From Flavobacterium sp. SUN046 (GTDB lineage Bacteria > Bacteroidota > Bacteroidia > Flavobacteriales > Flavobacteriaceae), in NCBI RefSeq assembly GCF_028867965.1, contig NZ_JAPQNT010000006.1, positions 62,001 through 126,000 on the forward strand: a stretch of 64,000 nt of DNA. Reading direction: 5' to 3'. Both the position numbers and the translations under genes were made by a program. The notes under the pieces were generated by a model. That model had not been told where the DNA came from, ran no database searches, and was given only the letters and a program-made list of their open reading frames with translations. Positions 1-64,000 of the stretch are shown in pieces (the first letter of the stretch is position 1; each line of letters opens with the position of its first letter).

Positions 1-924
1 ATTTATTTTTATCCTATCATTTTTTAAAAGTTCTGTTTTTGGTTTGACAAATTCAATACTGCTTCCGTAATTAATTTGTAAAAAAATAGAATTGATATCA
101 GTGGTCTTTATCTCTTTTAAGATGAATATAGTTTCTTCATTTTTTTTAACTTCTACATTCATTGTTGATGGCTCAATTGGAAAAACCGCATACTTATAAG
201 CATTATCATAAACAATTGGAGCTATTAAAAATTCAGAAAACAATGGCTTTTGACTTAACAAAAGCCACGAATTGTCATTAGGATAATGATCTTTTGCGAA
301 CAATTCAGGATTGGCTAAAAAATAACCATCATTATAATTAAATTCAAAAGTAAATTTACTTAAATTATAAGCACCACTAGACCAAGTTGCATCACACAAA
401 TACCATTTATTATTGAGTTGAACAGCATTCCATGAATGATTAGGAAATTTTAATTCTGAATCTATTGAACTTTCATTTCGTCCAAAACCATCAATGATTT
501 CGCAATTAATATTTTCTAAATTAGCTAAGGTTTTGACTAAATAAGCATAACCAGTGCAAATCGTTTTCTTTTCTTTTATAAGTTTTATAAAAACCTGATT
601 GCTAAATGATTTATCCCATTTGTTTCGTTCTAAACTATCATTTTGATATCTACTTCTTTTTGTGATATTTTTTTTACATCCTGTATAATCACATTCAATA
701 TTGGTGCTAACCCATGTATATATAGATCTAAATTTTTCAACATCAGAGGGCAAATTATGAGTGAGATTACGAGCAAGTCCAGGCAGATTAGATAAATCAT
801 TACCTTTATAAGAATAGGCAATTGCATCAGCATTTTTAAAATTTATATTTTTAAAATCTGAAATTTGTGCCTCAATTTTTAACTGACTTATTAATGATAT
901 GACCAAAAAAATCCACTTAATCAT
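1..924 (-). CDS. Secreted transglutaminase-like protein, C-terminus cut by window edge
   Basis: The minus-strand frame stays open from the ATG at 924 to the first base of the window (308 codons, no stop), so the C-terminus is missing. The N-terminus is a signal peptide (MIKWIFLVISLISQLKIEAQ). The papain-like transglutaminase triad is visible: Cys123 in TICTGYAYLV, His163 in PNHSWNAV and Asp178 in CDATW, with the Trp-rich spacing typical of bacterial transglutaminase-like (PF01841) proteins. Such secreted bacterial members are thought to be cysteine proteases or amidases rather than cross-linking enzymes, and the substrate is unknown. The start overlaps the stop of the upstream gene by 8 bp, so the pair is translationally coupled. 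Confidence 0.8.
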   Translation of the reverse strand, partial: MIKWIFLVISLISQLKIEAQISDFKNINFKNADAIAYSYKGNDLSNLPGLARNLTHNLPSDVEKFRSIYTWVSTNIECDYTGCKKNITKRSRYQNDSLERNKWDKSFSNQVFIKLIKEKKTICTGYAYLVKTLANLENINCEIIDGFGRNESSIDSELKFPNHSWNAVQLNNKWYLCDATWSSGAYNLSKFTFEFNYNDGYFLANPELFAKDHYPNDNSWLLLSQKPLFSEFLIAPIVYDNAYKYAVFPIEPSTMNVEVKKNEETIFILKEIKTTDINSIFLQINYGSSIEFVKPKTELLKNDRIKIN

Positions 925-1651
925 TTGTAAATAAAGATTTTATTTTTTGAAATACTGTTTTTTTAGATTTATAAACTTTATTTGTAGCAACTGCTCCCAT
1001 CATGATTCTTTGGCAGTTGTCAAGTTTAACATCATAAATCATAGTTATTGATTCATTTTCATTTTTAACTATGATTTGCTTATTTTCATAACCAACAAAT
1101 GTTACAATTAATACATCTCCATTTTTTAGTTTTTTTGGAAAAGTAAATTTACCATCAATATCTGTACTTGTTCCAATATTTTCATTCTTAAAATAGATAT
1201 TTGCTCCAGGTAATGGTCCAGATTTATCTGAAACAATTCCACTAACTGTAAATTTTTCATCAAGATTTACTGAATCAGAATCTTGTTTACTAGAACCATT
1301 TTCTACTTTAACGGTTTCATTTGTATTAGTTTTTTCTTGAGAAAAGCTATTATTAAATGATAAAATTGATAATAGCGAAATACCAAAAACACTTGAGGTA
1401 AAAGCACTTGACTTTGGCTTGTTTAATGAAGAATTAGGACTCGAATAACTTTTTAATTGTGATTCAAGAAATAATCCACAGGTTTTATTTTTTTCACTAC
1501 TAAAATAATTAAGAATTTCTTGGTCGCTCATTTTAGTAAAATCTACAACGTTTTTTTTACATGAATTACAAAATCCGCCTGTATCGGTTTTTTTAAAGGT
1601 TTTGAAATTCTCAGCACATGGTTTGTCGATTTGAATGTTAATTTTTTCCAT
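917..1651 (-). CDS. Zinc-ribbon-like N-terminus, membrane segment and carboxypeptidase-regulatory-like domain
   Basis: The product has 244 residues. The first ~60 carry a Cys cluster (CAENF, GFCNSCKK, TCGLF) and the phrase DFTKMSDQEILNYF, which I know from many flavobacterial proteins with this layout. A single hydrophobic segment follows near residues 85-105 (VFGISLLSILSF), ending in a Phe-Ser-Gln signal-like site. From about 130 onward there is a CarboxypepD_reg-like beta-sandwich (FTVSGIVSDKSGPLPGANIY, then GTSTDIDGKFTF), the type found at the start of TonB-dependent receptors. The likely topology is a cytoplasmic Cys-rich head and an exported beta domain. The role is unknown. It is the first gene of a pair with the transglutaminase-like gene. 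Confidence 0.7.
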   Translation of the reverse strand: MEKINIQIDKPCAENFKTFKKTDTGGFCNSCKKNVVDFTKMSDQEILNYFSSEKNKTCGLFLESQLKSYSSPNSSLNKPKSSAFTSSVFGISLLSILSFNNSFSQEKTNTNETVKVENGSSKQDSDSVNLDEKFTVSGIVSDKSGPLPGANIYFKNENIGTSTDIDGKFTFPKKLKNGDVLIVTFVGYENKQIIVKNENESITMIYDVKLDNCQRIMMGAVATNKVYKSKKTVFQKIKSLFTND

Positions 1652-1762
1652 CTTTAAAGTATTTAGTTTCTTATAAGATGTGTTTTTTTTAATAAAGGTT
1701 GGGATAGGTATAAAAATATTTTTATAAATAATAATTATTTTATCAAATTCTTAATTTTCTTC

Positions 1763-1799
1763 AAAAAAAATCCGTTTTGCTTTCACAAAACGGATTTTA
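1763..1799 (-). terminator. Rho-independent terminator of the SPFH gene
   Basis: A 9-bp perfect stem (TCCGTTTTG at 1771-1779 with CAAAACGGA at 1786-1794) encloses a 6-nt loop. Read on the minus strand it is followed by a run of eight T. It lies just after the stop codon at 1817. Confidence 0.85.
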
Positions 1800-1816
1800 A
1801 TTTTATTAGAAATTGT

Positions 1817-3727
1817 TTATTTCTTTTTTGGACTTTCAGAATCTTTTTTCGTATCCATCATTTCCATGAGTTTCATTCCTAACAACCCACTAATTCCACC
1901 TTCGGAACCACTTGTACCTGAAATTAATACGTCTGGAATAACTTTTATATTTCCTTTACCAATTTCTTCGGTAATTTTATATTTAGCAAAATTATCTTCA
2001 CCCATTGCAGAAACTTGTAATTGATAAGCTTCAGCAGTCGATTTACCAATTGCCATAATTTTTTCAGCTTCGGCTAAACCAGTTTTAGAAATTTTTTCAG
2101 CTTCGGCACTAGCGTTTAATTTTGTTGCCTCAGCTTGTGCACCAGCTCTTGCTTTTGTTGCCTCAGCTTCTGCATTAGCTCTCATTTTTGTAGCTTCAGC
2201 TTCGGCATTTACATTTAGTTTTAAACTTGTAGCGTCACCTTCGGCTTTTTTTACGGTTGCATCGGCAGTTCTTTGAGCAATTTCAACACTTTGAGATGCT
2301 TTTACAATTTCTTTTTGCATGTCGGCAATTGCAGTTTCTTTTTCCATTCCTTGACGTTGTTCTTGCGCCATTTTTTGAGTTTGATAGGTTTTTTGCTCTT
2401 CTTCAGCAATTTTTCTATCAGTTAAAGTTTTCATTAATGAATCGGGTGGAACAATGTCTCCAATCAATGTGTCAACTGCATTTACATTGTATTCATCCAA
2501 AACTACTTTAATATGGTTTTTAGCTGATTCTTGACGCTCTTTTCTTGTACTTAAGAATGAAATTACATCACTTTCTTGAGCCGAATTTCTAAAATAATTA
2601 CCAATTGTAGGTTCTAAAACTTGCGAAACCAAGTTGGTCATACTTCCAAAACGCGCAATTACTTTTGGAGCTTCGTTTGCTGGTACATGAATAATTTGTG
2701 AAACATCTAAATTAAACGGAAAACCATCTTTAGAACGAACCGTAATTGTAGATAAATTATGGTCTAAATTGTGTGATTCGCTTCGAGCATCAGCCCAATT
2801 CAAAACTAAATTGGTTGTTGGCACCGATTCTAATTTGGTTGTATATTTATTCAATGCATATTTTCCTGGTCCAAGTGGTTCCATCCAAACACCACGTTGA
2901 CCTTTAGAAACAATATTTCCATGTTTAAAATGTTCACCTGTAACGTCTAAACCATCTTCACCTATATAGGAAATTACAACGCCAACGTATCCAATTGGCA
3001 CATCTGTCATTGGATTTTGTTCAATTTGAATTGCCCAAGAATTGATGTAATAAGAACCAGCTAACATAACTTGAGGTTGCAATCCACGGTTTCCGCCAGC
3101 TTCAAGAAACATGTCAAAATCTTGAAAATTGTTGTGATTGGAAACATTTTTTCCTGCAATTTGTCCGTCAGGAATTGGTTCTCCATCTAAAGCTGTTACA
3201 ATTCCAATCATGTTTTCGTAAATTTTTACTTGATCAACAATTACAATTTCGAAAATAAAGGTGTTAATTCTATAAGAACCAGTTGTAATGAATGCCGTTT
3301 GACGACCTTTTTGTCCGCCATTATTTAAGAAAGCTTCTGCATCTTGAAAGTTATCACTTGAAATTTTTCTTGCCAAAATTCGTCCTGTTGGAATTTCCTT
3401 TCCATCTTTACTTAAAATCAATCCAATTTTTCCTTCGGGAATGATTGTAAATGATGTCATATCGACAGAATATTGCCAAATCCACATTCCCCAATACAAT
3501 CCTGGAGCTAAAGTCTTAGCTTGATAACCAGCTTCGCCTTTGGTTGCTATAATACGTCCGTCTGGCAACGATTTATCGGAACCAAAAAGCACAAATTTTT
3601 TGGTAATTAAACCAATTTTATCTTCGGGAACTATTACCATTCCAAAGAAAACTCTTAAAACAAATTTGTAAAGAACAATTGATAACACTATTAGTATTAC
3701 CCACCAAAAATCTAAAATTCCAGTCAT
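1817..3727 (-). CDS. SPFH/band 7 (flotillin-like) membrane protein with repeated N-terminal modules
   Basis: The product has 636 residues. One N-terminal transmembrane helix (residues ~8-30) precedes four degenerate copies of a ~65-residue beta module (about 34-95, 97-165, 171-240, 244-303). Each copy opens with an IGL/IGI/VGV strand and a P-D/T-G or similar turn, and copies 2 and 3 share NFQD and GG-x-x-G. The band 7 core follows (~305-440), then a long charged coiled coil that includes five 11-residue AEAEATK-type hendecads (~507-560). A Gly-rich segment and a Lys-rich tail end the protein. SPFH proteins oligomerise and organise membrane microdomains. The gene stands alone, with its own terminator. 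Confidence 0.85.
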   Translation of the reverse strand: MTGILDFWWVILIVLSIVLYKFVLRVFFGMVIVPEDKIGLITKKFVLFGSDKSLPDGRIIATKGEAGYQAKTLAPGLYWGMWIWQYSVDMTSFTIIPEGKIGLILSKDGKEIPTGRILARKISSDNFQDAEAFLNNGGQKGRQTAFITTGSYRINTFIFEIVIVDQVKIYENMIGIVTALDGEPIPDGQIAGKNVSNHNNFQDFDMFLEAGGNRGLQPQVMLAGSYYINSWAIQIEQNPMTDVPIGYVGVVISYIGEDGLDVTGEHFKHGNIVSKGQRGVWMEPLGPGKYALNKYTTKLESVPTTNLVLNWADARSESHNLDHNLSTITVRSKDGFPFNLDVSQIIHVPANEAPKVIARFGSMTNLVSQVLEPTIGNYFRNSAQESDVISFLSTRKERQESAKNHIKVVLDEYNVNAVDTLIGDIVPPDSLMKTLTDRKIAEEEQKTYQTQKMAQEQRQGMEKETAIADMQKEIVKASQSVEIAQRTADATVKKAEGDATSLKLNVNAEAEATKMRANAEAEATKARAGAQAEATKLNASAEAEKISKTGLAEAEKIMAIGKSTAEAYQLQVSAMGEDNFAKYKITEEIGKGNIKVIPDVLISGTSGSEGGISGLLGMKLMEMMDTKKDSESPKKK

Positions 3728-3985
3728 GATTATTTATATAAAGTTAAGGTTGATTTTTTGTAGAATTGATAGAAAAATTATAGTAAATTCAGATTCATTA
3801 ACACTATGAATAAAGTAAATTATTTATTTGCGTTTTGAAATTACAACACCTCTGTGTCATTTTAGAATTGGTTCTATTTTGAAATCTGTTATTATACGAA
3901 TGCACTTATTAAATGTTACATAAAAAAGAACATTTATTTTTAGCATCCTTCATAAGTTGTTAATTTTCAATAAAATATAAAATAA
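3728..3985. other. Non-coding gap upstream of the SPFH gene
   Basis: I see no open reading frame or structured element here apart from the yebC terminator that borders it. The promoter of the SPFH gene should lie in this stretch, but I find no clear TAnnTTTG box close to its start. Confidence 0.4.
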
Positions 3986-4016
3986 AAAAAACTCCAAGTT
4001 TCCTTGAAGTTTTAAT
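3986..4016 (-). terminator. Probable terminator after yebC
   Basis: AAACTCCAAG and CTTGAAGTTT pair with one mismatch around a 3-4 nt loop. On the minus strand the hairpin is followed by a T run, 20-50 nt after the yebC stop. Confidence 0.7.
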
Positions 4017-4035
4017 TTAAAATCTTAAATCAAAT

Positions 4036-4752
4036 CTATTCCGATTCATCCATTGTATGATAAACGTTCATAACGTCATCATCTTCTTCCATTTTTTCAA
4101 TTAATTTTTCAACATCAGCCATTTCAGCTGGAGTTAACTTTTTTGTAATTTGTGGAATTCTCTCAAATCCAGAAGATAAAATTTCGATTCCGCGAGATTC
4201 TAATTCTTTTTGTATTGCTCCAAAACTTTCAAAAGGTGCGTAGATTAGAATTCCATCTTCATCAGCAAAAATTTCTTCTGCACCAAAATCGATAAATTCC
4301 AATTCTAATTCTTCAATATCTTGATTATTGTTTGGAATTCTGAAATTGCACGTGTGATCAAACATAAATTCAACAGAACCTTGCGTTCCTAAAGTTCCGT
4401 TACATTTATTGAAATAACTTCTCACGTTGGCAACCGTTCTATTATTATTGTCAGTTGCTGTTTCTATCAAAATTGCAATTCCGTGTGGTGCGTAACCTTC
4501 AAATAGTTGCTCTTTATAGTTTGCAGTATCTTTATCGGTTGCTTTTTTAATGGCTCTTTCAACGTTTTCTTTTGGCATATTTACTGCCTTAGAATTCTGA
4601 ATCACAGCACGCAAACGAGAGTTGGCTTCCGGATTTGGACCGCCTTCTTTTACTGCCATTACAATATCTTTTCCAATACGTGTAAACGCTTTAGCCATTG
4701 CTGACCAACGTTTCATTTTTCTACCTTTTCTAAATTCGAATGCTCTTCCCAT
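4036..4752 (-). CDS. yebC: YebC/PmpR family protein
   Basis: The 238 residues match the usual family length. The N-terminus has the conserved MGRAFEFRKGRKMKRW and the segment VKEGGPNPEANSRLR. The middle has the NVERAIKKA and APHGIAILIETATDNNNRT motifs, and the C-terminus ends in an acidic tail. YebC proteins are DNA-binding regulators, and some members are now known to help ribosomes through proline stretches, so the exact role of this copy is open. It is monocistronic, with a good promoter upstream (4825-4854) and a terminator downstream. Confidence 0.93.
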   Translation of the reverse strand: MGRAFEFRKGRKMKRWSAMAKAFTRIGKDIVMAVKEGGPNPEANSRLRAVIQNSKAVNMPKENVERAIKKATDKDTANYKEQLFEGYAPHGIAILIETATDNNNRTVANVRSYFNKCNGTLGTQGSVEFMFDHTCNFRIPNNNQDIEELELEFIDFGAEEIFADEDGILIYAPFESFGAIQKELESRGIEILSSGFERIPQITKKLTPAEMADVEKLIEKMEEDDDVMNVYHTMDESE

Positions 4753-4824
4753 TTCTAATTATGTATTTCAATATTCAACATTGATATTGAATTTAAAAAT
4801 TATTTATTTCTTATTTTCAATTTG

Positions 4825-4854
4825 CAAAAGTACTTTTTTCAATTTCAATTTCAA
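4825..4854 (-). promoter_or_regulatory. Bacteroidota-type promoter for yebC
   Basis: On the minus strand TTG (4852-4854) is separated by 19 nt from TACTTTTG (4825-4832), an exact TAnnTTTG box. It lies about 70 nt upstream of the yebC start, in the gap after the preceding gene. Confidence 0.7.
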
Positions 4855-4863
4855 AATTCAATA

Positions 4864-5898
4864 TTAATTTTCAGGAACATGATTTGAAATAAAACTTTCT
4901 CCTGTTGAATTCCAATCATTTATTATAGTACTTTTTTCTTGAAAATTACTGTTATTCTCTTTATTGTAAGTTTCAATTTCTTTATTTACTTGCTTCACCA
5001 TCGCATTATAATTATCAACTTCCTCTTTGGTTCTATCTTTATCTGATTTAGATTCCATAGTTTTTTTAGCATTCTCAAATTTATCGTTGAACATTATAAA
5101 AGAAACTAATTTTGGAACAAATTTTTGAGCTTCTTTTTTATAAAACTCAAGTGTTTTTTTGGTAGCATTAAGAATTGATGAATCACCATTGTAAGGTTTG
5201 ATAGATTTTAATTTTTCAAGACCTTCATCTGAATATTGAATTAAAGCATTAGCATTTTGCTGAATGGCTGCTAAATCCTTATTTTTGATTGCTAGCGATA
5301 GATTTAAATCGGTATAATTTGTTTTGAAAAATATTAAATACATAGCGGTATGATAATCGAAAACTTCGTTAGAAATTTTCATTTTTTTTCCTAATTCAGA
5401 TTCTCCGCCTGAAATTGTAATTTTATATTTTAACGCAAATGAAGTAAATGCATTTTGAGCTTTTTCATTTTCAGAATCTAATTTTTCATTAACTAAATCT
5501 CGCGCTAGCAAATAAGCTTCCATCGCATCATAAGATTGCTCGGCTACTTCTTGCATATTTATGATTTTATCATATTCCTCATTCAAATTCTTTTGACAAA
5601 AATCAAAATATTGAATGACTTGATTCTGATATTCAACATCGCCTTTGTAACCATTTTTTAATTCACTAATCTTCTTTTTACTAGCTTCAATTGTTTTTAC
5701 TAATTGCTTTCTTGTATTGTCAATTTTACGTGCATTTTTTGAATGAGCTACAGCTGATGTATATTTCCAAGTACTTTTTGAAATTGTTTCCTGCTCTTTA
5801 TTTATATAAGTCAAATATTCTACTGGAGTTTTAAATTCTTGAGCCATCATGCTACAACAAGAAATAAAAAGTAAGAATAACGTCAATTTTAGTTTCAT
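4864..5898 (-). CDS. Secreted helical protein (LIC11966-like)
   Basis: The product has 344 residues, starting with a signal peptide (LFLLFISCCSMMAQ). The rest is mostly helical, rich in Lys, Glu and Asn. The segments TPVEYLTYINKEQE, SKSTWKYTSAVAHSKNAR and IINMQEVAEQSYD resemble flavobacterial proteins that I recall being named LIC11966 family surface proteins; I cannot verify that name here. The cysteine pair in the signal region could be a lipobox, but it lacks the usual spacing. It begins 3 bp after the S41 protease gene and is almost certainly cotranscribed with it. Function unknown. Confidence 0.6.
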   Translation of the reverse strand: MKLKLTLFLLFISCCSMMAQEFKTPVEYLTYINKEQETISKSTWKYTSAVAHSKNARKIDNTRKQLVKTIEASKKKISELKNGYKGDVEYQNQVIQYFDFCQKNLNEEYDKIINMQEVAEQSYDAMEAYLLARDLVNEKLDSENEKAQNAFTSFALKYKITISGGESELGKKMKISNEVFDYHTAMYLIFFKTNYTDLNLSLAIKNKDLAAIQQNANALIQYSDEGLEKLKSIKPYNGDSSILNATKKTLEFYKKEAQKFVPKLVSFIMFNDKFENAKKTMESKSDKDRTKEEVDNYNAMVKQVNKEIETYNKENNSNFQEKSTIINDWNSTGESFISNHVPEN

Positions 5899-5901
5899 AA
5901 T

Positions 5902-7941
5902 TTATTTTTTTAAATCATTAATAATGTTTACTGCTTCGGTAATATGTAAATTGGTTTTAATTTCTTTAATTCGTTTAGTTGTACTACTTTTTAAATATTC
6001 ATCAAATTGTTGATTTTCAATATCAACTGAATTTCGTTCCACATTTATTGGATATATAATTTCAGATTGAGTATTTATCTCTTTCCAAAGTAAATTTAGT
6101 TTACTTACTTCATCAAAAACAGAGTTAAAGTTCAATAAAATTGGCGCTCCTTCAAAATCATAAAATTTATTTATTCTAACATTTAATGCCGAAATTGCTT
6201 TGGCATTAGTATCCAAATTTATCCTTTTTTTGCTAGCTTCAATTGCATCAATTCTAAAAGGATTTGAAAACTCATTAAATCGTAAAACAGCATCAACAGA
6301 TTCATTTTTTAAAGCCGTTTTATTTATACTTTCTCTAGGCATTTGTTTATCAAAAAGTAATGGAATTTCAATATCAGGTGTTATTCCAGTTGTTTGATTA
6401 CTTTTTCCGGTAATTCTATAAAATGCTTGAATAGTCAATTTGAGATATTCGTCAGGATTGTTTCCTTCTTTAATTGGAATAACGCTTTGAACAGAAGCTT
6501 TTCCATAAGATTTTGCACCAATAATAATAGCTCTTTTGTAATCTTGCATAGCATTTGAAAAAAATTCACTTGCTGAAGCAGAAAAACCATTAATCAAAAT
6601 CACTATTGGTCCGGTAAATATGCTTCCTCTATTAGGATCTTTAACCGTTTCGGTATTGTTTCTGCTTTTTAAAATTGCCACTGGACCAATATCAATAAAC
6701 GAACCACTTAATTTTATTGCTTCATTCATTGAACCACCACCGTTATTTTGCAAATCAATTATTAAACCATCAATAGCATCTTTTTGAAGTTTGACAATTT
6801 CTTTAGCAACATCATCACTAACATTAGTTTTTCCGTTTTCAAAGTTGGCATAAAAACTTGGAATTTTTAAATAGCCTATTTTTTTTCCGCCTTTTTCAAT
6901 TACATAACTATAAACACCGTTATCATAATCTTTCAAAACCTTTTTAACTAAATTAACTGTATAGGTTTCACCGCTTTTTTTTCTTAAAGTAAATTCTACA
7001 TTTTTATATTCGCTTGAACTAAAAATTTCATGAACTTTTTTTACCGAAGAACATGATATTGGATACTCTTCATTTAAATATTTAATTTTTAAGATTTGAT
7101 CACCAACTTTAATTTTTTCTGAAAAATAGGCTGAACTTCCTGGCAATATGGCATCAACAATCATTTCATCTTTATCTTTTGATGAAATCATGATTCCGAA
7201 AGTTAAATTATCAGCACTTACCGCAGAAAGAAAACTTGATTTTTCACTTTCAGAAAAATATTCGGTATGTGGATCGAAATAAGAGCAATAAATACGAATG
7301 AATTTAGAATTAAATTCTTTTTTAGTTAATTGCAAACTTGAAATTTTACAAGAATAGATTTCAAAAATTTTTTCTTTAGAAATTTTAGAAAGTTTATCAA
7401 AATTAGCGGATAAAGAATCTTTATTTTTACTCGTTTTAGAAATATCATTTAAAATAAAATAAAGCATACTTTTTTTGTGTGCTTTTTTTAACTCAACAAT
7501 ATCTTTTAAATACGGAAATGCTTTTTTAGAAAACTGTATTGTTTCTTTTCCGTTATAATCAAAAGGTTCTTTTTTTAAATTTTCAATAATTCCATCAAGT
7601 CTTGAAATTGCATTTGAATAAGTGGTGTAAAAAACATTTAAGAAATCACAATTATTTTCTAGAATATTATCGTCTAATTTAAGTTTGTATTTCGTTAAAT
7701 TATTAATTTCAGCTTCTGTAAAAAGTCGGTTGTTTTTATCTAATTCTTTTAAGAAAGATTCAAATACATACACAGACAAACTGTCATCAATAGCTTTTGG
7801 GCGATAATGCTGGTCTTTAATAATTGTATTTATTTGAGAAATTATTTCGCAAGGCTTAACCTCATTTTGCGAAAAGCTAAATAATGGAATTAAAAAAATG
7901 ACTAATAAAGGTACCTTCAAACGATTTATTTTGAAAATCAA
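5902..7941 (-). CDS. S41 family C-terminal processing protease (Prc-like), PDZ domain
   Basis: The product has 679 residues, close to Prc/Tsp size, with a signal peptide (VPLLVIFLIPLFSFSQ). A PDZ domain lies around residues 245-335 (GDQILKI). The protease core spans ~355-530, with the Ser nucleophile in NGFSASASEFF (about 454-458) and the general-base Lys481 in SYGKASVQ. It should cleave periplasmic or envelope proteins from their C-termini. The start codon is TTG at 7941: there is no Met before the signal peptide and the frame is closed upstream. The TTG is the tail of a perfect TACATTTG promoter-like box. The start lies 49 bp after gcvT, and the secreted helical protein follows 3 bp downstream. 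Confidence 0.9.
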   Translation of the reverse strand: MIFKINRLKVPLLVIFLIPLFSFSQNEVKPCEIISQINTIIKDQHYRPKAIDDSLSVYVFESFLKELDKNNRLFTEAEINNLTKYKLKLDDNILENNCDFLNVFYTTYSNAISRLDGIIENLKKEPFDYNGKETIQFSKKAFPYLKDIVELKKAHKKSMLYFILNDISKTSKNKDSLSANFDKLSKISKEKIFEIYSCKISSLQLTKKEFNSKFIRIYCSYFDPHTEYFSESEKSSFLSAVSADNLTFGIMISSKDKDEMIVDAILPGSSAYFSEKIKVGDQILKIKYLNEEYPISCSSVKKVHEIFSSSEYKNVEFTLRKKSGETYTVNLVKKVLKDYDNGVYSYVIEKGGKKIGYLKIPSFYANFENGKTNVSDDVAKEIVKLQKDAIDGLIIDLQNNGGGSMNEAIKLSGSFIDIGPVAILKSRNNTETVKDPNRGSIFTGPIVILINGFSASASEFFSNAMQDYKRAIIIGAKSYGKASVQSVIPIKEGNNPDEYLKLTIQAFYRITGKSNQTTGITPDIEIPLLFDKQMPRESINKTALKNESVDAVLRFNEFSNPFRIDAIEASKKRINLDTNAKAISALNVRINKFYDFEGAPILLNFNSVFDEVSKLNLLWKEINTQSEIIYPINVERNSVDIENQQFDEYLKSSTTKRIKEIKTNLHITEAVNIINDLKK

Positions 7942-7990
7942 ATGTAATAAAATAAAATTATAAAAAAATATTCATTGAAATTGCAATTGA

Positions 7991-9073
7991 TTACTTTTTA
8001 TAAAACGGCATTTTCACCACTTTAGCGGCTATTTTTTTATCTCTAATAAGTATGAAAATTTCAGAATCAACTGCAGCAAATTCAGTTTTTACATAACCCA
8101 TTCCGATTGCTTTTCCTAAACTTGGTGCTTGTGTACCAGAAGTTACAATTCCGATATTATTTCCGTCAGCATCAACAATTTCGTAGTCGTGACGTGGAAT
8201 TCCTCTATCAATCAATTCGAAACCAATTAATTTTCTAGAAACTCCGGCTTCTTTTTGAGCTTTTAAATTTTCTGAATTTGTGAATTCTTTAGTGAATTTT
8301 GTAATCCATCCTAATCCAGCTTCTAATGGAGAAGTCGAGTCATTGATGTCATTTCCATACAAACAAAATCCCATTTCTAAACGTAATGTATCACGAGCTG
8401 CCAATCCTACAGGTTTGATTCCGAATGCTTTTCCAGCTTCGAAAACTTTATTCCAAACTTGTTCTACTTCCGAATTTTTGCAATAAATTTCAAATCCACC
8501 CGAACCAGTATAACCAGTTGCCGAAATAATTACGTGTTCGATCCCAGCAAAATCAGCTACTTCAAAATGGTAATATTTTATAACTGATAAATCTATCGAA
8601 GTAAGTGATTGCATTGCTTCAACAGCTTTTGGACCTTGAATTGCGAGTAAAGAATAATCGTCTGAAAGATTTTTCATATCAACTCCTAAATCGTTGAAAG
8701 ACGAAATCCAATCCCAATCTTTATCGATATTGGATGCATTTACAACCAATAAATATTGCTCTTCTTTTATTTTGTAAACGATCAAATCATCAACAATTCC
8801 GCCAGTTTTATTAGGCAAACAAGAGTATTGTGTTTTTCCAATTTCTAAAATTGCAGCATCATTTGAAGTTACTTTTTGAATCAAAGCCAATGCATTTTCA
8901 CCCGAAAGTAGAAATTCTCCCATGTGCGAAACATCAAAAACACCAACTGCATTTCTAACCGTTTCGTGTTCGGCATTTACTCCTTCGTAAGAAACAGGCA
9001 TATTATAACCTGCAAACGGAACCATTTTTGCTCCCAAACTTTCGTGAATGTGCGTTAAAGCTGTATTTTTCAT
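7991..9073 (-). CDS. gcvT: Glycine cleavage system T protein (aminomethyltransferase)
   Basis: At 360 residues it is the normal length for GcvT. Conserved family features include PFAGYNMPV near the N-terminus, [10 protein letters not shown], the folate-site region [14 protein letters not shown] and the C-terminal barrel segment around [12 protein letters not shown]. It transfers the methylene group from the aminomethyl-lipoyl H protein to tetrahydrofolate, releasing ammonia. No other gcv gene is nearby, which is common in Flavobacteriaceae. Confidence 0.96.
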
Positions 9074-9273
9074 TGGATATATTTGTAAATTTTAAAGTCG
9101 CTAATTTATTCAAAATTTCTTAAAATAATAATTAAAAATTGAATTAAAAATGGATTTATATTAACAAAAGTGATTCATTAATTACTATTTAATAAAAGTT
9201 GAAATTTGAGATGTAAAAATTTTAATACCATTATTCAAAAAAGTATATTTACATTTTTACAAATTAAATTATA

Positions 9274-10413
9274 ATGACATCAGAATTAGAAACTTCTAAT
9301 AAAGAACAAAACACGCCAATTATAGAGCCACATCTTAATATTATATTGACTACTGATGAAGATGATGAACGACCAGTTTATATTTCTGGAAATTTCAATA
9401 ATTGGGTTACGCAAGACAAGAAATTTGAAATGGAGAAAGTCGGTCAAGGATTGTATCATTTTAAGTTTGAACACGATTTTAAATATCCTAAAGAATTGCT
9501 TTATAAATTTACAAGAGGCGATTGGAGTGAAGTTGAGATTGATAAATATGGTAATCGAACCGAAAATCGTTCGTGCGAACAGCAAAATGGCGTGAGAAAA
9601 GAGCACGTTGCCAAATGGAGAAGAAATTGGTTGCCATTTAAACCTAATTTTCTTCCAATTGTGAAGTTGATTTCTGAAGAATTTGAAATTCCGCAATTAA
9701 ATAAAACCAGAAGAGTTTGGGCATTATTGCCTTATGATTATGAAACTTCTACCGAGAATTATCCGGTTTTGTATTTGCAAGATGCTCAAAATTTATTCAA
9801 TGAAAAGGCAAAATACGGTAATTGGGAAATCGATAAAAAACTGGCAGTAATGTCGGAATACAATATCGGAAAAATTATTGTTATTGCTGTTGAACATGCT
9901 GAAAAAGATAGAATTAAAGAATATAATGTTGGAAATACAGTTTTAGGAAACGGTCAAGGTAAAAAGTACATTCGATTTTTAACTGATACTTTAAAACCAT
10001 TTATAGATGATAATTTCAGAACCAAACCCGAACGTGAAAATACAGGAATTGGTGGAAGTTCAATGGGTGGATTAGTTAGCATTTTCTCTGGCATTATGTA
10101 TCCAGAAGTGTTTGGAAAATTGATGATTTTTTCGCCATCGCTTTGGGTTGTGCCAAAAATAAAATTATCTTTTTTGGATATGGAAGAAGCTCAAGATACT
10201 CGAATTTACCTTTATGCTGGCGGCGATGAAAGTGAAACAATGATTGATCATGTCAAAAATTTTAAGAAAAGATTGCTTAAAAAAGACAGTTTATCTGATA
10301 AAATGAAAATTAGACTGAGCATTAATATGGAAGGAAAACACAATGAAGTGTATTGGAGTGATGAGTTTCCGAAAGCGATTGAATGGTTGTTTTATAGCAA
10401 CAAAGAAGAATAA
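9274..10413 (+). CDS. Glycogen-binding-like beta domain fused to an esterase-D-type alpha/beta hydrolase
   Basis: The product has 379 residues. Residues ~20-100 form an immunoglobulin-like domain resembling CBM48/CBM20 (VYISGNFNNWVTQDKKF, then GQGLYHFKF). Residues ~130-375 form an esterase-D/enterochelin-esterase type hydrolase, with the nucleophile Ser263 in GGSSMGG, a likely acid in YAGGDESE and a likely His in GKHNEVYW. There is no signal peptide, so it is cytoplasmic. It opens a three-gene plus-strand set, with an M17 aminopeptidase 19 bp downstream and an ATP-grasp ligase beyond. A TATATTTA box at 9244-9251 could be its promoter -7 element. The substrate is unknown; the context suggests hydrolysis of an ester or thioester of a small peptide. 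Confidence 0.8.
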   Translation: MTSELETSNKEQNTPIIEPHLNIILTTDEDDERPVYISGNFNNWVTQDKKFEMEKVGQGLYHFKFEHDFKYPKELLYKFTRGDWSEVEIDKYGNRTENRSCEQQNGVRKEHVAKWRRNWLPFKPNFLPIVKLISEEFEIPQLNKTRRVWALLPYDYETSTENYPVLYLQDAQNLFNEKAKYGNWEIDKKLAVMSEYNIGKIIVIAVEHAEKDRIKEYNVGNTVLGNGQGKKYIRFLTDTLKPFIDDNFRTKPERENTGIGGSSMGGLVSIFSGIMYPEVFGKLMIFSPSLWVVPKIKLSFLDMEEAQDTRIYLYAGGDESETMIDHVKNFKKRLLKKDSLSDKMKIRLSINMEGKHNEVYWSDEFPKAIEWLFYSNKEE

Positions 10414-10432
10414 TAAATTTTAAATTAAATTA

Positions 10433-11845
10433 ATGAAAATCAATTATATAAATAATTTAACTTCTTTAGATGGTTTAATTATAATTCCAGTTTACGAATC
10501 CGATTCTGATGTCAAATTTCAAGATGTTTCTTTGTCTTCCAAATTGTTTTCTGGAAAGAAAGACAGCAGTTATATTTTACAAAAAGGAGAAGCACATTTA
10601 GTGTTTGTTGGTTTAGGAAAATCACCAGATTATAAAACTATTAAAACGATTTTCAGACGAATTTCTGCTAAGCAAAGTGTTTATTTTGATACTAAATGTT
10701 CGATTGTTTTTCCAAATAAATTTAACGATGAAAATGTAGAAGCTGCGATTTCTGGATTAGTTTTAGGAACCTATAATTTAGGACATTATAAGAAAGATAA
10801 AAAAGCACATTCACTTACAAATGATAATTTTACTATAGAAATAGTTTCTGAAAACGACGTTCAAAAAGCAGTTGAAAAAGGAATTAAAATTGCCAATGCG
10901 CAACTAGAAACGTATAGTTTAGTTGATTTACCTCCAAATAAAATTACACCAAAATATTTATCAAATTGGGCAATTGAAGCTGGAAAAAAATACGGATTTT
11001 CAGTCGAAGTTTTCGGAAACCAAAAATCTAAAGAAATTGGATTGCATTCTTTTCAAGCTGTTGGACAAGGAAGCGAACGTGAATCGCAATTTATAATCAT
11101 GGGTTACCAACCTGAAAATGCCAAAAAACATATTGGTTTGGTTGGAAAAGGCGTAACTTTTGATACTGGCGGATTGAATATTAAAACAGCTGGAATGGTA
11201 CACATGAAATGTGATATGGCTGGCGGTGGCGCTGTTCTTGGAGCAATGCAATTGATTGCCGATTTGAAATTACCTTATCGTGTAACTGCAATTGTTCCGG
11301 CATGTGAGAACTCGGTTGATGCCAAATCGTTTTTACCAAGTGATGTAATTCAAAGTTACAGCGGAAGCACCATTGAAATTATTGATACTGATGCCGAAGG
11401 AAGATTGATTCTTGCGGATGGTTTGTCGTATTTGATAAAAAATTACAAACCTGAAACCGTTATTGATATAGCAACATTAACAGGAAGTTCGGTAGCAACT
11501 TTGGGTTACGAATGTGGCGCACTTTTTACTAATAATGAAAATTTGTCAAGAAATTTGCAGTTTTCCGGTGATGCAATTGGTGAGCGATTGTGGCAATTAC
11601 CTTTGTGGGATTCGTATAAAGGTGATATTGATAGCGAAATTGCAGATGTCAAAAACTATTCGGGTAAACCTGTTGCAGGCGCGATTTCGGCAGCTAAATT
11701 TTTAGAACATTTTACGGATAATCACACTTCTTGGGCACATCTTGATGTTGCTGGAGTAGCATTTGGCGATGATGAATTTGCAAAAACTAAACATGCAACA
11801 GCTTTTGGCGTGCATTTGATTACTAAATTTATTGAAAATCTATAA
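10433..11845 (+). CDS. M17 family leucyl aminopeptidase
   Basis: The product has 470 residues: an N-terminal macro-like domain (~1-155) and a catalytic C-terminal domain. The metal- and substrate-binding signatures are intact: GLVGKGVTFDTGGLNIK, the DMAGGGAVLGAM segment, and DTDAEGRLILADGL (the family's NTDAEGR signature). M17 enzymes remove N-terminal residues from peptides, and some act as Cys-Gly dipeptidases in glutathione turnover. There is no signal peptide. Its position between an esterase and an ATP-grasp ligase gene, 3 bp from the latter, suggests a dedicated role in trimming or recycling the product of this locus. Confidence 0.92.
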   Translation: MKINYINNLTSLDGLIIIPVYESDSDVKFQDVSLSSKLFSGKKDSSYILQKGEAHLVFVGLGKSPDYKTIKTIFRRISAKQSVYFDTKCSIVFPNKFNDENVEAAISGLVLGTYNLGHYKKDKKAHSLTNDNFTIEIVSENDVQKAVEKGIKIANAQLETYSLVDLPPNKITPKYLSNWAIEAGKKYGFSVEVFGNQKSKEIGLHSFQAVGQGSERESQFIIMGYQPENAKKHIGLVGKGVTFDTGGLNIKTAGMVHMKCDMAGGGAVLGAMQLIADLKLPYRVTAIVPACENSVDAKSFLPSDVIQSYSGSTIEIIDTDAEGRLILADGLSYLIKNYKPETVIDIATLTGSSVATLGYECGALFTNNENLSRNLQFSGDAIGERLWQLPLWDSYKGDIDSEIADVKNYSGKPVAGAISAAKFLEHFTDNHTSWAHLDVAGVAFGDDEFAKTKHATAFGVHLITKFIENL

Positions 11846-11848
11846 CTT

Positions 11849-13066
11849 ATGGAACATCCAATCAAAAATTACATCTGTATTTCCAATTACTTTAAAGGAA
11901 ATGATTTCTTGATTAATTTGAAGAAATTAGGCAATCGAGTGTTTTTAATTACTTCAGAAAAATTGCGAGATAAGCCTTGGGCGTTTGAATATATTGATGA
12001 AATATTTTTCATGCCTGGACAAGATGTCGATTGGAATTTGAACGATTTATTGGCTGGAGTTTCCGATTTAATGCGTCACAAAAAAATTGATGCTATTGTA
12101 GCTTTAGATGATTTTGATGTTGAAAAAGCGACGTTTTTACGTGAAAACCTCCGAATAGATGGAATGGGTCAAACTACTGGTAGATACTTTAGAGATAAAC
12201 TTGCCATGAGAATGCAAGCTAAAAGTAAAGGAATTTCCAATCCGCAATTTAGTTCGCTTTTTAATGATGAAGACATCAATACTTTTGCCGATAATGTCGC
12301 TGCTCCTTGGGTTTTAAAACCTCGTTCAGAAGCATCTGCATCTGGAATTATTAAAGTTTTCGATAAAGAATCTTTGTGGAAAAACATACATGAATTAGGT
12401 GCGAATCGCACTAAATATTTGGTGGAGCAATTTCGTCCCGGAGCTGTTTTTCATTGTGATAGTTTGGTTTTTGACGGAAAGATTTTGTTTAGTTTGACCT
12501 CTCAATATTTAGCAACTCCAATGGAAATTTCACAAGGCGGTGGTATTTTTAGAAGTGCCAATATCGATTATAATTCAGCTGACGATAAAGAAATAAAACG
12601 AGTTAATGAGCTAGTTATAAAAGGTTTCGGATTAAAACACGGTGCTTCTCATGCAGAATTCATAAAATGTGAAGAAGATGGAAAAATTTATTTTCTAGAA
12701 ACGGCTTCACGAGTTGGTGGCGCGCATTTAGCAGAAATGGTTCATGCAGCTTCCGATATTAATTTATGGGCAGAATGGGCAGCTATTGAAGACGCTTTGG
12801 CTAAAGAAAAAAAATACAAACTACCAAAAGTCAAAAAAGAATTTGCAGGAATTGTATTGACTTTATCCAAGTTTCAGCATCCCGATTTATCAGAATTTAA
12901 TGATGAAGAAGTATGTTTTCGAGTTCCTTTAGATTATCATGCTGGACTAATTGTAAAAAGCGATAAACACGCAAGAATAAGAGAATTATTAGATGTTTAT
13001 GCAGAACGATTGATTACAGATTTTGCTACTTCGGCACAACAAGAAGCGGTTAAGAAGTTGCATTAG
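11849..13066 (+). CDS. ATP-grasp ligase (carboxylate-amine type)
   Basis: The product has 405 residues. A pre-ATP-grasp Rossmann-like domain (1-~110) leads into YFRDKLAMRMQAKSKGI. The ATP-binding Lys157 sits in WVLKPRSEASASGI, with LVEQF after it. The metal ligands appear in HAEFI (Glu270) and FLETASRVGG (Glu284, Arg288). The layout is like amino-acid ligases and biotin carboxylase-type ATP-grasps, which make an acyl phosphate and then an amide. The substrates are unknown. It is the last gene of the plus-strand set and runs straight into the structured repeat at 13081. Confidence 0.85.
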   Translation: MEHPIKNYICISNYFKGNDFLINLKKLGNRVFLITSEKLRDKPWAFEYIDEIFFMPGQDVDWNLNDLLAGVSDLMRHKKIDAIVALDDFDVEKATFLRENLRIDGMGQTTGRYFRDKLAMRMQAKSKGISNPQFSSLFNDEDINTFADNVAAPWVLKPRSEASASGIIKVFDKESLWKNIHELGANRTKYLVEQFRPGAVFHCDSLVFDGKILFSLTSQYLATPMEISQGGGIFRSANIDYNSADDKEIKRVNELVIKGFGLKHGASHAEFIKCEEDGKIYFLETASRVGGAHLAEMVHAASDINLWAEWAAIEDALAKEKKYKLPKVKKEFAGIVLTLSKFQHPDLSEFNDEEVCFRVPLDYHAGLIVKSDKHARIRELLDVYAERLITDFATSAQQEAVKKLH

Positions 13067-13080
13067 GATAATGTTTAGCA

Positions 13081-13199
13081 GCTACAATAAATGGTAAACT
13101 TTGTAACGGTATATTTTCCACTAAGATACTATTTCTTGCGAAAGAAATACATGAATTTAGCACATTTGTAGCCATTTTTTGAAACGGCTGTTAGTAGCT
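13081..13199 (-). repeat. Cassette-type structured repeat, copy 1
   Basis: It shares a 42-bp identical core (13111-13152) with copy 2 (13872-13913), plus diverged flanks such as CACATTT, GCCATTT and TTGAAAC-GCTGTTAG. The core holds a perfect 8-bp stem, TATTTCTT and AAGAAATA around GCGA (13130-13149). Compared with copy 2, the left arm is partly deleted. It lies directly after the 113-residue ORF on the minus strand, and the stop codon of that ORF is inside the repeat end. Confidence 0.8.
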
Positions 13200-13532
13200 A
13201 GCATTTATTCCATTTCGATAAATTCCAACTTTATTAAATTCAACTACTTTTCTAAAATTGTTGTTCCAAACAGTAAAATTATAATCTCTAAAAACTTTTG
13301 ATATTTTTTTTACAAGTTCAATTTTATTCATTTCTGATGATTCATTTCTAGATAACACAAAATAGAGATTTTCGTCATCGAAATTTTCATCGATAATTTT
13401 CCGAATTTGTATTTCTCCAATATTTTTATCATTCCCAAAAAAACTCCACTCACTTTCTGTATTTTCGGCTTTTATCCATTCAACATGGTTTAAATAAGTT
13501 TTGTTTGATTCGTAAATTAATCTTGATTCCAT
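13191..13532 (-). CDS. Small hypothetical protein in a cassette-like unit
   Basis: The product has 113 residues and belongs to no family that I recognise. It has no signal peptide or membrane segment and a mixed alpha/beta composition, with acidic stretches (DENFDDENLY). The start lies 10 bp after the 78-residue gene, so the two form one transcription unit. Its stop lies inside the structured repeat copy 1. Small soluble proteins of this kind in cassettes are often toxin, antitoxin, immunity or defence accessory proteins, but nothing in the sequence proves that. Confidence 0.55.
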   Translation of the reverse strand: MESRLIYESNKTYLNHVEWIKAENTESEWSFFGNDKNIGEIQIRKIIDENFDDENLYFVLSRNESSEMNKIELVKKISKVFRDYNFTVWNNNFRKVVEFNKVGIYRNGINASY

Positions 13533-13542
13533 CTTTAAATTT

Positions 13543-13779
13543 TTAGAATACTAGTTCAATCTCATTTTCCTGAAGGTAAATATTCTCAGTCAATTTTTCT
13601 ACAATTTCTTTTTCAAGTTTATATTCTAAACTTAAATACTCATTAACGTTTTCAATTGTTTCGAAATTCAAAGATGCCATATAATCTTCATAGAAGGCTT
13701 GAATATCTTCCCAAGATTCAAATTGTTTTTTACTTAGCATCATTCCGGATTTCAAATAAATCAAATTATATTTTTTCAT
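13543..13779 (-). CDS. Small hypothetical protein in a cassette-like unit
   Basis: The product has 78 residues, acidic and probably helical (KKQFESWEDIQAFYEDYMAS). I recognise no family. It is the first gene in a two-gene unit bounded by structured repeat copy 2 upstream and copy 1 downstream, and it has a plausible ATG start. The tight 10-bp link to the next ORF and the open frame support it being real. Confidence 0.5.
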   Translation of the reverse strand: MKKYNLIYLKSGMMLSKKQFESWEDIQAFYEDYMASLNFETIENVNEYLSLEYKLEKEIVEKLTENIYLQENEIELVF

Positions 13780-13825
13780 TGAACTAATTTTACTTCATTA
13801 TTTGAGTGCAATTTTGTGCTGCTTT

Positions 13826-13960
13826 CTACCAACGTTTCGCGTCTTCAAGAAGTGGCGAACTTCGTAACCGCATATTTTCCACTAAGATACTATTTCTTGC
13901 GAAAGAAATACATCAATTTACCACATTTTTCGCCATTTCTTGAAACTGCTGTTAGCTCCT
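13826..13960 (-). repeat. Cassette-type structured repeat, copy 2
   Basis: A nested inverted repeat. The outer arm AAGAAGTGGCGAA (13848-13860) pairs with TTCGCCATTTCTT (13929-13941) with one mismatch, and the flanking TTTC/GAAA bases extend it. The inner hairpin is TATTTCTT/AAGAAATA around GCGA. The ends CTACCAACG and GTTAGCTCC are near-inverse. Size, nested pairing and AAC...GTT ends recall integron attC sites. It follows the 137-residue ORF on the minus strand. Confidence 0.75.
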
Positions 13961-13965
13961 GGTTT

Positions 13966-14379
13966 TTAATATTTAAATTTCAAATAAGTAATAAATTCCA
14001 AACTTGAGTTTCTAATTCCGTTTTCTATTTCTATTTGATTAAGTTTCTTTTGCTTTTCCCAGTTTCTGTTTGGGCGGTAAATTGCCAAATCAAAATTGTA
14101 ACTATTATTTGGATCAAGCCATTCATCAATGTCTATTAGTTTTCCGTTTATTTTAACATAAATTCGTTTCCAATCTTTTTCAATAATTGCTGAAGTTGAG
14201 TTAAGTTTATTAAAAGCAATATCTCCGTTTTCAGATTTCCAATATATTTGTTGCAAATCGCCATATCGGTCTTCAACTTCCATTAATCGTAAATTATATG
14301 CTATAAATAAAAAAATTATAATTAAAAAAATTACAATTCTAAATATCCATTTTTCGACTTTTGATTTTTGTGTTTTCAT
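13966..14379 (-). CDS. Small single-pass membrane protein in a cassette-like unit
   Basis: The product has 137 residues. A positively charged N-terminus (MKTQKSKVEKW) is followed by one transmembrane helix (IVIFLIIIFLFIAYNL) and a C-terminal domain of about 100 residues with several Trp and Tyr, likely exported. I recognise no family. The stop is 6 bp before structured repeat copy 2, so gene plus repeat has the layout of one cassette. Confidence 0.5.
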   Translation of the reverse strand: MKTQKSKVEKWIFRIVIFLIIIFLFIAYNLRLMEVEDRYGDLQQIYWKSENGDIAFNKLNSTSAIIEKDWKRIYVKINGKLIDIDEWLDPNNSYNFDLAIYRPNRNWEKQKKLNQIEIENGIRNSSLEFITYLKFKY

Positions 14380-14405
14380 TAGGTTTTTGGAGGTTTCGGG
14401 TAAAA

Positions 14406-14456
14406 TAGCAGCTAACTTATAATATACGAAACAGATATTATTATATTAGCTGTTTT
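14406..14456. repeat. Imperfect inverted repeat at the outer border of the cassette-like island
   Basis: AGCAGCTAACTTATAATATA and the complement of TATTATATTAGCTGTTTT pair imperfectly. The GTTAGC/GCTAAC end motif matches the end of repeat copy 2, so this may be a short or decayed third boundary site. Confidence 0.45.
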
Positions 14457-14558
14457 GGTAAAATAAACTCAAAATGTATTTCACCAAATATAACAATTTA
14501 GTGTATATCATAATAAGATTAAAAGTTGCCCAAAATTAAATTGTTATAAAATAGAATT

Positions 14559-15749
14559 TTATTTCTCAAACATTCCAACCGTTCCGCCAACCCAATCTTT
14601 GTCTTTATTGAATTTTACTCCAATCATTTCACCACGACTTAATCGAACCAAATTGGTTACTAGAGTAGGAGATGGCTCATCTTTTTTCCAAACGGCAAGT
14701 AGTCGAACTTCTGCTTTTACTTTTCCGTCTGGTGATTCAATTACAGGTTTGTAGTTGACTTTTTTCTGTAAGATATATAAATCTTTTTCTTTTACTGACT
14801 CAATATCGCCAGGTTTTACGTGAAAAATTACACCAGTTCCGGAGAATGAAAATAATGGTTTTAAAACATAATTTTCTAAATCGGTTGGAATTTCTTTTAA
14901 ATCCGAAAGCAAAGTAGTTTCAATAAAATATTTTCCTTTTAAATATGGCAAAATAAATTTACTAATTCTGAAAAACCAATTCGGATGTCCAGCCCATTCA
15001 ACATCTAAATCATCTGAGAAATCGAAATTCAATTTCAAATCAGTTCGCAAATCTAATTCATCAAAAATGACACGATTGTAAATGCGTTTGATTAAAATTT
15101 CTTTTCCTATAGTATTTGTGTAAAATAATTGATTTCCTTTTTTTATAATATCCGTGACACAAACTGTTTCAATATCTAAATCACGTTTGCAGTAATAAAA
15201 ATCGATTTTTGTATTTTGCTTTTCAGGTTCAATTTCTAATAAAACTACATTTTCTTTTGGATGATTATTACAAATAGCTTCTTCTACAATTTTAAGATAT
15301 TCTTCTTTAGAAAGTCCATTAAAAAACGGTGTTAAATCAGATAAAAACGGATAATGTTTTTGGAATTTATCAGCTAAATTATTTTGAAAATTATATAATG
15401 AAGGAAATCCTTGTACTTCAATAAGTTTCGGAATTATCTTTCCATCTTCTTCACAAATTCCAAAATCAATGGCCAAAAAAGTCGTATGATTGTCCTCATT
15501 TGGAACTTTTCTGTTTAGTTCTAATGCTTTGTTTGTTAAAGTAATAAAATCCTCTTTTTTTATAAAATCAATGACTTCTTGACTTGCTTCAAGCAATTGC
15601 TCTTTTAATGAATTTGGAATAAAAAAAGGAGTTTCTCCAATTCGGAAAGTTACTTTATAATCAAAATCAGATGTTATATCATTAATGAAATTTTCGTATT
15701 TTTCAGTGGTAAAATTATCGTTGAATTGGGTTCTGTATTTTGGATTCAT
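14559..15749 (-). CDS. Putative circularly permuted ATP-grasp ligase
   Basis: The product has 396 residues. The motif that normally closes an ATP-grasp site, an acid followed by E-x-N/Q-x-x-P, appears early: Asp95 in LAIDFG and Glu111 in LIEVQGFPSLYN. The ATP-binding Lys and glycine loop come late: LKPLFSFSGTGVI (Lys297), then YILQKKV and EVRLLAVW. This order suggests circular permutation, as in glutathionylspermidine synthase-like ATP-grasps. It is the last gene of the minus-strand set, 156 bp after the amidotransferase-like gene, in a gap holding an inverted repeat. The substrate is unknown. The fold assignment rests on motif order alone. Confidence 0.65.
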   Translation of the reverse strand: MNPKYRTQFNDNFTTEKYENFINDITSDFDYKVTFRIGETPFFIPNSLKEQLLEASQEVIDFIKKEDFITLTNKALELNRKVPNEDNHTTFLAIDFGICEEDGKIIPKLIEVQGFPSLYNFQNNLADKFQKHYPFLSDLTPFFNGLSKEEYLKIVEEAICNNHPKENVVLLEIEPEKQNTKIDFYYCKRDLDIETVCVTDIIKKGNQLFYTNTIGKEILIKRIYNRVIFDELDLRTDLKLNFDFSDDLDVEWAGHPNWFFRISKFILPYLKGKYFIETTLLSDLKEIPTDLENYVLKPLFSFSGTGVIFHVKPGDIESVKEKDLYILQKKVNYKPVIESPDGKVKAEVRLLAVWKKDEPSPTLVTNLVRLSRGEMIGVKFNKDKDWVGGTVGMFEK

Positions 15750-15754
15750 TGGAA

Positions 15755-15897
15755 AGTATTAAGATTTAAGTATTAAGACAGAAATTTTTGAATTGCGAAT
15801 TGATTTGATTTTATAATTAAATACTAAATGTATGTAAATGAGAAGTCTAATTTATTATATGCAAAATCTTAATACTTAATACTCAAATCTTAATACT
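15755..15897. repeat. Long-spaced inverted repeat between two locus genes
   Basis: AGTATTAAGATTT-A-AGTATTAAG at 15755-15777 is matched by its complement at 15867-15897 with one substitution. The arms are about 90 bp apart. I recall similar attaagattt phrases in other flavobacterial intergenic regions. Confidence 0.65.
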
Positions 15898-15905
15898 AAT
15901 AAACA

Positions 15906-16736
15906 CTAATTAGTCAATATCTTCTTATGCTTCATCAAATCATTTATCGCAATTCTCAAGAAATTCGGTATAATAGTTTCATTAGTTTTAAAGATTTTAT
16001 TTTCATCTAATAAATCTTCCAACATATTTCTGAATTTTGTTCTGCCTTTCATGGCAATAATTTTGTCGCGTTTTTCTTTATTTTTCAAATTTGAAATAAA
16101 ACTCAACGCATCAGCTTCCGGATGAAATTGTGTTCCAATAAAATAATCAGAGAAACGAACAGCCATAATTGCGCGTTCATAATCACCACGATGATTTCTG
16201 ATTTTCTCTAATGATAAAATTTCGGCACCTTTTTTCTTAAAAATGCTTAATCTTGGTTGAACTACTTGATAATCACGACTATCAATTGCAAAAAATGGAT
16301 TTTGCAAACCTTCAAAAATGGCATCGTTCATTCCTTCTTCGGTTTTGTGCATCGACATTACTCCAAACGATGTTGATTTTCGTTTTGTTATTTTAGCCAA
16401 ACCAAAGTGATTACAAGCCATTTGAAACGAATGACAAATGAATAAAACGTGTTTTTTAATTTTGTTTTCTTCATTCCATTTAGACAATTCGTCTATGAAA
16501 TTATAGTATTTTGTATCCCATTTTCCATCGCCTTCTAAAGGATTTCCTGGTCCGCCAGTTGAAATGTAAATGTCAAATTTTTCAATATTTGGGAATTCAC
16601 TTTTACCTCTTATATCAAATATTTGAAAAGTTACAATTTGATTAAACCTATTTATAATATCAATAATACAACGCATTCCTTGATTGGGTTCGCCATCGTA
16701 CATATCTAGAATCGCTATTCGTATTTGGTTACTCAT
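15906..16736 (-). CDS. Class I glutamine amidotransferase-like protein (GAT1)
   Basis: The product has 276 residues, longer than a bare GAT1 domain. The oxyanion loop is STGGPGNPLEG (59-69). The nucleophile is Cys101 in LFICHSFQMA, and the partners are His205 and Glu207 in GTQFHPEAD. An intact triad means hydrolase or transferase activity is likely: either glutaminase activity supplying ammonia or gamma-glutamyl peptide hydrolysis as in PuuD-like enzymes. No synthase domain is fused. The extra ~60 C-terminal residues are helical. It has its own promoter-like box and sits between the GCS2 and permuted ATP-grasp genes, so it probably acts on their substrate or product. Confidence 0.85.
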   Translation of the reverse strand: MSNQIRIAILDMYDGEPNQGMRCIIDIINRFNQIVTFQIFDIRGKSEFPNIEKFDIYISTGGPGNPLEGDGKWDTKYYNFIDELSKWNEENKIKKHVLFICHSFQMACNHFGLAKITKRKSTSFGVMSMHKTEEGMNDAIFEGLQNPFFAIDSRDYQVVQPRLSIFKKKGAEILSLEKIRNHRGDYERAIMAVRFSDYFIGTQFHPEADALSFISNLKNKEKRDKIIAMKGRTKFRNMLEDLLDENKIFKTNETIIPNFLRIAINDLMKHKKILTN

Positions 16737-16755
16737 TTTTTACAATTTGGTAATG

Positions 16756-16763
16756 CAAAGATA
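16756..16763 (-). promoter_or_regulatory. Promoter -7 box upstream of the GAT1 gene
   Basis: TATCTTTG on the minus strand is an exact TAnnTTTG match, 20 nt upstream of the start codon. I see no TTG at the right distance, so this is a partial promoter match. Confidence 0.45.
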
Positions 16764-16839
16764 AAGTATTTATAAAAAAGATAAATTCACATTAATAATC
16801 AGTTATCAAACATTTCATTAACAAAAACGTTGTAATTTA

Positions 16840-17952
16840 CTATAATCCTTTTGTAAACTCACTTGTTATCAAATCTACAACTTTAGTTAAATCATTAGTT
16901 TGATTGAAAACTGCCAATTGTTTGTCAGCTCCAGTTCCGTCTCTTAAAATCGTGTGTACATAATTTATTTGTTCACGGCTGCCTAATTCATCAACTACAT
17001 CATCCACAAAATCAAGTAATTCTAAAATTAATTCTTTAGTTTCTACTTCTTTTTGCAAACCAAAATCAATCATATTGCCTTCATTTCCGTAACGTGCTGC
17101 TCTAAATTTATTTTCTTTAATCAAAGCAATTCGGTACATGTTGAAACTGGTATTTGAAACATTTAATTTGTATAATTTGGCTACAATTGCTTGAATAATA
17201 GCTACAATACACATGGCTTCATCAACAGTCAAACTCATATCACAAATACGAAATTCAATTGTGTCATAAAATGGATGCAAACGCAAATCCCACCAAATTT
17301 TCTTAGGATTATCAATACAATTAGTTTTTACTAATGTATCCAAATAATTATCATAAGAAGAAACAGAATCAAAATATTCAGGCAAGCCAGTCCGTGGAAA
17401 TTTATCAAAAACTTTGGTTCTGAACGATTTATAACCAGTATTTCTTCCTTCCCAAAAAGGAGAATTTGCAGATAATGCAAAAATATGTGGCAAAAAATAA
17501 CACGCTTGATTCATCAATTGCAAACCTTGTTCTCGATTTTGAATTCCAACATGACAATGCATTCCGAAAATTAAATTCGAACGTGCTGCATCTTGCAATT
17601 CATTGACTATATTGTGATAACGCGGATCATCAGTAATCGGTTGGTCTTGCCATCTCGAAAACGGATGCGTTCCTGCACCACCAACAACCAAACCTTGTTT
17701 ATCGGCAAGTTCGACAATTTTACTTCGCAAAAAACGAATTTCTTTGCTTGCATCATCAACACTTTGGCAAATATTCGTACCAACTTCAACCACCGATTGA
17801 TGCATTTCTGCTTTCACTTGCTCGTTTAAAATCACTTTTGCACCATCAACAATTTTTGACAAATGTGAACGCAAATCTCTAGTATTCGGATCAATTATTT
17901 GATATTCTTCTTCAACGCCAAGCGTAAATATGGGTAATTTTTTCGTCATCAT
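16840..17952 (-). CDS. GCS2-type carboxylate-amine ligase (YbdK-like)
   Basis: The product has 370 residues, the family size. The N-terminal FTLGVEEEYQI motif (Glu14-16) is the metal-binding signature of the GCS2 glutamate-cysteine ligase family. FGMHCHVGIQN and IEFRICDMSL are further conserved active-site segments. Family members join the gamma-carboxyl of Glu to an amine such as Cys; many YbdK-like members have only weak or unknown activity. It lies between the D-Ala-D-Ala-ligase-like ATP-grasp and the GAT1 gene. The start may be either of the two adjacent Met codons (17952 or 17949). Confidence 0.9.
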   Translation of the reverse strand: MMTKKLPIFTLGVEEEYQIIDPNTRDLRSHLSKIVDGAKVILNEQVKAEMHQSVVEVGTNICQSVDDASKEIRFLRSKIVELADKQGLVVGGAGTHPFSRWQDQPITDDPRYHNIVNELQDAARSNLIFGMHCHVGIQNREQGLQLMNQACYFLPHIFALSANSPFWEGRNTGYKSFRTKVFDKFPRTGLPEYFDSVSSYDNYLDTLVKTNCIDNPKKIWWDLRLHPFYDTIEFRICDMSLTVDEAMCIVAIIQAIVAKLYKLNVSNTSFNMYRIALIKENKFRAARYGNEGNMIDFGLQKEVETKELILELLDFVDDVVDELGSREQINYVHTILRDGTGADKQLAVFNQTNDLTKVVDLITSEFTKGL

Positions 17953-17968
17953 TTCTGTTTTTAGTCAT

Positions 17969-17994
17969 CAGTCTCAGTTTACAGTCTCAGTTTA
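17969..17994. repeat. Two perfect tandem copies of a 13-bp unit
   Basis: CAGTCTCAGTTTA occurs at 17969-17981 and 17982-17994, and a partial third copy (CAGTTT) follows. It fills the gap between the GCS2 and ATP-grasp genes. Confidence 0.75.
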
Positions 17995-18031
17995 CAGTTT
18001 TTAACTGACTACTGCTACTGAAAACTGCCAA

Positions 18032-18973
18032 CTATTTCGCGGCATTCTTAATAAAATCACCCCAAGTTAAATTCATTTTTCCAGGTTTTTGTTTTTTTGC
18101 TGCAGCAATTGCCATTTTTGCAGACGTTTCCACAACCCATTCAAAATTTTCGGCACCAACCGAAGTCAATTCGGCATCTGGAGCAGGATTTCCAAAATCA
18201 ATAGCATACGGAATTCCATCACGAACAGCAAATTCAACCGTGTTAAAATCATAACCTAAACCTTTACAAAGTTTTAAAGTATAGTCTTTTACTGTTGCTA
18301 ATAATTTTTTATCAGTTGGCGGACCATCAATTACATATCTTAAATGATGTGGATTTCTAGGTTCGTATTGCATAATTCTAACGTCTTTGCAACCCAAACA
18401 ATACACTCTAAAATATTCGGTAAAAACAATTTCTTCTTGTAACATCATTACTAGTTGTCCAGTTTCTTGATGTTTTTCCCAAAATTCTTCTTTGTTTTCT
18501 AATCGGTACACGTTTTTCCAACCGCCACCAGCATAAGGTTTCATATAAGCTGGAAATCCAATATAATCAAAAATTCCTTCCCAATCCATCGGATATTTCA
18601 AATTTCTAAAGGATTTAGATGTTGTATCTGTCGGATGTTCAGCCGAAGGTAAAATCACCGTATTTGGTAACGGAACGCCCAAAGTATCTGCCAAAGCATT
18701 GTTGAAAAACTTATCGTCAGCACTCCACCAAAATGGATTGTTAATAACATTAGTTCCAGTCAAGGCAGCATTTTTCAAAAAAGCACGATAAAACGGAACA
18801 TCTTGTGAAATTCTATCAATAATTACTGCATATTCGCCACCTTTATTTTGAACCACTTTATCAATCGAAACGGCTTCGGCAATAATATCTTTTTCACCTT
18901 TTGAGTTTACTCTATCTATAAATGCTTGTGGATAAGTGTCTTCCATTCCAAACAAAATTCCAATTTTTTTCAT
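18032..18973 (-). CDS. D-Ala-D-Ala-ligase/glutathione-synthetase-like ATP-grasp protein
   Basis: The product has 313 residues. The N-terminal Rossmann-like half starts MKKIGILFGMED. ATP-binding Lys145 is in YMKPYAGGGWKNV, followed by MMLQEEI and EYFRVYCLG. The metal ligands are Glu247 in NTVEFAV and Asp259/Asn262 in YAIDFGNPAPDAE. All core residues are present, so it should be an active ligase. The length fits the Ddl and GshB superfamily, but the substrate-binding loops differ from true Ddl. It is the second gene of the minus-strand set, 50 bp after the esterase gene. Confidence 0.85.
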   Translation of the reverse strand: MKKIGILFGMEDTYPQAFIDRVNSKGEKDIIAEAVSIDKVVQNKGGEYAVIIDRISQDVPFYRAFLKNAALTGTNVINNPFWWSADDKFFNNALADTLGVPLPNTVILPSAEHPTDTTSKSFRNLKYPMDWEGIFDYIGFPAYMKPYAGGGWKNVYRLENKEEFWEKHQETGQLVMMLQEEIVFTEYFRVYCLGCKDVRIMQYEPRNPHHLRYVIDGPPTDKKLLATVKDYTLKLCKGLGYDFNTVEFAVRDGIPYAIDFGNPAPDAELTSVGAENFEWVVETSAKMAIAAAKKQKPGKMNLTWGDFIKNAAK

Positions 18974-18981
18974 TTTTTATT

Positions 18982-19009
18982 GTCATTGCGAGTTTGCGAA
19001 GCAATCTCT
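18982..19009. repeat. TCATTGCGAG...GCGAAGCAATCTC palindromic element
   Basis: GTCATTGCGAG is followed by GCGAAGCAATCTC, with ATTGC and GCAAT as inverted ends. I recall this phrase as a dispersed palindromic repeat in many unrelated bacterial genomes. It fills most of the 50-bp gap between two locus genes. Confidence 0.65.
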
Positions 19010-19023
19010 GATTATATAATTAT

Positions 19024-19737
19024 TTAGTAAAATTTAATTCGTGATAAATAATGCGGAAACATTTCTTTCCAAACTGGCCAATCGTGTTCTCTATCTTGCC
19101 GAACATCCAACCAATGCGGAATATCACGTCGTGCCAAAACACCACTCAATTTTAAGTTCGCATCATAGCAAATATCCCAATTGGAAGTTCCTAGAATGAT
19201 GTCCATATTCCATATTTCGTGGTCGTTAATTCCGGGAATATAATCTTCGGGCGAATTGTAAAAAACATCATCGTCCCAATGTCCGTCCATAAAACTTTTT
19301 ATAGAAAATGCGCCACCCATCGAAAATAGGTGACTTACATAACCAGGATGTTTGAAAGCAAAATTTGCTGCATGATAACCACCAAAACTGCAACCAGCAA
19401 CGGCAACTTTTCCTGAACCAGTATTGTTTCTTACACGTTCAACAATCTCGTGACAAATCATTTTATCGTACCAAGTATGGTTGCGAATGCGATGCACCGG
19501 ATGAATATTTTTGTTGTAAAAACTATCTTTATCAATACTATTCGGACAAAAAATCTGAATCAAACCTTGCTCAATATACCAACGAGCACTTTCAATCAAT
19601 CCTTGATCTTTATTTTCGTGATAACTTCCCATTGAAGTTGGGAAAAGAATTACAGGATATCCAGCATGACCAAAAACCAACATCTCGATTTCTCTGTTTA
19701 AATTGGGCGAATACCATTTGAAATATTCTTCTCTCAT
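19024..19737 (-). CDS. Esterase-D-type alpha/beta hydrolase
   Basis: The product has 237 residues, cytoplasmic. The nucleophile is Ser117 in VAGCSFGGYH, an acid is likely in the ILGTSNWDICYD region, and the His is in DREHDWPVW near the C-terminus. The start of the fold shows VILFPTSMGSYHE. It is related to S-formylglutathione hydrolase and enterochelin-type esterases, and is the second such enzyme in this locus. It is the first gene of the minus-strand set that continues with ATP-grasp, GCS2, GAT1 and permuted ATP-grasp. The substrate is unknown. Confidence 0.82.
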   Translation of the reverse strand: MREEYFKWYSPNLNREIEMLVFGHAGYPVILFPTSMGSYHENKDQGLIESARWYIEQGLIQIFCPNSIDKDSFYNKNIHPVHRIRNHTWYDKMICHEIVERVRNNTGSGKVAVAGCSFGGYHAANFAFKHPGYVSHLFSMGGAFSIKSFMDGHWDDDVFYNSPEDYIPGINDHEIWNMDIILGTSNWDICYDANLKLSGVLARRDIPHWLDVRQDREHDWPVWKEMFPHYLSRIKFY

Positions 19738-19984
19738 AAATTTCTTTTATTTTAACAATTATAGTAAAAATAACCTTGTGAAATGTATAAAAGTATATAA
19801 ATACCGAATTAATTTTGAAAGTTCAGTTATCTCAATTGAATTTTGAAAACTATGTAAAAAAAGTGCTTTTTTGAGGCATCAAACAGCATTTTATTTAATG
19901 TTTTATAATTTTTTTAAATGAAGTAATTTTCTTTTAACCAATTGATTGTTCTAATTTATACTAGATTTTACCATTCAACGATTA

Positions 19985-20145
19985 TTTTTTTGTTTTTAAG
20001 AAACAATTTCCAGCTCTACATTTCAAGTTTGTTTATTTCAAGTTGTTTTTCTAAACTCTAAAAAGAGCTTCTTACAGTCGCTTTTTTACAGCAAGAAAAA
20101 CTAACTTTCCATTGCACAAAGCTTTCCATTTCTATCTGGGTTAGG
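19985..20145 (-). other. Structured intergenic element of a recurrent flavobacterial type
   Basis: It lies in the 445-bp gap 19738-20182, which holds no convincing ORF. On the minus strand it runs from an ACCCAGATAGAAATGGAAA phrase through TTTTTCTTGCTGTAAAAAAG to TAGAGCTGGAAATTG. I recall a similar order of CCCGATAGAAGCGGAAA and AGCGGATAGCGGGAAA phrases in intergenic regions of other Flavobacterium genomes, but cannot check this. It follows the L,D-transpeptidase stop on the same strand. The rest of the gap (19738-19984) shows nothing I can name. Confidence 0.4.
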
Positions 20146-20182
20146 TTTTACAATTAAAATGAAATTTATCTTTTTAGGGATT

Positions 20183-21031
20183 TTATTTACTAGTATAATT
20201 ATTTTTTATAGTTTGTTCCGCTAGAATTTTTGTCAAATATTGCGAAGTTACTTTCTCAATTTCATCTGCCGAAAATTGCAATGCTTTTGGATTATTAATT
20301 ACTTCCAACCAAGGTTTTTTGGCATCAAAATCATAGCTTCCAAAAACTACAACTGGAGTTCCTTTTACAGCAATATTTTCTTTGTCTTTCAAAATCCATT
20401 GATCAGCAAATTCATATAAAAACTTGGCGTCTTTTTCTTGTAATCTTAAGCAAGAATGCGATGCTGGATAGCCAGGCAATTCATACTCATGAAATCCAAC
20501 ACCCAATTTATTTTCGATATTAAAATTCCATTTCAAATCCCATTCATCGTTAAAAGTACTTGTAGTTTTCTCGGCTTTCCAATTGGTAAAAAACAATCCT
20601 GTTGGAGTTGGATCTTTTTTTCTTCCCATATTTGTTGGTCCAGCATAAACCAAAACACCATTTTCATAAGCACCAAATGATTGAGTTGCATAAGAAAATA
20701 GTATGATTTTATCCACTTCATTTAAAAATGAAACCTCCAATGGAAAAGGCAAATAATACACAATGTCACCACTAAAATCAGTAGGAACAATAATAGAATC
20801 TAATTTAGAAACCGTGTTTTTATCAACTCTATTTGTTGCTAAAACGATTGCTATTTTTGTTGAGTCAGTTTTATTTTTTTCGAACCAATCTTTAGTTTTT
20901 AGTAAAGAATAAGTAAACTTTTTAGGTTCATTTCTTACAATTGCTTTTTTAGGTGGTTTTGTATGACTTTGTTGACATGATAAAATCGAAAGACTTATCA
21001 AACTTAAAACTAATAGCACTGAATTTTTCAT
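20183..21031 (-). CDS. L,D-transpeptidase family lipoprotein (YkuD domain)
   Basis: The product has 282 residues. The signal peptide ends in a lipobox (LSLISLSILSC), so the mature protein is lipid-anchored. The YkuD catalytic motif is intact: a His in VGFHEYELPGYPA and the nucleophile Cys in SHSCLRL. Such enzymes form 3-3 peptidoglycan cross-links or attach proteins to peptidoglycan, or in some cases cleave such links. It starts 75 bp after thrC on the same strand but is functionally unrelated to it. Confidence 0.88.
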   Translation of the reverse strand: MKNSVLLVLSLISLSILSCQQSHTKPPKKAIVRNEPKKFTYSLLKTKDWFEKNKTDSTKIAIVLATNRVDKNTVSKLDSIIVPTDFSGDIVYYLPFPLEVSFLNEVDKIILFSYATQSFGAYENGVLVYAGPTNMGRKKDPTPTGLFFTNWKAEKTTSTFNDEWDLKWNFNIENKLGVGFHEYELPGYPASHSCLRLQEKDAKFLYEFADQWILKDKENIAVKGTPVVVFGSYDFDAKKPWLEVINNPKALQFSADEIEKVTSQYLTKILAEQTIKNNYTSK

Positions 21032-21106
21032 GGTTATGATTTTCAGTAAAATTCAGTTTTTTAAAGTGCTTTTTCCTTACATAATTTTTAGAAAATATTG
21101 TGAAAT

Positions 21107-22396
21107 TTACGCAATCAGAAATTTTTTAAAATCGGCATAAGTTGAAATTTTAAAACTTAACTTTTCTTTATTCAAAACACTTTCAATTTGCGTCGGAATT
21201 GGTAATTTTACATTTAAAGCAGGTTCAACAACATCCAGAAACTTTATTGGATGAGCGGTTTCCAAGAAAAAGCCTATAGAATTATGAAAATTTTGCATTT
21301 CTTTTTTTAAACCTAAATAACCAACAGCGCCATGAGGTTCTGCAATGTAACCAGTATTGACGAATATATTTTTCATTTCAAAAAGTGTCTCTTCATCTGA
21401 AAAAGTATAAGACGAAAAGTCTTTCTCAAATTCTGATAAATCGTTATTATATAGTTCTTGAATGCGCACAAAATTACTTGGATTTCCAACATCCATAGCA
21501 TTAGAAATTGTTGCAATTGATGGTTTCGGATTGTAATTTCCGTTTTCTAAAAATCTCGGAACTGTATCATTTGCATTTGTAGAAGCTGTAAAATATGTTA
21601 TTGGCAAACCTAATTTTTTAGCAATAATTCCAGCACATATATTTCCGAAATTCCCACTCGGACAAGATACTATTAAAGGTTTATTGTATTTTTTTAATTC
21701 CTTATAAGCAAAGAAAAAATAAAACATTTGGGGCAACCAACGTGCAATATTTATTGAATTAGCAGAAGTTAGATTTTTGTGTTTCAAATCGGCATCAAGA
21801 AAAGCTTGTTTGACCATATCTTGGCAATCGTCAAATACGCCATCAACTTCTAAAGCAGTAATATTCTGACCTAAAGTTGTTAATTGTCTCTCTTGAATAT
21901 CACTAACTTTTCCCGATGGATATAAAATCACAACTTCAACTCCTTTTACACCAAGAAATCCGCTTGCAACTGCACCACCAGTATCTCCAGAAGTGGCTAC
22001 TAAAACCGTATTTTTCTGATCTAAATTTCTATTAAAATAGGCCAAACATCTTGACATAAATCGTGCGCCAACATCTTTAAAAGCCATTGTTGGTCCGTGA
22101 AATAACTCTAATGAAAACACATTTTCTTCAACTTTCACTAATGGAAAATCAAAGCATAAGGTTTCTTTTAGAATTTGCTTCAATTCGATTTCTGGAATTT
22201 CATCGCCAACGAATTGTTTTATGGCTTCAAAAGCAATTTCTTCTTTGGATAGATTTTCAATATTCTCAAAAAAAGCATCTGATAATTGCATTAAGCTTTC
22301 TGGGAAATATAATCCTTTATCAGGCGCAAGTCCTTGAATTACGGCTTGTTGAAAAGTTACTTTTTGGTTTTTATTATTTAGACTGTAGTAGTTCAT
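21107..22396 (-). CDS. thrC: Threonine synthase
   Basis: The product has 429 residues, typical of the class I bacterial enzyme. The family opening (MNYYSLNNKNQKVTFQQAV) is followed by the PLP-lysine motif LFHGPTMAFKDVGARF and the SGDTGGAVASG loop. It converts O-phosphohomoserine to threonine, the last step of the pathway encoded here. It is the third gene of the thrABC operon. The 116-bp gap before it is filled by short repeats. Confidence 0.97.
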   Translation of the reverse strand: MNYYSLNNKNQKVTFQQAVIQGLAPDKGLYFPESLMQLSDAFFENIENLSKEEIAFEAIKQFVGDEIPEIELKQILKETLCFDFPLVKVEENVFSLELFHGPTMAFKDVGARFMSRCLAYFNRNLDQKNTVLVATSGDTGGAVASGFLGVKGVEVVILYPSGKVSDIQERQLTTLGQNITALEVDGVFDDCQDMVKQAFLDADLKHKNLTSANSINIARWLPQMFYFFFAYKELKKYNKPLIVSCPSGNFGNICAGIIAKKLGLPITYFTASTNANDTVPRFLENGNYNPKPSIATISNAMDVGNPSNFVRIQELYNNDLSEFEKDFSSYTFSDEETLFEMKNIFVNTGYIAEPHGAVGYLGLKKEMQNFHNSIGFFLETAHPIKFLDVVEPALNVKLPIPTQIESVLNKEKLSFKISTYADFKKFLIA

Positions 22397-22410
22397 AATG
22401 AAATAATTTT

Positions 22411-22510
22411 TACACGAATTTCACGAATTTTCACGAATTTTTTATTCTAAATAAATTTCACTAATTTGATTAGTGTAATCTTTTAATTAGTGCAAATTAG
22501 TGTAATTCGT
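22411..22510. repeat. Short-unit repeat cluster between thrB and thrC
   Basis: TCACGAATTT occurs twice in tandem (22421-22430, 22431-22440) after a partial copy. Further along, TTAGTG-type units and TTAGTGTAATTCGT act as rough inverse copies. It almost fills the gap between the two genes. Confidence 0.65.
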
Positions 22511-22512
22511 AC

Positions 22513-23451
22513 CTAATTTTTAATTGTTTTAACACCATTTGGATTTATTTTCGAAACATGAATGTCAAATGTAATTCCAGCATTTTTATAACTTTTGCTC
22601 ATAGCAAAAGCCACTTTTTCGGCATTATTTTGTCCTTTACAGAGAGCGAAAATACTTGGTCCAGCACCAGAAATCCCAGAACCTAAAGCACCATTTTGAA
22701 TTGCAGCATTTTTCACATGATCAAAGTTAGGAATTAAATGTTTACGCATCGGTTCTATAATCACATCTTGCAATGAACGACCAATTAATTCATAGTCATT
22801 TGTATATAAACCTGCGATTAATCCACCTAAATTTCCTGTTTGTATGATAGCATTTTTCAATGATACATTTGGAGATAAAACTGCACGAGCATCAGCTGTT
22901 TTTACTTCAATATGTGGGTGTAAAACTACTGCATATAGTTCATTCGGACTTTCAATTCGAATAACATCCAACGGATTATAACCACGAACTAAAGTAAAGC
23001 CGCCGAGTAGGCAAGGAGCCACATTATCGGCATGTTCACAACCACTTGCAATTGCTTCGCCTTTCATAGCAAAATCTACTAATTCGTGTTTTGTGAAAGG
23101 CTTTCCTAGTAATTCGTTAATTCCGAAAACGGCTCCAGCTGCACTGGCAGAAGAACTTCCAATACCACTTCCTGCTTTTATTTTTTTGTGGATTTCAATT
23201 TCAAATCCGTAATCAAATGAGACGCGATGAATCGCTTCTTTACAGATTGCTAAAGCTGCAACACCAGCAACATTTTTTTCGGTTTCTAATGGTAAATCAG
23301 CACCAATTATTTTTGTGATTTTGATTCCTTTTTCTATTGATTTTCGAATAATCATTTCGTCACCAATTTCATCTAAACACAAACCCATGACGTCAAATCC
23401 GCAATTTAGATTTGCGATTGTTGCTGGACAGAATATTTTTATTTCATTCAT
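22513..23451 (-). CDS. thrB: Homoserine kinase
   Basis: A GHMP kinase. The N-terminus is IKIFCPATIANLNCGFDVMG, the ATP loop is KIKAGSGIGSSSASAAGAV, and the C-terminal motif is GALGSGISGAGPS. I place the start at the ATG at 23451 (312 residues). The frame stays open for 16 more codons to 23499, but that extension is translated palindromic repeat (CKDAINRVS) and overlaps the end of thrA. An internal segment, ICKEAIHRVSF, is encoded by a second copy of the same repeat (23219-23244) just before the YGFEIE strand. Second gene of the thr operon. Confidence 0.95.
   Translation of the reverse strand: MNEIKIFCPATIANLNCGFDVMGLCLDEIGDEMIIRKSIEKGIKITKIIGADLPLETEKNVAGVAALAICKEAIHRVSFDYGFEIEIHKKIKAGSGIGSSSASAAGAVFGINELLGKPFTKHELVDFAMKGEAIASGCEHADNVAPCLLGGFTLVRGYNPLDVIRIESPNELYAVVLHPHIEVKTADARAVLSPNVSLKNAIIQTGNLGGLIAGLYTNDYELIGRSLQDVIIEPMRKHLIPNFDHVKNAAIQNGALGSGISGAGPSIFALCKGQNNAEKVAFAMSKSYKNAGITFDIHVSKINPNGVKTIKN
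23219..23244. repeat. 26-bp palindromic repeat inside the thrB reading frame
   Basis: It matches the intergenic copy at 23465-23490 at 24 of 26 positions (GAGACGCGAT-n-AATCGC-n-TCTTTACA). It is translated in the same frame as the intergenic copy would be (CKEAIHRVS against CKDAINRVS). Confidence 0.8.
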
Positions 23452-23464
23452 AATTTTATTGTTA

Positions 23465-23490
23465 GAGACGCGATTAATCGCGTCTTTACA
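23465..23490. repeat. 26-bp palindromic repeat between thrA and thrB
   Basis: It contains the perfect palindrome AGACGCGATTAATCGCGTCT. One end supplies the TAA stop of thrA (23486-23488). I recall this GAGACGCGATTAATCGCGTC phrase as a dispersed repeat in Bacteroidota genomes. Confidence 0.8.
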
Positions 23491-25933
23491 CATTTCCAAT
23501 TCGAATTACATCGGCAAAAATTCCAGAAGCTGTAACTGCTGCACCAGCTCCAGCACCTTTTATAATTAGAGGTTGGTCGATGTATCTATCAGTATAAAAT
23601 TCTACGATATTGTCTTTTCCTTCTAAATTGTAAAACGGACTTTCTTTTGGAATGAATTGCAATCCAACTCTTGCTTTTCCGTTATCGAAAGACGCTACAA
23701 ATTTTAAACGACTATCTTTCGATCTTGCTTCGGCTAAAAGGTTTTCAAAATGAGTTGCATTTTTAGTTAATGATTTGAAAAAGTCTTCATTATTTGTCGT
23801 TTCCATACATTCTTGAGGTAAGAAACAATTGTTTTCAATAGCTTCAATATCCATTTCATAACCGCTTTCGCGAATTAAAATTAGTATCTTTCGAGCAACA
23901 TCTACACCACTTAAATCAATTTTTGGGTCGGGTTCTGTAAATCCCTGTACGCCAGCTTCTTTTACAACATCATGAAAGTTGTAATCATTACTAAAATTAT
24001 TGAAAATAAAGTTCAAACTACCTGATAAAACGGCATTAATTTTATTGACTTTATCACCTGATGCAATTAGATGTTTTAGTGTGTCAATAATTGGTAATCC
24101 TGCGCCAACATTAGTCTCAAATAAAAATGGAGCATTGTATTTTCGAGATAGATTTTTTAGATATTTATAGTTTTCAAATTGCGATGAACAAGCGATTTTA
24201 TTACAAGTAACTACAGCAATATTTTGTTTTAAAAACTGATCATAAATGGATGCGATATCGCCATTGGCAGTAATATCTACGAAAATTGAGTTGCGTAAAT
24301 TCAACTCTTTAGCTTTTGAAATAAATTCCGAAACAACCGCTTTTTTTCCATTTTCTACCAAATTTTTCCAATCTTTTAAAGAAATTCCTTCTTCATCAAA
24401 AACCATTTTACGAGAATTAGACATGGCAATTACACGCAAATTTATTTTTAGATTTTCTTTCAAAAATTTCTTTTGTTGGTTGATTTGATCAATGAATTTT
24501 TCACCTACATTTCCAACACCCATTACAAATAAATTTAGTTGTTTGGTATTGTCTTCGAAGAAACGTTCGTGTAACGTATTCAAAGCTTTTTTGACATCTT
24601 TTTCATTAATTACTACCGAAATATTTCTCTCGGATGCACCTTGCGCAATCGCACGAATATTCACATTATTTTTACCTAAAGTGCTGAACATTTTGCCACT
24701 CAAACCTTGATGGTTTTTCATGCTTTCACCAACTAAAGCTACTATGCACAAGTCTTTTTCAACAATACAATTGTCGATTTTGTTTTGTGAAATTTCTAAT
24801 TCAAATGTTTTGTCGATTGAATTTTTCGCTTTTTCAGCATCTGAATTTAAAATTCCAATGCAAATCGAATGTTCCGAAGATGCTTGCGTAATAAAAATCA
24901 CATTGATACTCTGATTTGAAAGTGTTTCAAATAAACGTTTTGAAGAACCAGCAACACCAACCATTCCAGAGCCTTCAAGAGTTAACAAAGCAATGTTATC
25001 AATATGTGTTATTCCTTTAATAGGATTTGCATTGACATCAGGCGAATTGGAAATTAATGTTCCATAAGCTTCTGGTTCAAAGGTATTTTTAATCCAAATT
25101 GGAATATTTGATTTTAAAACAGGTTGAATTGTTGGTGGATACAACACTTTTGCTCCAAAATGCGACAATTCCATTGCTTCTTGATACGAAATCGTTTCAA
25201 TTGGTTGCGCTTGTTTTACAATTTTCGGATTTGCAGTGAACATTCCGTTTACGTCAGTCCAAATTTCTAATGAATCAGATTTTGTTCCATTTGCAATAAT
25301 TGCTGCCGTATAATCGGAACCACCACGACCTAAAGTTGTAGTATTTCCATCTTCAGAAGATGCTATAAATCCGGGTAATAAAACGACTTGCGATTTATTT
25401 GAAGCAAAATAGTCGGCAATTAATTTGTTAGTAATTTCAAAATCAACTGCAGCTTTTCCGAAATTAGAATTTGTTTTAATCAACTCACGACTGTCTTTGA
25501 AATTACTATTGGGAATCGTTTGCTGTAAAGCCGTAGCAATAATTTGGGACGATAAAAGTTCTCCAAAACCAGCAATTGCATCGGCAGTTCTTGGAGATAA
25601 TTCGCCTAAAAGAAAACAACCATCCAACAAAGTTTGAAGTTGATTTATTTGAGAATTTATCTTAATCGAAAGTTGATTTTGATTTGCAGTTTCTACTAAT
25701 TCAGCAATCGCATCAAAGTGTTTTTGTTTGATTTCTTCAATATTGTTTTTATATGTTTCATCTTTAGAAGCCGCTTTTTTAGAAGCGTTAATCAATATAT
25801 CGGTTACACCGCTGAGTGCTGAAACCACAACTGCAAGTTTATTATCTTTAGTTTTTTGATTTATTATTGCAATAGATTTTTGAATATTTTGGGCATTGGC
25901 AACTGATGTTCCGCCAAATTTTAATGTTATCAT
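23486..25933 (-). CDS. thrA: Bifunctional aspartate kinase / homoserine dehydrogenase I
   Basis: The product has 815 residues, the usual length for the fused enzyme. The N-terminal aspartate kinase starts MITLKFGGTSVANA and contains TTLGRGGSDYTAAI. Two ACT-type regulatory segments lie around residues 310-460 and include GMVGVAGSSKRLF. The homoserine dehydrogenase half starts at ~460 with LFVMGVGNVGEKF and contains EAGVQGFTEPDP. It catalyses the first and third steps from aspartate to threonine and is probably feedback-inhibited through the ACT domains. Its stop lies in a palindromic repeat, and a Thr-rich leader ORF lies 97 bp upstream. Confidence 0.97.
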   Translation of the reverse strand: MITLKFGGTSVANAQNIQKSIAIINQKTKDNKLAVVVSALSGVTDILINASKKAASKDETYKNNIEEIKQKHFDAIAELVETANQNQLSIKINSQINQLQTLLDGCFLLGELSPRTADAIAGFGELLSSQIIATALQQTIPNSNFKDSRELIKTNSNFGKAAVDFEITNKLIADYFASNKSQVVLLPGFIASSEDGNTTTLGRGGSDYTAAIIANGTKSDSLEIWTDVNGMFTANPKIVKQAQPIETISYQEAMELSHFGAKVLYPPTIQPVLKSNIPIWIKNTFEPEAYGTLISNSPDVNANPIKGITHIDNIALLTLEGSGMVGVAGSSKRLFETLSNQSINVIFITQASSEHSICIGILNSDAEKAKNSIDKTFELEISQNKIDNCIVEKDLCIVALVGESMKNHQGLSGKMFSTLGKNNVNIRAIAQGASERNISVVINEKDVKKALNTLHERFFEDNTKQLNLFVMGVGNVGEKFIDQINQQKKFLKENLKINLRVIAMSNSRKMVFDEEGISLKDWKNLVENGKKAVVSEFISKAKELNLRNSIFVDITANGDIASIYDQFLKQNIAVVTCNKIACSSQFENYKYLKNLSRKYNAPFLFETNVGAGLPIIDTLKHLIASGDKVNKINAVLSGSLNFIFNNFSNDYNFHDVVKEAGVQGFTEPDPKIDLSGVDVARKILILIRESGYEMDIEAIENNCFLPQECMETTNNEDFFKSLTKNATHFENLLAEARSKDSRLKFVASFDNGKARVGLQFIPKESPFYNLEGKDNIVEFYTDRYIDQPLIIKGAGAGAAVTASGIFADVIRIGNV

Positions 25934-25959
25934 GATATTTAGTGTAAGTTGAATTCTGT

Positions 25960-25993
25960 GAGAATAAATTCAAAAAATAGAATCTTTACTCTC
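25960..25993 (-). promoter_or_regulatory. Imperfect hairpin just upstream of thrA, possible attenuation element
   Basis: On the minus strand GAGAGTAAAGATTC and GAATTTATTCTC can pair with a bulge and a mismatch around a T-rich loop, between the leader ORF and the thrA start. No clear poly-T terminator follows, so a translational or anti-terminator role is as likely as termination. Confidence 0.4.
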
Positions 25994-26030
25994 ATTTGAA
26001 AGTCCATAGAAATTGGATTATATGTGAAAT

Positions 26031-26138
26031 TTATACCCCAAATGGGGTTGTAATTGTTGTAGATGTTGTGCCAACAAATGTTGCAACCAAAGAAGTGGTT
26101 GTTAAAAGTGAAGTTACTATGAATTTGTTATACATCAT
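26031..26138 (-). CDS. thrL: Threonine-rich leader peptide of the thr operon
   Basis: A 35-codon minus-strand ORF (34 if the second of two adjacent ATGs is used), 97 bp upstream of thrA and on the same strand. It encodes 11 Thr, with runs LLTTTS and GTTSTTITT, plus Ile and Val. Such a density of the regulated amino acid is the hallmark of ribosome-mediated attenuation, as in the enterobacterial thr leader. A strong ACCCC/GGGGT hairpin overlaps its end (26035-26048). It is too short for most gene finders. I infer that stalling at Thr codons when charged tRNA-Thr is low promotes thrABC expression. Confidence 0.78.
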   Translation of the reverse strand: MMYNKFIVTSLLTTTSLVATFVGTTSTTITTPFGV

Positions 26139-26144
26139 ACTTTT

Positions 26145-26152
26145 CAAAAATA
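26145..26152 (-). promoter_or_regulatory. Promoter -7 box for the thr leader and operon
   Basis: TATTTTTG on the minus strand is an exact TAnnTTTG match, only 6 nt before the first leader ATG. If used, the leader mRNA would be nearly leaderless. No good TTG is found upstream, so confidence is modest. Confidence 0.35.
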
Positions 26153-26347
26153 GTATTTTATATTTACTAAAAAAATAGCTATCGTATTTTTATGAATATC
26201 ACAATTTTAGTTGATTTTGGATTTAAAATATTTTTTATTATTCCTTGATTGGATTATTTATTATTGAATTCATAATAAAATAGAGCATAAAATAGTTGCA
26301 TTTTAACAATTGTTTGCTGAATTTTGAACTCAAATTTCAAACATACA

Positions 26348-27847
26348 ATGGAGAATTGGCATTATATTAGTTCAGAATTACTGCATTTAGAGACTTTGCA
26401 AGAAATAATTTCACAACATAAAACACTTGCTTTATCGGAAGAAGCCAAAATAAATATTCAAAAATGCAGAGAATATTTAGATAAAAAAATGGCTAATGAC
26501 GATCAACCAATTTACGGAATTAATACTGGTTTTGGATCGTTGTGCAATGTGAAAATTTCTACTGAAAACTTATCGCAATTGCAATCCAATTTGGTAAAAT
26601 CTCATGCTTGCGGAACTGGCGATAAAGTGCCACAAGAAATTGTGAAAATTATGCTGTTACTTAAAATTCAGAGTTTGAGTTACGGTCATTCTGGTGTGCA
26701 ATTACAAACTGTGGAGCGATTGATTGACTTTTATAATAATGATATTCTTCCTGTAATATATACTCAAGGTTCGCTTGGTGCGAGTGGAGATTTGGCTCCG
26801 TTAGCTCATTTATCATTACCATTATTGGGCGAAGGCGAAGTTTATTTTGAAGGAAAAAAAGTACATTCGGCCGAAGTTTTGAAGCATTTTAATTGGCAAC
26901 CAATAGTTTTGCAATCTAAAGAAGGTTTGGCATTGTTAAACGGAACGCAATTTATGAGCGCTTATGGGAGTTATATTTTGCTAAAAGCGATGAAATATTC
27001 TTATTTTTCAGATGTTATTGCTGCCATTTCACTAGAAGGATTTGATGGAAGAATTGAACCTTTTAACGAGTTAATTCATTTTATTCGACCACATAAAGGC
27101 CAGATTAATACGGCTAAACGAATGAAAGAATTGTTGGAAGGAAGTCAGATTATTACACAAGAAAAAGTACATGTTCAAGATCCGTATTCATTTAGATGTA
27201 TTCCGCAAGTGCATGGTGCATCGAAAGATACGATTGATTATGTGAAAAAGATTTTTAAAACTGAAATCAATTCGGTTACTGATAATCCAAATATATTTAT
27301 TGAAAGTGATGTGATTATTTCTGGTGGAAATTTCCATGGGCAACCGTTGGCTTTAGGTTTGGATTTCCTTGCTATTGCTTTGGCAGAATTAGGAAGTATT
27401 TCGGAAAGAAGAACGTATCAATTGATTTCTGGATTACGTGGTTTACCAGCATTTTTAGTTGATAATCCGGGTTTGAATTCGGGAATGATGATTCCGCAAT
27501 ATACTGCGGCGAGTATTGCTAGTCAGAATAAACAATTGTCAACGCCAGCCAGTGTTGACAGTATTGTTTCGAGTAACGGTCAAGAGGATCACGTTTCGAT
27601 GGGTTCAAATGCAGCTACGAAATGTTTAAAAGTAATGGAAAACTTGGAGCGAATTTTGGCAATTGAGTTAATGAATGCTTCGCAAGCTATTGAGTTTAGA
27701 CGACCATTGCAATCCAGTGAGTTTTTGGAACTGTTCTTGAAATCGTATCGTGAAGAAGTTCCTTTTGTGAAAGAAGATCGAATTTTACATTATGATATTG
27801 TGAAATCTGTGGCTTTTTTGGATAGTTTTGTGGTGGAGTTGGAGTAG
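26348..27847 (+). CDS. hutH: Histidine ammonia-lyase (HAL/PAL family)
   Basis: From the ATG at 26348 the product has 499 residues; the frame is open upstream to 26324, but MENWHYISS is the family-like start. The MIO cofactor would form from Ala145-Ser146-Gly147 in GSLGASGDLAPLAHLSL, and Tyr57 in IYGINTGFGS is the catalytic tyrosine. The segments YSFRCIPQVHGA and SVTDNPNIFI are typical of HutH rather than tyrosine ammonia-lyase. It deaminates histidine to urocanate. No other hut gene is adjacent, and the gene is separated from the thr leader by a 209-bp gap with nothing else visible. Confidence 0.9.
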   Translation: MENWHYISSELLHLETLQEIISQHKTLALSEEAKINIQKCREYLDKKMANDDQPIYGINTGFGSLCNVKISTENLSQLQSNLVKSHACGTGDKVPQEIVKIMLLLKIQSLSYGHSGVQLQTVERLIDFYNNDILPVIYTQGSLGASGDLAPLAHLSLPLLGEGEVYFEGKKVHSAEVLKHFNWQPIVLQSKEGLALLNGTQFMSAYGSYILLKAMKYSYFSDVIAAISLEGFDGRIEPFNELIHFIRPHKGQINTAKRMKELLEGSQIITQEKVHVQDPYSFRCIPQVHGASKDTIDYVKKIFKTEINSVTDNPNIFIESDVIISGGNFHGQPLALGLDFLAIALAELGSISERRTYQLISGLRGLPAFLVDNPGLNSGMMIPQYTAASIASQNKQLSTPASVDSIVSSNGQEDHVSMGSNAATKCLKVMENLERILAIELMNASQAIEFRRPLQSSEFLELFLKSYREEVPFVKEDRILHYDIVKSVAFLDSFVVELE

Positions 27848-27861
27848 TAATTAATTCATAA

Positions 27862-28167
27862 ATGATGGAAAGAATGAAGAGTTATCCTGAATTTTACAAA
27901 TTTTATTTGACAGAACACAAAAATAAAACTTCTAGAATTTTACATTTTATAGGAACAATGTTTTTTTTCCTTTTTTTGATTTATATTGTCCTAACAAGTA
28001 AATTTGAGCTTTGGTGGATTTTACCTCTTATTGGTTATGGATTTGCATGGATTGGACATTTCTTTTTTGAAAAGAACAAACCAGCTACTTTTAAATATCC
28101 ATTTTGGTCTTTAATTTCTGATTTTAAACTTTTCTTTGAGTTGTTAGTTCGTAAGGAAAAGTTTTAG
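27862..28167 (+). CDS. DUF962/Mpo1-like membrane protein
   Basis: The product has 101 residues. The family motifs are complete: FYLTEHKNKTSRILHFIG near the N-terminus and GYGFAWIGHFFFEKNKPATF followed by YPFWSLISDFK. There are two transmembrane helices. The yeast relative Mpo1 is an Fe2+-dependent dioxygenase in fatty acid alpha-oxidation, and the conserved His residues are present here. It lies 14 bp after hutH on the same strand, so it may be cotranscribed with it. Confidence 0.85.
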   Translation: MMERMKSYPEFYKFYLTEHKNKTSRILHFIGTMFFFLFLIYIVLTSKFELWWILPLIGYGFAWIGHFFFEKNKPATFKYPFWSLISDFKLFFELLVRKEKF

Positions 28168-28171
28168 AATT

Positions 28172-28534
28172 TTATAGAAATATCAGACTCAAAATTCCCA
28201 AAACAGCAGGAATACTTTGCACATAAAATATTCTTTTAGAAACTGTAATTGCTCCGTAAATTCCAGCTACTAAAACACATCCTAGAAAAAATATGGCTAT
28301 ATTATTGCTCCAAGTTGCATCTGAAATAAATAATGACCAAATTAATCCAGCAGCAAGAAATCCGTTATATAAACCTTGATTTGCAGCCATGACTTTGGTT
28401 TTTTCAAACATATCTGACGGAATTGTTTTGAAAACTTTTCTGGCACGAGTTGTCCATACAAACATTTCCAACCAAAGAATATAAATGTGAATGAATGCTA
28501 CAAAAGCAACAATAATTTGAGATAATAAGTTCAT
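28172..28534 (-). CDS. DUF1304 membrane protein
   Basis: The product has 120 residues with four predicted transmembrane helices. The N-terminal pattern FIHIYILWLEMFVWTTRARKVF and MAANQGLYNGFLAAGLIW is typical of DUF1304. Function unknown. It is the last gene of the tight minus-strand operon that begins with the RimK fusion, 2 bp after the TMEM175-like gene. Its stop is 4 bp from the convergent DUF962 gene, with no terminator between. Confidence 0.85.
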   Translation of the reverse strand: MNLLSQIIVAFVAFIHIYILWLEMFVWTTRARKVFKTIPSDMFEKTKVMAANQGLYNGFLAAGLIWSLFISDATWSNNIAIFFLGCVLVAGIYGAITVSKRIFYVQSIPAVLGILSLIFL

Positions 28535-28536
28535 AA

Positions 28537-29121
28537 TTAGTCGTTTTCGTTATCAAATAATTTTTCTATTCTTTTGTCAGGAACTAACCACATTAAAGCT
28601 ACAAATATGTATATACAACCTGAAATTACTGTGTAATATTTGGTTAAAACAACTGCAATTAAATATAAAATTACTGATATTTTTCCTTTAAAATCTTTTC
28701 CAATTGCAATAGCTAAAGCAGATTCTTTTCCGTGATGTTTTAATATTATTTGTTGTAAAATAAAATAAGCTATTCCGTTCATCATCAGTATTATTCCGTA
28801 TAACATCATTGGAAATGCTGCAAAATGATGTTCGCCAATCCAAGCTGTTGTAAATGGAATTAGTGATAACCAGAACAATAAATGTAGGTTAGCCCAAAGG
28901 ATTGTTCCATTTACTCTTTTTACTGTATGTAGTAAATGATGGTGGTTACTCCAATAAATCCCGATGTAAATAAAACTCAAAATGTAGCCTAAAAATTTAT
29001 GAAACAATGGTACTACTGCTTCGAAAGTTTTTTCGGTAGGCACTTTGAATTCCAACACCATAATTGTGATAATTATTGCTAAAACTCCATCGCTAAAGGT
29101 TTCAAGTCTATTTTTATTCAT
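28537..29121 (-). CDS. TMEM175-like (DUF1211) potassium channel-type membrane protein
   Basis: The product has 194 residues with about six transmembrane helices. The first helix carries the TMEM175 hallmark RLETFSDGVLAIIITI, and its FSDG motif matches the pore-lining helix of bacterial TMEM175 channels. Bacterial members are tetrameric K+-permeable channels. The gene lies 3 bp after the DUF421 gene. Confidence 0.82.
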   Translation of the reverse strand: MNKNRLETFSDGVLAIIITIMVLEFKVPTEKTFEAVVPLFHKFLGYILSFIYIGIYWSNHHHLLHTVKRVNGTILWANLHLLFWLSLIPFTTAWIGEHHFAAFPMMLYGIILMMNGIAYFILQQIILKHHGKESALAIAIGKDFKGKISVILYLIAVVLTKYYTVISGCIYIFVALMWLVPDKRIEKLFDNEND

Positions 29122-29124
29122 AAA

Positions 29125-29643
29125 TTAATTATTTAAGTTTCCTAATGTTTTATGTATTTTTCTTTTGTGATGTGTTTGTTTCAAATTATCATCACCCGAA
29201 ATTATACTAATACTTCCATCAATTTCAAACATGGCTAATTTTACATCTTTGAAATATTCAACTCCGTGTTCGCGCATTGCTTCTTTCAATTCATCGTCGG
29301 TAATTCCTAATTTGGCAATAGTTTTGAATTCGATTTTGCCATTATGAATTAAAATTTCAGGTTTATCTTGAACCAATTCTTTGATAAAATTTGATTTTGA
29401 CATTACTTTTTTGAATCCAAAATTTATGATAAAAAGAGCTAATGCAGCTACGATTCCACCATAAAGCGATGTGTTGTTTCCAACCATTGCATTTTGAACT
29501 GAGTTACTAATTAGTAAAATCAGAATTACATCGGCAGTATTTAATTGTGATAATTGCTTTTTTCCGAAAATTCGTAAGGCAATAATCATAAAAAAATAAA
29601 CTGATACACTTCTAATTACAATATCAAGATAGGAATTAATCAT
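29125..29643 (-). CDS. DUF421 (YetF-like) membrane protein
   Basis: The product has 172 residues. Two or three N-terminal transmembrane helices carry the family motif FGKKQLSQLNTADVILILLI. A soluble C-terminal domain follows (KPEILIHNGKIEF, then GVEYFKDVKLAMFEIDGSIS). Function unknown; YetF-type proteins have been linked to spore and membrane biology in Firmicutes. It starts 1 bp from the stop of the GldL-like mini-gene, and so lies in the middle of this operon. Confidence 0.85.
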   Translation of the reverse strand: MINSYLDIVIRSVSVYFFMIIALRIFGKKQLSQLNTADVILILLISNSVQNAMVGNNTSLYGGIVAALALFIINFGFKKVMSKSNFIKELVQDKPEILIHNGKIEFKTIAKLGITDDELKEAMREHGVEYFKDVKLAMFEIDGSISIISGDDNLKQTHHKRKIHKTLGNLNN

Positions 29644-29826
29644 TTATTTTGATCTTTTTATTAAAACATATATCAAAATTATTACTCCAGTTATTTCAGT
29701 TAGCATTCCTACAGTTAACATAATACTTGCGAAAGGCCAATGGGAAATTTTGAATAATGCTCCAAGAATTGTTATAATTAGTCCAATTAAAAATGTAACA
29801 AGTGAAGGCAAATAGATTTTTCTCAT
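29644..29826 (-). CDS. GldL-like two-helix membrane mini-protein
   Basis: The product has 60 residues and is essentially two transmembrane helices. The segment GALFKISHWPFASIMLTVG closely resembles the N-terminal membrane region of the gliding motor protein GldL (GALFKIxHWPGASxML as I recall it). The cytoplasmic part of GldL is absent. It is abutted by the RimK fusion (10 bp) and DUF421 (overlap-like spacing), so it is translated as part of that operon. Whether it interacts with the gliding/T9SS motor is unknown. Confidence 0.7.
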   Translation of the reverse strand: MRKIYLPSLVTFLIGLIITILGALFKISHWPFASIMLTVGMLTEITGVIILIYVLIKRSK

Positions 29827-29836
29827 AAAATTTTAA

Positions 29837-31207
29837 TTATTTTCTTTTTATATTATTCTCAATTGCTTTAATCATTTCACCAGCAATGTCTTTATTAGTT
29901 GCACCTTCAATACCTTCTAATCCTGGTGATGAATTTACTTCTAATAAAAGTGGTCCTTTTGATGAACGAATTATATCAACGCCAGCAACTCTTAAATCCA
30001 TTGCTTTGGCTGCTTTTATGGCAATTCTCTTTTCGTCTGCAGTTGGTTTTACTATTGATGCTGTTCCGCCCATGTGAATGTTAGCACGAAATTCTCCAGG
30101 CGCAGCTTCACGTTGCATTGATGCTACTACCTTTCCATCAACTACAAATAATCTTAAGTCTTTTCCGTTGGCTTCTTTAATAAATTCTTGAACCAATATG
30201 TTGGCATTCAAACTTTTGAAAGCATTAATTACAGATTCGGCAGCTTTTTTAGTTTCTGCCAAAACGACACCTTTTCCTTGTGTTCCTTCTAACAATTTAA
30301 CAATTAAAGGTGAACCGCCAACCATTTTGATTAAATCATCAGTATCTAAAGGTGAATTTGCAAAACCAGTTGTTGGGATATCGACACCATTTCGAAGCAA
30401 TAATTGTAAGGAAAATAATTTATCTCTTGATTGCGTGATTGCCGCAGCCGAATTCAAACAATAGACTTTCATGGCTTCAAATTGTCTAGTTAAAGCACAA
30501 CCATAAAACGTAATGCTTGGACGAATTCTCGGAATAACAGCATCAAAATTATCTAAAACTCTTCCGCCGCGGTAATGAATTTCGGGTGTGTCGGCGTCTA
30601 ATTTCATATAACATTCTTTGATGTTTAGAAATGTCATTTCATGACCACGCATTTCGCCAGCTTCCATGATGCGTTTGTTGCTATACAATTCGGGATTACT
30701 GGCTAACAAACCAATTCGCAAACCCGATTTTTGAGCCAAAGCATCAACGTATAAATCTTTTAAATTTTCGGTTGTGGTTTGTCCTAAAAGGTATTTTTGT
30801 TCAGGATCAACAAGAATTCTTCCGCTCATAGCTTCGCGGCCTAACAACATTCTGAAACCCATTGAATCTCGATTGGTTAGTGTCATTTCGATTTTCCAAA
30901 TGTCATCGCCAATTTTGATTTCAGTTTGAATTACATAACGTTGCTCACGAAAACCGCTTGAGCTTTTTACCACACGTTTGTCAATCAATAAAGCTTCACA
31001 ATGAATTACAGTTTTTAGATTATTCTGAATCGGATTAATATCAAATTTCACCCAATTGATTCCTTCTTTTACAAACGGTGCAATGTTTATAGCATGTAAA
31101 GCAGAAGTTTTTGCACCTGAATCAACACGCGCTTTTATGGCTGGAATTCCGAGTTCTGGAAACGAACACCATTCTTCGGAACCTAAAATTATTTTTTCTT
31201 GAGGCAT
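29837..31207 (-). CDS. rimK: RimB-like protease domain fused to RimK-type ATP-grasp ligase
   Basis: The product has 456 residues. Residues 1-~145 are a retropepsin-like domain of the putative ATP-dependent zinc protease (RimB) family, with the [11 protein letters not shown] motif (Asp29). Residues ~160-456 are RimK-like, with ATP-binding [33 protein letters not shown] and the metal site [14 protein letters not shown]. RimK adds glutamates to ribosomal protein S6 or makes poly-alpha-glutamate; the protease half may remove them. The fusion puts writer and eraser on one chain. It is the first gene of a five-gene operon of membrane proteins. Confidence 0.88.
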
Positions 31208-31226
31208 ATTCTTAAATAAAAAAATT

Positions 31227-31296
31227 AAACCATTAAGATATTAAGTTTAATTAAGCAATACAAACTTAACTTTTCTTAATCTCTTAATGGTTTTTA
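31227..31296. repeat. Inverted repeat between clpC and rimK
   Basis: AAACCATTAAGA-n-ATTAAG at 31227-31245 is matched by its complement at 31275-31296 with one or two differences. A perfect TAAGTTTG promoter box for the minus strand (31261-31268) lies in the loop, 54 nt upstream of the rimK start. Confidence 0.6.
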
Positions 31297-31314
31297 AAAT
31301 ATAAAATAGTTTAA

Positions 31315-33858
31315 TTAACTAGTTGGTTCTTCGGCTTTTTGAATTTTCACATTCAATTCGTCGGCGCCATCTTCAATATCCATATAAATTTCGTCGCCTG
31401 ATGCAATTTTAGAAGTTATAATTTCTTCTGCTAAAGTATCTTCAACATATTTTTGAATAGCTCTTTTTAATGGTCTTGCACCAAATTGTCTATCAAAACC
31501 TTTCTCTGCAATATATGCTTTTGCTTTATCCGATAACGATAAATTGTAGCCTAAATCTTTTACACGAGAATACAATTTTCTAAGTTCAATTTCGATGATT
31601 TTATCAATATCATGTTTTTCTAAAGCATTGAAAACAATAACATCATCAATTCTATTAAGGAATTCAGGAGCAAATGTTTTCTTCAAAGCATTTTCTATAA
31701 TTCCTTTTGAATTATCATCTGCTTGCGAAATTTTAGCAGCAGTTCCAAATCCAACTCCTTGTCCGAAATCTTTCAATTGACGCGCACCAACATTAGAAGT
31801 CATTATGATAATTGTATTTTTGAAATCGATTTTACGACCTAAACTATCCGTCAAATAACCGTCATCTAAAACTTGTAACATCATGTTAAAAACATCTGGA
31901 TGCGCTTTTTCAATTTCGTCTAGAAGTACAACACAATAAGGTTTTCTTCTTACTTTTTCGGTTAATTGTCCACCTTCTTCATAGCCAACATATCCTGGAG
32001 GCGCTCCGATTAATCTTGAAATTGCAAATTTCTCCATGTATTCACTCATATCAATACGAATTAAAGCATCTTCTGAATCGAATAATTCTTTAGCCAAAAC
32101 TTTCGCTAATTGTGTTTTTCCAACACCAGTTTGACCAAGAAAAATAAACGACCCAATTGGACGATTTGGATCTTTCAATCCAGCACGATTTCTTTGAATA
32201 GAACGAGCAATTTTTAACACCGCTTCGTTTTGTCCAATTACTTTACCTTGAAGTAGTTCGGGTAAGTTAGCTAATTTATTGCTTTCAGTTTGAGCAATTC
32301 TATTTACAGGAATTCCAGTCATCATAGAAACTACATCTGCAACATTATCTTCGGTAACTTCAACTCGGTTATTTTTAGAATCTTCTTCCCATTGTTCTTG
32401 AGCAATAGCAAGGTCTTTTTCTAATTTCTTTTCGTCATCACGAAGTTTGGCTGCTTCTTCGTATTTCTGTCTCTTTACAACCGAATTTTTAAGCTCACGA
32501 ACTTCTTCCAATTGACGTTCTAAATCTAAAATTTGCTTAGGAACATCAATATTGGTAATATGAACTCTTGAACCAGCTTCATCTAAAGCATCGATAGCTT
32601 TGTCTGGTAAAAAACGTTCCGACATATATCGGTCTGTTAATTTTACACAAGCTTCAATTGCTTCTTGTGAATAAGTTACATTGTGATGATCTTCGTATTT
32701 ATTTTTGATATTATTCAAAATAGTAATTGTTTCTGAAACCGAAGTTGGTTCCACAATTACTTTTTGAAAACGTCTTTCTAACGCACCATCTTTCTCAATA
32801 TATTGACGGTATTCGTCTAGTGTTGTAGCGCCAATACATTGTATTTCGCCACGAGCTAATGCAGGTTTGAACATATTTGATGCATCAAGTGAACCTGTTG
32901 CGCCACCAGCACCAACAATAGTATGAATTTCATCAATGAATAAAATAATGTCGTCGTTTTTCTCTAACTCATTCATTACTGCTTTCATTCTTTCTTCAAA
33001 TTGTCCACGGTATTTTGTTCCAGCAACTAAACTTGCTAAATCTAAAGTAACAACGCGTTTGTTAAAAAGAATTCGTGAAACTTTCTTTTGAATAATTCGT
33101 AAAGCCAAACCTTCGGCAATAGCAGATTTTCCAACTCCAGGTTCACCAATAAGTAATGGATTGTTTTTCTTTCTTCGGCTTAAAATTTGAGAAACTCTTT
33201 CAATTTCTTTTTCACGACCAACTACTGGATCTAATTTTCCTTCTTCCGCCATTTCAGTTAAGTCACGACCAAAATTATCCAAAACAGGTGTTTTAGATTT
33301 TTTATTAGATTTATTTGCTGGTGTATTAAAATTTTCACCTTTAAGGCTGTCATCTTGTCCAGAATCTTCATTAAAAGATTCGTTTTTTGGTAGATTTTCT
33401 AAAAAATCATCTTCGTGTGGTGTCATATTTAAGTATTGTTCTTTAGCTACTTCATAATCTATTTTTAGTTTATTTAGTAACTTTGTTGTTGGATCGTTTT
33501 CGTTTCTAAGAATGCACAACAATAAATGTGCCGTGCTAATTGAAGTACTTTGAAATACTTTTGCTTCAAGAAAAGTAGTCTTCAAAGCTCTTTCTGCTTG
33601 GCGTGTTAAGTGTAAATTCTTTTTTTCTAGGCTAGTTTCGGTATTTGGATTTGGCGGACTCAAAATTTCAACTTTCTTTCTTAAATGATCTAAATCAACC
33701 GAAAGATTATTTAGTATAGTGATTGCCTTTCCATTTCCATCTCTTAAAATTCCTAGCATAAGATGTTCGGTTCCAATAAAGTCGTGCCCTAGTCGTAAGG
33801 CTTCTTCTTTACTGTAAGTGATTACATCTTTTACTCTTGGAGAAAAATTATCATCCAT
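31315..33858 (-). CDS. clpC: ClpC-type AAA+ unfoldase
   Basis: The product has 847 residues. An N-terminal Clp repeat domain (1-~150), first AAA+ module (Walker [14 protein letters not shown]), a UVR-type middle segment ([20 protein letters not shown]) and second AAA+ module (Walker [13 protein letters not shown]) define ClpC rather than ClpB, whose middle domain is longer. It unfolds substrates for ClpP. The promoter at 33881-33911 and an inverted TGTCA/TGACA repeat lie upstream in the region shared with gyrA. Confidence 0.95.
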
Positions 33859-33880
33859 ATATTATTGCAATTTTTAAATG

Positions 33881-33911
33881 TAAATTTAGTGAATTATTTA
33901 GAATGTTGCAA
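33881..33911 (-). promoter_or_regulatory. Promoter of clpC with an adjacent inverted repeat
   Basis: On the minus strand TTG (33909-33911) is followed after exactly 20 nt by TAAATTTA (33881-33888), 22 nt before the start codon. TGTCA and TGACA at 33934-33949 form a possible operator 23 bp further upstream. Confidence 0.6.
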
Positions 33912-34120
33912 AAATCATTCCTTGTAAAACAGCTGTCAGTAAATTGACAAAAAAATAATTAGATATAATATACATTTCAAGGTAATTTATTAACCATTTA
34001 TTAATGTGTTTTTGTTAATAAATCATTCAAATTAGTAGTTAAAAAGAGTTTAAAAAATACTTGAAAGTTGTATATTGCGCGTTATAATTGATAATTAATT
34101 TATTTAAAATTTTATAAAGT

Positions 34121-36736
34121 ATGTCTGACGGAGAAAAGTTAATTCCTATTAACATAGAAGACGAGATGAAATCAGCTTACATCGATTATTCGATGTCGGT
34201 TATTGTATCAAGAGCATTGCCTGATGTGCGTGACGGTTTAAAACCAGTGCACCGAAGAGTTCTTTATGGAATGTATGATTTAGGAGTTTTTTCAAACAAA
34301 GCACACAAAAAATCCGCAAGAATTGTTGGAGAAGTTTTGGGTAAGTACCACCCACACGGAGATACATCGGTTTATGACGCTATGGTTCGTATGGCGCAAG
34401 AATGGAGTTTACGTTACTTACTAATAGACGGTCAAGGAAACTTTGGTTCTGTTGATGGCGATAGTCCAGCAGCAATGCGTTACACCGAAGCTAGAATGAA
34501 AAAAATGTCGGAAGACATAATGGCAGATATCGACAAAGAAACAGTTGATTTCAAACTGAATTTTGACGATACATTATACGAGCCAACTGTTATGCCAACT
34601 CGTGTTCCCAATTTATTGATAAATGGAGCATCCGGAATTGCAGTAGGTATGGCAACTAATATGGCGCCACATAACATTACTGAAGTTATCGACGGAACAT
34701 TAGCTTATATAGATAATGAAGAAATCGAAATTGACGAATTAATGACGCACATTAAAGCGCCCGATTTTCCAACTGGTGGAATTATCTATGGTATGGAAGG
34801 CGTTCGTGAAGCATTTAAAACCGGTCGTGGTAGAGTTGTAATTCGTGCCAAAGTCGGTTTTGAAGAAGCTAATGGTAAAGATGTTATTATAGTTTCTGAA
34901 ATTCCTTATCAAGTGAATAAGGCAGAAATGATTAAAAAAACTGCCGATTTAATTAACGACAAAAAAATTGAAGGTATTTCAAATATCCGTGACGAATCGG
35001 ATAGAACCGGAATGCGTATCGTTTATGAATTGAAACGTGATGCTGTTCCGAATGTAGTTTTGAATACCTTATATAAGTATACTCAACTTCAATCTTCTTT
35101 CAGTGTAAATAATATTGCATTGGTAAAAGGAAGACCACAAATGTTGAATGTAAAAGATTTGATTCATTATTTCGTAGAACATCGTCATGATGTTGTAGTT
35201 AGAAGAACACAATTCGAATTAAGAAAAGCAGAAGAAAGAGCACACATATTAGAAGGTTTAATCATTGCTTCTGATAATATTGATGAAGTTATTAAATTGA
35301 TTCGTGCATCGAAAGACGGTGAAGAAGCAAGAGGTAAATTAATCGAAAGATTCAAATTGTCTGAAATTCAAGCTCGTGCAATTGTTGAAATGAGATTGCG
35401 TCAGCTAACTGGACTTGAGCAAGATAAGCTTCGTGCAGAATATGAAGAAATCATGAAATTAATCAATCATTTGAAAGCTTTATTAGCTAGTAAAGAAATG
35501 AGAATGGACTTGATTAAAGAAGAATTAAAAGAAATTAGAGATAAATATGGCGATGCGCGTCGTTCGCAAATAGAATATTCTGGTGGTGATGTAAGTATTG
35601 AGGATTTAATTGCCGATGAAAATGTTGTAATTACAATTTCGCATGCAGGTTATATCAAACGTACTTCTTTAACAGAATACAAAACTCAAAATAGAGGTGG
35701 AGTTGGTCAAAAATCGGCTGCAACAAGAGATCAAGATTTCTTAGAGCATTTATTTGTGGCAACAAATCACCAGTATTTAATGTATTTTACTCAAAAAGGT
35801 AAATGTTATTGGATGCGTGTTTATGAAATTCCAGAAGGAACAAAAGCGAGTAAAGGTAGAGCTTTGCAAAACCTTATCAATATTGAGCCAGACGATAAAG
35901 TAAAAGCATTTATTTGCACACAAGATTTAAAAGATAAAGAATATACTTTGAGTCATAATTTGATAATGGTTACTAAACAAGGTCAAGTTAAGAAAACATC
36001 TTTGGATAAATATTCTAAACCTCGTATTAACGGAGTTGCAGCAATTACTATCAAAGATGGAGATGAATTATTAGGTGCTCAATTAACAGATGGAAATAGT
36101 CAAATTATTTTAGCAGTTAAATCTGGTAAATTAGTTCGTTTTGAAGAAACTAAAACACGTCCTATGGGAAGAACAGCTTCTGGAGTACGCGGAATTAGAC
36201 TTAAAGACGAAACAGACGAAGTAATCGGAATGGTAACCGTGAATGACATGGAAAGCGAAATTCTTGTTGTTGCAGAAAATGGTTACGGTAAACGTTCTTC
36301 ATTAGACGAATATAGAATTACAAACCGTGGTGGTAAAGGTGTGAAAACATTGAATATTACTGAAAAAACAGGTAAATTAATTTCTATTAATTCGGTAACT
36401 GATGCTGACGATTTAATGATTATCAACAAATCAGGATTAACCATTAGAATGGCTGTTGAAGATTTAAGAGTAATGGGAAGAGCAACGCAAGGTGTGAAAC
36501 TTATTAACATTAAAGGAAACGATTCAATTGCTGCCGTAACTAAAGTAATGAAAGATGATGTTGAAGAAGTTGAATTAGACGAAGACGGAAATCCAATTGA
36601 AGCAATCGAAAGAGTGAAACCAGTTCTAGAAGTTCTAGAAGATGACGGAACTGCTGACGATGACGACGATGATTCTGATGATGAAGTAGAAGAGGAAGAC
36701 GATGCAGAAGATGATGATTCTGATGATGAAGCTTAA
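34121..36736 (+). CDS. gyrA: DNA gyrase subunit A
   Basis: The product has 871 residues. The catalytic Tyr121 is in [10 protein letters not shown], and the quinolone-determining region reads [12 protein letters not shown], with Thr82 and Asp86 at the positions of E. coli Ser83 and Asp87. The C-terminal beta-pinwheel follows from ~500. The GyrA-box-like segment [10 protein letters not shown] supports gyrase rather than topoisomerase IV. The last ~35 residues are almost all Asp and Glu. A strong terminator follows, then a TPR gene that I recall in this position in other flavobacteria. Confidence 0.96.
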
Positions 36737-36758
36737 ATCGCTATAAATACTAAAATTT

Positions 36759-36800
36759 AAAACCATATTTTCTATAGCATATATAGAAGGTATGGTTTTT
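36759..36800 (+). terminator. Terminator after gyrA
   Basis: AAACCATATTTTCTATA (36760-36776) pairs almost fully with TATAGAAGGTATGGTTT (36782-36798), followed by a short T run. Confidence 0.8.
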
Positions 36801-36836
36801 GTCAATAAATAAAAAAACAATTAAAACTAAACTATT

Positions 36837-38165
36837 ATGAAAATTAAACAAATAATAATTGCTGGGACATTATTAGTTTCTGTTGCTTCTTTCGCCCAGA
36901 AAGATGAACTAAAAGCATTAAAGAAAATTTATGCTAAAGACGAAATATCTAATGAAGATTTATCACTTTACAAATCTTTATTAACCACTGTTGAGCCTTT
37001 AGCTACAGAAGAAGGCGATAAGGTTTATACTACTTTTTATAAATCTATGTTGCCAGCTTTAGAACTAAATGCATTAGGTTTAGACAAAACTCTTACGCCA
37101 TTGCAAATTCAAATGAAAATGACAAAAGCAATTACTCCTAAATCAATATCTGATTTTGAAAAAGGATTAAATGCAACTTTAGATTATGAAAAAAAGACAG
37201 GAAAAAAGATTTATACCGCTGATATTATTGAAACAATAGGTTCATTTAAATCTCAATTTTTGAATTATGCTATTGCATTAGGAAATCAAAAAAAATATAA
37301 AGAATCTGCTGATGTTCTTTATTCAATTTATTTATTAGATAAAAAGGATTTAGAAAACTTATATTATGCTGCAAATTATGCAGTTAATGCGCAAGACTAT
37401 GACAAAGCTTTGCAATATTTTAAAGAATTAAAAGCTACAAATTATACCGGAGAAGGAACGATTTATTACGCAAAAAATAAAACTACTGGAACCGAAGAAA
37501 ATTATAATGATAAATTAGTTCGAGATAAATTAGTTGATTTAGGAACACATTCTTCACCGCGAGACGAAAAAACACCCTCAAAAAAAGGAGAAATAATCAA
37601 AACTATTGCATTAATTTTAATTGAACAAGGTAAAACTGCTGAGGCCAAAGAGGCTATTTCTGAGGCTAGAAAATTAAATCCAGATGATATTGGTTTAATT
37701 ACATCTGAAGCTGATATTTACTTAAAATTAAATGATACTGAAAATTATAAAAGATTGATTAATGAAGCTTTAGCTAAAAACCCTAATGATAAAGTTTTAC
37801 TTTTTAATTTAGGAGTTACAAGCAGCAACGCAAATCAAGCAGAGGAAGCTGAAAAATACTACAGAAAAGTAATTGAGATTGACCCAAATTATACTGATGC
37901 ATATATGAATTTAGCTGCATTGTTACTTAAACCAGATGAAAAAATTGTAGTTGATATGAATAAATTATCAAATACAGCTGCCGATTTAAAAAAATATGAT
38001 GCTTTAAAAGCGGAACGTGTTAAACTGTTTACTAAAGTTATGCCTATTTTAGAAAAAGCACATCAATTAGAACCTAAAAATGAAAGCGCTAAAAGTAATT
38101 TAAAATCTGTTTATAGCTTTTTAGAATTAATGGATAAAGTAAAAACATTAAAAGAAGAACAATAA
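36837..38165 (+). CDS. Secreted tetratricopeptide repeat protein
   Basis: The product has 442 residues. A signal peptide (IIIAGTLLVSVASFAQ) is followed by helical repeats. TPR-like units are clearest at VLLFNLGVTSSNANQAEEAE and YRKVIEIDPNYTDAYMNLAA. It is probably periplasmic and a scaffold for protein interactions; no enzymatic domain is visible. The gyrA terminator separates it from gyrA, and its own bidirectional terminator lies 20 bp downstream. Confidence 0.85.
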   Translation: MKIKQIIIAGTLLVSVASFAQKDELKALKKIYAKDEISNEDLSLYKSLLTTVEPLATEEGDKVYTTFYKSMLPALELNALGLDKTLTPLQIQMKMTKAITPKSISDFEKGLNATLDYEKKTGKKIYTADIIETIGSFKSQFLNYAIALGNQKKYKESADVLYSIYLLDKKDLENLYYAANYAVNAQDYDKALQYFKELKATNYTGEGTIYYAKNKTTGTEENYNDKLVRDKLVDLGTHSSPRDEKTPSKKGEIIKTIALILIEQGKTAEAKEAISEARKLNPDDIGLITSEADIYLKLNDTENYKRLINEALAKNPNDKVLLFNLGVTSSNANQAEEAEKYYRKVIEIDPNYTDAYMNLAALLLKPDEKIVVDMNKLSNTAADLKKYDALKAERVKLFTKVMPILEKAHQLEPKNESAKSNLKSVYSFLELMDKVKTLKEEQ

Positions 38166-38184
38166 AATCTTTTTGAATCACACA

Positions 38185-38216
38185 AAAAAAGCCTCTAAAT
38201 AAGAGGCTTTTTGTTT
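38185..38216. terminator. Bidirectional terminator between the TPR and NlpC/P60 genes
   Basis: AAAAAGCCTCT and AGAGGCTTTTT form a perfect stem around a 5-nt loop (AAATA), with A and T runs on both sides, so it works for both convergent genes. Confidence 0.88.
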
Positions 38217-38218
38217 TT

Positions 38219-38980
38219 TTATATAATTTTCTTAATTACACGAAGTCTGTGTGTATGTCTGTTTTGTTCAGCATTATAAATTCCTAAATGATCCAATCGG
38301 TCAATACGAACTTTTCCGCTAGCGTGAATTATGTAATTGTTTTCAAGCATAATTCCAACATGAATAATTTTTCCTTCTTCATTATCAAAAAATGCTAAAT
38401 CGCCAGGTTCACTTTCTTCAATAAAACTCAAAACTTCACCTTGAGAAGCTTGTTGCGATGCGTCTCGCAATAATTTATAACCATTGAGTTTATAAACCAT
38501 TTGAGTAAATCCAGAGCAATCAATGCCAAAAGGTGTTTTTCCACCCCAAAGATAAGGTGCATTTAGGTACATATAAGCCGATGAAATCAAGTCAGATTTA
38601 GATTTTACTCCGCTTATTTTTAAACCCTCAAATTCATAATTTTGACTGTTAATGTCACTATGATTTAAAAATGATAATGATGCCCCAAGCGTTATTGGAA
38701 TCAAGATATTATTAGGAGCAGAAATATATTCCACCAAATCAGAATTTAAAATAATCGCTTCTTTACAAAGAGTATCGTAGTTTTCTTTAGAAATAATCTG
38801 ATATTGTTTTGTATCAATCCATCCTTCATAATCATCAAATTCAAGCTTAACTTTTGACCATTGTTTGTTTTGTTCTAGAATTTGAAAATGTTCACCAAAG
38901 AGAATTTGAGAAACAATTTCGCTTCTATCACTTGGTTCAAACCGCAAAGGAATTATAGACAAATTACAAATGGCAAACAT
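38219..38980 (-). CDS. NlpC/P60 family cysteine peptidase with SH3-like domain
   Basis: The product has 253 residues. An N-terminal SH3b-like region (~1-70) precedes a C40 catalytic domain (~130-250) with the nucleophile Cys in PFGIDCSGFTQMV and the His in EGKIIHVGIMLE. There is no signal peptide, which fits cytoplasmic dipeptidyl-peptidase VI/YkfC-type enzymes that recycle muropeptides such as L-Ala-D-Glu-linked fragments. The start is 27 bp from the thiolase stop on the same strand. Confidence 0.88.
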   Translation of the reverse strand: MFAICNLSIIPLRFEPSDRSEIVSQILFGEHFQILEQNKQWSKVKLEFDDYEGWIDTKQYQIISKENYDTLCKEAIILNSDLVEYISAPNNILIPITLGASLSFLNHSDINSQNYEFEGLKISGVKSKSDLISSAYMYLNAPYLWGGKTPFGIDCSGFTQMVYKLNGYKLLRDASQQASQGEVLSFIEESEPGDLAFFDNEEGKIIHVGIMLENNYIIHASGKVRIDRLDHLGIYNAEQNRHTHRLRVIKKII

Positions 38981-39007
38981 TCTAACAATTTATGAATTTC
39001 TAATATG

Positions 39008-40186
39008 TTACGCTTTTTCAATTACAATTGCAGAAGCGCCACCGCCACCATTACAAATTGCAGCAGCTCCAATTTTTGCATTATTTTGTTGTAAAACATT
39101 AATTAGTGTCACTACAATTCGTGCTCCAGAACAACCTAGTGGATGTCCTAAAGAAACTGCACCACCATTTACATTCACTTTGTCATTTGGTAATCCTAAT
39201 ATTTTAGAATTGGCTAAACCAACGACAGAAAAAGCTTCATTAAATTCAAAAAAGTCAACATCCGCAACTGATAATCCAACTTTATTTAATGCTTTAGGTA
39301 AAGCTTTTGCAGGAGAAGTAGTAAACCATTTTGGTTCTTGTGCTGCATCAGCATAAGATTTTATGTAAGCCAACGGTTTTAATCCTAATGCAGTTGCTTT
39401 TTCTTCACTCATTAAAATCACTGCTGCGGCACCATCATTAATTGTTGAAGCATTTGCCGCTGTAACGGTTCCATCTTTAGTGAAAACAGCGTTAAGCGTT
39501 GGAATTTTATCTAATTTCACATTAGTATATTCTTCATCTTTTGCAACGATTATAGCATCACCTTTTCTTTGCGGAACGGCAACAGGTACAATTTCTGAAT
39601 CAAATTTTCCAGAATCCCAAGCTTTTGCTGAACGCTCATACGATTGAATTGCAAATGCATCTTGTTCTTCACGAGTAATTTTATATTCAGAAGCGCATAA
39701 ATCAGCAGCAACACCCATTGCATTATTGTCATACGCGTCAACTAATCCATCTTTTTGCATTCCGTCTTGCATTGAAGTAGGACCAAATTTAACTCCATTT
39801 CTCATGTGTATGTAATGCGGAATCAAACTCATGTTTTCCATACCACCAGCTACAACTATTTCGGCATCACCAGCCATAATTGCCTGTGCACCCATCATAA
39901 TTGACTTCATTCCAGAGGCACATACTTTATTAACAGTTGTACAGATAACTTCATTAGATAATCCTGCATAAATTGCTGCTTGTCTTGCAGGCGCCTGTCC
40001 GACTCCAGCTTGAATTACATTACCCATATAAACTTCATCAACTAAATTTAAGTCTAGATTAATTTTATTTAACGCGCCTTTTATAGCTGCGGCTCCAAGA
40101 TGTGGCGCTGGAACAGTTGATAATGAACCCATAAAACTTCCAATTGGAGTTCTTACGGCTGAGACAATTACAATTCTTTTATTCAT
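39008..40186 (-). CDS. Acetyl-CoA C-acetyltransferase (thiolase)
   Basis: The product has 392 residues, typical for the family. The acyl-accepting Cys89 is in NKVCASGMKSIMMGAQ, and the C-terminal catalytic motifs are GGAVSLGHPLGCSGAR and CNGGGGASAIV. It condenses or cleaves acetoacetyl-CoA; whether it serves synthesis or beta-oxidation cannot be told from this context. A perfect TAAATTTG box and a short palindrome (TCTCGATGTATCGAGA, 40201-40216) lie upstream. Confidence 0.93.
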   Translation of the reverse strand: MNKRIVIVSAVRTPIGSFMGSLSTVPAPHLGAAAIKGALNKINLDLNLVDEVYMGNVIQAGVGQAPARQAAIYAGLSNEVICTTVNKVCASGMKSIMMGAQAIMAGDAEIVVAGGMENMSLIPHYIHMRNGVKFGPTSMQDGMQKDGLVDAYDNNAMGVAADLCASEYKITREEQDAFAIQSYERSAKAWDSGKFDSEIVPVAVPQRKGDAIIVAKDEEYTNVKLDKIPTLNAVFTKDGTVTAANASTINDGAAAVILMSEEKATALGLKPLAYIKSYADAAQEPKWFTTSPAKALPKALNKVGLSVADVDFFEFNEAFSVVGLANSKILGLPNDKVNVNGGAVSLGHPLGCSGARIVVTLINVLQQNNAKIGAAAICNGGGGASAIVIEKA

Positions 40187-40237
40187 GATATTTTATGTTT
40201 TCTCGATGTATCGAGATTTGTTTGTTAGTTTGTTATG

Positions 40238-40245
40238 CAAATTTA
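40238..40245 (-). promoter_or_regulatory. Promoter -7 box for the thiolase gene
   Basis: TAAATTTG on the minus strand is an exact TAnnTTTG match, 52 nt upstream of the start. The 5' leader would contain the TCTCGAT-gt-ATCGAGA palindrome. No clear TTG box is seen. Confidence 0.45.
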
Positions 40246-40387
40246 CTATTTTTTATATAAAATACATTTTGCTTTGAAAGATATTAAGTATTAATTTATT
40301 AATATAAAGATAATAATTCCTATATATTTGATTTTTAAGGATTTCATATAATCATATAATTATTATTTAAAAAAAGCATTTAAATTG

Positions 40388-40418
40388 TTGTAAATATTAT
40401 AATGAAACATTACATTTG
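40388..40418 (+). promoter_or_regulatory. Promoter of the tRNA cluster
   Basis: TTG at 40388-40390 and TACATTTG at 40411-40418, separated by 20 nt, form a full Bacteroidota promoter about 45 nt before tRNA-Ser. The rest of the 40187-40387 gap holds nothing else I can name. Confidence 0.75.
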
Positions 40419-40462
40419 CAACCGCTTAAAGAGAAAAAGTTCTTATTTTATATATTGAATTT

Positions 40463-40549
40463 GGAGAGTTGCCTGAGTGGCCGAAAGGACATGTTTGCTA
40501 AACATGCGTATGGGAAACTGTACCAAGGGTTCGAATCCCTTACTCTCCG
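40463..40549 (+). tRNA. tRNA-Ser (GCT)
   Basis: The acceptor arms GGAGAGT and ACTCTCC pair fully. The anticodon stem CATGT/ACATG encloses TTGCTAA, giving anticodon GCT. The long variable arm is typical of serine tRNAs. The 3' CCA is not encoded. Confidence 0.95.
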
Positions 40550-40560
40550 CATTTTTTCTT

Positions 40561-40635
40561 CGGGGTGTAGCGTAGCCCGGTTATCGCGCCTGCTTTGGGA
40601 GCAGGAGGTCGCAGGTTCGAATCCTGCCACCCCGA
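40561..40635 (+). tRNA. tRNA-Pro (TGG)
   Basis: The acceptor arms CGGGGTG and CACCCCG pair fully. The anticodon stem CCTGC/GCAGG encloses TTTGGGA, giving anticodon TGG. CCA is not encoded. It lies 11 bp after tRNA-Ser. Confidence 0.95.
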
Positions 40636-40668
40636 CTTTTTTTATTAGTTTTTGTTAAAAACTATTTT

Positions 40669-40742
40669 GGTTGCGTAGCTCAGCTGGATAGAGCAACTCA
40701 CTTCTAATGAGTAGGTCCTAGGTTCGAATCCTAGCGCGATCA
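40669..40742 (+). tRNA. tRNA-Arg (TCT)
   Basis: The acceptor arms GGTTGCG and CGCGATC pair with two G-U wobbles. The anticodon stem ACTCA/TGAGT encloses CTTCTAA, giving anticodon TCT. CCA is not encoded. It is the last of the three-tRNA unit. Confidence 0.93.
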
Positions 40743-40750
40743 CAACACAA

Positions 40751-40776
40751 ACCTTCTTGAAAAAGAAGGTTTTTTT
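40751..40776 (+). terminator. Terminator of the tRNA cluster
   Basis: ACCTTCTT and AAGAAGGT form a perfect 8-bp stem around GAAA, followed by six T. Confidence 0.9.
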
Positions 40777-40818
40777 GTTTAAAATAATTACGTAAATTGT
40801 ACCAGTAATTATTTTCTT

Positions 40819-41511
40819 ATGAATTTCTTCAAAATTAGTTTTGCGAGTCTTACTTTTCTGTTACTTTTTTCTTGTAAACCAAGTGAATCTGTTTTTTCTA
40901 TAAATGAATTGTTAAAAAATAATTATCGAAACGGAAATTCAATTGCACTTTTTGACGGAATAAACGACACAACTTTTGTGAAATTAAAGAAATTCAGTAA
41001 TGCATTTATATTTGACATGAAATATGCTACTAATGATAATTTTTTAAAGAAAAAGGTTTACGATTGTGATGAATGTTATTTACGATTAAAAACTGCAAAA
41101 AATCTTATAGAAGCCAACACCGAATTTTTAACTAAGGGATATCGAATTAAGTTATTTGATTGTTATCGACCAATTGATGTTCAAAAAAAAATGTGGGAAT
41201 TGGTGCCAAATGCTGATTATGTAGCTGATCCTAAAAAAGGCTCAATTCATAATAGAGGTGGAGCTGTAGATATTACATTGGTGGACAAAGATGGAAACGA
41301 ACTAGATATGGGAACAAAATTTGATTTTTTTGGTCCAGAAGCCAGTCACAATTTTCAAAATTTTTCTGAAAAAATTAAACAAAACAGAAGTTTATTAAAA
41401 GAAATAATGCTAAAACACAATTTTAAATCATTTGATTCAGAATGGTGGCATTATAATTTAACCGACAGCTACAAAGATAATCTAGCAAATTTTAAATGGG
41501 ATTGTAATTAA
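40819..41511 (+). CDS. M15 family D-Ala-D-Ala dipeptidase (VanX-like) lipoprotein
   Basis: The product has 230 residues. The signal peptide ends in a lipobox (LLLFSC). The metal-binding motif GSIHNRGGAVDITLVD and the catalytic Glu-Trp-Trp-His in SEWWHYNL match VanX/DdpX enzymes, which hydrolyse D-Ala-D-Ala. The anchored location suggests peptidoglycan precursor turnover in the periplasm rather than glycopeptide resistance; no vanH or vanA partner is nearby. It starts 43 bp after the tRNA terminator. Confidence 0.88.
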   Translation: MNFFKISFASLTFLLLFSCKPSESVFSINELLKNNYRNGNSIALFDGINDTTFVKLKKFSNAFIFDMKYATNDNFLKKKVYDCDECYLRLKTAKNLIEANTEFLTKGYRIKLFDCYRPIDVQKKMWELVPNADYVADPKKGSIHNRGGAVDITLVDKDGNELDMGTKFDFFGPEASHNFQNFSEKIKQNRSLLKEIMLKHNFKSFDSEWWHYNLTDSYKDNLANFKWDCN

Positions 41512-41513
41512 AA

Positions 41514-42080
41514 TTATTCGATACATTTTAAATAATCCATAAAAAAATGATCTGGATTATACGTTTTTTTATCTACTTCAGAAATCAATTCGCTTTTAGC
41601 AATATAATCTGTAGTTTCGCCAGAATATTTTATTCGCATAATTGAAATTGGATACTGTTTCAAATCGTCAAATGAATCTTTTGTAAATATAAAATAACCA
41701 CTAAGAATTCTACTAGTTTCGCTGTTATTAAACACCGAATTTCCGCAAGTATCTTGATCAATTCCAACCAAAGTAATTACTTTTCCATTAGTCAATTGAA
41801 GGTAAATTCTTGAATTTTTATCAAAACATTTTGCTGCTATAAAATCAGCACTTTTTTGAACCATTTGCATGTTTAAAGAATACAATTCATCTGCTTTTAT
41901 TAATGAAAAGAAAATCGAAGTTTGACTATTTCCAAAAACACGTTCATGAATAACATAATCTTTAGTTGATTTATAATTTCCCAAGCTGTCTTTAACATTA
42001 ATACTGTATTCGCACTCTTTTTGTGCAAATGTTGGTACTGATAACAATATTATAAATAGGAGTAAAGCTGAATTTTTCAT
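41514..42080 (-). CDS. Secreted hypothetical protein
   Basis: The product has 188 residues with a clear signal peptide (ALLLFIILLSVPTFAQ). I recognise no domain. There is a beta-rich central part (IYLQLTNGKVITLVGI) and two conserved-looking Cys residues. It starts 1 bp after the methyltransferase stop on the same strand, so it is cotranscribed. Its end is 2 bp from the convergent dipeptidase gene, with no terminator visible. Confidence 0.6.
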   Translation of the reverse strand: MKNSALLLFIILLSVPTFAQKECEYSINVKDSLGNYKSTKDYVIHERVFGNSQTSIFFSLIKADELYSLNMQMVQKSADFIAAKCFDKNSRIYLQLTNGKVITLVGIDQDTCGNSVFNNSETSRILSGYFIFTKDSFDDLKQYPISIMRIKYSGETTDYIAKSELISEVDKKTYNPDHFFMDYLKCIE

Positions 42081-42081
42081 T

Positions 42082-43260
42082 TCAAATTTTAATTTTGGTA
42101 CAAATTAACACTATTTTATTGTTATTTATGTCAGTTGTAAAAAAACAATAGTCATTTCCGCCTTCTTTTATTTTCCATTTTTTTCTAATATTTTCAACAG
42201 TTTCTGGAAAATTTCGTGTTGTAATATTACTTTTTTTATTTGTAAAATTAGCATTCATATCTTTTTTAGAATAATTGATAATTTTTTCAACTTGAAAAAT
42301 TCTTCCTGGAAAATCTATAAGCGTTTCAGCGGTATAAAGATGTGAAAATTGATGTAATTTATTGAGTGAATAATTATTTGCTATAGCATAAAATCCGCCT
42401 GATTTCATAACTGCGCTATTGGGTTCGTAAATATATTTTTTAGGTAAACTATAATTACAGAACTCATTATTGACTAATTTAAATTCCCAAACGTGATTGT
42501 TTTTTTTAGTAAAATTAACTGTTTTTAGTAATAATTCATCTTCAAAATCCTTTTCAATTTCCCAAATTAGTTCTTTAACTTCATTTTCGACTGCTACAAT
42601 ATGAATTTTTTTTACATTTTTTAATTCTGATAATCCAGCCGAAATATCTAAAATAGGTGCTGTTTTTATCAGAATGTTATTTGAAAAATTAAAATAAAAA
42701 TTTTGCAAATCTGAAACATTCGGCAAGCAATCTTTAAGCATAAAAACTTTTCCTTTAGATTCGTTTCGTCTTGAAGGATCGATATAAATCCAATCAAATT
42801 TTCGATCAAGTTTTTCTAATATTTCTGAACTATCACCAGCAATACATTCAATATTGATTCTATTTAATTGTAGATTATTATGGTTTACAATTTGAGATAA
42901 TTCTGAATTAATTTCACAATGGATAACGTTATTTACTTTTTTAGAAAAATAATAATCATCAACACCAAAACCGCCGGTTAAATCGATTAAATTTTCTCCT
43001 GAAATAATTTCTGATTTATAATTTGCAGTAATTTCAGAAGACGTTTGTTCGACAGAAATTTTACTTGGATAAATTATGTTATTCGTTGCAAACCAAGTTG
43101 GAAGTTTATCTTTGCTTTTAGTTCTGGCTTCAATTTGATTGAGAATAATTTTGAAATCAACTTCTGGAAAAGGATTTTTTTGAAAAGCTAATTTAGAACT
43201 ATCGGAACCAGTTTTTTCATATATAAAAGACTGAATTTCAGGTTTTAAAATCTCAATCAT
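42082..43260 (-). CDS. Class I SAM-dependent methyltransferase with THUMP-like C-terminal domain
   Basis: The product has 392 residues. The SAM-binding motif I is LIDLTGGFGVDDYYF, followed by an acidic strand (VIHCEINSEL). The catalytic-region motif is WIYIDPSRRNESKGKV. The C-terminal ~100 residues resemble the THUMP-like domain found in this bacterial family. The target is unknown, probably RNA. It is the second gene after the AI-2E-type transporter (3-bp gap). Confidence 0.8.
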   Translation of the reverse strand: MIEILKPEIQSFIYEKTGSDSSKLAFQKNPFPEVDFKIILNQIEARTKSKDKLPTWFATNNIIYPSKISVEQTSSEITANYKSEIISGENLIDLTGGFGVDDYYFSKKVNNVIHCEINSELSQIVNHNNLQLNRINIECIAGDSSEILEKLDRKFDWIYIDPSRRNESKGKVFMLKDCLPNVSDLQNFYFNFSNNILIKTAPILDISAGLSELKNVKKIHIVAVENEVKELIWEIEKDFEDELLLKTVNFTKKNNHVWEFKLVNNEFCNYSLPKKYIYEPNSAVMKSGGFYAIANNYSLNKLHQFSHLYTAETLIDFPGRIFQVEKIINYSKKDMNANFTNKKSNITTRNFPETVENIRKKWKIKEGGNDYCFFTTDINNNKIVLICTKIKI

Positions 43261-43263
43261 TTT

Positions 43264-44355
43264 CTAAATATTCTTGGTTAGAACTTTAATAATTTTGTTT
43301 TCAGGAAGAAATTCTTTTGCTACAACTTTCACAATAGTATAAAAAGGAACAGCTACAATCATTCCTGTAATTCCAAAAAGAATTCCGCTTATTACAATTA
43401 TTAAAAATATTTCTAACGGATGTGATTTTACACTTCTAGAAAAAATAATTGGTTGCGAAACATTACTGTCAATTAAATGAACTATAAAAAAACCAATTAA
43501 TACATAAATTGTTGTTGGTAAAGTAACGCTCTGAAAATCGGAATTTATATTACTTAATAATGTTAAAACACTCACTAAAATCATTCCGATAAAAGCGCCA
43601 ACGTAAGGAATTATATTTAAAAGTGCACACAAAAAGGCAATTACAAAAGCATTTTGAACTCCAAATACTAAAAGTACAATTAAATAAAGTAAACAAACGA
43701 GTATCATTTGAATCAATAAACCTGTAAAATATCTTGACAATAATTCTTTAGTTTTGTATATTGAATTTAGAATTTTGCTTTCATTGTTATCGGGAATTAT
43801 ATGTTTTAAAAGCAATACAAATTTAATTTTATCTTTCAGTAAAAAGAAACTAATAAAAAACATACTACCAATAGTTATCCCGATACTACTCACTAAACCA
43901 ATAATTGAACTGAAAAAATTAGTTAAAATTTTAAAATCAAATTTTGAAGTAATATCTGTAGTATTGAATGTTTTAGAAATAGGCAAATGATGTTCGTTCA
44001 AATAAATTGTAAACTGATTGTAGATTTCTATAAATTTATTTTGTATCAAATCAGTATTTAATAATGAAAGATTATTTCCTTGAGCGATCACTAATGGTAC
44101 AAAAAGTAAAACGATTCCAATTATTGTGAAAAAGAAGAAGATTAACGTAGTAATTACAGCTAAAGTATTAGAAAATTTGAGTTTTCGTTTTAAGAATTCT
44201 ACTATCGGATTAGCAATTAAACATAAAATAATAGATGCAATTAAATAAACTAGTACCGTTTGAATTTGATAAATAAAATACAGAAACACTCCAATTAGAG
44301 TCAAAACTCCGATTGCTCTTAGTATTCCGTTTGCAATAATTTTTGAGGTAATCAT
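43264..44355 (-). CDS. AI-2E family transporter (PerM-like)
   Basis: The product has 363 residues with about seven or eight transmembrane helices. The family signature appears in the C-terminal half: LCALLNIIPYVGAFIGMILV and the closing GITGMIVAVPFYTIVKVV. The substrate is not predictable; the family name reflects TqsA, but many members are ion or metabolite exporters. It heads a three-gene minus-strand operon. Confidence 0.88.
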   Translation of the reverse strand: MITSKIIANGILRAIGVLTLIGVFLYFIYQIQTVLVYLIASIILCLIANPIVEFLKRKLKFSNTLAVITTLIFFFFTIIGIVLLFVPLVIAQGNNLSLLNTDLIQNKFIEIYNQFTIYLNEHHLPISKTFNTTDITSKFDFKILTNFFSSIIGLVSSIGITIGSMFFISFFLLKDKIKFVLLLKHIIPDNNESKILNSIYKTKELLSRYFTGLLIQMILVCLLYLIVLLVFGVQNAFVIAFLCALLNIIPYVGAFIGMILVSVLTLLSNINSDFQSVTLPTTIYVLIGFFIVHLIDSNVSQPIIFSRSVKSHPLEIFLIIVISGILFGITGMIVAVPFYTIVKVVAKEFLPENKIIKVLTKNI

Positions 44356-44385
44356 AGTTTTATTTTACAAAGTAAAAGTATAAAA

Positions 44386-44419
44386 AAAACTCGTTCATCT
44401 AGCTAGATAAACGAGTTTT
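44386..44419 (-). terminator. Terminator of the M43 protease gene
   Basis: AACTCGTT-n-ATCTAG and CTAGAT-n-AACGAGTT form a near-perfect palindrome, followed on the minus strand by eight T. Confidence 0.88.
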
Positions 44420-44440
44420 CAAATTATTATTTTCTAAAAA

Positions 44441-45400
44441 TTAATTTCTAAAAGAAGCTCTAGTACCACCAACAGCAAAAACTGCATCCATTCTAGATTT
44501 TTGTCCTAGTGAAAACATATACATTCCTCTATCGTCAGTATAATCCATATAATTCATGGTCATTTCTATAGGAGTTCCTGAACAAGTGCTGTAATGCGGA
44601 TAAGTTGGTACACCAAAGTTAGCCGAATCATGAGTAGGCGTGTCTGAAACTAAATCGTTTCCACAAGTTGCATCGCCCCAAATGTGGCGTAAATTCATCC
44701 AGTGACCAACTTCGTGAGTTGCTGTTCTTCCTAAGTTATAAGGATAATTTGCAGTTCCTGAAAGACCAAAATATTTAGAATCTATAGCAACTCCGTCTGT
44801 TGCTGATGAACCACCAGGAAATTGAGCATAACCTAAAATACCACCACCAATTGTACAAACCCAAAGATTAAGTTTGGTAGTTGGTGAAGTAGGAGCCAAA
44901 CCTCCTTTTGCCGTTTTCTTCATAGCATCTGTAGTTCCCCAAGATGTTTTGGTTGTAGATTTTCTAATTACTTGATCTAAAACAAATGAGATTCCAACAT
45001 TAGCTTTAACTGCTGAAAATGCTGCAGGAACTTGATTATAATCAGAATTTAACGCATTATAATCATTATTTAAAACATCAATTTGTGATTGAATTTGTGC
45101 TAAAGAAATATTTTCAGCCGTAGTTTTGTAAAGCACATTTACAACCACTGGAATTTCAATTTTACCATTTACTAATCGGTAATTTGGATGACTTTTAGAA
45201 AAATTTTCAGTAAATTCTTCAATTTTGTTCATTCTTGCTGCCAAAGTTGGATCTTCTTTTAACTGACGTTCTAATACTTCTTGAGAAGCACATCGTCTTT
45301 GAGCAGACGCGTTATTTGTTGCAATAACCTTAGAACTATCTTCATTTTGACAAGAAAATAACATCAGTACTAGTGATGCTGATAATAGGATTTTTTTCAT
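44441..45400 (-). CDS. M43 family (pappalysin-like) zinc metalloprotease, lipoprotein
   Basis: The product has 319 residues. The signal peptide ends in a lipobox (LMLFSC). The metzincin zinc motif ATHEVGHWMNLRHIWGD (HExxHxxGxxH) is intact, with a Met-turn in TMNYMDYTDD. Residues before it (IPVVVNVLYKT) match the M43 prodomain/catalytic start. It is a secreted endopeptidase with unknown targets; homologues include gelatinases. It is monocistronic with its own terminator. A perfect TAGATTTG box lies 80 nt upstream (45480-45487). Confidence 0.92.
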   Translation of the reverse strand: MKKILLSASLVLMLFSCQNEDSSKVIATNNASAQRRCASQEVLERQLKEDPTLAARMNKIEEFTENFSKSHPNYRLVNGKIEIPVVVNVLYKTTAENISLAQIQSQIDVLNNDYNALNSDYNQVPAAFSAVKANVGISFVLDQVIRKSTTKTSWGTTDAMKKTAKGGLAPTSPTTKLNLWVCTIGGGILGYAQFPGGSSATDGVAIDSKYFGLSGTANYPYNLGRTATHEVGHWMNLRHIWGDATCGNDLVSDTPTHDSANFGVPTYPHYSTCSGTPIEMTMNYMDYTDDRGMYMFSLGQKSRMDAVFAVGGTRASFRN

Positions 45401-45513
45401 AAATTTGGTTTTGGTTAATTAATATACAATTTTATGAAATATTTTGATACTTTAAACGATAGGTAATGTATTTTATTAACAAATCTATAATATACATGTT
45501 AAAAATTACGGTA

Positions 45514-46158
45514 TCAAAAATTAAAAATATAATTTAAAATATTGGCTCCCATTTTCAAAGCTTTTTCATGAATTTCTTTTGGGTCATTGTGAACTTCTCC
45601 ATCTTCCCAACCATCGCCTAAATCACATTCATAAGTGTATAAAAAAACCAATCGGTTATCAATAAAAATACCAAATGCTTGTGGTCTTTTGCCGTCGTGT
45701 TCATGAATTTTAGGCAATCCAGCAGGAAAATTATATGGTTTTTGAAAAATAGGATGGTTGGCAGGAATTTCAACTAAATCATTATTAGGAAAAATTCGTT
45801 TAATTTCTCTTCTCAAATATTCATCCATGCCATAATTATCATCAAAATGTAAAAATCCGCCTGAAAGCATGTAATTTCTCAAATTTTGAATTTCGCCATC
45901 ACTAAAAACCACATTTCCATGACCAGTTGCATGTACATAAGGATATGAAAATATGTCGGGACTTCCGGGCTCAACATTTGCGGGTTTAGTAGCAATTGTT
46001 GTATTAATATTTTGATTACTAAACTTTATTAAGTTGGGCAATGATGTTGGGTTGGCATACCAATCGCCACCACCATTATACTTTAATAATGCAATTTCTT
46101 GAGCAAAACTAAAATTGATAATTAGAAGTAAAATAAAGCTATATAATTTAATTTTCAT
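45514..46158 (-). CDS. DUF4159 secreted protein
   Basis: The product has 214 residues with a signal peptide (FILLLIINFSFAQ). The fold is that of DUF4159, which resembles a class I amidotransferase/ThuA-like shell: IALLKYNGGGDWYANP, FSYPYVHATGHGNVVFSD, LSGGFLHFDDNYG. No catalytic Cys is visible in the expected place. It is the last gene of the TsaD-RsmE-thioredoxin operon (5-bp gap). Function unknown. Confidence 0.82.
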   Translation of the reverse strand: MKIKLYSFILLLIINFSFAQEIALLKYNGGGDWYANPTSLPNLIKFSNQNINTTIATKPANVEPGSPDIFSYPYVHATGHGNVVFSDGEIQNLRNYMLSGGFLHFDDNYGMDEYLRREIKRIFPNNDLVEIPANHPIFQKPYNFPAGLPKIHEHDGKRPQAFGIFIDNRLVFLYTYECDLGDGWEDGEVHNDPKEIHEKALKMGANILNYIFNF

Positions 46159-46163
46159 TGCGT

Positions 46164-47345
46164 TTAATGTTTTTTAATTTCTGAAATTAGTTTGTCAATT
46201 TCATCGGTTTTCCAGCCAAAACCTGTTGCAAGTGCTTTTCCTTTTTCGGCATATTGAAGCGCATTATCATACTGTTTTAGTTTAGAATACAATTTAGAAA
46301 TCAAACTATATTTTTCAGTTGTTTCACCAATATTAATAGCTTGTTTGGTCCAATTTATTGCATTTTCAATTCCTTTTTTATCTGTAATATATTCTAAATA
46401 ATTACTGCAAATTTCAACTAAAGTATTTGAATCTTTTGAAGCAAATTTATCAACATTTAATTCAGTAGTTTTCTGGTAATTTTTCCAATTAACAGTTCGT
46501 TCAGAAATCAATAAATCATATCGAAACAATAATGAATCAACTTTTCGAATTTTAAAACTTTCGGCAATTGGTTTTTTCTTGTAGTAATTTAAAGTGTCGC
46601 CAACTTCTGCTAATGGCTTAAGGTTGTCTGCGGCGATGAAAACTAATTTTTTTTCTACTCTAACAGGTGACGATACTTTAGCAAAAGCTTCTTTATTAGC
46701 CACAATATAGTTAATTTCATCGGCACTAATATCATTAATTCCGTTGGCTATAATTCTCCAATTTAACTCAGAAAACAATTCTTCTTGAGTTTTAGTTTTT
46801 AAATATTTTTGTGTAATTGGAGTTGCATCAAAACCAGCTTTTCGTGCTATTGTTATAAATTTCAAACAATAATCAGGATTTGACGGATTTTCATTAAACA
46901 GTTTTTTAACAACATTAAATTGATTCTCAGGAATTAATGCATTTTTACCTTCATTGATGAAGTCTTCTTTTTTAAATTCACCCGAAATACAGCTTAATAA
47001 ATTTTCATTACTGTCTAAAAAAACAAACGTTGGAAAGGCTTTAATTTTAAATTTATCTTGTAATTTATTTTTTAAACTAATTCCGTTAGTTGACTCGGCA
47101 TCAATTCCTATGCAAATGTAATTAGATGAATATGAATTAATTACGTCGGAATCAATTAAAACAGATTCTTTCATTTTTTTACAATGTTCGCACCAAGTTG
47201 CAAAAAACATAACAACAATTGGTTTGTTTTGTAATTTAGATTCTTTTAAAACCGCATCATAATTTTTTTCAGCAAATAGGATTTTTTGTTGCCCATAAGA
47301 AAAGTGCAACAACAAAATAAAGCATCCTATAAATATTTTTTTCAT
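46164..47345 (-). CDS. Secreted thioredoxin-fold protein with C-terminal helical repeats
   Basis: The product has 393 residues. A signal peptide (CFILLLHFSYGQ) is followed by a thioredoxin domain (~20-135) with the active site FFATWCEHCKKMK and the cis-Pro in AFPTFVFLD. The remaining ~250 residues are helical and TPR-like (TEKYSLISKLYSKLKQYDNA). It is likely a periplasmic thiol-disulfide reductase. It lies between rsmE and the DUF4159 gene with gaps of 3 and 5 bp. Confidence 0.85.
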   Translation of the reverse strand: MKKIFIGCFILLLHFSYGQQKILFAEKNYDAVLKESKLQNKPIVVMFFATWCEHCKKMKESVLIDSDVINSYSSNYICIGIDAESTNGISLKNKLQDKFKIKAFPTFVFLDSNENLLSCISGEFKKEDFINEGKNALIPENQFNVVKKLFNENPSNPDYCLKFITIARKAGFDATPITQKYLKTKTQEELFSELNWRIIANGINDISADEINYIVANKEAFAKVSSPVRVEKKLVFIAADNLKPLAEVGDTLNYYKKKPIAESFKIRKVDSLLFRYDLLISERTVNWKNYQKTTELNVDKFASKDSNTLVEICSNYLEYITDKKGIENAINWTKQAINIGETTEKYSLISKLYSKLKQYDNALQYAEKGKALATGFGWKTDEIDKLISEIKKH

Positions 47346-47348
47346 AAT

Positions 47349-48053
47349 CTATTCATTTACAAAAACCACACTATGACAAGCCACAATCGCTGCTGTCTCT
47401 GTTCTTAATCTTGTGTTTCCCAAAGATACTGGAATAAATTTATTGTCCAAAGCCGTTTGAATTTCTTTAACAGAAAAATCGCCTTCGGGTCCAATTAAAA
47501 TAGTGCAATTTTGACTTGAAACAAGTTCGTTTTTTAAGGATTTTTTATCTAATTCTTCGCAATGCGCAATAAACTTTTGACCAATAAATTCTTTTTTTAT
47601 AAATTCTTTATAGGTTATTGGTTCGTTTAGTTTCGGAATAAAATAATGCAAAGATTGTTTCATTGCCGATTCAATTATTTTTTGAAATCTATCTGTTTTA
47701 ATTACTTTTCGCTCAGAATGATCACATATAATTGGAGTGATTTCTTGAATACCAATTTCGGTCGCTTTTTCTAAAAACCATTCGTATCTTTCATTCATTT
47801 TGGTTGGAGCAACAGCTAAATGCAAATGAAATTTAGCTGCTTCTTGTTGTTGAAATGACAAAATAGAAACCGTACATTTAGAATCGGAAGCTAGTTTAAT
47901 TTCAGTTTTAAATAAAAATCCTAAACCATTGGTTACAAATAAAATATCACTTTCTTTTTTACGTAATACTTTAATTATGTGTTTGCTTTCTTCTTTGTCA
48001 AAAACAAATAAAGAATCCGATTGATTGATTAGTGAATTGTAAAATAATTGCAT
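47349..48053 (-). CDS. rsmE: 16S rRNA (uracil-1498-N3)-methyltransferase RsmE
   Basis: The product has 234 residues. The N-terminal PUA-like part shows KEESKHIIKVLRKKESDILF. The SPOUT knot motifs are ILIGPEGDFSVKEI and VSLGNTRLRTETA, both diagnostic for RsmE. It methylates U1498 of 16S rRNA. The start is 1 bp from the tsaD stop, so they are coupled. Confidence 0.95.
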   Translation of the reverse strand: MQLFYNSLINQSDSLFVFDKEESKHIIKVLRKKESDILFVTNGLGFLFKTEIKLASDSKCTVSILSFQQQEAAKFHLHLAVAPTKMNERYEWFLEKATEIGIQEITPIICDHSERKVIKTDRFQKIIESAMKQSLHYFIPKLNEPITYKEFIKKEFIGQKFIAHCEELDKKSLKNELVSSQNCTILIGPEGDFSVKEIQTALDNKFIPVSLGNTRLRTETAAIVACHSVVFVNE

Positions 48054-48054
48054 A

Positions 48055-49077
48055 CTAAAATTCTATTCGCGCTTTAGAAACTACTGAAGCATCATTAAAT
48101 TTTTGTTCTAAATATTTTTGATAACCAACAATTCCAATCATTGCAGCATTATCTGTTGTGTATTCAAATTTTGGTACAAATGTTTTCCAGCCGTATTTTG
48201 CTTCAGCATCTTTTAGAGTTGAGCGAATTCCAGAATTTGCAGAAACGCCACCGCCAATTGCAATTTGATTAATTCCAGTTTGTTCAACAGCCATTTTTAA
48301 TTTTTCCATCAATATTTCTATAATTGTATGTTGAATAGAAGCACAGATATCCGTTTTATTTTCTTCAATAAAATTTGGATTTTCAACAACGTTTCGTTGA
48401 ATAAAATACAAAATTTGCGTTTTCAATCCCGAAAAACTAAAATTCAATCCGTCAACTTTAGGCTTGGTGAACTTATATGCTTTTGGATTTCCTTCTTTGG
48501 CAAATTTATCAATTAATGGTCCGCCTGGATATGGAAGTCCCATGATTTTTGCACTTTTATCAAATGCTTCTCCAACGGCATCATCTGTAGTTTCACCAAT
48601 AATTTCCATATTAAAAAAACTATTTACTTTAACTATTTGAGTGTGTCCGCCAGAAATAGTCAATGCTAAAAACGGAAAATCCGGTTTATCAAAACCTTCT
48701 TCATCAATAAAATGCGCCAAAATATGAGCATGCATGTGATTGACAGCAATTAAAGGTACATTCAAAGCCATAGCCAAAGATTTAGCAAATGACGTGCCAA
48801 CTAATAATGAACCCATTAATCCTGGACCTTGTGTAAAGGCTATAGCAGCAAGTTGATCTTTAGTTACATTTGCTTTCTTTAAAGCGCTATCTATCACAGG
48901 AACAATGTTTTGCTGGTGTGCTCTAGAAGCTAATTCGGGCACAACACCGCCATATTCTTCATGAATTTTTTGACCTGCAACTACATTAGATAAGACAACA
49001 TTATTTTTTAAAACTGCAGCAGCAGTATCGTCACAAGAACTCTCAATAGCTAGAATAAAAACGTCATTATTTGACAT
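48055..49077 (-). CDS. tsaD: tRNA threonylcarbamoyladenosine (t6A) transferase subunit TsaD
   Basis: From the ATG at 49077 the product has 340 residues; three further in-frame codons upstream (MCL) are less likely. ASKHA-fold motifs include FILAIESSCDDTAAAV, the metal-binding NHMHAHILAH and the ATP-binding AIGGGVSANSGIR. With TsaB/TsaE it makes t6A37 on ANN-decoding tRNAs. It heads an operon with rsmE, a thioredoxin-fold protein and a DUF4159 protein. It is divergent from tamB, and the two promoters interlock. Confidence 0.96.
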   Translation of the reverse strand: MSNNDVFILAIESSCDDTAAAVLKNNVVLSNVVAGQKIHEEYGGVVPELASRAHQQNIVPVIDSALKKANVTKDQLAAIAFTQGPGLMGSLLVGTSFAKSLAMALNVPLIAVNHMHAHILAHFIDEEGFDKPDFPFLALTISGGHTQIVKVNSFFNMEIIGETTDDAVGEAFDKSAKIMGLPYPGGPLIDKFAKEGNPKAYKFTKPKVDGLNFSFSGLKTQILYFIQRNVVENPNFIEENKTDICASIQHTIIEILMEKLKMAVEQTGINQIAIGGGVSANSGIRSTLKDAEAKYGWKTFVPKFEYTTDNAAMIGIVGYQKYLEQKFNDASVVSKARIEF

Positions 49078-49100
49078 TAGGCACAATTTTTGAATTATAT

Positions 49101-49131
49101 TTGAATTAACGTTATAAAACGATTATTTTTA
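49101..49131 (+). promoter_or_regulatory. Promoter of tamB
   Basis: TTG (49101-49103), 20 nt, TATTTTTA (49124-49131). An alternative with an exact box is TTG (49071-49073), 22 nt, TATATTTG (49096-49103). Confidence 0.5.
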
Positions 49132-49140
49132 CATCGAATA

Positions 49141-49173
49141 CAAAAGTAACTATTTTCAAGGTTTCTGATTCAA
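49141..49173 (-). promoter_or_regulatory. Promoter of tsaD operon
   Basis: On the minus strand TTG (49171-49173), 22 nt, TACTTTTG (49141-49148), an exact TAnnTTTG box 64 nt before the tsaD start. Confidence 0.55.
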
Positions 49174-49187
49174 AGCCAAATTAAATT

Positions 49188-52100
49188 TTGAAAGAAAAAA
49201 AAACAAATACGCTGTTTCAAAAAATTAGAAAAATTATTTTTCGAATATTTCTCGTATTATTTTTGCTTCTAATTGTTGCAGGAATAGCACTTTCACTTCC
49301 TGTTGTTCAAACTAAAATTGCACATTACATTACTGATAGAATAAATAAAGATTACGGAACCGATATTAATGTTGACGGAGTTGAAATTAATATTTTTGGC
49401 GGAGTTCAATTAAAAAAAGTGTTGGTTAAAGATGAAAAAAAAGATACTTTAATTTATGCTAATCGAATAATAACCAATATTTTAGATACTAAAAAATTAC
49501 TTCAAGGAAAACTGCTTTTTGGAGAAATGGTTGCAGACAACCTTACATTAAACGTTGTAACATATAAAGGAGAAAAAGACAATAATTTAAATAAATTTGT
49601 TGCCGCTTTTGATGATGGAAAACCTACTTCGGGCAAATTTTTAATGACTTCTAATAAAATTACGCTCAAAAATTGTCGCTTTAGAGAAATTGATTATAAC
49701 AGACAAGTTCCTTTAGATGTTGATTTCACAAAATTAAATGCCGAGTTAAACGATTTCAAAATTCAAGGTCCAAATGTTTATGCCAACATTAATAAAATGT
49801 CTTTTTTGGATCACCGCGGATTATTTGTAGAAAGTTTAAAATCTAAATTTACGTATACTAAAAAGAATATCCGACTTGAAGAACTTGATTTTAAAACTGC
49901 AGAATCCAATTTTAAAGGTGACGTAATTTTAAAATATGACCGAAAAGATTTTAAAGATTTTAATAATAAAGTGATTTTTGAAGTCAATTCTAAAGTCGCT
50001 TCTATTGCTACAAATGATATTCGATATTTTTACAAAGAATTAGGAAAAAATCAAAAATTTGACTTTCAAGGTCAAGTAAATGGTGCATTGAACAATTTTA
50101 CTATTAAAAAACTTAAGTTAAAAGACTCGTATAATTCAGAAATTATTGGAACTGTAAATTTCAAAAATTTATTTGCTAAAAAAGATCAAGGTTCATTTTA
50201 TATGAAAGGTTCATTTGATAAAATAGCTTCAAGTTATGATAATCTTACTGCACTTTTACCAAATGTTTTGGGTAAAAAATTGCCATCATCATTAAAGAAA
50301 TTAGGAAAATTTAATTTAGTTGGTGATGCCGAAATAACTACCAAATCAATCGATGCAGATTTTGTTTTGAACACTAAACTTGGAACAATAGTTTCTAATT
50401 TAGTTATGACCAATATTAACAACATTGATAATGCAACTTACTCGGGAAATATAATTTTAGAGAATTTTGATATTGGTAGTTTGTTAAATAGAACTGATTT
50501 AGGAATCACAAATCTAGACATTGATGTTGACGGAAAAGGATTTACAGAAAAATATGTCGATACAAAATTTTCTGGTGAAGTAAAAAGTATCGTTTATAAT
50601 GGTTACAATTATAAAAATATTTTAGCCGATGGAAGCTTTAAAAAACCAATTTTTAAAGGAAAAATAAACGTTAATGATCCTAATCTATTTTTCGATTTTG
50701 ACGGAATTGTTGATTTGAGTAAACGCGAGAGTATTTATGATTTTCATGCTAAAGTTGATTATGCTAATTTGAAAAAATTAAACTTCATTTCTGATGACAT
50801 TTCTGTTTTTAAAGGCGATGTAGTGATGAAAATCTCTGGAAGCTCATTGGATAATATGAAAGGTGACGTTATTATTTCTAACGCATCGTATCAAAATTCT
50901 AAAGACATTTATTTCTTTGACAATTTAAAAGTTAATTCCTCTTTCGACGCATTTAAAGAACGAACTATTTCATTACAATCTACAAATCAAGTGAATGGAA
51001 AAGTACAAGGCAAATTTGAAATCAATCAAATTAAAAAAATGATTCAAAATTCCTTAGGAAGTTTATACACCAATTACAAACCTAATATTCTTAAAAAAGG
51101 ACAATATTTAAAATTTAATTTTTCTGAATTCAATGAAATTGTTGAGATATTAAATCCAAAAATTTCGGTAAATGCTGATGCAGTTTTAAATGGCACTATC
51201 AAAGGCGATGACAATGATTTTAAATTGAACTTTACTTCTAAAACCATCGATGCATTTGATGTTCATTTAGATAATGTTCAATTGGAAGTTGACAATAAAA
51301 ACCCTTTGTATAATACTTATGTTCAATTAGATAGTATTAAAACTAAATACTATAAAGTTCGCGATTTTTCATTAATTAATGTAACTTCCAAGGATACTTT
51401 ATCATTTAGAACTGAATTTAAAGGTGGCGAAAAAGGAACCGATTTTTACAATTTGAATTTATACCATACTATTGATAAAGACAAGAAAAATATCATCGGA
51501 TTTAATAAATCAGAAATGATGTTTAAAGATTATTTGTGGTACATTAACGAAAAAGGAAATGATAAAAATAAAATAGTTTTTGATAATAATTTTAAGGATT
51601 TTTCATTTGATGATATAGTAATTTCGCATGAAAATCAGTCGGTTCAATTGAACGGATTAATTGACGGTAAACTCAATAAAGACTTGCAATTGACATTTCA
51701 TGATGTTAATTTGAATAAAATAACGCCCGATGTAAAGCAATTTCATTTTGATGGAAAATTGAATGGTGAAGTTTATTTAAAACAAAATAATGCCGTTTAT
51801 CAACCCACTGCTGCACTAGAAATAAAAGAATTAGTTGTCAATGACAATGTTCTTGGAGATTTGAATTTAGACATAAAAGGAAATGATAATTTTACAAGAT
51901 TCGATATTAATTCTAAAATTGAGAATGAAAATTTTAAATCTTTTACAGCCGATGGAAATTTGCAAATTGTAAATGAATCAACGCTTATTGATTTAGATTT
52001 AAACTTTCAGAAATTTAATTTAGGAGTTCTCAGCAATTTAGGTGGCGAAGTGATATCTAATATTCGAGGTTTTGTAACCGGAAACGCCAATTTAAGTGGC

Positions 52101-53714
52101 AATGTCAACAATATCGATTACAATGGAAGACTTTATGTGAATGATGCCGGATTAACAATTCCGTATCTTAATGTTGATTATAAAATTAAAGACAATTCGA
52201 TTGTTGATGTAACTCAAAATAAATTTATAATACAAAAAACCAAATTATTTGATACTAAATTCAATACCGAAGGAAACTTACAAGGCTTTATAAAGCACAA
52301 GCAATTTAGTGATTGGGAATTAGATTTAGCTATAGATTCTGATAGAATTTTAGCGCTCAATACCAAAGATAATGAAGATGTAGCCTATTTCGGAACCGCT
52401 TTTATTGATGGTTCAGCTACAATTAAAGGTCCAACAAGTGGTTTAGAAATTAATGTAGATGCTAGATCAGCTAAAGGAACAGATATTAAAATTCCAATTA
52501 ATGATGCGCAAGCAGTTAGTGAAAATAGCTTTATTCATTTTTTAACAAAAAGTGAAAAATATGGTACTGCTAAAAATGAAAATGCAATTAACCGAAATTA
52601 TAATGGTCTTCAAATGAACTTTGAATTTGACATTACAACTGATGCAAGTATTGAAGTTATTCTTGATAGAAATTCTGGACACGGAATGAAAGGTAAAGGT
52701 CGTGGAACACTAAATATGAGTATTAACACGCTAGGAAAATTTGAAATGACTGGAGATTATCAAGTTTATGAAGGAACTTATAATTTTAAATATGGCGGAA
52801 TAATTGATAAAAAATTTGATGTAAAAAAATACAGCTCAATAACTTGGGATGGCGATCCTTACAAAGCAAATTTGAATTTAGAAGCTGTTTCAAGAAATAT
52901 TACGGCTAATCCGGCGGTGTTGATTGAAAATGCCTCATTTAATCAAAAAATTCCTGTTCAAGTAGTCATTGCCTTAAAAGGAACTATCACTAGTCCGGAA
53001 CCCGATTTTTCAATAAATTTTCCAAATGTAAGTTCTGTTTTAAAGTCAGAAATAGAAACTAAATTATCCGATAAAGATACACGACAAAAACAAGCACTAT
53101 ATCTTTTATCTACAGGCGGATTTTTAAGTCCCGAAGGAATAAGTCAGTCGCAAATTACCAACAGTTTTTATGAAAAAGCAGGCTCTTTATTCGGAGATTT
53201 ATTTAATGATAAAGACGGAAAAATAAACTTTGATGTAAGCTATTCACAAGGCGATAAAACAGCTTTAAATCCAACTAACGGACGATTTTTAGCTTCAATT
53301 TCAACACAAATTAATGAGCGAATTACAATAAACGGAAAAGTAGGTGTGCCAACTGGTGGCGTTTCTGAAACCGCAATTGTAGGAAACTTTGAAATGCAAT
53401 ATCGTGTAAACGAAGACGGAACTTTAAACTTAAGAGTTTTTAATAAAGAAAATGACATTAATTATATCGGTCAAGGAATTGGATATACGCAAGGCGCCGG
53501 AGTTTCGTATGAAGTTGATTTTGATACTTTTAAAGAATTAGTAAATAAAATTTTTACCAAACACAAAATTGATACTCTTAATAAATCAGCAAATGAACAT
53601 GAAGATTCTTCACCACTTCCAGAAGGAATCGAAATGAAAAAAGAAAAAGATAAAAATAATAAGACACAAGACAATTCTAATAGTAATAAAGAAGCGAAAC
53701 CTGAAGAAGATTAA
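49188..53714 (+). CDS. tamB: Translocation and assembly module protein TamB
   Basis: The product has 1508 residues. One N-terminal transmembrane helix (IFRIFLVLFLLLIVAGIA) is followed by an AsmA-like start (GTDINVDGVEINIFGGVQLK) and about 1100 residues of repetitive beta strands, as expected for the long beta-groove of TamB/VPS13-like lipid transfer proteins. The C-terminal DUF490/TamB domain (~1120-1450) includes KFEMTGDYQVYEGTYNFKYG. It spans the periplasm and is proposed to carry phospholipids to the outer membrane. The start codon is TTG at 49188. The last 50 residues are charged and of low complexity. The terminator overlaps the stop. Confidence 0.93.
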   Translation: MKEKKTNTLFQKIRKIIFRIFLVLFLLLIVAGIALSLPVVQTKIAHYITDRINKDYGTDINVDGVEINIFGGVQLKKVLVKDEKKDTLIYANRIITNILDTKKLLQGKLLFGEMVADNLTLNVVTYKGEKDNNLNKFVAAFDDGKPTSGKFLMTSNKITLKNCRFREIDYNRQVPLDVDFTKLNAELNDFKIQGPNVYANINKMSFLDHRGLFVESLKSKFTYTKKNIRLEELDFKTAESNFKGDVILKYDRKDFKDFNNKVIFEVNSKVASIATNDIRYFYKELGKNQKFDFQGQVNGALNNFTIKKLKLKDSYNSEIIGTVNFKNLFAKKDQGSFYMKGSFDKIASSYDNLTALLPNVLGKKLPSSLKKLGKFNLVGDAEITTKSIDADFVLNTKLGTIVSNLVMTNINNIDNATYSGNIILENFDIGSLLNRTDLGITNLDIDVDGKGFTEKYVDTKFSGEVKSIVYNGYNYKNILADGSFKKPIFKGKINVNDPNLFFDFDGIVDLSKRESIYDFHAKVDYANLKKLNFISDDISVFKGDVVMKISGSSLDNMKGDVIISNASYQNSKDIYFFDNLKVNSSFDAFKERTISLQSTNQVNGKVQGKFEINQIKKMIQNSLGSLYTNYKPNILKKGQYLKFNFSEFNEIVEILNPKISVNADAVLNGTIKGDDNDFKLNFTSKTIDAFDVHLDNVQLEVDNKNPLYNTYVQLDSIKTKYYKVRDFSLINVTSKDTLSFRTEFKGGEKGTDFYNLNLYHTIDKDKKNIIGFNKSEMMFKDYLWYINEKGNDKNKIVFDNNFKDFSFDDIVISHENQSVQLNGLIDGKLNKDLQLTFHDVNLNKITPDVKQFHFDGKLNGEVYLKQNNAVYQPTAALEIKELVVNDNVLGDLNLDIKGNDNFTRFDINSKIENENFKSFTADGNLQIVNESTLIDLDLNFQKFNLGVLSNLGGEVISNIRGFVTGNANLSGNVNNIDYNGRLYVNDAGLTIPYLNVDYKIKDNSIVDVTQNKFIIQKTKLFDTKFNTEGNLQGFIKHKQFSDWELDLAIDSDRILALNTKDNEDVAYFGTAFIDGSATIKGPTSGLEINVDARSAKGTDIKIPINDAQAVSENSFIHFLTKSEKYGTAKNENAINRNYNGLQMNFEFDITTDASIEVILDRNSGHGMKGKGRGTLNMSINTLGKFEMTGDYQVYEGTYNFKYGGIIDKKFDVKKYSSITWDGDPYKANLNLEAVSRNITANPAVLIENASFNQKIPVQVVIALKGTITSPEPDFSINFPNVSSVLKSEIETKLSDKDTRQKQALYLLSTGGFLSPEGISQSQITNSFYEKAGSLFGDLFNDKDGKINFDVSYSQGDKTALNPTNGRFLASISTQINERITINGKVGVPTGGVSETAIVGNFEMQYRVNEDGTLNLRVFNKENDINYIGQGIGYTQGAGVSYEVDFDTFKELVNKIFTKHKIDTLNKSANEHEDSSPLPEGIEMKKEKDKNNKTQDNSNSNKEAKPEED

Positions 53715-53727
53715 TTCAGGTTTTTTT
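53697..53727 (+). terminator. Terminator overlapping the tamB stop codon
   Basis: AAACCTGAA, inside the coding end, pairs with TTCAGGTTT after the stop, followed by a T run. The TAA is in the loop. Confidence 0.82.
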
Positions 53728-53868
53728 ATGAATTATCAAAAAATCAATTTGAGAATACTAAACTTATCAACGAAAACGATTGAATTTAGTGGATTTTATG
53801 ATATATGTAAAAAACACGTACTTTATATGCTTATTCTTTGCTAAATTTACATTTTAAAACATAAAAAT

Positions 53869-54855
53869 ATGTCAAAAACGATAAAAAAAATAGGTGTGCT
53901 TACTTCTGGTGGAGATTCTCCAGGAATGAATGCAGCTATTCGTTCTGTTGTTCGTACTTGCGCTTTTCACAATATTGAATGTGTCGGAATATATAGAGGT
54001 TATCAAGGAATGATTGAAGGCGATTTTAAAGAAATGGGACCACGTTCTGTAAATAATATAGTTAACAAAGGTGGTACTATTTTAAAATCGGCTCGTTCTA
54101 AAGAATTTATGACTGTTGAAGGTCGAAAAAAAGCCCATGAAAATTTATTAAAATCAGGAATTGAAGCATTAGTTGTAATTGGTGGTGACGGAAGTTTTAC
54201 TGGTGCTGAAGTATTCAACAACGAATATGATTTTCCAGTAATGGGAATTCCTGGAACTATTGATAATGATATTTTTGGTACAAGTCACACATTAGGTTTT
54301 GACACAGCCCTAAACACTGTAGTTGATTGCATTGATAAAATTCGTGATACTGCAAGTTCGCACAACCGACTATTTCTTGTAGAAGTTATGGGTCGTGATG
54401 CTGGACACATTGCATTGAATGCAGGAATTGGAGCAGGAGCAGAAGAAATATTAATTCCAGAAGAAGCACTAGGATTAGAGCGTCTTTTAGATTCTTTGAA
54501 AAAAAGTAAAGCATCAGGAAAATCATCCAGTATTGTTGTTATTGCGGAAGGCGATAAAATTGGTAAAAGTGTTTTCGAATTGAAAGATTACATAGAAGAA
54601 AATTTGCCAGAATATGATGTTCGTGTATCTGTACTAGGTCATATGCAACGTGGTGGTTCACCATCGTGTTATGATAGAGTTTTAGCAAGTAGATTAGGAG
54701 TAAAAGCTGTAGAATCTCTATTAGAAGGCAAATCAAATTATATGGTTGGAATTTTAAATGATAAAGTATCATTAACACCTCTAGAACAAGCAATAAAAGG
54801 GCATTCAGAAATTGATAGAGAACTTTTGAGAGTCTCAGATATTATGACAACATAA
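53869..54855 (+). CDS. pfkA: ATP-dependent 6-phosphofructokinase
   Basis: The product has 328 residues. The nucleotide site is IGVLTSGGDSPGMNAAIRSV, with GGDGSFTGA. The catalytic loop is GIPGTIDNDIFGTSHT, and the fructose-6-phosphate site shows VEVMGRDAGHIAL. Gly at GGDG indicates an ATP- rather than PPi-dependent enzyme. A TAAATTTA box (53842-53849) lies 20 nt before the start. It commits sugar to glycolysis and is followed by gap. Confidence 0.96.
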   Translation: MSKTIKKIGVLTSGGDSPGMNAAIRSVVRTCAFHNIECVGIYRGYQGMIEGDFKEMGPRSVNNIVNKGGTILKSARSKEFMTVEGRKKAHENLLKSGIEALVVIGGDGSFTGAEVFNNEYDFPVMGIPGTIDNDIFGTSHTLGFDTALNTVVDCIDKIRDTASSHNRLFLVEVMGRDAGHIALNAGIGAGAEEILIPEEALGLERLLDSLKKSKASGKSSSIVVIAEGDKIGKSVFELKDYIEENLPEYDVRVSVLGHMQRGGSPSCYDRVLASRLGVKAVESLLEGKSNYMVGILNDKVSLTPLEQAIKGHSEIDRELLRVSDIMTT

Positions 54856-54916
54856 AATAGTATAATAAAGTAAAGCATAAATTAATAAACATAATCTGCT
54901 TATAGCATAAAGCTAA

Positions 54917-55945
<1,029 letters not shown>

Positions 55946-55955
55946 TATAAAAAAC

Positions 55956-55998
55956 AAAGTCCCAATAACAAGTAAAAACTATGTTGTTGGGACTTTTA
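55956..55998 (+). terminator. Terminator after gap
   Basis: AAAGTCCCAATAACA (55956-55970) pairs with TGTTGTTGGGACTTT (55982-55996) with one wobble-type change, followed by T. Confidence 0.87.
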
Positions 55999-56020
55999 TT
56001 AACTAAACCAAACCAAACGA

Positions 56021-56872
56021 ATGAAATTATTAGTTGATAGTGGCTCTACCAAAGCCGATTGGATTGCGATAGATGATACAGGAAAAGTATTATTTACCAC
56101 TCAAACTCTTGGATTAAATCCAGAAGTTTTAGATAAAGATGAAGTCATAGCTCGTTTAGATGATAAGTTTGATATTTCTCACAATAAAGATAAAGCAAGT
56201 CATTTGTACTTTTATGGAGCAGGTTGTGGAACCGATAGAATGAAAGATTTTCTTACCGAAGTATTTAAAAAATATTTTACAAATGCAGCGGTTTCAGTTC
56301 ATGAAGATACGTATGCGGCTGTATATGCTACAACTCCAAAAAATGAAGAAGCAATTGTTAGTATTCTGGGAACAGGATCAAATTGTAGCTTTTTTGACGG
56401 AACAATTTTACATCAAAAAGTGCAATCTTTGGGTTACATTGCTATGGATGATGGTTCAGGGAATCGTTTTGGTCGTTCATTAATTAGAGGCTATTATTTT
56501 AACAAAATGCCTTTAGAATTAGCTAAAGAATTCGAAGAAGAATACAATTTAGATGCCGATTATATTAAAGCTAATTTATATAAAGAGCCAAATCCAAATG
56601 CATATTTAGCAACACTAGCAAAATTTATTATTAAACATAAAGATAATGAATTTTGTAAAAAAATAATTTACAAGGAATTGAAAAAATTCGCTAAAAATTA
56701 CATCATGCAATATGATAATTGTAAAACTGTTCCTGTTCATTTTGTAGGATCGATTGCATTTTATCTTAAAGATGAATTAGAAGAAATTTTAACAAAATAC
56801 GATATAAAAATTGGAAATGTTTTAAGACGACCAATTGATGGATTAATTGCTTATCACATTTTAAATAAATAA
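56021..56872 (+). CDS. BadF/BadG-type ATPase, N-acetylglucosamine kinase-like
   Basis: The product has 283 residues. ASKHA-fold motifs are present: phosphate 1 loop LLVDSGSTKADWIAID, and a second-half glycine-rich loop IVSILGTGSNCSFFDG with MDDGSGNRFGR. The family includes GlcNAc kinase and 2-hydroxyglutaryl-CoA dehydratase activators. The cysteine ligands of activators are not evident, and the neighbours are glycolytic, so a sugar kinase is more likely. It may feed amino sugars from peptidoglycan recycling. Confidence 0.8.
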   Translation: MKLLVDSGSTKADWIAIDDTGKVLFTTQTLGLNPEVLDKDEVIARLDDKFDISHNKDKASHLYFYGAGCGTDRMKDFLTEVFKKYFTNAAVSVHEDTYAAVYATTPKNEEAIVSILGTGSNCSFFDGTILHQKVQSLGYIAMDDGSGNRFGRSLIRGYYFNKMPLELAKEFEEEYNLDADYIKANLYKEPNPNAYLATLAKFIIKHKDNEFCKKIIYKELKKFAKNYIMQYDNCKTVPVHFVGSIAFYLKDELEEILTKYDIKIGNVLRRPIDGLIAYHILNK

Positions 56873-56876
56873 TATC

Positions 56877-56905
56877 AAACCTGACTTTAACAGTCGGGTT
56901 TTTTT
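56877..56905 (+). terminator. Terminator after the GlcNAc kinase-like gene
   Basis: AAACCTGACT and AGTCGGGTTT pair around TTAAC with one mismatch, followed by a T run. Confidence 0.83.
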
Positions 56906-56955
56906 ATCTTTACAAAAATAATCTAGAACATTAGCTACTCAACAAATTTAGGAAA

Positions 56956-57330
56956 ATGGAAATTGCAATAATAGCGCACGATGGAAAAAAAGCTGATATG
57001 GTTCAGTTTCTAAATAAAAATAAAGAATTACTTCAAAAAGAAAACATCAAGCTAATTGCAACTGGCACAACAGGTTCTAAAGCAGAATCAGCCGGATTTA
57101 AAGTTAAAAAAATGCTTTCAGGACCATTAGGCGGTGATGCTCAAATTGCGGCAAGAGTAGCCGAAGGAAAAACTAAAATGGTTTTGTTTTTTAAAGATCC
57201 AATGTCTAATCATCCTCATGAAGTTGATATTAATATGCTAATTAGAGTTTGTGATGTACACAATGTTCCGTTAGCTACCAATGAAGCTACAGCACAATTA
57301 TTGTTATTAGGTTTAGACGTAATAAAGTAA
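56956..57330 (+). CDS. mgsA: Methylglyoxal synthase
   Basis: The product has 124 residues. The family start IAIIAHDGKKADMVQFL, the phosphate loop ATGTTGSKAE and the catalytic Asp segment SGPLGGDAQIAARV are intact, as is FFKDPMSNHPHEVDI. It converts dihydroxyacetone phosphate to methylglyoxal and phosphate, a bypass that relieves sugar-phosphate stress. The position beside pfkA and gap fits. A TATCTTTA box lies 43 nt upstream. The stop is 6 bp from the convergent ridA stop. Confidence 0.96.
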   Translation: MEIAIIAHDGKKADMVQFLNKNKELLQKENIKLIATGTTGSKAESAGFKVKKMLSGPLGGDAQIAARVAEGKTKMVLFFKDPMSNHPHEVDINMLIRVCDVHNVPLATNEATAQLLLLGLDVIK

Positions 57331-57336
57331 AAAAGA

Positions 57337-57717
57337 TTACTTAACAGCAATCATAGAAATTTCCACATTTACTCCTTTTGGTAATCCAGCAACTTGAACT
57401 GTTTCTCTAGCTGGAGCAGTTTTTTCGTTAAAATAACTACCATAAACCGAATTGATTTTTGAAAAATCATTCATATCCATAATGAAAATTGTTGCTTTAA
57501 CTACGTTTTCAAATGTCATTTCGGCACTTTCTAAAACCGCTTTCATGTTTTCCATTACTTGCGTGGTTTCAATTTCGATGGTGTCTAAAACCAATTCCAT
57601 TGTTAGTGGATTTAAAGCTATTTGTCCAGAAGTGTACAAGGTATTCTCAATCAATACCGCTTGGTTATAAGGTCCAATAGGAGCAGGCGCTTTGTCTGTA
57701 TATAGTATTTTTTTCAT
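57337..57717 (-). CDS. ridA: RidA family enamine/imine deaminase
   Basis: The product has 126 residues, the usual length. The family start is KAPAPIGPYNQAVLIENTLY with SGQIALNP. The active-site Arg-Glu region is APARETVQVAGLPKGVNVEI. It hydrolyses reactive enamines formed by PLP enzymes. It lies 4 bp after lptD on the minus strand and is cotranscribed with it. Confidence 0.94.
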   Translation of the reverse strand: MKKILYTDKAPAPIGPYNQAVLIENTLYTSGQIALNPLTMELVLDTIEIETTQVMENMKAVLESAEMTFENVVKATIFIMDMNDFSKINSVYGSYFNEKTAPARETVQVAGLPKGVNVEISMIAVK

Positions 57718-57721
57718 AATA

Positions 57722-60481
57722 TTATCTCAAGGTTCTATCAGGTTGAGTACGTTTATCCCATTTAATGTCTTTAAGAATTCCAGCTTTAATTCCAATAAAG
57801 AAACCCCAATAAGAATTTGTTCCAAACGGATTCCAATTGAAACTCATGTTCCAACTCAATAAATCTCTATTTAAACGAAGCTGTGTAAAAGTAACACCTT
57901 TTTTTACAAAATCATATCCGGTAGAAACTCCAATTTTCCATTTAGGTGTTAAATCAGTATTGGCAGAAATCATTAATGAATTACTAGAAATTTTCCTTTC
58001 GTTAGTTGCATTTGAGTACGTTAAAGAATAAGCAACATTAAAATCCCATGGAATTTTAGCATTATAAAAACCTGTAAATTCAGCGTCATCATCGTCTTTC
58101 TGCTTTAAGTTGTCGTCTTCTCGTGAATCATTTAATTCATTATTACTTCCAAATAAATCATCTTCTCGACCACCATTTCTTGAACCTTGAACATTTTTCT
58201 CTTTTTTATCTTTATCAGAAGTACTTGTAAAAGAATAATTCATAGTCATGTTGGCGCTAGTCATTCTAAATAATCCGCCACCATTGTCAATATTAAAAGT
58301 ATTAATTCTAACATTATTGCTATCTAATGCATACGGATCAAGTGTAGCTGCAAAATTGACGTTCATTTTTTGCTTAAGTAATAATGTTCCACCACTAATT
58401 CTAATAGGCGCTAAGCGAAGTGAATCGGCAGCCAAATCATAACTTGTAGAAATGTTTAAGTTATTTAAAAGCATAATTTTCTTCGGTTCAGTAGCAGTTG
58501 AATCTTTATCTCTAACTTTAGCTTCAAAGGTATTGCTTAAACTAAATCCGATATTATTAGAATACGTTTTTCCTGGAGCACCATAAATACCGCCTTCAAA
58601 TCTTGTATATTCAGCTCTATTACCACTCGCGTCAGAAGCATAAGTATCATAATATTTAGCAAAACTTGGACCGTAACTATGTGAAACCGATGGACGCATT
58701 ACGTGTCTAATAGATTGTATTTTATTGTTTTTCCCAAAATCATACGTCCCATAAATAGTGGTTCCAATACTATTAGAAAATGAGTAAGTTCTAAAAGCAT
58801 CAAATCCGTTTACATCAGTAGAAACAACTTTCCCAGTAGGAGTTGCAGGCGGTAATGAAGTTACAACAAAGTCTTTTCGGATGGTTTTTAAATACCAAAC
58901 TTCATTGTAATTTACTGATGTTGAAGCACTAAAATATTTAAAAATTTTAAAATTAGTACTTAATGGAATCGAATGTTGAAATCCAACTTTAGCATTTTTA
59001 AACATTTCTTTTTTAAAGAAAAGTGTGTCTGTTGTAACAATTTGATTTTCTCCTTTTAAATTGTATTGCAAATTAATATTTTTAATAAACCCTTTTTTAG
59101 TTCCGTCTTTGGGTGCAAACGGAAAAATTCTATCTACACTCAATTGAAGATTGGGTAAAGTCATATTAATCTGTTTACTCTGTGTATTTTGAGAATGCGT
59201 TGCCGTTAAAGATAAATTAACTTGTGGAACCGAATTGAAAGTTTTAGAAAAGGAAACCGATGAACTTAAAGTGTTATTTAAAGTAGAACCTATATTAGCC
59301 AGATTAATAGACTGTTGAAAATATTTACTACTACCTAAATTCACAGATGCTGAAAACCTAGAATTAGGATTGGATTTTGCATCTTTAGTATGCGACCATT
59401 GAATATTGTATATTTTGCTTTTAGCATAATCGGGATAACCTCTTTCGCTAGTAATTAAATTTTCAAAACGCAAATTTACAGTACCACTAAATTTATATTT
59501 ATTGGCATAACTTGATTCAAATCTTGTAGCATAACTACCATTGGTGTAATAATCACCCATTACGGCTAAGTCGTATTTATCACTTAGAGCAAAATAATAA
59601 CCTCCGTTTTGAAGTGCGTAACCACGAGTATTGTTTTGACCAAAACTTGGCGGAATAACTCCAGAATGACTTTTTTGAGTAATTGGAAAAAACGCAAATG
59701 GCAATGCTATTGGAGTAGGAACATTTTCAATCCATAAATTTGTCAATCCTACGACAACCTTTTTTCCGGGAACAAGTTTCATTTTTCCAACTAAAAAATA
59801 ATATTCAGGATCATCAATATCTTTAGATGTAGTCAATCGTGCACCTTTCATAAAATAAACCGAATCATTTTCTTTTTTGGTAATTTTAGATTTAATATTT
59901 AATTCTTGTTGCGTAGTTCTAGAATTCCAAACTAATGCTTTTTTAGTTTTGTAATTAAATCTAATAGAATCGGGTTCAATAACATTAGAACCTTGCTTAA
60001 AAACTGGTAATTGGGTGTAATTTCCAGCAGAATCTTTTAATCGTCCGGCATAAACCTCATTTTTTTGATAATCAAATACTATAATTCCTGATTTTAATTC
60101 ATAGTCTAAATAGTTTAATTCAGCACCATCATAAAGTGTTATGAGTTTTTTCTTTTGATCAAATTTAGCATATTTTTTTGCTCTATATTTTACTTTGCCT
60201 TCTAAAACTGATTTGAATTTTTTAGAAGTATCTACTTTAACTTCAGTTAATTTTTCTTTAGTTGCACCATCACTTTTCGCCTCAGTTGTTGGCTCTTTTT
60301 CAGTCTTAATGTTTTGATTTTTAGAAGATACTGGTTTTATTGACTTAGGCGTTTCTTGGGCAAATAAAGTTGAACTTCCAATTGTTAGGAAATAGGCTGA
60401 TAAAACGATATAAAATAAGTTTGTACGCAAAGGTTTAAATGCTATTTTTGTAAAAATATGGCTTGATTTTTGTCCAGCCAA
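57722..60481 (-). CDS. lptD: LptD-like outer membrane LPS assembly protein
   Basis: The product has 919 residues. A signal segment lies around residues 20-42 (IVLSAYFLTIGSSTLFAQ). An OstA/LptA-like periplasmic beta-jellyroll follows (YAKFDQKKKLITLYDGAELN), then a large C-terminal beta-barrel with alternating aromatic strands and many Tyr/Asn. The segment FPITQKSHSGVIPPSFGQNN marks the barrel entry in this family. It places LPS in the outer leaflet. A charged low-complexity stretch (DDLFGSNNELNDSREDDN) interrupts the barrel. It is divergent from the amidase. Confidence 0.88.
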   Translation of the reverse strand: MAGQKSSHIFTKIAFKPLRTNLFYIVLSAYFLTIGSSTLFAQETPKSIKPVSSKNQNIKTEKEPTTEAKSDGATKEKLTEVKVDTSKKFKSVLEGKVKYRAKKYAKFDQKKKLITLYDGAELNYLDYELKSGIIVFDYQKNEVYAGRLKDSAGNYTQLPVFKQGSNVIEPDSIRFNYKTKKALVWNSRTTQQELNIKSKITKKENDSVYFMKGARLTTSKDIDDPEYYFLVGKMKLVPGKKVVVGLTNLWIENVPTPIALPFAFFPITQKSHSGVIPPSFGQNNTRGYALQNGGYYFALSDKYDLAVMGDYYTNGSYATRFESSYANKYKFSGTVNLRFENLITSERGYPDYAKSKIYNIQWSHTKDAKSNPNSRFSASVNLGSSKYFQQSINLANIGSTLNNTLSSSVSFSKTFNSVPQVNLSLTATHSQNTQSKQINMTLPNLQLSVDRIFPFAPKDGTKKGFIKNINLQYNLKGENQIVTTDTLFFKKEMFKNAKVGFQHSIPLSTNFKIFKYFSASTSVNYNEVWYLKTIRKDFVVTSLPPATPTGKVVSTDVNGFDAFRTYSFSNSIGTTIYGTYDFGKNNKIQSIRHVMRPSVSHSYGPSFAKYYDTYASDASGNRAEYTRFEGGIYGAPGKTYSNNIGFSLSNTFEAKVRDKDSTATEPKKIMLLNNLNISTSYDLAADSLRLAPIRISGGTLLLKQKMNVNFAATLDPYALDSNNVRINTFNIDNGGGLFRMTSANMTMNYSFTSTSDKDKKEKNVQGSRNGGREDDLFGSNNELNDSREDDNLKQKDDDDAEFTGFYNAKIPWDFNVAYSLTYSNATNERKISSNSLMISANTDLTPKWKIGVSTGYDFVKKGVTFTQLRLNRDLLSWNMSFNWNPFGTNSYWGFFIGIKAGILKDIKWDKRTQPDRTLR

Positions 60482-60501
60482 ACTTACATATTATTTTTCG
60501 T

Positions 60502-60509
60502 CAAAAATA
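60502..60509 (-). promoter_or_regulatory. Promoter -7 box for lptD
   Basis: TATTTTTG on the minus strand is an exact TAnnTTTG box 20 nt before the lptD start. The expected TTG is not exact. Confidence 0.45.
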
Positions 60510-60564
60510 GATAAATAATAATTTTAAAACATTGGAGTTTTAATTAAAATTAACGTTTCTAAAC

Positions 60565-61722
60565 ATGAACCTAATAAACAAACTTAAATATACTCTTTTA
60601 TCTGGACTTTTATTGAGTTCAACTTTAACTTTTTCACAACAAAAATTTAAAGTAACTCTTGATGCTGGTCATGGTGATCACGATTTTGGCGCCGTGTATA
60701 ACGGTCATATTGAAAAAAATATAACCTTGGCATTAGTCTTAAAAGTTGGAAAAATATTAGAAAAAAACACTTCTATTGAAGTAAATTATACCCGAAAAAC
60801 TGATGTTTTTATTGACTTAGTTGAACGTGCCAATATTGCGAATCGTGCCGATGCTAATATTTTTGTGTCAATACATTGCAACGCTAATAAAAATACAGTT
60901 GCCGATGGAACCGAAACTTATGTAATGGGTATGTCCAAAAACGCATCCAATCTTGAAGCGGCAAAACGCGAGAATCAAGTAATTACCATGGAAAAAGATT
61001 ATAAACAAAAATATGAAGGTTATAATCCCAATAAACCAGAATCAATGTTTGCAATTACTATTGAACAGGAGGAGTTTATAGCAAATAGTATTGCTCTTGC
61101 AGGAAAAATTCAAGATAGATTTGTTCAAGATTTAGGTAAAAAGAGTAGAGGTGGCGGTGTAAAACAAGCGCCTTACATGGTATTACACAAAGCCTACATG
61201 CCAAGAGTTTTGATTGAAACAGGTTTTATTTCCAATCCAGTTGAAGGAGCAAAACTAGACTCAGAAGAAGGCCAACAAGATATTGCCGAAGCAATTGCAA
61301 AAGCAATAGTTGATTATAAAAAAGAATTTTATGACGGTGAAGCAGGCGAAATCACCAACGACAAACCATCACAAAGAATTGATGATAAGCCAATTAAAAC
61401 TACAGAACCTAAAAAATTAGATTCAGTTAAAAAAATAGAACCTAAAAAAGTTGACGAAAAACCAATTGCTAAAGGTGTCATTTTTAAAGTTCAAATATCA
61501 GCAAGCCCAACTAAATTAGACACAACTCCAAGCAATTTTAAAGGTTTGAAAAACATTTCGATGTCGCACAGTACTATTTACAAATATATGTACGGAGAAA
61601 CTTCTAGTTATGAAGAAGCCAAAAAATTATTATTGGATGCCAAAGCTAAAGGATATGAATCTGCATTTATTATAGCTTTTAAAGATGGGAAAAGTATCGA
61701 TATTAAAGACGTTATAAAATAA
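60565..61722 (+). CDS. N-acetylmuramoyl-L-alanine amidase (Amidase_3) with SPOR-like tail
   Basis: The product has 385 residues. A signal peptide (GLLLSSTLTFSQ) is followed by the Amidase_3 domain (~28-250) with zinc ligands in LDAGHGDHDFGAVYNG and SIHCNANKN, and the catalytic Glu in LIETGFISNP. A Lys/Glu/Pro linker leads to a C-terminal SPOR-like repeat (FKVQISASPTKLDTT). It cleaves the glycan-peptide bond during cell separation. A MlaD-type gene follows 31 bp downstream. Confidence 0.92.
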   Translation: MNLINKLKYTLLSGLLLSSTLTFSQQKFKVTLDAGHGDHDFGAVYNGHIEKNITLALVLKVGKILEKNTSIEVNYTRKTDVFIDLVERANIANRADANIFVSIHCNANKNTVADGTETYVMGMSKNASNLEAAKRENQVITMEKDYKQKYEGYNPNKPESMFAITIEQEEFIANSIALAGKIQDRFVQDLGKKSRGGGVKQAPYMVLHKAYMPRVLIETGFISNPVEGAKLDSEEGQQDIAEAIAKAIVDYKKEFYDGEAGEITNDKPSQRIDDKPIKTTEPKKLDSVKKIEPKKVDEKPIAKGVIFKVQISASPTKLDTTPSNFKGLKNISMSHSTIYKYMYGETSSYEEAKKLLLDAKAKGYESAFIIAFKDGKSIDIKDVIK

Positions 61723-61753
61723 TATACTATTTTTGCAATAAAAAACTACTATT

Positions 61754-62707
61754 TTGAAATTAACTAGAGAAATTAAAACAGCCATATTAGTAACTTCTGC
61801 AATACTATTATTCATTTGGGGATATAGTTTTTTAAAAGGAAGAGATTTATTTGTTAACTATAAAACACTTTATGTTGAATATCCCAACGTTGAAGGTTTA
61901 TCAGTCTCTGCACCAGTAACAATTAATGGTTTGGTAATAGGAAAAGTGAGTAGCATTAAAATTAATAATGAAACTACTAAAGTTAGAGTTGAAATGCAAA
62001 TTAAGTCTGATTTCCCTATCAAAAAAACTAGTGTAGCCGAAATTTATGCTCCAAGCCCAATTGGCGGTAAACAAATTGCCATTCTTCCAACCAAAGATGG
62101 CGCAGATGCAGTTGATGGCGACGAATTAATTTCATCAAGTAAATTAGGTTTAACAGATGAATTAGCTAAACAAATAGAACCATTAAAAGATAAAATTACA
62201 AAATTGTTAGACAATGCTAACGTAATGTTAGAAAATATAAATCAAGTTTTGGATGCTAAATCTAAAGAAAATTTAAAAAGCAGTTTGGCTAACTTAAATG
62301 AAACTTTAGCACAATTTAAAACCGCTTCAACACAAGTAAATACTATGTTGGCAGAAAATAAGTCTAAAATTAGTGGCACAATGAGTAATGTTGAAAAAGC
62401 TTCAGCTAATTTTTCTAAAGTTTCCGATTCTTTGGCTAAAGCAAATATTGGTCAAACCGTTAAAAACCTTGAAAAAACATTATCCAATGTTGATAAAATG
62501 ATGGGCGATATGCAAGCTGGAAAAGGAACAATGGGTAAATTAATGAAAGACGATGTGTTGTACACAAATTTTAATAAAACCTCTAAAGAATTAGAATTGT
62601 TGTTGCAAGATTTGAGATTAAACCCAACGCGTTATGTAAATGTTTCGCTTTTCGGAAAGAAAAACAAACCTTACACAGCGCCAGTTAACGATACAATTAA
62701 GAAGTAA
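61754..62707 (+). CDS. MlaD/MCE family lipid transport protein
   Basis: The product has 317 residues with a TTG start. One N-terminal transmembrane helix (TAILVTSAILLFIWGYSFL) is followed by the MCE domain (~37-115), including LYVEYPNVEGLSVSAPVTIN and SPIGGKQIAIL. A long helical region follows. MCE proteins form hexameric rings that carry lipids across the periplasm. The location beside lptD and the amidase groups envelope genes here. No ABC transporter partner is visible before the window ends. Confidence 0.92.
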   Translation: MKLTREIKTAILVTSAILLFIWGYSFLKGRDLFVNYKTLYVEYPNVEGLSVSAPVTINGLVIGKVSSIKINNETTKVRVEMQIKSDFPIKKTSVAEIYAPSPIGGKQIAILPTKDGADAVDGDELISSSKLGLTDELAKQIEPLKDKITKLLDNANVMLENINQVLDAKSKENLKSSLANLNETLAQFKTASTQVNTMLAENKSKISGTMSNVEKASANFSKVSDSLAKANIGQTVKNLEKTLSNVDKMMGDMQAGKGTMGKLMKDDVLYTNFNKTSKELELLLQDLRLNPTRYVNVSLFGKKNKPYTAPVNDTIKK

Positions 62708-62719
62708 AATTAAATTTAT

Positions 62720-64000
62720 ATGAATTTTTTAGATAATATTTTCTTTGCCATTCTATTACTTATTGGTTTTGGATATTTTACTATAAATGTAAAAAAACTT
62801 ATCCGAAATATTAATTTAGGAAAAGAGGTAAACCGTAAAGATAATTCATCTGCTCGTTGGAAAAACATGGCTATGATTGCTCTTGGTCAATCTAAAATGG
62901 TGAAACGTCCAATTGCAGGAGTACTCCATATTATTGTGTATGTTGGATTTGTAATAATAAATATTGAGTTGTTAGAAATCATCATCGACGGACTTTTTGG
63001 TACTCATCGAGTTTTCGCTTTTATGGGAAGTTTGTACAGCTTTTTAATTGGTTCTTTCGAAATATTAGCATTTTTAGTTTTAGTAGCCGTTGTAGTTTTT
63101 TGGACAAGAAGAAATATTGTAAAATTAAATCGTTTTGCAAATCCAGATTTAAAAGGCGCACCTAAAAAAGATGCCAATTACATCATTTATTTTGAAATTG
63201 TTCTAATGACGCTTTTCTTGTTGATGAATGCTTCAGATTTTTGGTTGCAACAAGCTGGAGTTTCACATTATATTCAAGCTGGAGCATTTCCGGTAAGTCA
63301 TTTTATTTCTCCAATTTTTAACGGAATGTCCGAAACTTCAGTAATGATGTTAGAACGTTCATTTTGGTGGTTGCACATTATCGGAATTTTAACATTCTTA
63401 AATTATTTATATTATTCTAAGCATTTGCATATTTTGTTGGCTTTTCCAAATACCTATTATGCCGATTTGAATCCGAAAGGTCAATTTGATAATTTAGAAA
63501 GTGTTACAAAAGAAGTAAAATTAATGATGGATCCAAATGCTGATCCATTTGCAGCACAACCAGTTGATGAAAATACTGTTCCAGGTAAGTTTGGTGCAAG
63601 TGATGTTCAAGATTTGAATTGGGTTCAACTGCTAAATGCTTATACTTGTACTGAATGCGGACGCTGCACTTCGGTATGTCCAGCAAATGAAACAGGAAAA
63701 AAACTTTCACCACGAAAAATCATGATGGCAACACGCGATAGATTGGAAGAAGTTGGTAGAAATATTGATAAAAATAAAGGCGTTTTTATTCCCGATAATG
63801 TTTCGTTACTTAATGATTATATAACTACAGAAGAGCTGTGGGCGTGCACATCATGTAACGCTTGTGTTGAAGAATGTCCTGTAAATATTAGTCCGTTATC
63901 AATTATTATGGACATGCGTCGTTATCTTGTTATGGAACAAGGTGCTGCGCCACAATCGATAAATGCTATGATGACCAATATTGAAAATAATGGCGCGCCA
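62720..64000 (+). CDS. Membrane Fe-S oxidoreductase (heterodisulfide reductase-like), 3' end cut
   Basis: The frame is open from the ATG at 62720 to the window end (427 codons), so the C-terminus is missing. About five or six transmembrane helices fill the first ~265 residues, with His residues that could bind haem (WWLHIIGILTF). Two 4Fe-4S motifs follow: CTECGRCTSVCPAN and CTSCNACVEECPVN. The layout is like a GlpC/HdrC-type subunit fused to a membrane anchor that passes electrons from quinol. The partner subunit probably lies beyond the window. It starts 12 bp after the MlaD-type gene. Confidence 0.85.
   Translation, partial: MNFLDNIFFAILLLIGFGYFTINVKKLIRNINLGKEVNRKDNSSARWKNMAMIALGQSKMVKRPIAGVLHIIVYVGFVIINIELLEIIIDGLFGTHRVFAFMGSLYSFLIGSFEILAFLVLVAVVVFWTRRNIVKLNRFANPDLKGAPKKDANYIIYFEIVLMTLFLLMNASDFWLQQAGVSHYIQAGAFPVSHFISPIFNGMSETSVMMLERSFWWLHIIGILTFLNYLYYSKHLHILLAFPNTYYADLNPKGQFDNLESVTKEVKLMMDPNADPFAAQPVDENTVPGKFGASDVQDLNWVQLLNAYTCTECGRCTSVCPANETGKKLSPRKIMMATRDRLEEVGRNIDKNKGVFIPDNVSLLNDYITTEELWACTSCNACVEECPVNISPLSIIMDMRRYLVMEQGAAPQSINAMMTNIENNGAP

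Follow-up and report, generated by a model that had tools for sequence, protein, structure and literature searches.

A conserved Bacteroidota locus of predicted amide-bond-forming ligases and hydrolases that probably act in a single pathway

Within a 64,000-nucleotide stretch of the Flavobacterium sp. SUN046 genome (the window), positions 9274-19737 hold eight intact enzyme genes. An earlier note, made from the sequence alone, had described them as two convergent sets, and a check of the open reading frames in the window found all eight in place and uninterrupted. P1, P2 and P3 lie on the plus strand, and P10, P9, P8, P7 and P6 follow one another on the minus strand. The 1.5 kb separating the sets contains three small ORFs on the minus strand (113, 78 and 137 aa); the 113-aa and 137-aa ORFs were scanned, and neither matched Pfam or NCBIfam. 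Across positions 9000-20300 there was no Rfam match to an RNA element. The same note had stated that NRPS, carrier protein and transporter are all lacking. None of the eight genes has the size of an NRPS gene or of a typical transporter gene, and for a carrier protein the statement holds as far as the scanned ORFs. A defence-system reading of the locus was dropped, as PADLOC matched 0 of the 7 proteins covered (all but P2).

Three of the products resemble hydrolases. P1 (9274..10413, plus strand) is an esterase-D-like protein with an N-terminal extension; residues 141-370 match Pfam Esterase (PF00756, 3e-28), and a nucleophile motif, GGSSMGG, can be read by eye. The earlier note had called P1 "CBM-like"; the extension matched no domain here. 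P2 (10433..11845, plus strand) is an M17 leucyl-aminopeptidase-like peptidase (Pfam Peptidase_M17, 3e-107) in which the motif DTDAEGR was likewise read by eye. P10 (19024..19737, minus strand), the first gene of its set, encodes an esterase-like alpha/beta hydrolase (Pfam Abhydrolase_1, 1e-6) whose profile finds a putative esterase in the PDB (5vol, E 5e-8), and its residues S117 and H218 are invariant in 18 sequences. Both esterases and M17 peptidases are rich in paralogues, and for P2 those of lower identity are common.

Two of the predicted ligases have ready family assignments. P3 (11849..13066, plus strand) matches Pfam ATP-grasp_4 (1e-7), and its profile detects the L-amino acid ligase 4wd3 (E 9e-23), so that by sequence it is clearly related to L-amino-acid ligases. 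P8 (16840..17952, minus strand) is a GCS2/YbdK-family protein and putative carboxylate-amine ligase. It matches Pfam GCS2 (2e-60, 205 bits against a cut-off of 21) and the PRK13515 "carboxylate-amine ligase" model (518.6 bits against 371), its profile retrieves YbdK (1r8g, E 7e-64), and the match is full-length and above the curated cut-off.

P6 (14559..15749, minus strand) is a more distant case. Alone, it had no Pfam or NCBIfam match at 0.001, and its 11.6 bits fall below the Pfam GSP_synth cut-off of 29.3. GSP_synth (PF03738) is nevertheless weakly matched by 18 of the 27 members of its family (best E 9e-4), and the sole PDB match of the family profile is YgiC (7uk8, E 0.016), over the stretch KPLFSFAGSGV. 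E111, Q113, K297, K330 and R349 are invariant in 27 sequences, and in 27/27 an LIExQ motif at 109-113 stands upstream of KPL at 297; this motif may correspond to the metal-binding Glu motif, which in a permuted ATP-grasp comes before the KP strand. The earlier designation of P6 as a permuted ATP-grasp is thus likely, on similarities that are weak throughout, and a distant relation to the glutathionylspermidine-synthase/YgiC class is supported.

These resemblances bear on whether the product is a thiol. P8 belongs to a family named glutamate-cysteine ligase 2 and P6 is weakly like glutathionylspermidine synthase, as would suit a second low-molecular-weight thiol, or a thiol conjugate, related to glutathione. 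We regard this as unlikely. P8 bears only a distant likeness to plant GCL (2gwc, E 4e-5), scoring 32.1 bits with the plant GCL model (cut-off 463) and 63.9 with the cyanobacterial one (cut-off 249). P9 matched no glutathione synthase model at 0.001, the eight genes include neither a GshA-GshB pair nor a GshF from the known families, and the scanned neighbours show no thiol-specific partner gene. Among 60 genomes of close relatives, 15 of which bear the locus, BshC of the bacillithiol pathway occurs in 15/15 locus-bearing and 42/45 other genomes, so a thiol pathway is already present. The idea that the locus replaces bacillithiol was rejected on the same count (57/60), and the glutathione-like thiol raised by the earlier note is disfavoured as a substitute because all 15 locus-bearing genomes have BshC.

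P7 (15906..16736, minus strand) has the class-I glutamine-amidotransferase (GAT1) fold by its match to Pfam GATase (8e-9, 35.9 bits against a cut-off of 22.8). Both the Cys-His-Glu triad (C101, H205, E207) and the oxyanion loop (G61-G64) that mark GAT1 proteins are present and invariant in 20 sequences. Its predicted role leans to hydrolysis over ammonia transfer to a partner synthase, since the P7 slot is occupied by an M29 aminopeptidase in some relatives. PuuA gamma-glutamylates an amine and PuuD hydrolyses a gamma-glutamyl product, and the locus might serve amine capture and use in a similar manner, with P8 and the ATP-grasp enzymes gamma-glutamylating an amine and P7 hydrolysing the product. 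The juxtaposition of a carboxylate-amine ligase with a GAT1 protein whose triad is invariant is consistent with such a route, and the M29 replacement fits the hydrolytic step. The eight genes, however, include no amine oxidase, aldehyde dehydrogenase or permease, and three ATP-grasp ligases beside P8 exceed what the route needs; we think it improbable.

P9 (18032..18973, minus strand), which we use as the marker of the system, is a predicted divergent ATP-grasp ligase. The window protein has no Pfam match; it weakly matches an NCBIfam RimK family (9e-6; 25 bits, where the cut-off is 143), and its profile weakly matches D-Ala-D-Ala ligase in the PDB (3r23, E 0.003). R2K_2 is weakly matched by 11 of 23 P9 members (E up to 0.1). 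K145, Q179, E180, R189, E247, D259 and N262 are invariant in 23 sequences. A protein-collection search with P9 brought up entries labelled, for example, RimK family ligase or hypothetical protein, and gave no function. A relation between P9 and P3 was considered and set aside, as profile comparison gave no significant similarity. In one locus (L131), a single case, a histidine-ammonia-lyase-type gene adjoins P9.

In other lineages P9 recurrently carries a C-terminal tail rich in Lys, Ala, Pro and Thr (29 of 116 P9 proteins in all, versus 2 among the 1391 remaining ORFs of 200 aa or more in these 120 loci). The tails look histone-H1-like, and one has a helix-hairpin-helix-like segment. This enrichment, together with the R2K_2 matches, is what might be expected of a tagging system in which P9 and P6 attach short peptides or amino acids to some protein, or to the lysine-rich tail of P9 itself, while P7, P2 and the esterases edit the tag; CDC123 proteins of the R2K clade have been proposed as protein-peptide ligases (PMC4431377). 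Against protein tagging, the matches to R2K are of low significance (best 3e-4) and do not extend to the window P9, and none of the recurrent neighbours examined was recognisable as an acceptor protein. The window P9 and its Flavobacterium and Algoriphagus orthologues are, moreover, tail-less, and the tail is therefore not a general substrate. We give this explanation only a small chance.

P6, P7 and P8 share exactly one set of 15 of the 60 close relatives, and all 15 of these genomes also have strong matches to P1, P2, P3, P9 and P10; for P1, strong matches occurred in these genomes and in one more, G003. In G040 and G053 all eight genes form a single same-strand run, P1-P2-P3-P10-P9-P8-P7-P6; in G055 all eight are present, spread over four places; and G003, an 89% complete draft, has P1-P3 alone. 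Within one genus the locus is patchy, occurring in 12 of 37 genomes, and this provides a natural comparison.

We extended the comparison to 395 Bacteroidota genomes. The P9 marker is found in 134 of them, about a third, many with further ATP-dependent ligases adjoining or elsewhere, and is absent from 261. Strong P3 matches occur in 80 genomes, and P9 accompanies them in 80/80; none of the 261 P9-negative genomes has a strong P3. The two need not be close: among 38 compared pairs (of the 80), 11 are at least 0.7 Mb apart by linear position and 10 lie on different contigs. The core order esterase/P9/GCS2/GAT1/P6 is intact in 69 of 80 fetched loci, with median gaps of 12-40 bases. Conservation at this level (15/60 relatives, 69/80 loci) is far beyond chance, with the Fisher value taken without correction for kinship. 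P7 is found without P9 in 2 of 86 genomes. Strong P3 is missing from 54 of the 134 P9-positive genomes and strong P7 from 50, so neither is universally required. The set falls apart in more distant families, where P9 stands without a recognised partner in 13 of 40 fetched stretches.

Other genes recur around the core. In seven distant relatives P9 or P7 is adjoined by a longer protein with weak matches to models of circularly permuted ATP-grasp enzymes, and the fetched stretches of those seven contain no GCS2 match. We count this placement, like the M29 aminopeptidase in the P7 slot, as a replacement at the same slot that favours a single pathway. Profile-profile comparison of this protein with P6 gave no significant similarity (probability 1.4%), and homology between the two is not supported. 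Further constant partners were sought among neighbours including a 132-aa protein, a mechanosensitive channel, a 4HBT thioesterase, DUF3817, a gluconate dehydrogenase subunit, a Crp-like regulator, YceI and pirin; these are restricted to one or few lineages and were not counted as parts. The neighbourhood holds nothing that points directly to polyamines.

A rival reading takes the locus as two independent operons that are neighbours by chance. In many genomes P1-P3 and P6-P10 lie apart, P9 is often found with no P3, G003 has P1-P3 only, and G211 has P6-P8 but no match to P9 and only a weak one to P3. The unbroken pairing of strong P3 with P9 and the eight-gene runs in G040 and G053 argue the other way, as does the draft state of G003, and we consider this explanation very improbable and already largely refuted. 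Independent conservation of the plus- and minus-strand sets, which the earlier note had named as evidence against one pathway, is mostly not what we see (strong P3 without P9 in 0/395 genomes), the exceptions being G003, the P9-positive genomes without P3 and the stretches with P9 alone. Its reading of the eight genes as a single pathway of predicted amide-bond-making enzymes and hydrolases is supported.

Taken together, the co-inheritance of the genes, their order, the families they belong to and the residues they conserve suggest that the eight genes form one cytosolic, NRPS-independent pathway that would build, and then dismantle, a small amide-linked conjugate; we put the probability of this reading at roughly two in three. 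In such a pathway, P8 and P3 would each couple two small building blocks with ATP, P9 would extend or cap the resulting unit, and P6 would link the carboxylate of a peptide to an amine that might be a polyamine. P7 may remove or supply a gamma-glutamyl or amide group, and P2, P1 and P10 may trim or recycle the product. That the conjugate is a peptide-polyamine is a guess with the odds against it. A more specific version is more doubtful still: a Bacteroidota-wide peptide-polyamine, or similar cationic peptide conjugate, in which P8, P3 and P9 would make the peptide and P6 add the amine, and which would act at nucleic acids or ribosomes. If true, it would account for the recurrent histone-H1-like, lysine-rich tails of P9. 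Tight co-inheritance of the genes points to a metabolite that a comparison of a deletion mutant and its parent strain could reveal.

A literature search by title and abstract start returned no paper on this operon and none naming a product. The conserved amidoligase neighbourhoods of Iyer et al. 2009 reportedly combine several ATP-dependent ligases, amide-forming and differing in fold, with peptidases and hydrolases, and no NRPS; the phylum-wide co-occurrence and slot replacements described here are results of the present analysis. P9 may be linked to the R2K clade, including CDC123 (PMC4431377), by the weak R2K_2 matches of about half its members, and in a term search of the main text of that paper neither P9's partner-enzyme terms nor Bacteroidetes appeared. 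YgiC and YjfC are described as peptide-spermidine ligases in PMC12568646, with Pederick 2023 as reference. P6 has in common with YgiC the KP(L/I)FS..G..V stretch and weak profile matches, but its full-length similarity to glutathionylspermidine synthase and YgiC/YjfC is too low for family assignment, and its partner genes differ. P3 resembles the L-amino acid ligases (4wd3, BL00235) over profile positions 73-309 and differs in that its strong matches in the 395 genomes occur only together with P9. By profile, P8 is a full-length member of the YbdK family of carboxylate-amine ligases, with a putative activity of that kind; what differs here is its setting, a conserved operon that it shares with P9, P7 and P6.

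All eight enzyme genes claimed by the earlier note are present as intact ORFs at 9274-19737, and the feature they form is real: in its own lineage it is one co-inherited pathway. Library searches assign the plus-strand genes to an esterase (P1), an M17 peptidase (P2) and ATP-grasp_4 (P3), and on the minus strand identify an alpha/beta hydrolase (P10), GCS2 (P8) and a class-I GAT (P7). Transcription of the minus-strand set runs P10, P9, P8, P7, P6. Its remaining ligases, P9 and P6, matched nothing in Pfam at 0.001 when searched singly; once their relatives were aligned, R2K_2 was weakly matched by 11 of 23 P9 members and GSP_synth by 18 of 27 P6 members. Among solved structures, P8 matches YbdK (7e-64), P3 L-amino acid ligases (E 9e-23), P9 a D-Ala-D-Ala ligase (0.003), P7 the uncharacterised protein 3l7n (1e-4) and homoserine succinyltransferase 2vdj (4e-4), and P6 YgiC alone (0.016). 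Invariant residues include the P7 triad (20 sequences), the ATP-grasp residues expected in P9 (23 sequences) and the nucleophile Ser and the His of P10 (18 sequences), in columns that we take to be catalytic in these folds.

Co-inheritance was assessed in one set of 60 genomes, searched with every protein in turn: 37 belong to the genus, including the window's own, and 23 to other genera of the order. An identical set of 15 genomes (12/37 within the genus, 3/23 outside) holds P6, P7 and P8, with none of the three found in the other 45, and each of the 15 also gives strong matches to P1, P2, P3, P9 and P10. Beyond the 15, these five proteins have some further matches that are weak or paralogous. 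The exceptions are G003, an 89% complete draft with P1-P3 only and P3 split into two pieces, and G017 and G036, which carry a close P2 orthologue only. The genes form a single same-strand run, P1-P2-P3-P10-P9-P8-P7-P6, in G040 and G053; the P1-P3 block lies approximately 18-27 kb from the P10-P6 core in G029, G010 and G001, and in G055 the eight genes are spread over four places. Because the genomes are shared while positions are scattered, as in G055, the eight genes are inherited together whether or not they are neighbours.

Gene order was examined in the best 80 of at least 558 confirmed loci from the GTDB collection, mostly from Flavobacterium, Algoriphagus, Belliella, Pedobacter, Dyadobacter and Mucilaginibacter, with two from Ignavibacteriaceae. 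The core order P10-P9-P8-P7-P6 lies on one strand in 69/80, with median gaps of 12-40 bases. In five others (L033, L045, L098, L102, L107) the fetched sequence ends close to where the run breaks off; L077 lacks P7 and P6, and L083 lacks P6, though further sequence was available. The order is P9-P8-P6 in L082 and L095 and P9-P7-P6 in L099 and L106. P3 falls within 16 of the 80 stretches, on the strand opposite to the core in all 16, and P1 and P2 are labelled alongside it in 14.

In the window, 1.5 kb separates the two strand sets and holds three small minus-strand ORFs, of 113 aa (13191-13532), 78 aa (13543-13779) and 137 aa (13966-14379), in a region of local GC 0.27. For the 113-aa and 137-aa ORFs, a Pfam scan gave no match and no homologues were found in the fetched GTDB loci. 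By our own reading of translations, the flanks (20183-25933 and 5902-9073) carry on one side an L,D-transpeptidase-like gene with threonine-synthase and homoserine-kinase genes, and on the other a GcvT-like aminomethyltransferase and a C-terminal-processing-type protease; neighbours of other Flavobacterium loci often differ. A 132-aa protein without a Pfam match (e.g. L021 11816-12214) lies on the core strand in 33/33 Flavobacterium loci having it, at a median distance of one gene; no such ORF adjoins the window's P10.

Across 395 genomes of the phylum, P9 has matches in 137 (134 once 3 weak-only genomes are excluded) and P3 in 110, of which 80 reach 390 bits and count as strong and the other 30 are weak. 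All 80 strong-P3 genomes, which by our count span 23 families, fall within the 134; the other 54 of the 134 lack a strong P3, and 261 genomes show neither protein (Fisher 9e-48, kinship ignored). Distances between P3 and P9, compared in 38 of the 80, were at most 10 kb in 13, 18-30 kb in 4 and, measured linearly, at least 0.7 Mb in 11 (one of which, G088, would be ~0.12 Mb if circular); the pair lay on different contigs in 10. P7 has matches in 97/395 genomes, 86 of them strong, and 84 of the 86 also have P9; 50 P9 genomes lack P7. G449 has P7 without P9, and there P7 stands alone within the fetched 20 kb. In G211, of the window's genus, P6-P7-P8 are adjacent, P3 has only a weak match and a search for P9 found none; this locus (L152 3379-6801), where the P10 start is left as a weak trace (E 0.22), is apparently decaying.

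Forty additional stretches from other families show slot replacement and dissolution. In L143, L118 and L141, among others, a 339-342-aa protein occupies the P7 slot between P8 and P6; the three tested match the M29 aminopeptidase family, and L142 and L095 have an ORF there that is similar in size. In seven stretches (L114, L115, L120, L125, L126, L137, L138) a protein of ~450-480 aa adjoins P9 and P7 at the position of GCS2, and neither GCS2 nor P6 was found; in L137, P7 is the only gene recognised by the gene caller. All three of these proteins tested match circularly permuted ATP-grasp models, one above cut-offs, and an esterase comes next in some of the stretches (two tested). The ligase-plus-hydrolase theme thus persists while the enzymes change. 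Homology of P6 to the ~450-480-aa protein was unsupported by profile comparison. Against reading the genes as one unit, P9 had no recognised partner in 13/40 stretches (L117, L119, L123, L127-L135, L139), a count that may be affected by genes missed by the caller in GC-rich DNA; P9 itself was unlabelled in 2/40. In L131, from a distant relative, an aromatic amino acid (histidine-type) ammonia-lyase gene (10726-12228) lies immediately behind P9.

In a tree of 93 P9 sequences, Flavobacterium P9 groups with Cyclobacteriaceae (Algoriphagus, Belliella, Indibacter; support 100/99), and that of marine Flavobacteriaceae (Winogradskyella, Polaribacter, Robiginitalea) is placed apart (100/98). This placement suggests, as far as a single-protein tree can, transfer between these lineages. 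In Flavobacterium, Algoriphagus and Belliella, P9 ends shortly past a WG motif; in many members of Pedobacter, Dyadobacter, other Spirosomataceae and marine Flavobacteriaceae it is extended by up to ~170 residues rich in Lys, Ala, Pro and Thr. A rule requiring Lys at 20% or more and K+A+P+T at 60% or more over the 30 C-terminal residues picks out 29/116 P9 proteins versus 2/1391 of the other ORFs that are 200 aa or longer in the same 120 loci, the two being proteins of 1321 and 1236 aa. Long lysine/alanine-rich tails, which we liken to histone H1, occur in L079 (10001-11377, plus strand), L081, L091, L107, L108, L150 and others; an extra segment in the L079 protein looks like a helix-hairpin-helix.

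Read by eye, all eight proteins are probably cytosolic, and no signal peptide was seen in any of them. The ligases would assemble a short amide-linked molecule, which the hydrolases would trim or recycle. The link to YgiC suggests that the substrates of P6 would be an amine and the carboxylate of a peptide; YgiC and YjfC are named peptidylpolyamine synthetases (PMC12568646). The glutathione-like thiol proposed earlier is disfavoured as a glutathione substitute, since BshC is present in 57/60 relatives, including all 15 locus-bearing genomes.

A literature search of titles and abstract openings, with most subscription papers outside its coverage, found no paper about the eight-gene operon. Related neighbourhoods were reportedly covered by Iyer et al. 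in 2009. The locus falls, as a variant, within an already known kind, the NRPS-independent amidoligase cluster.
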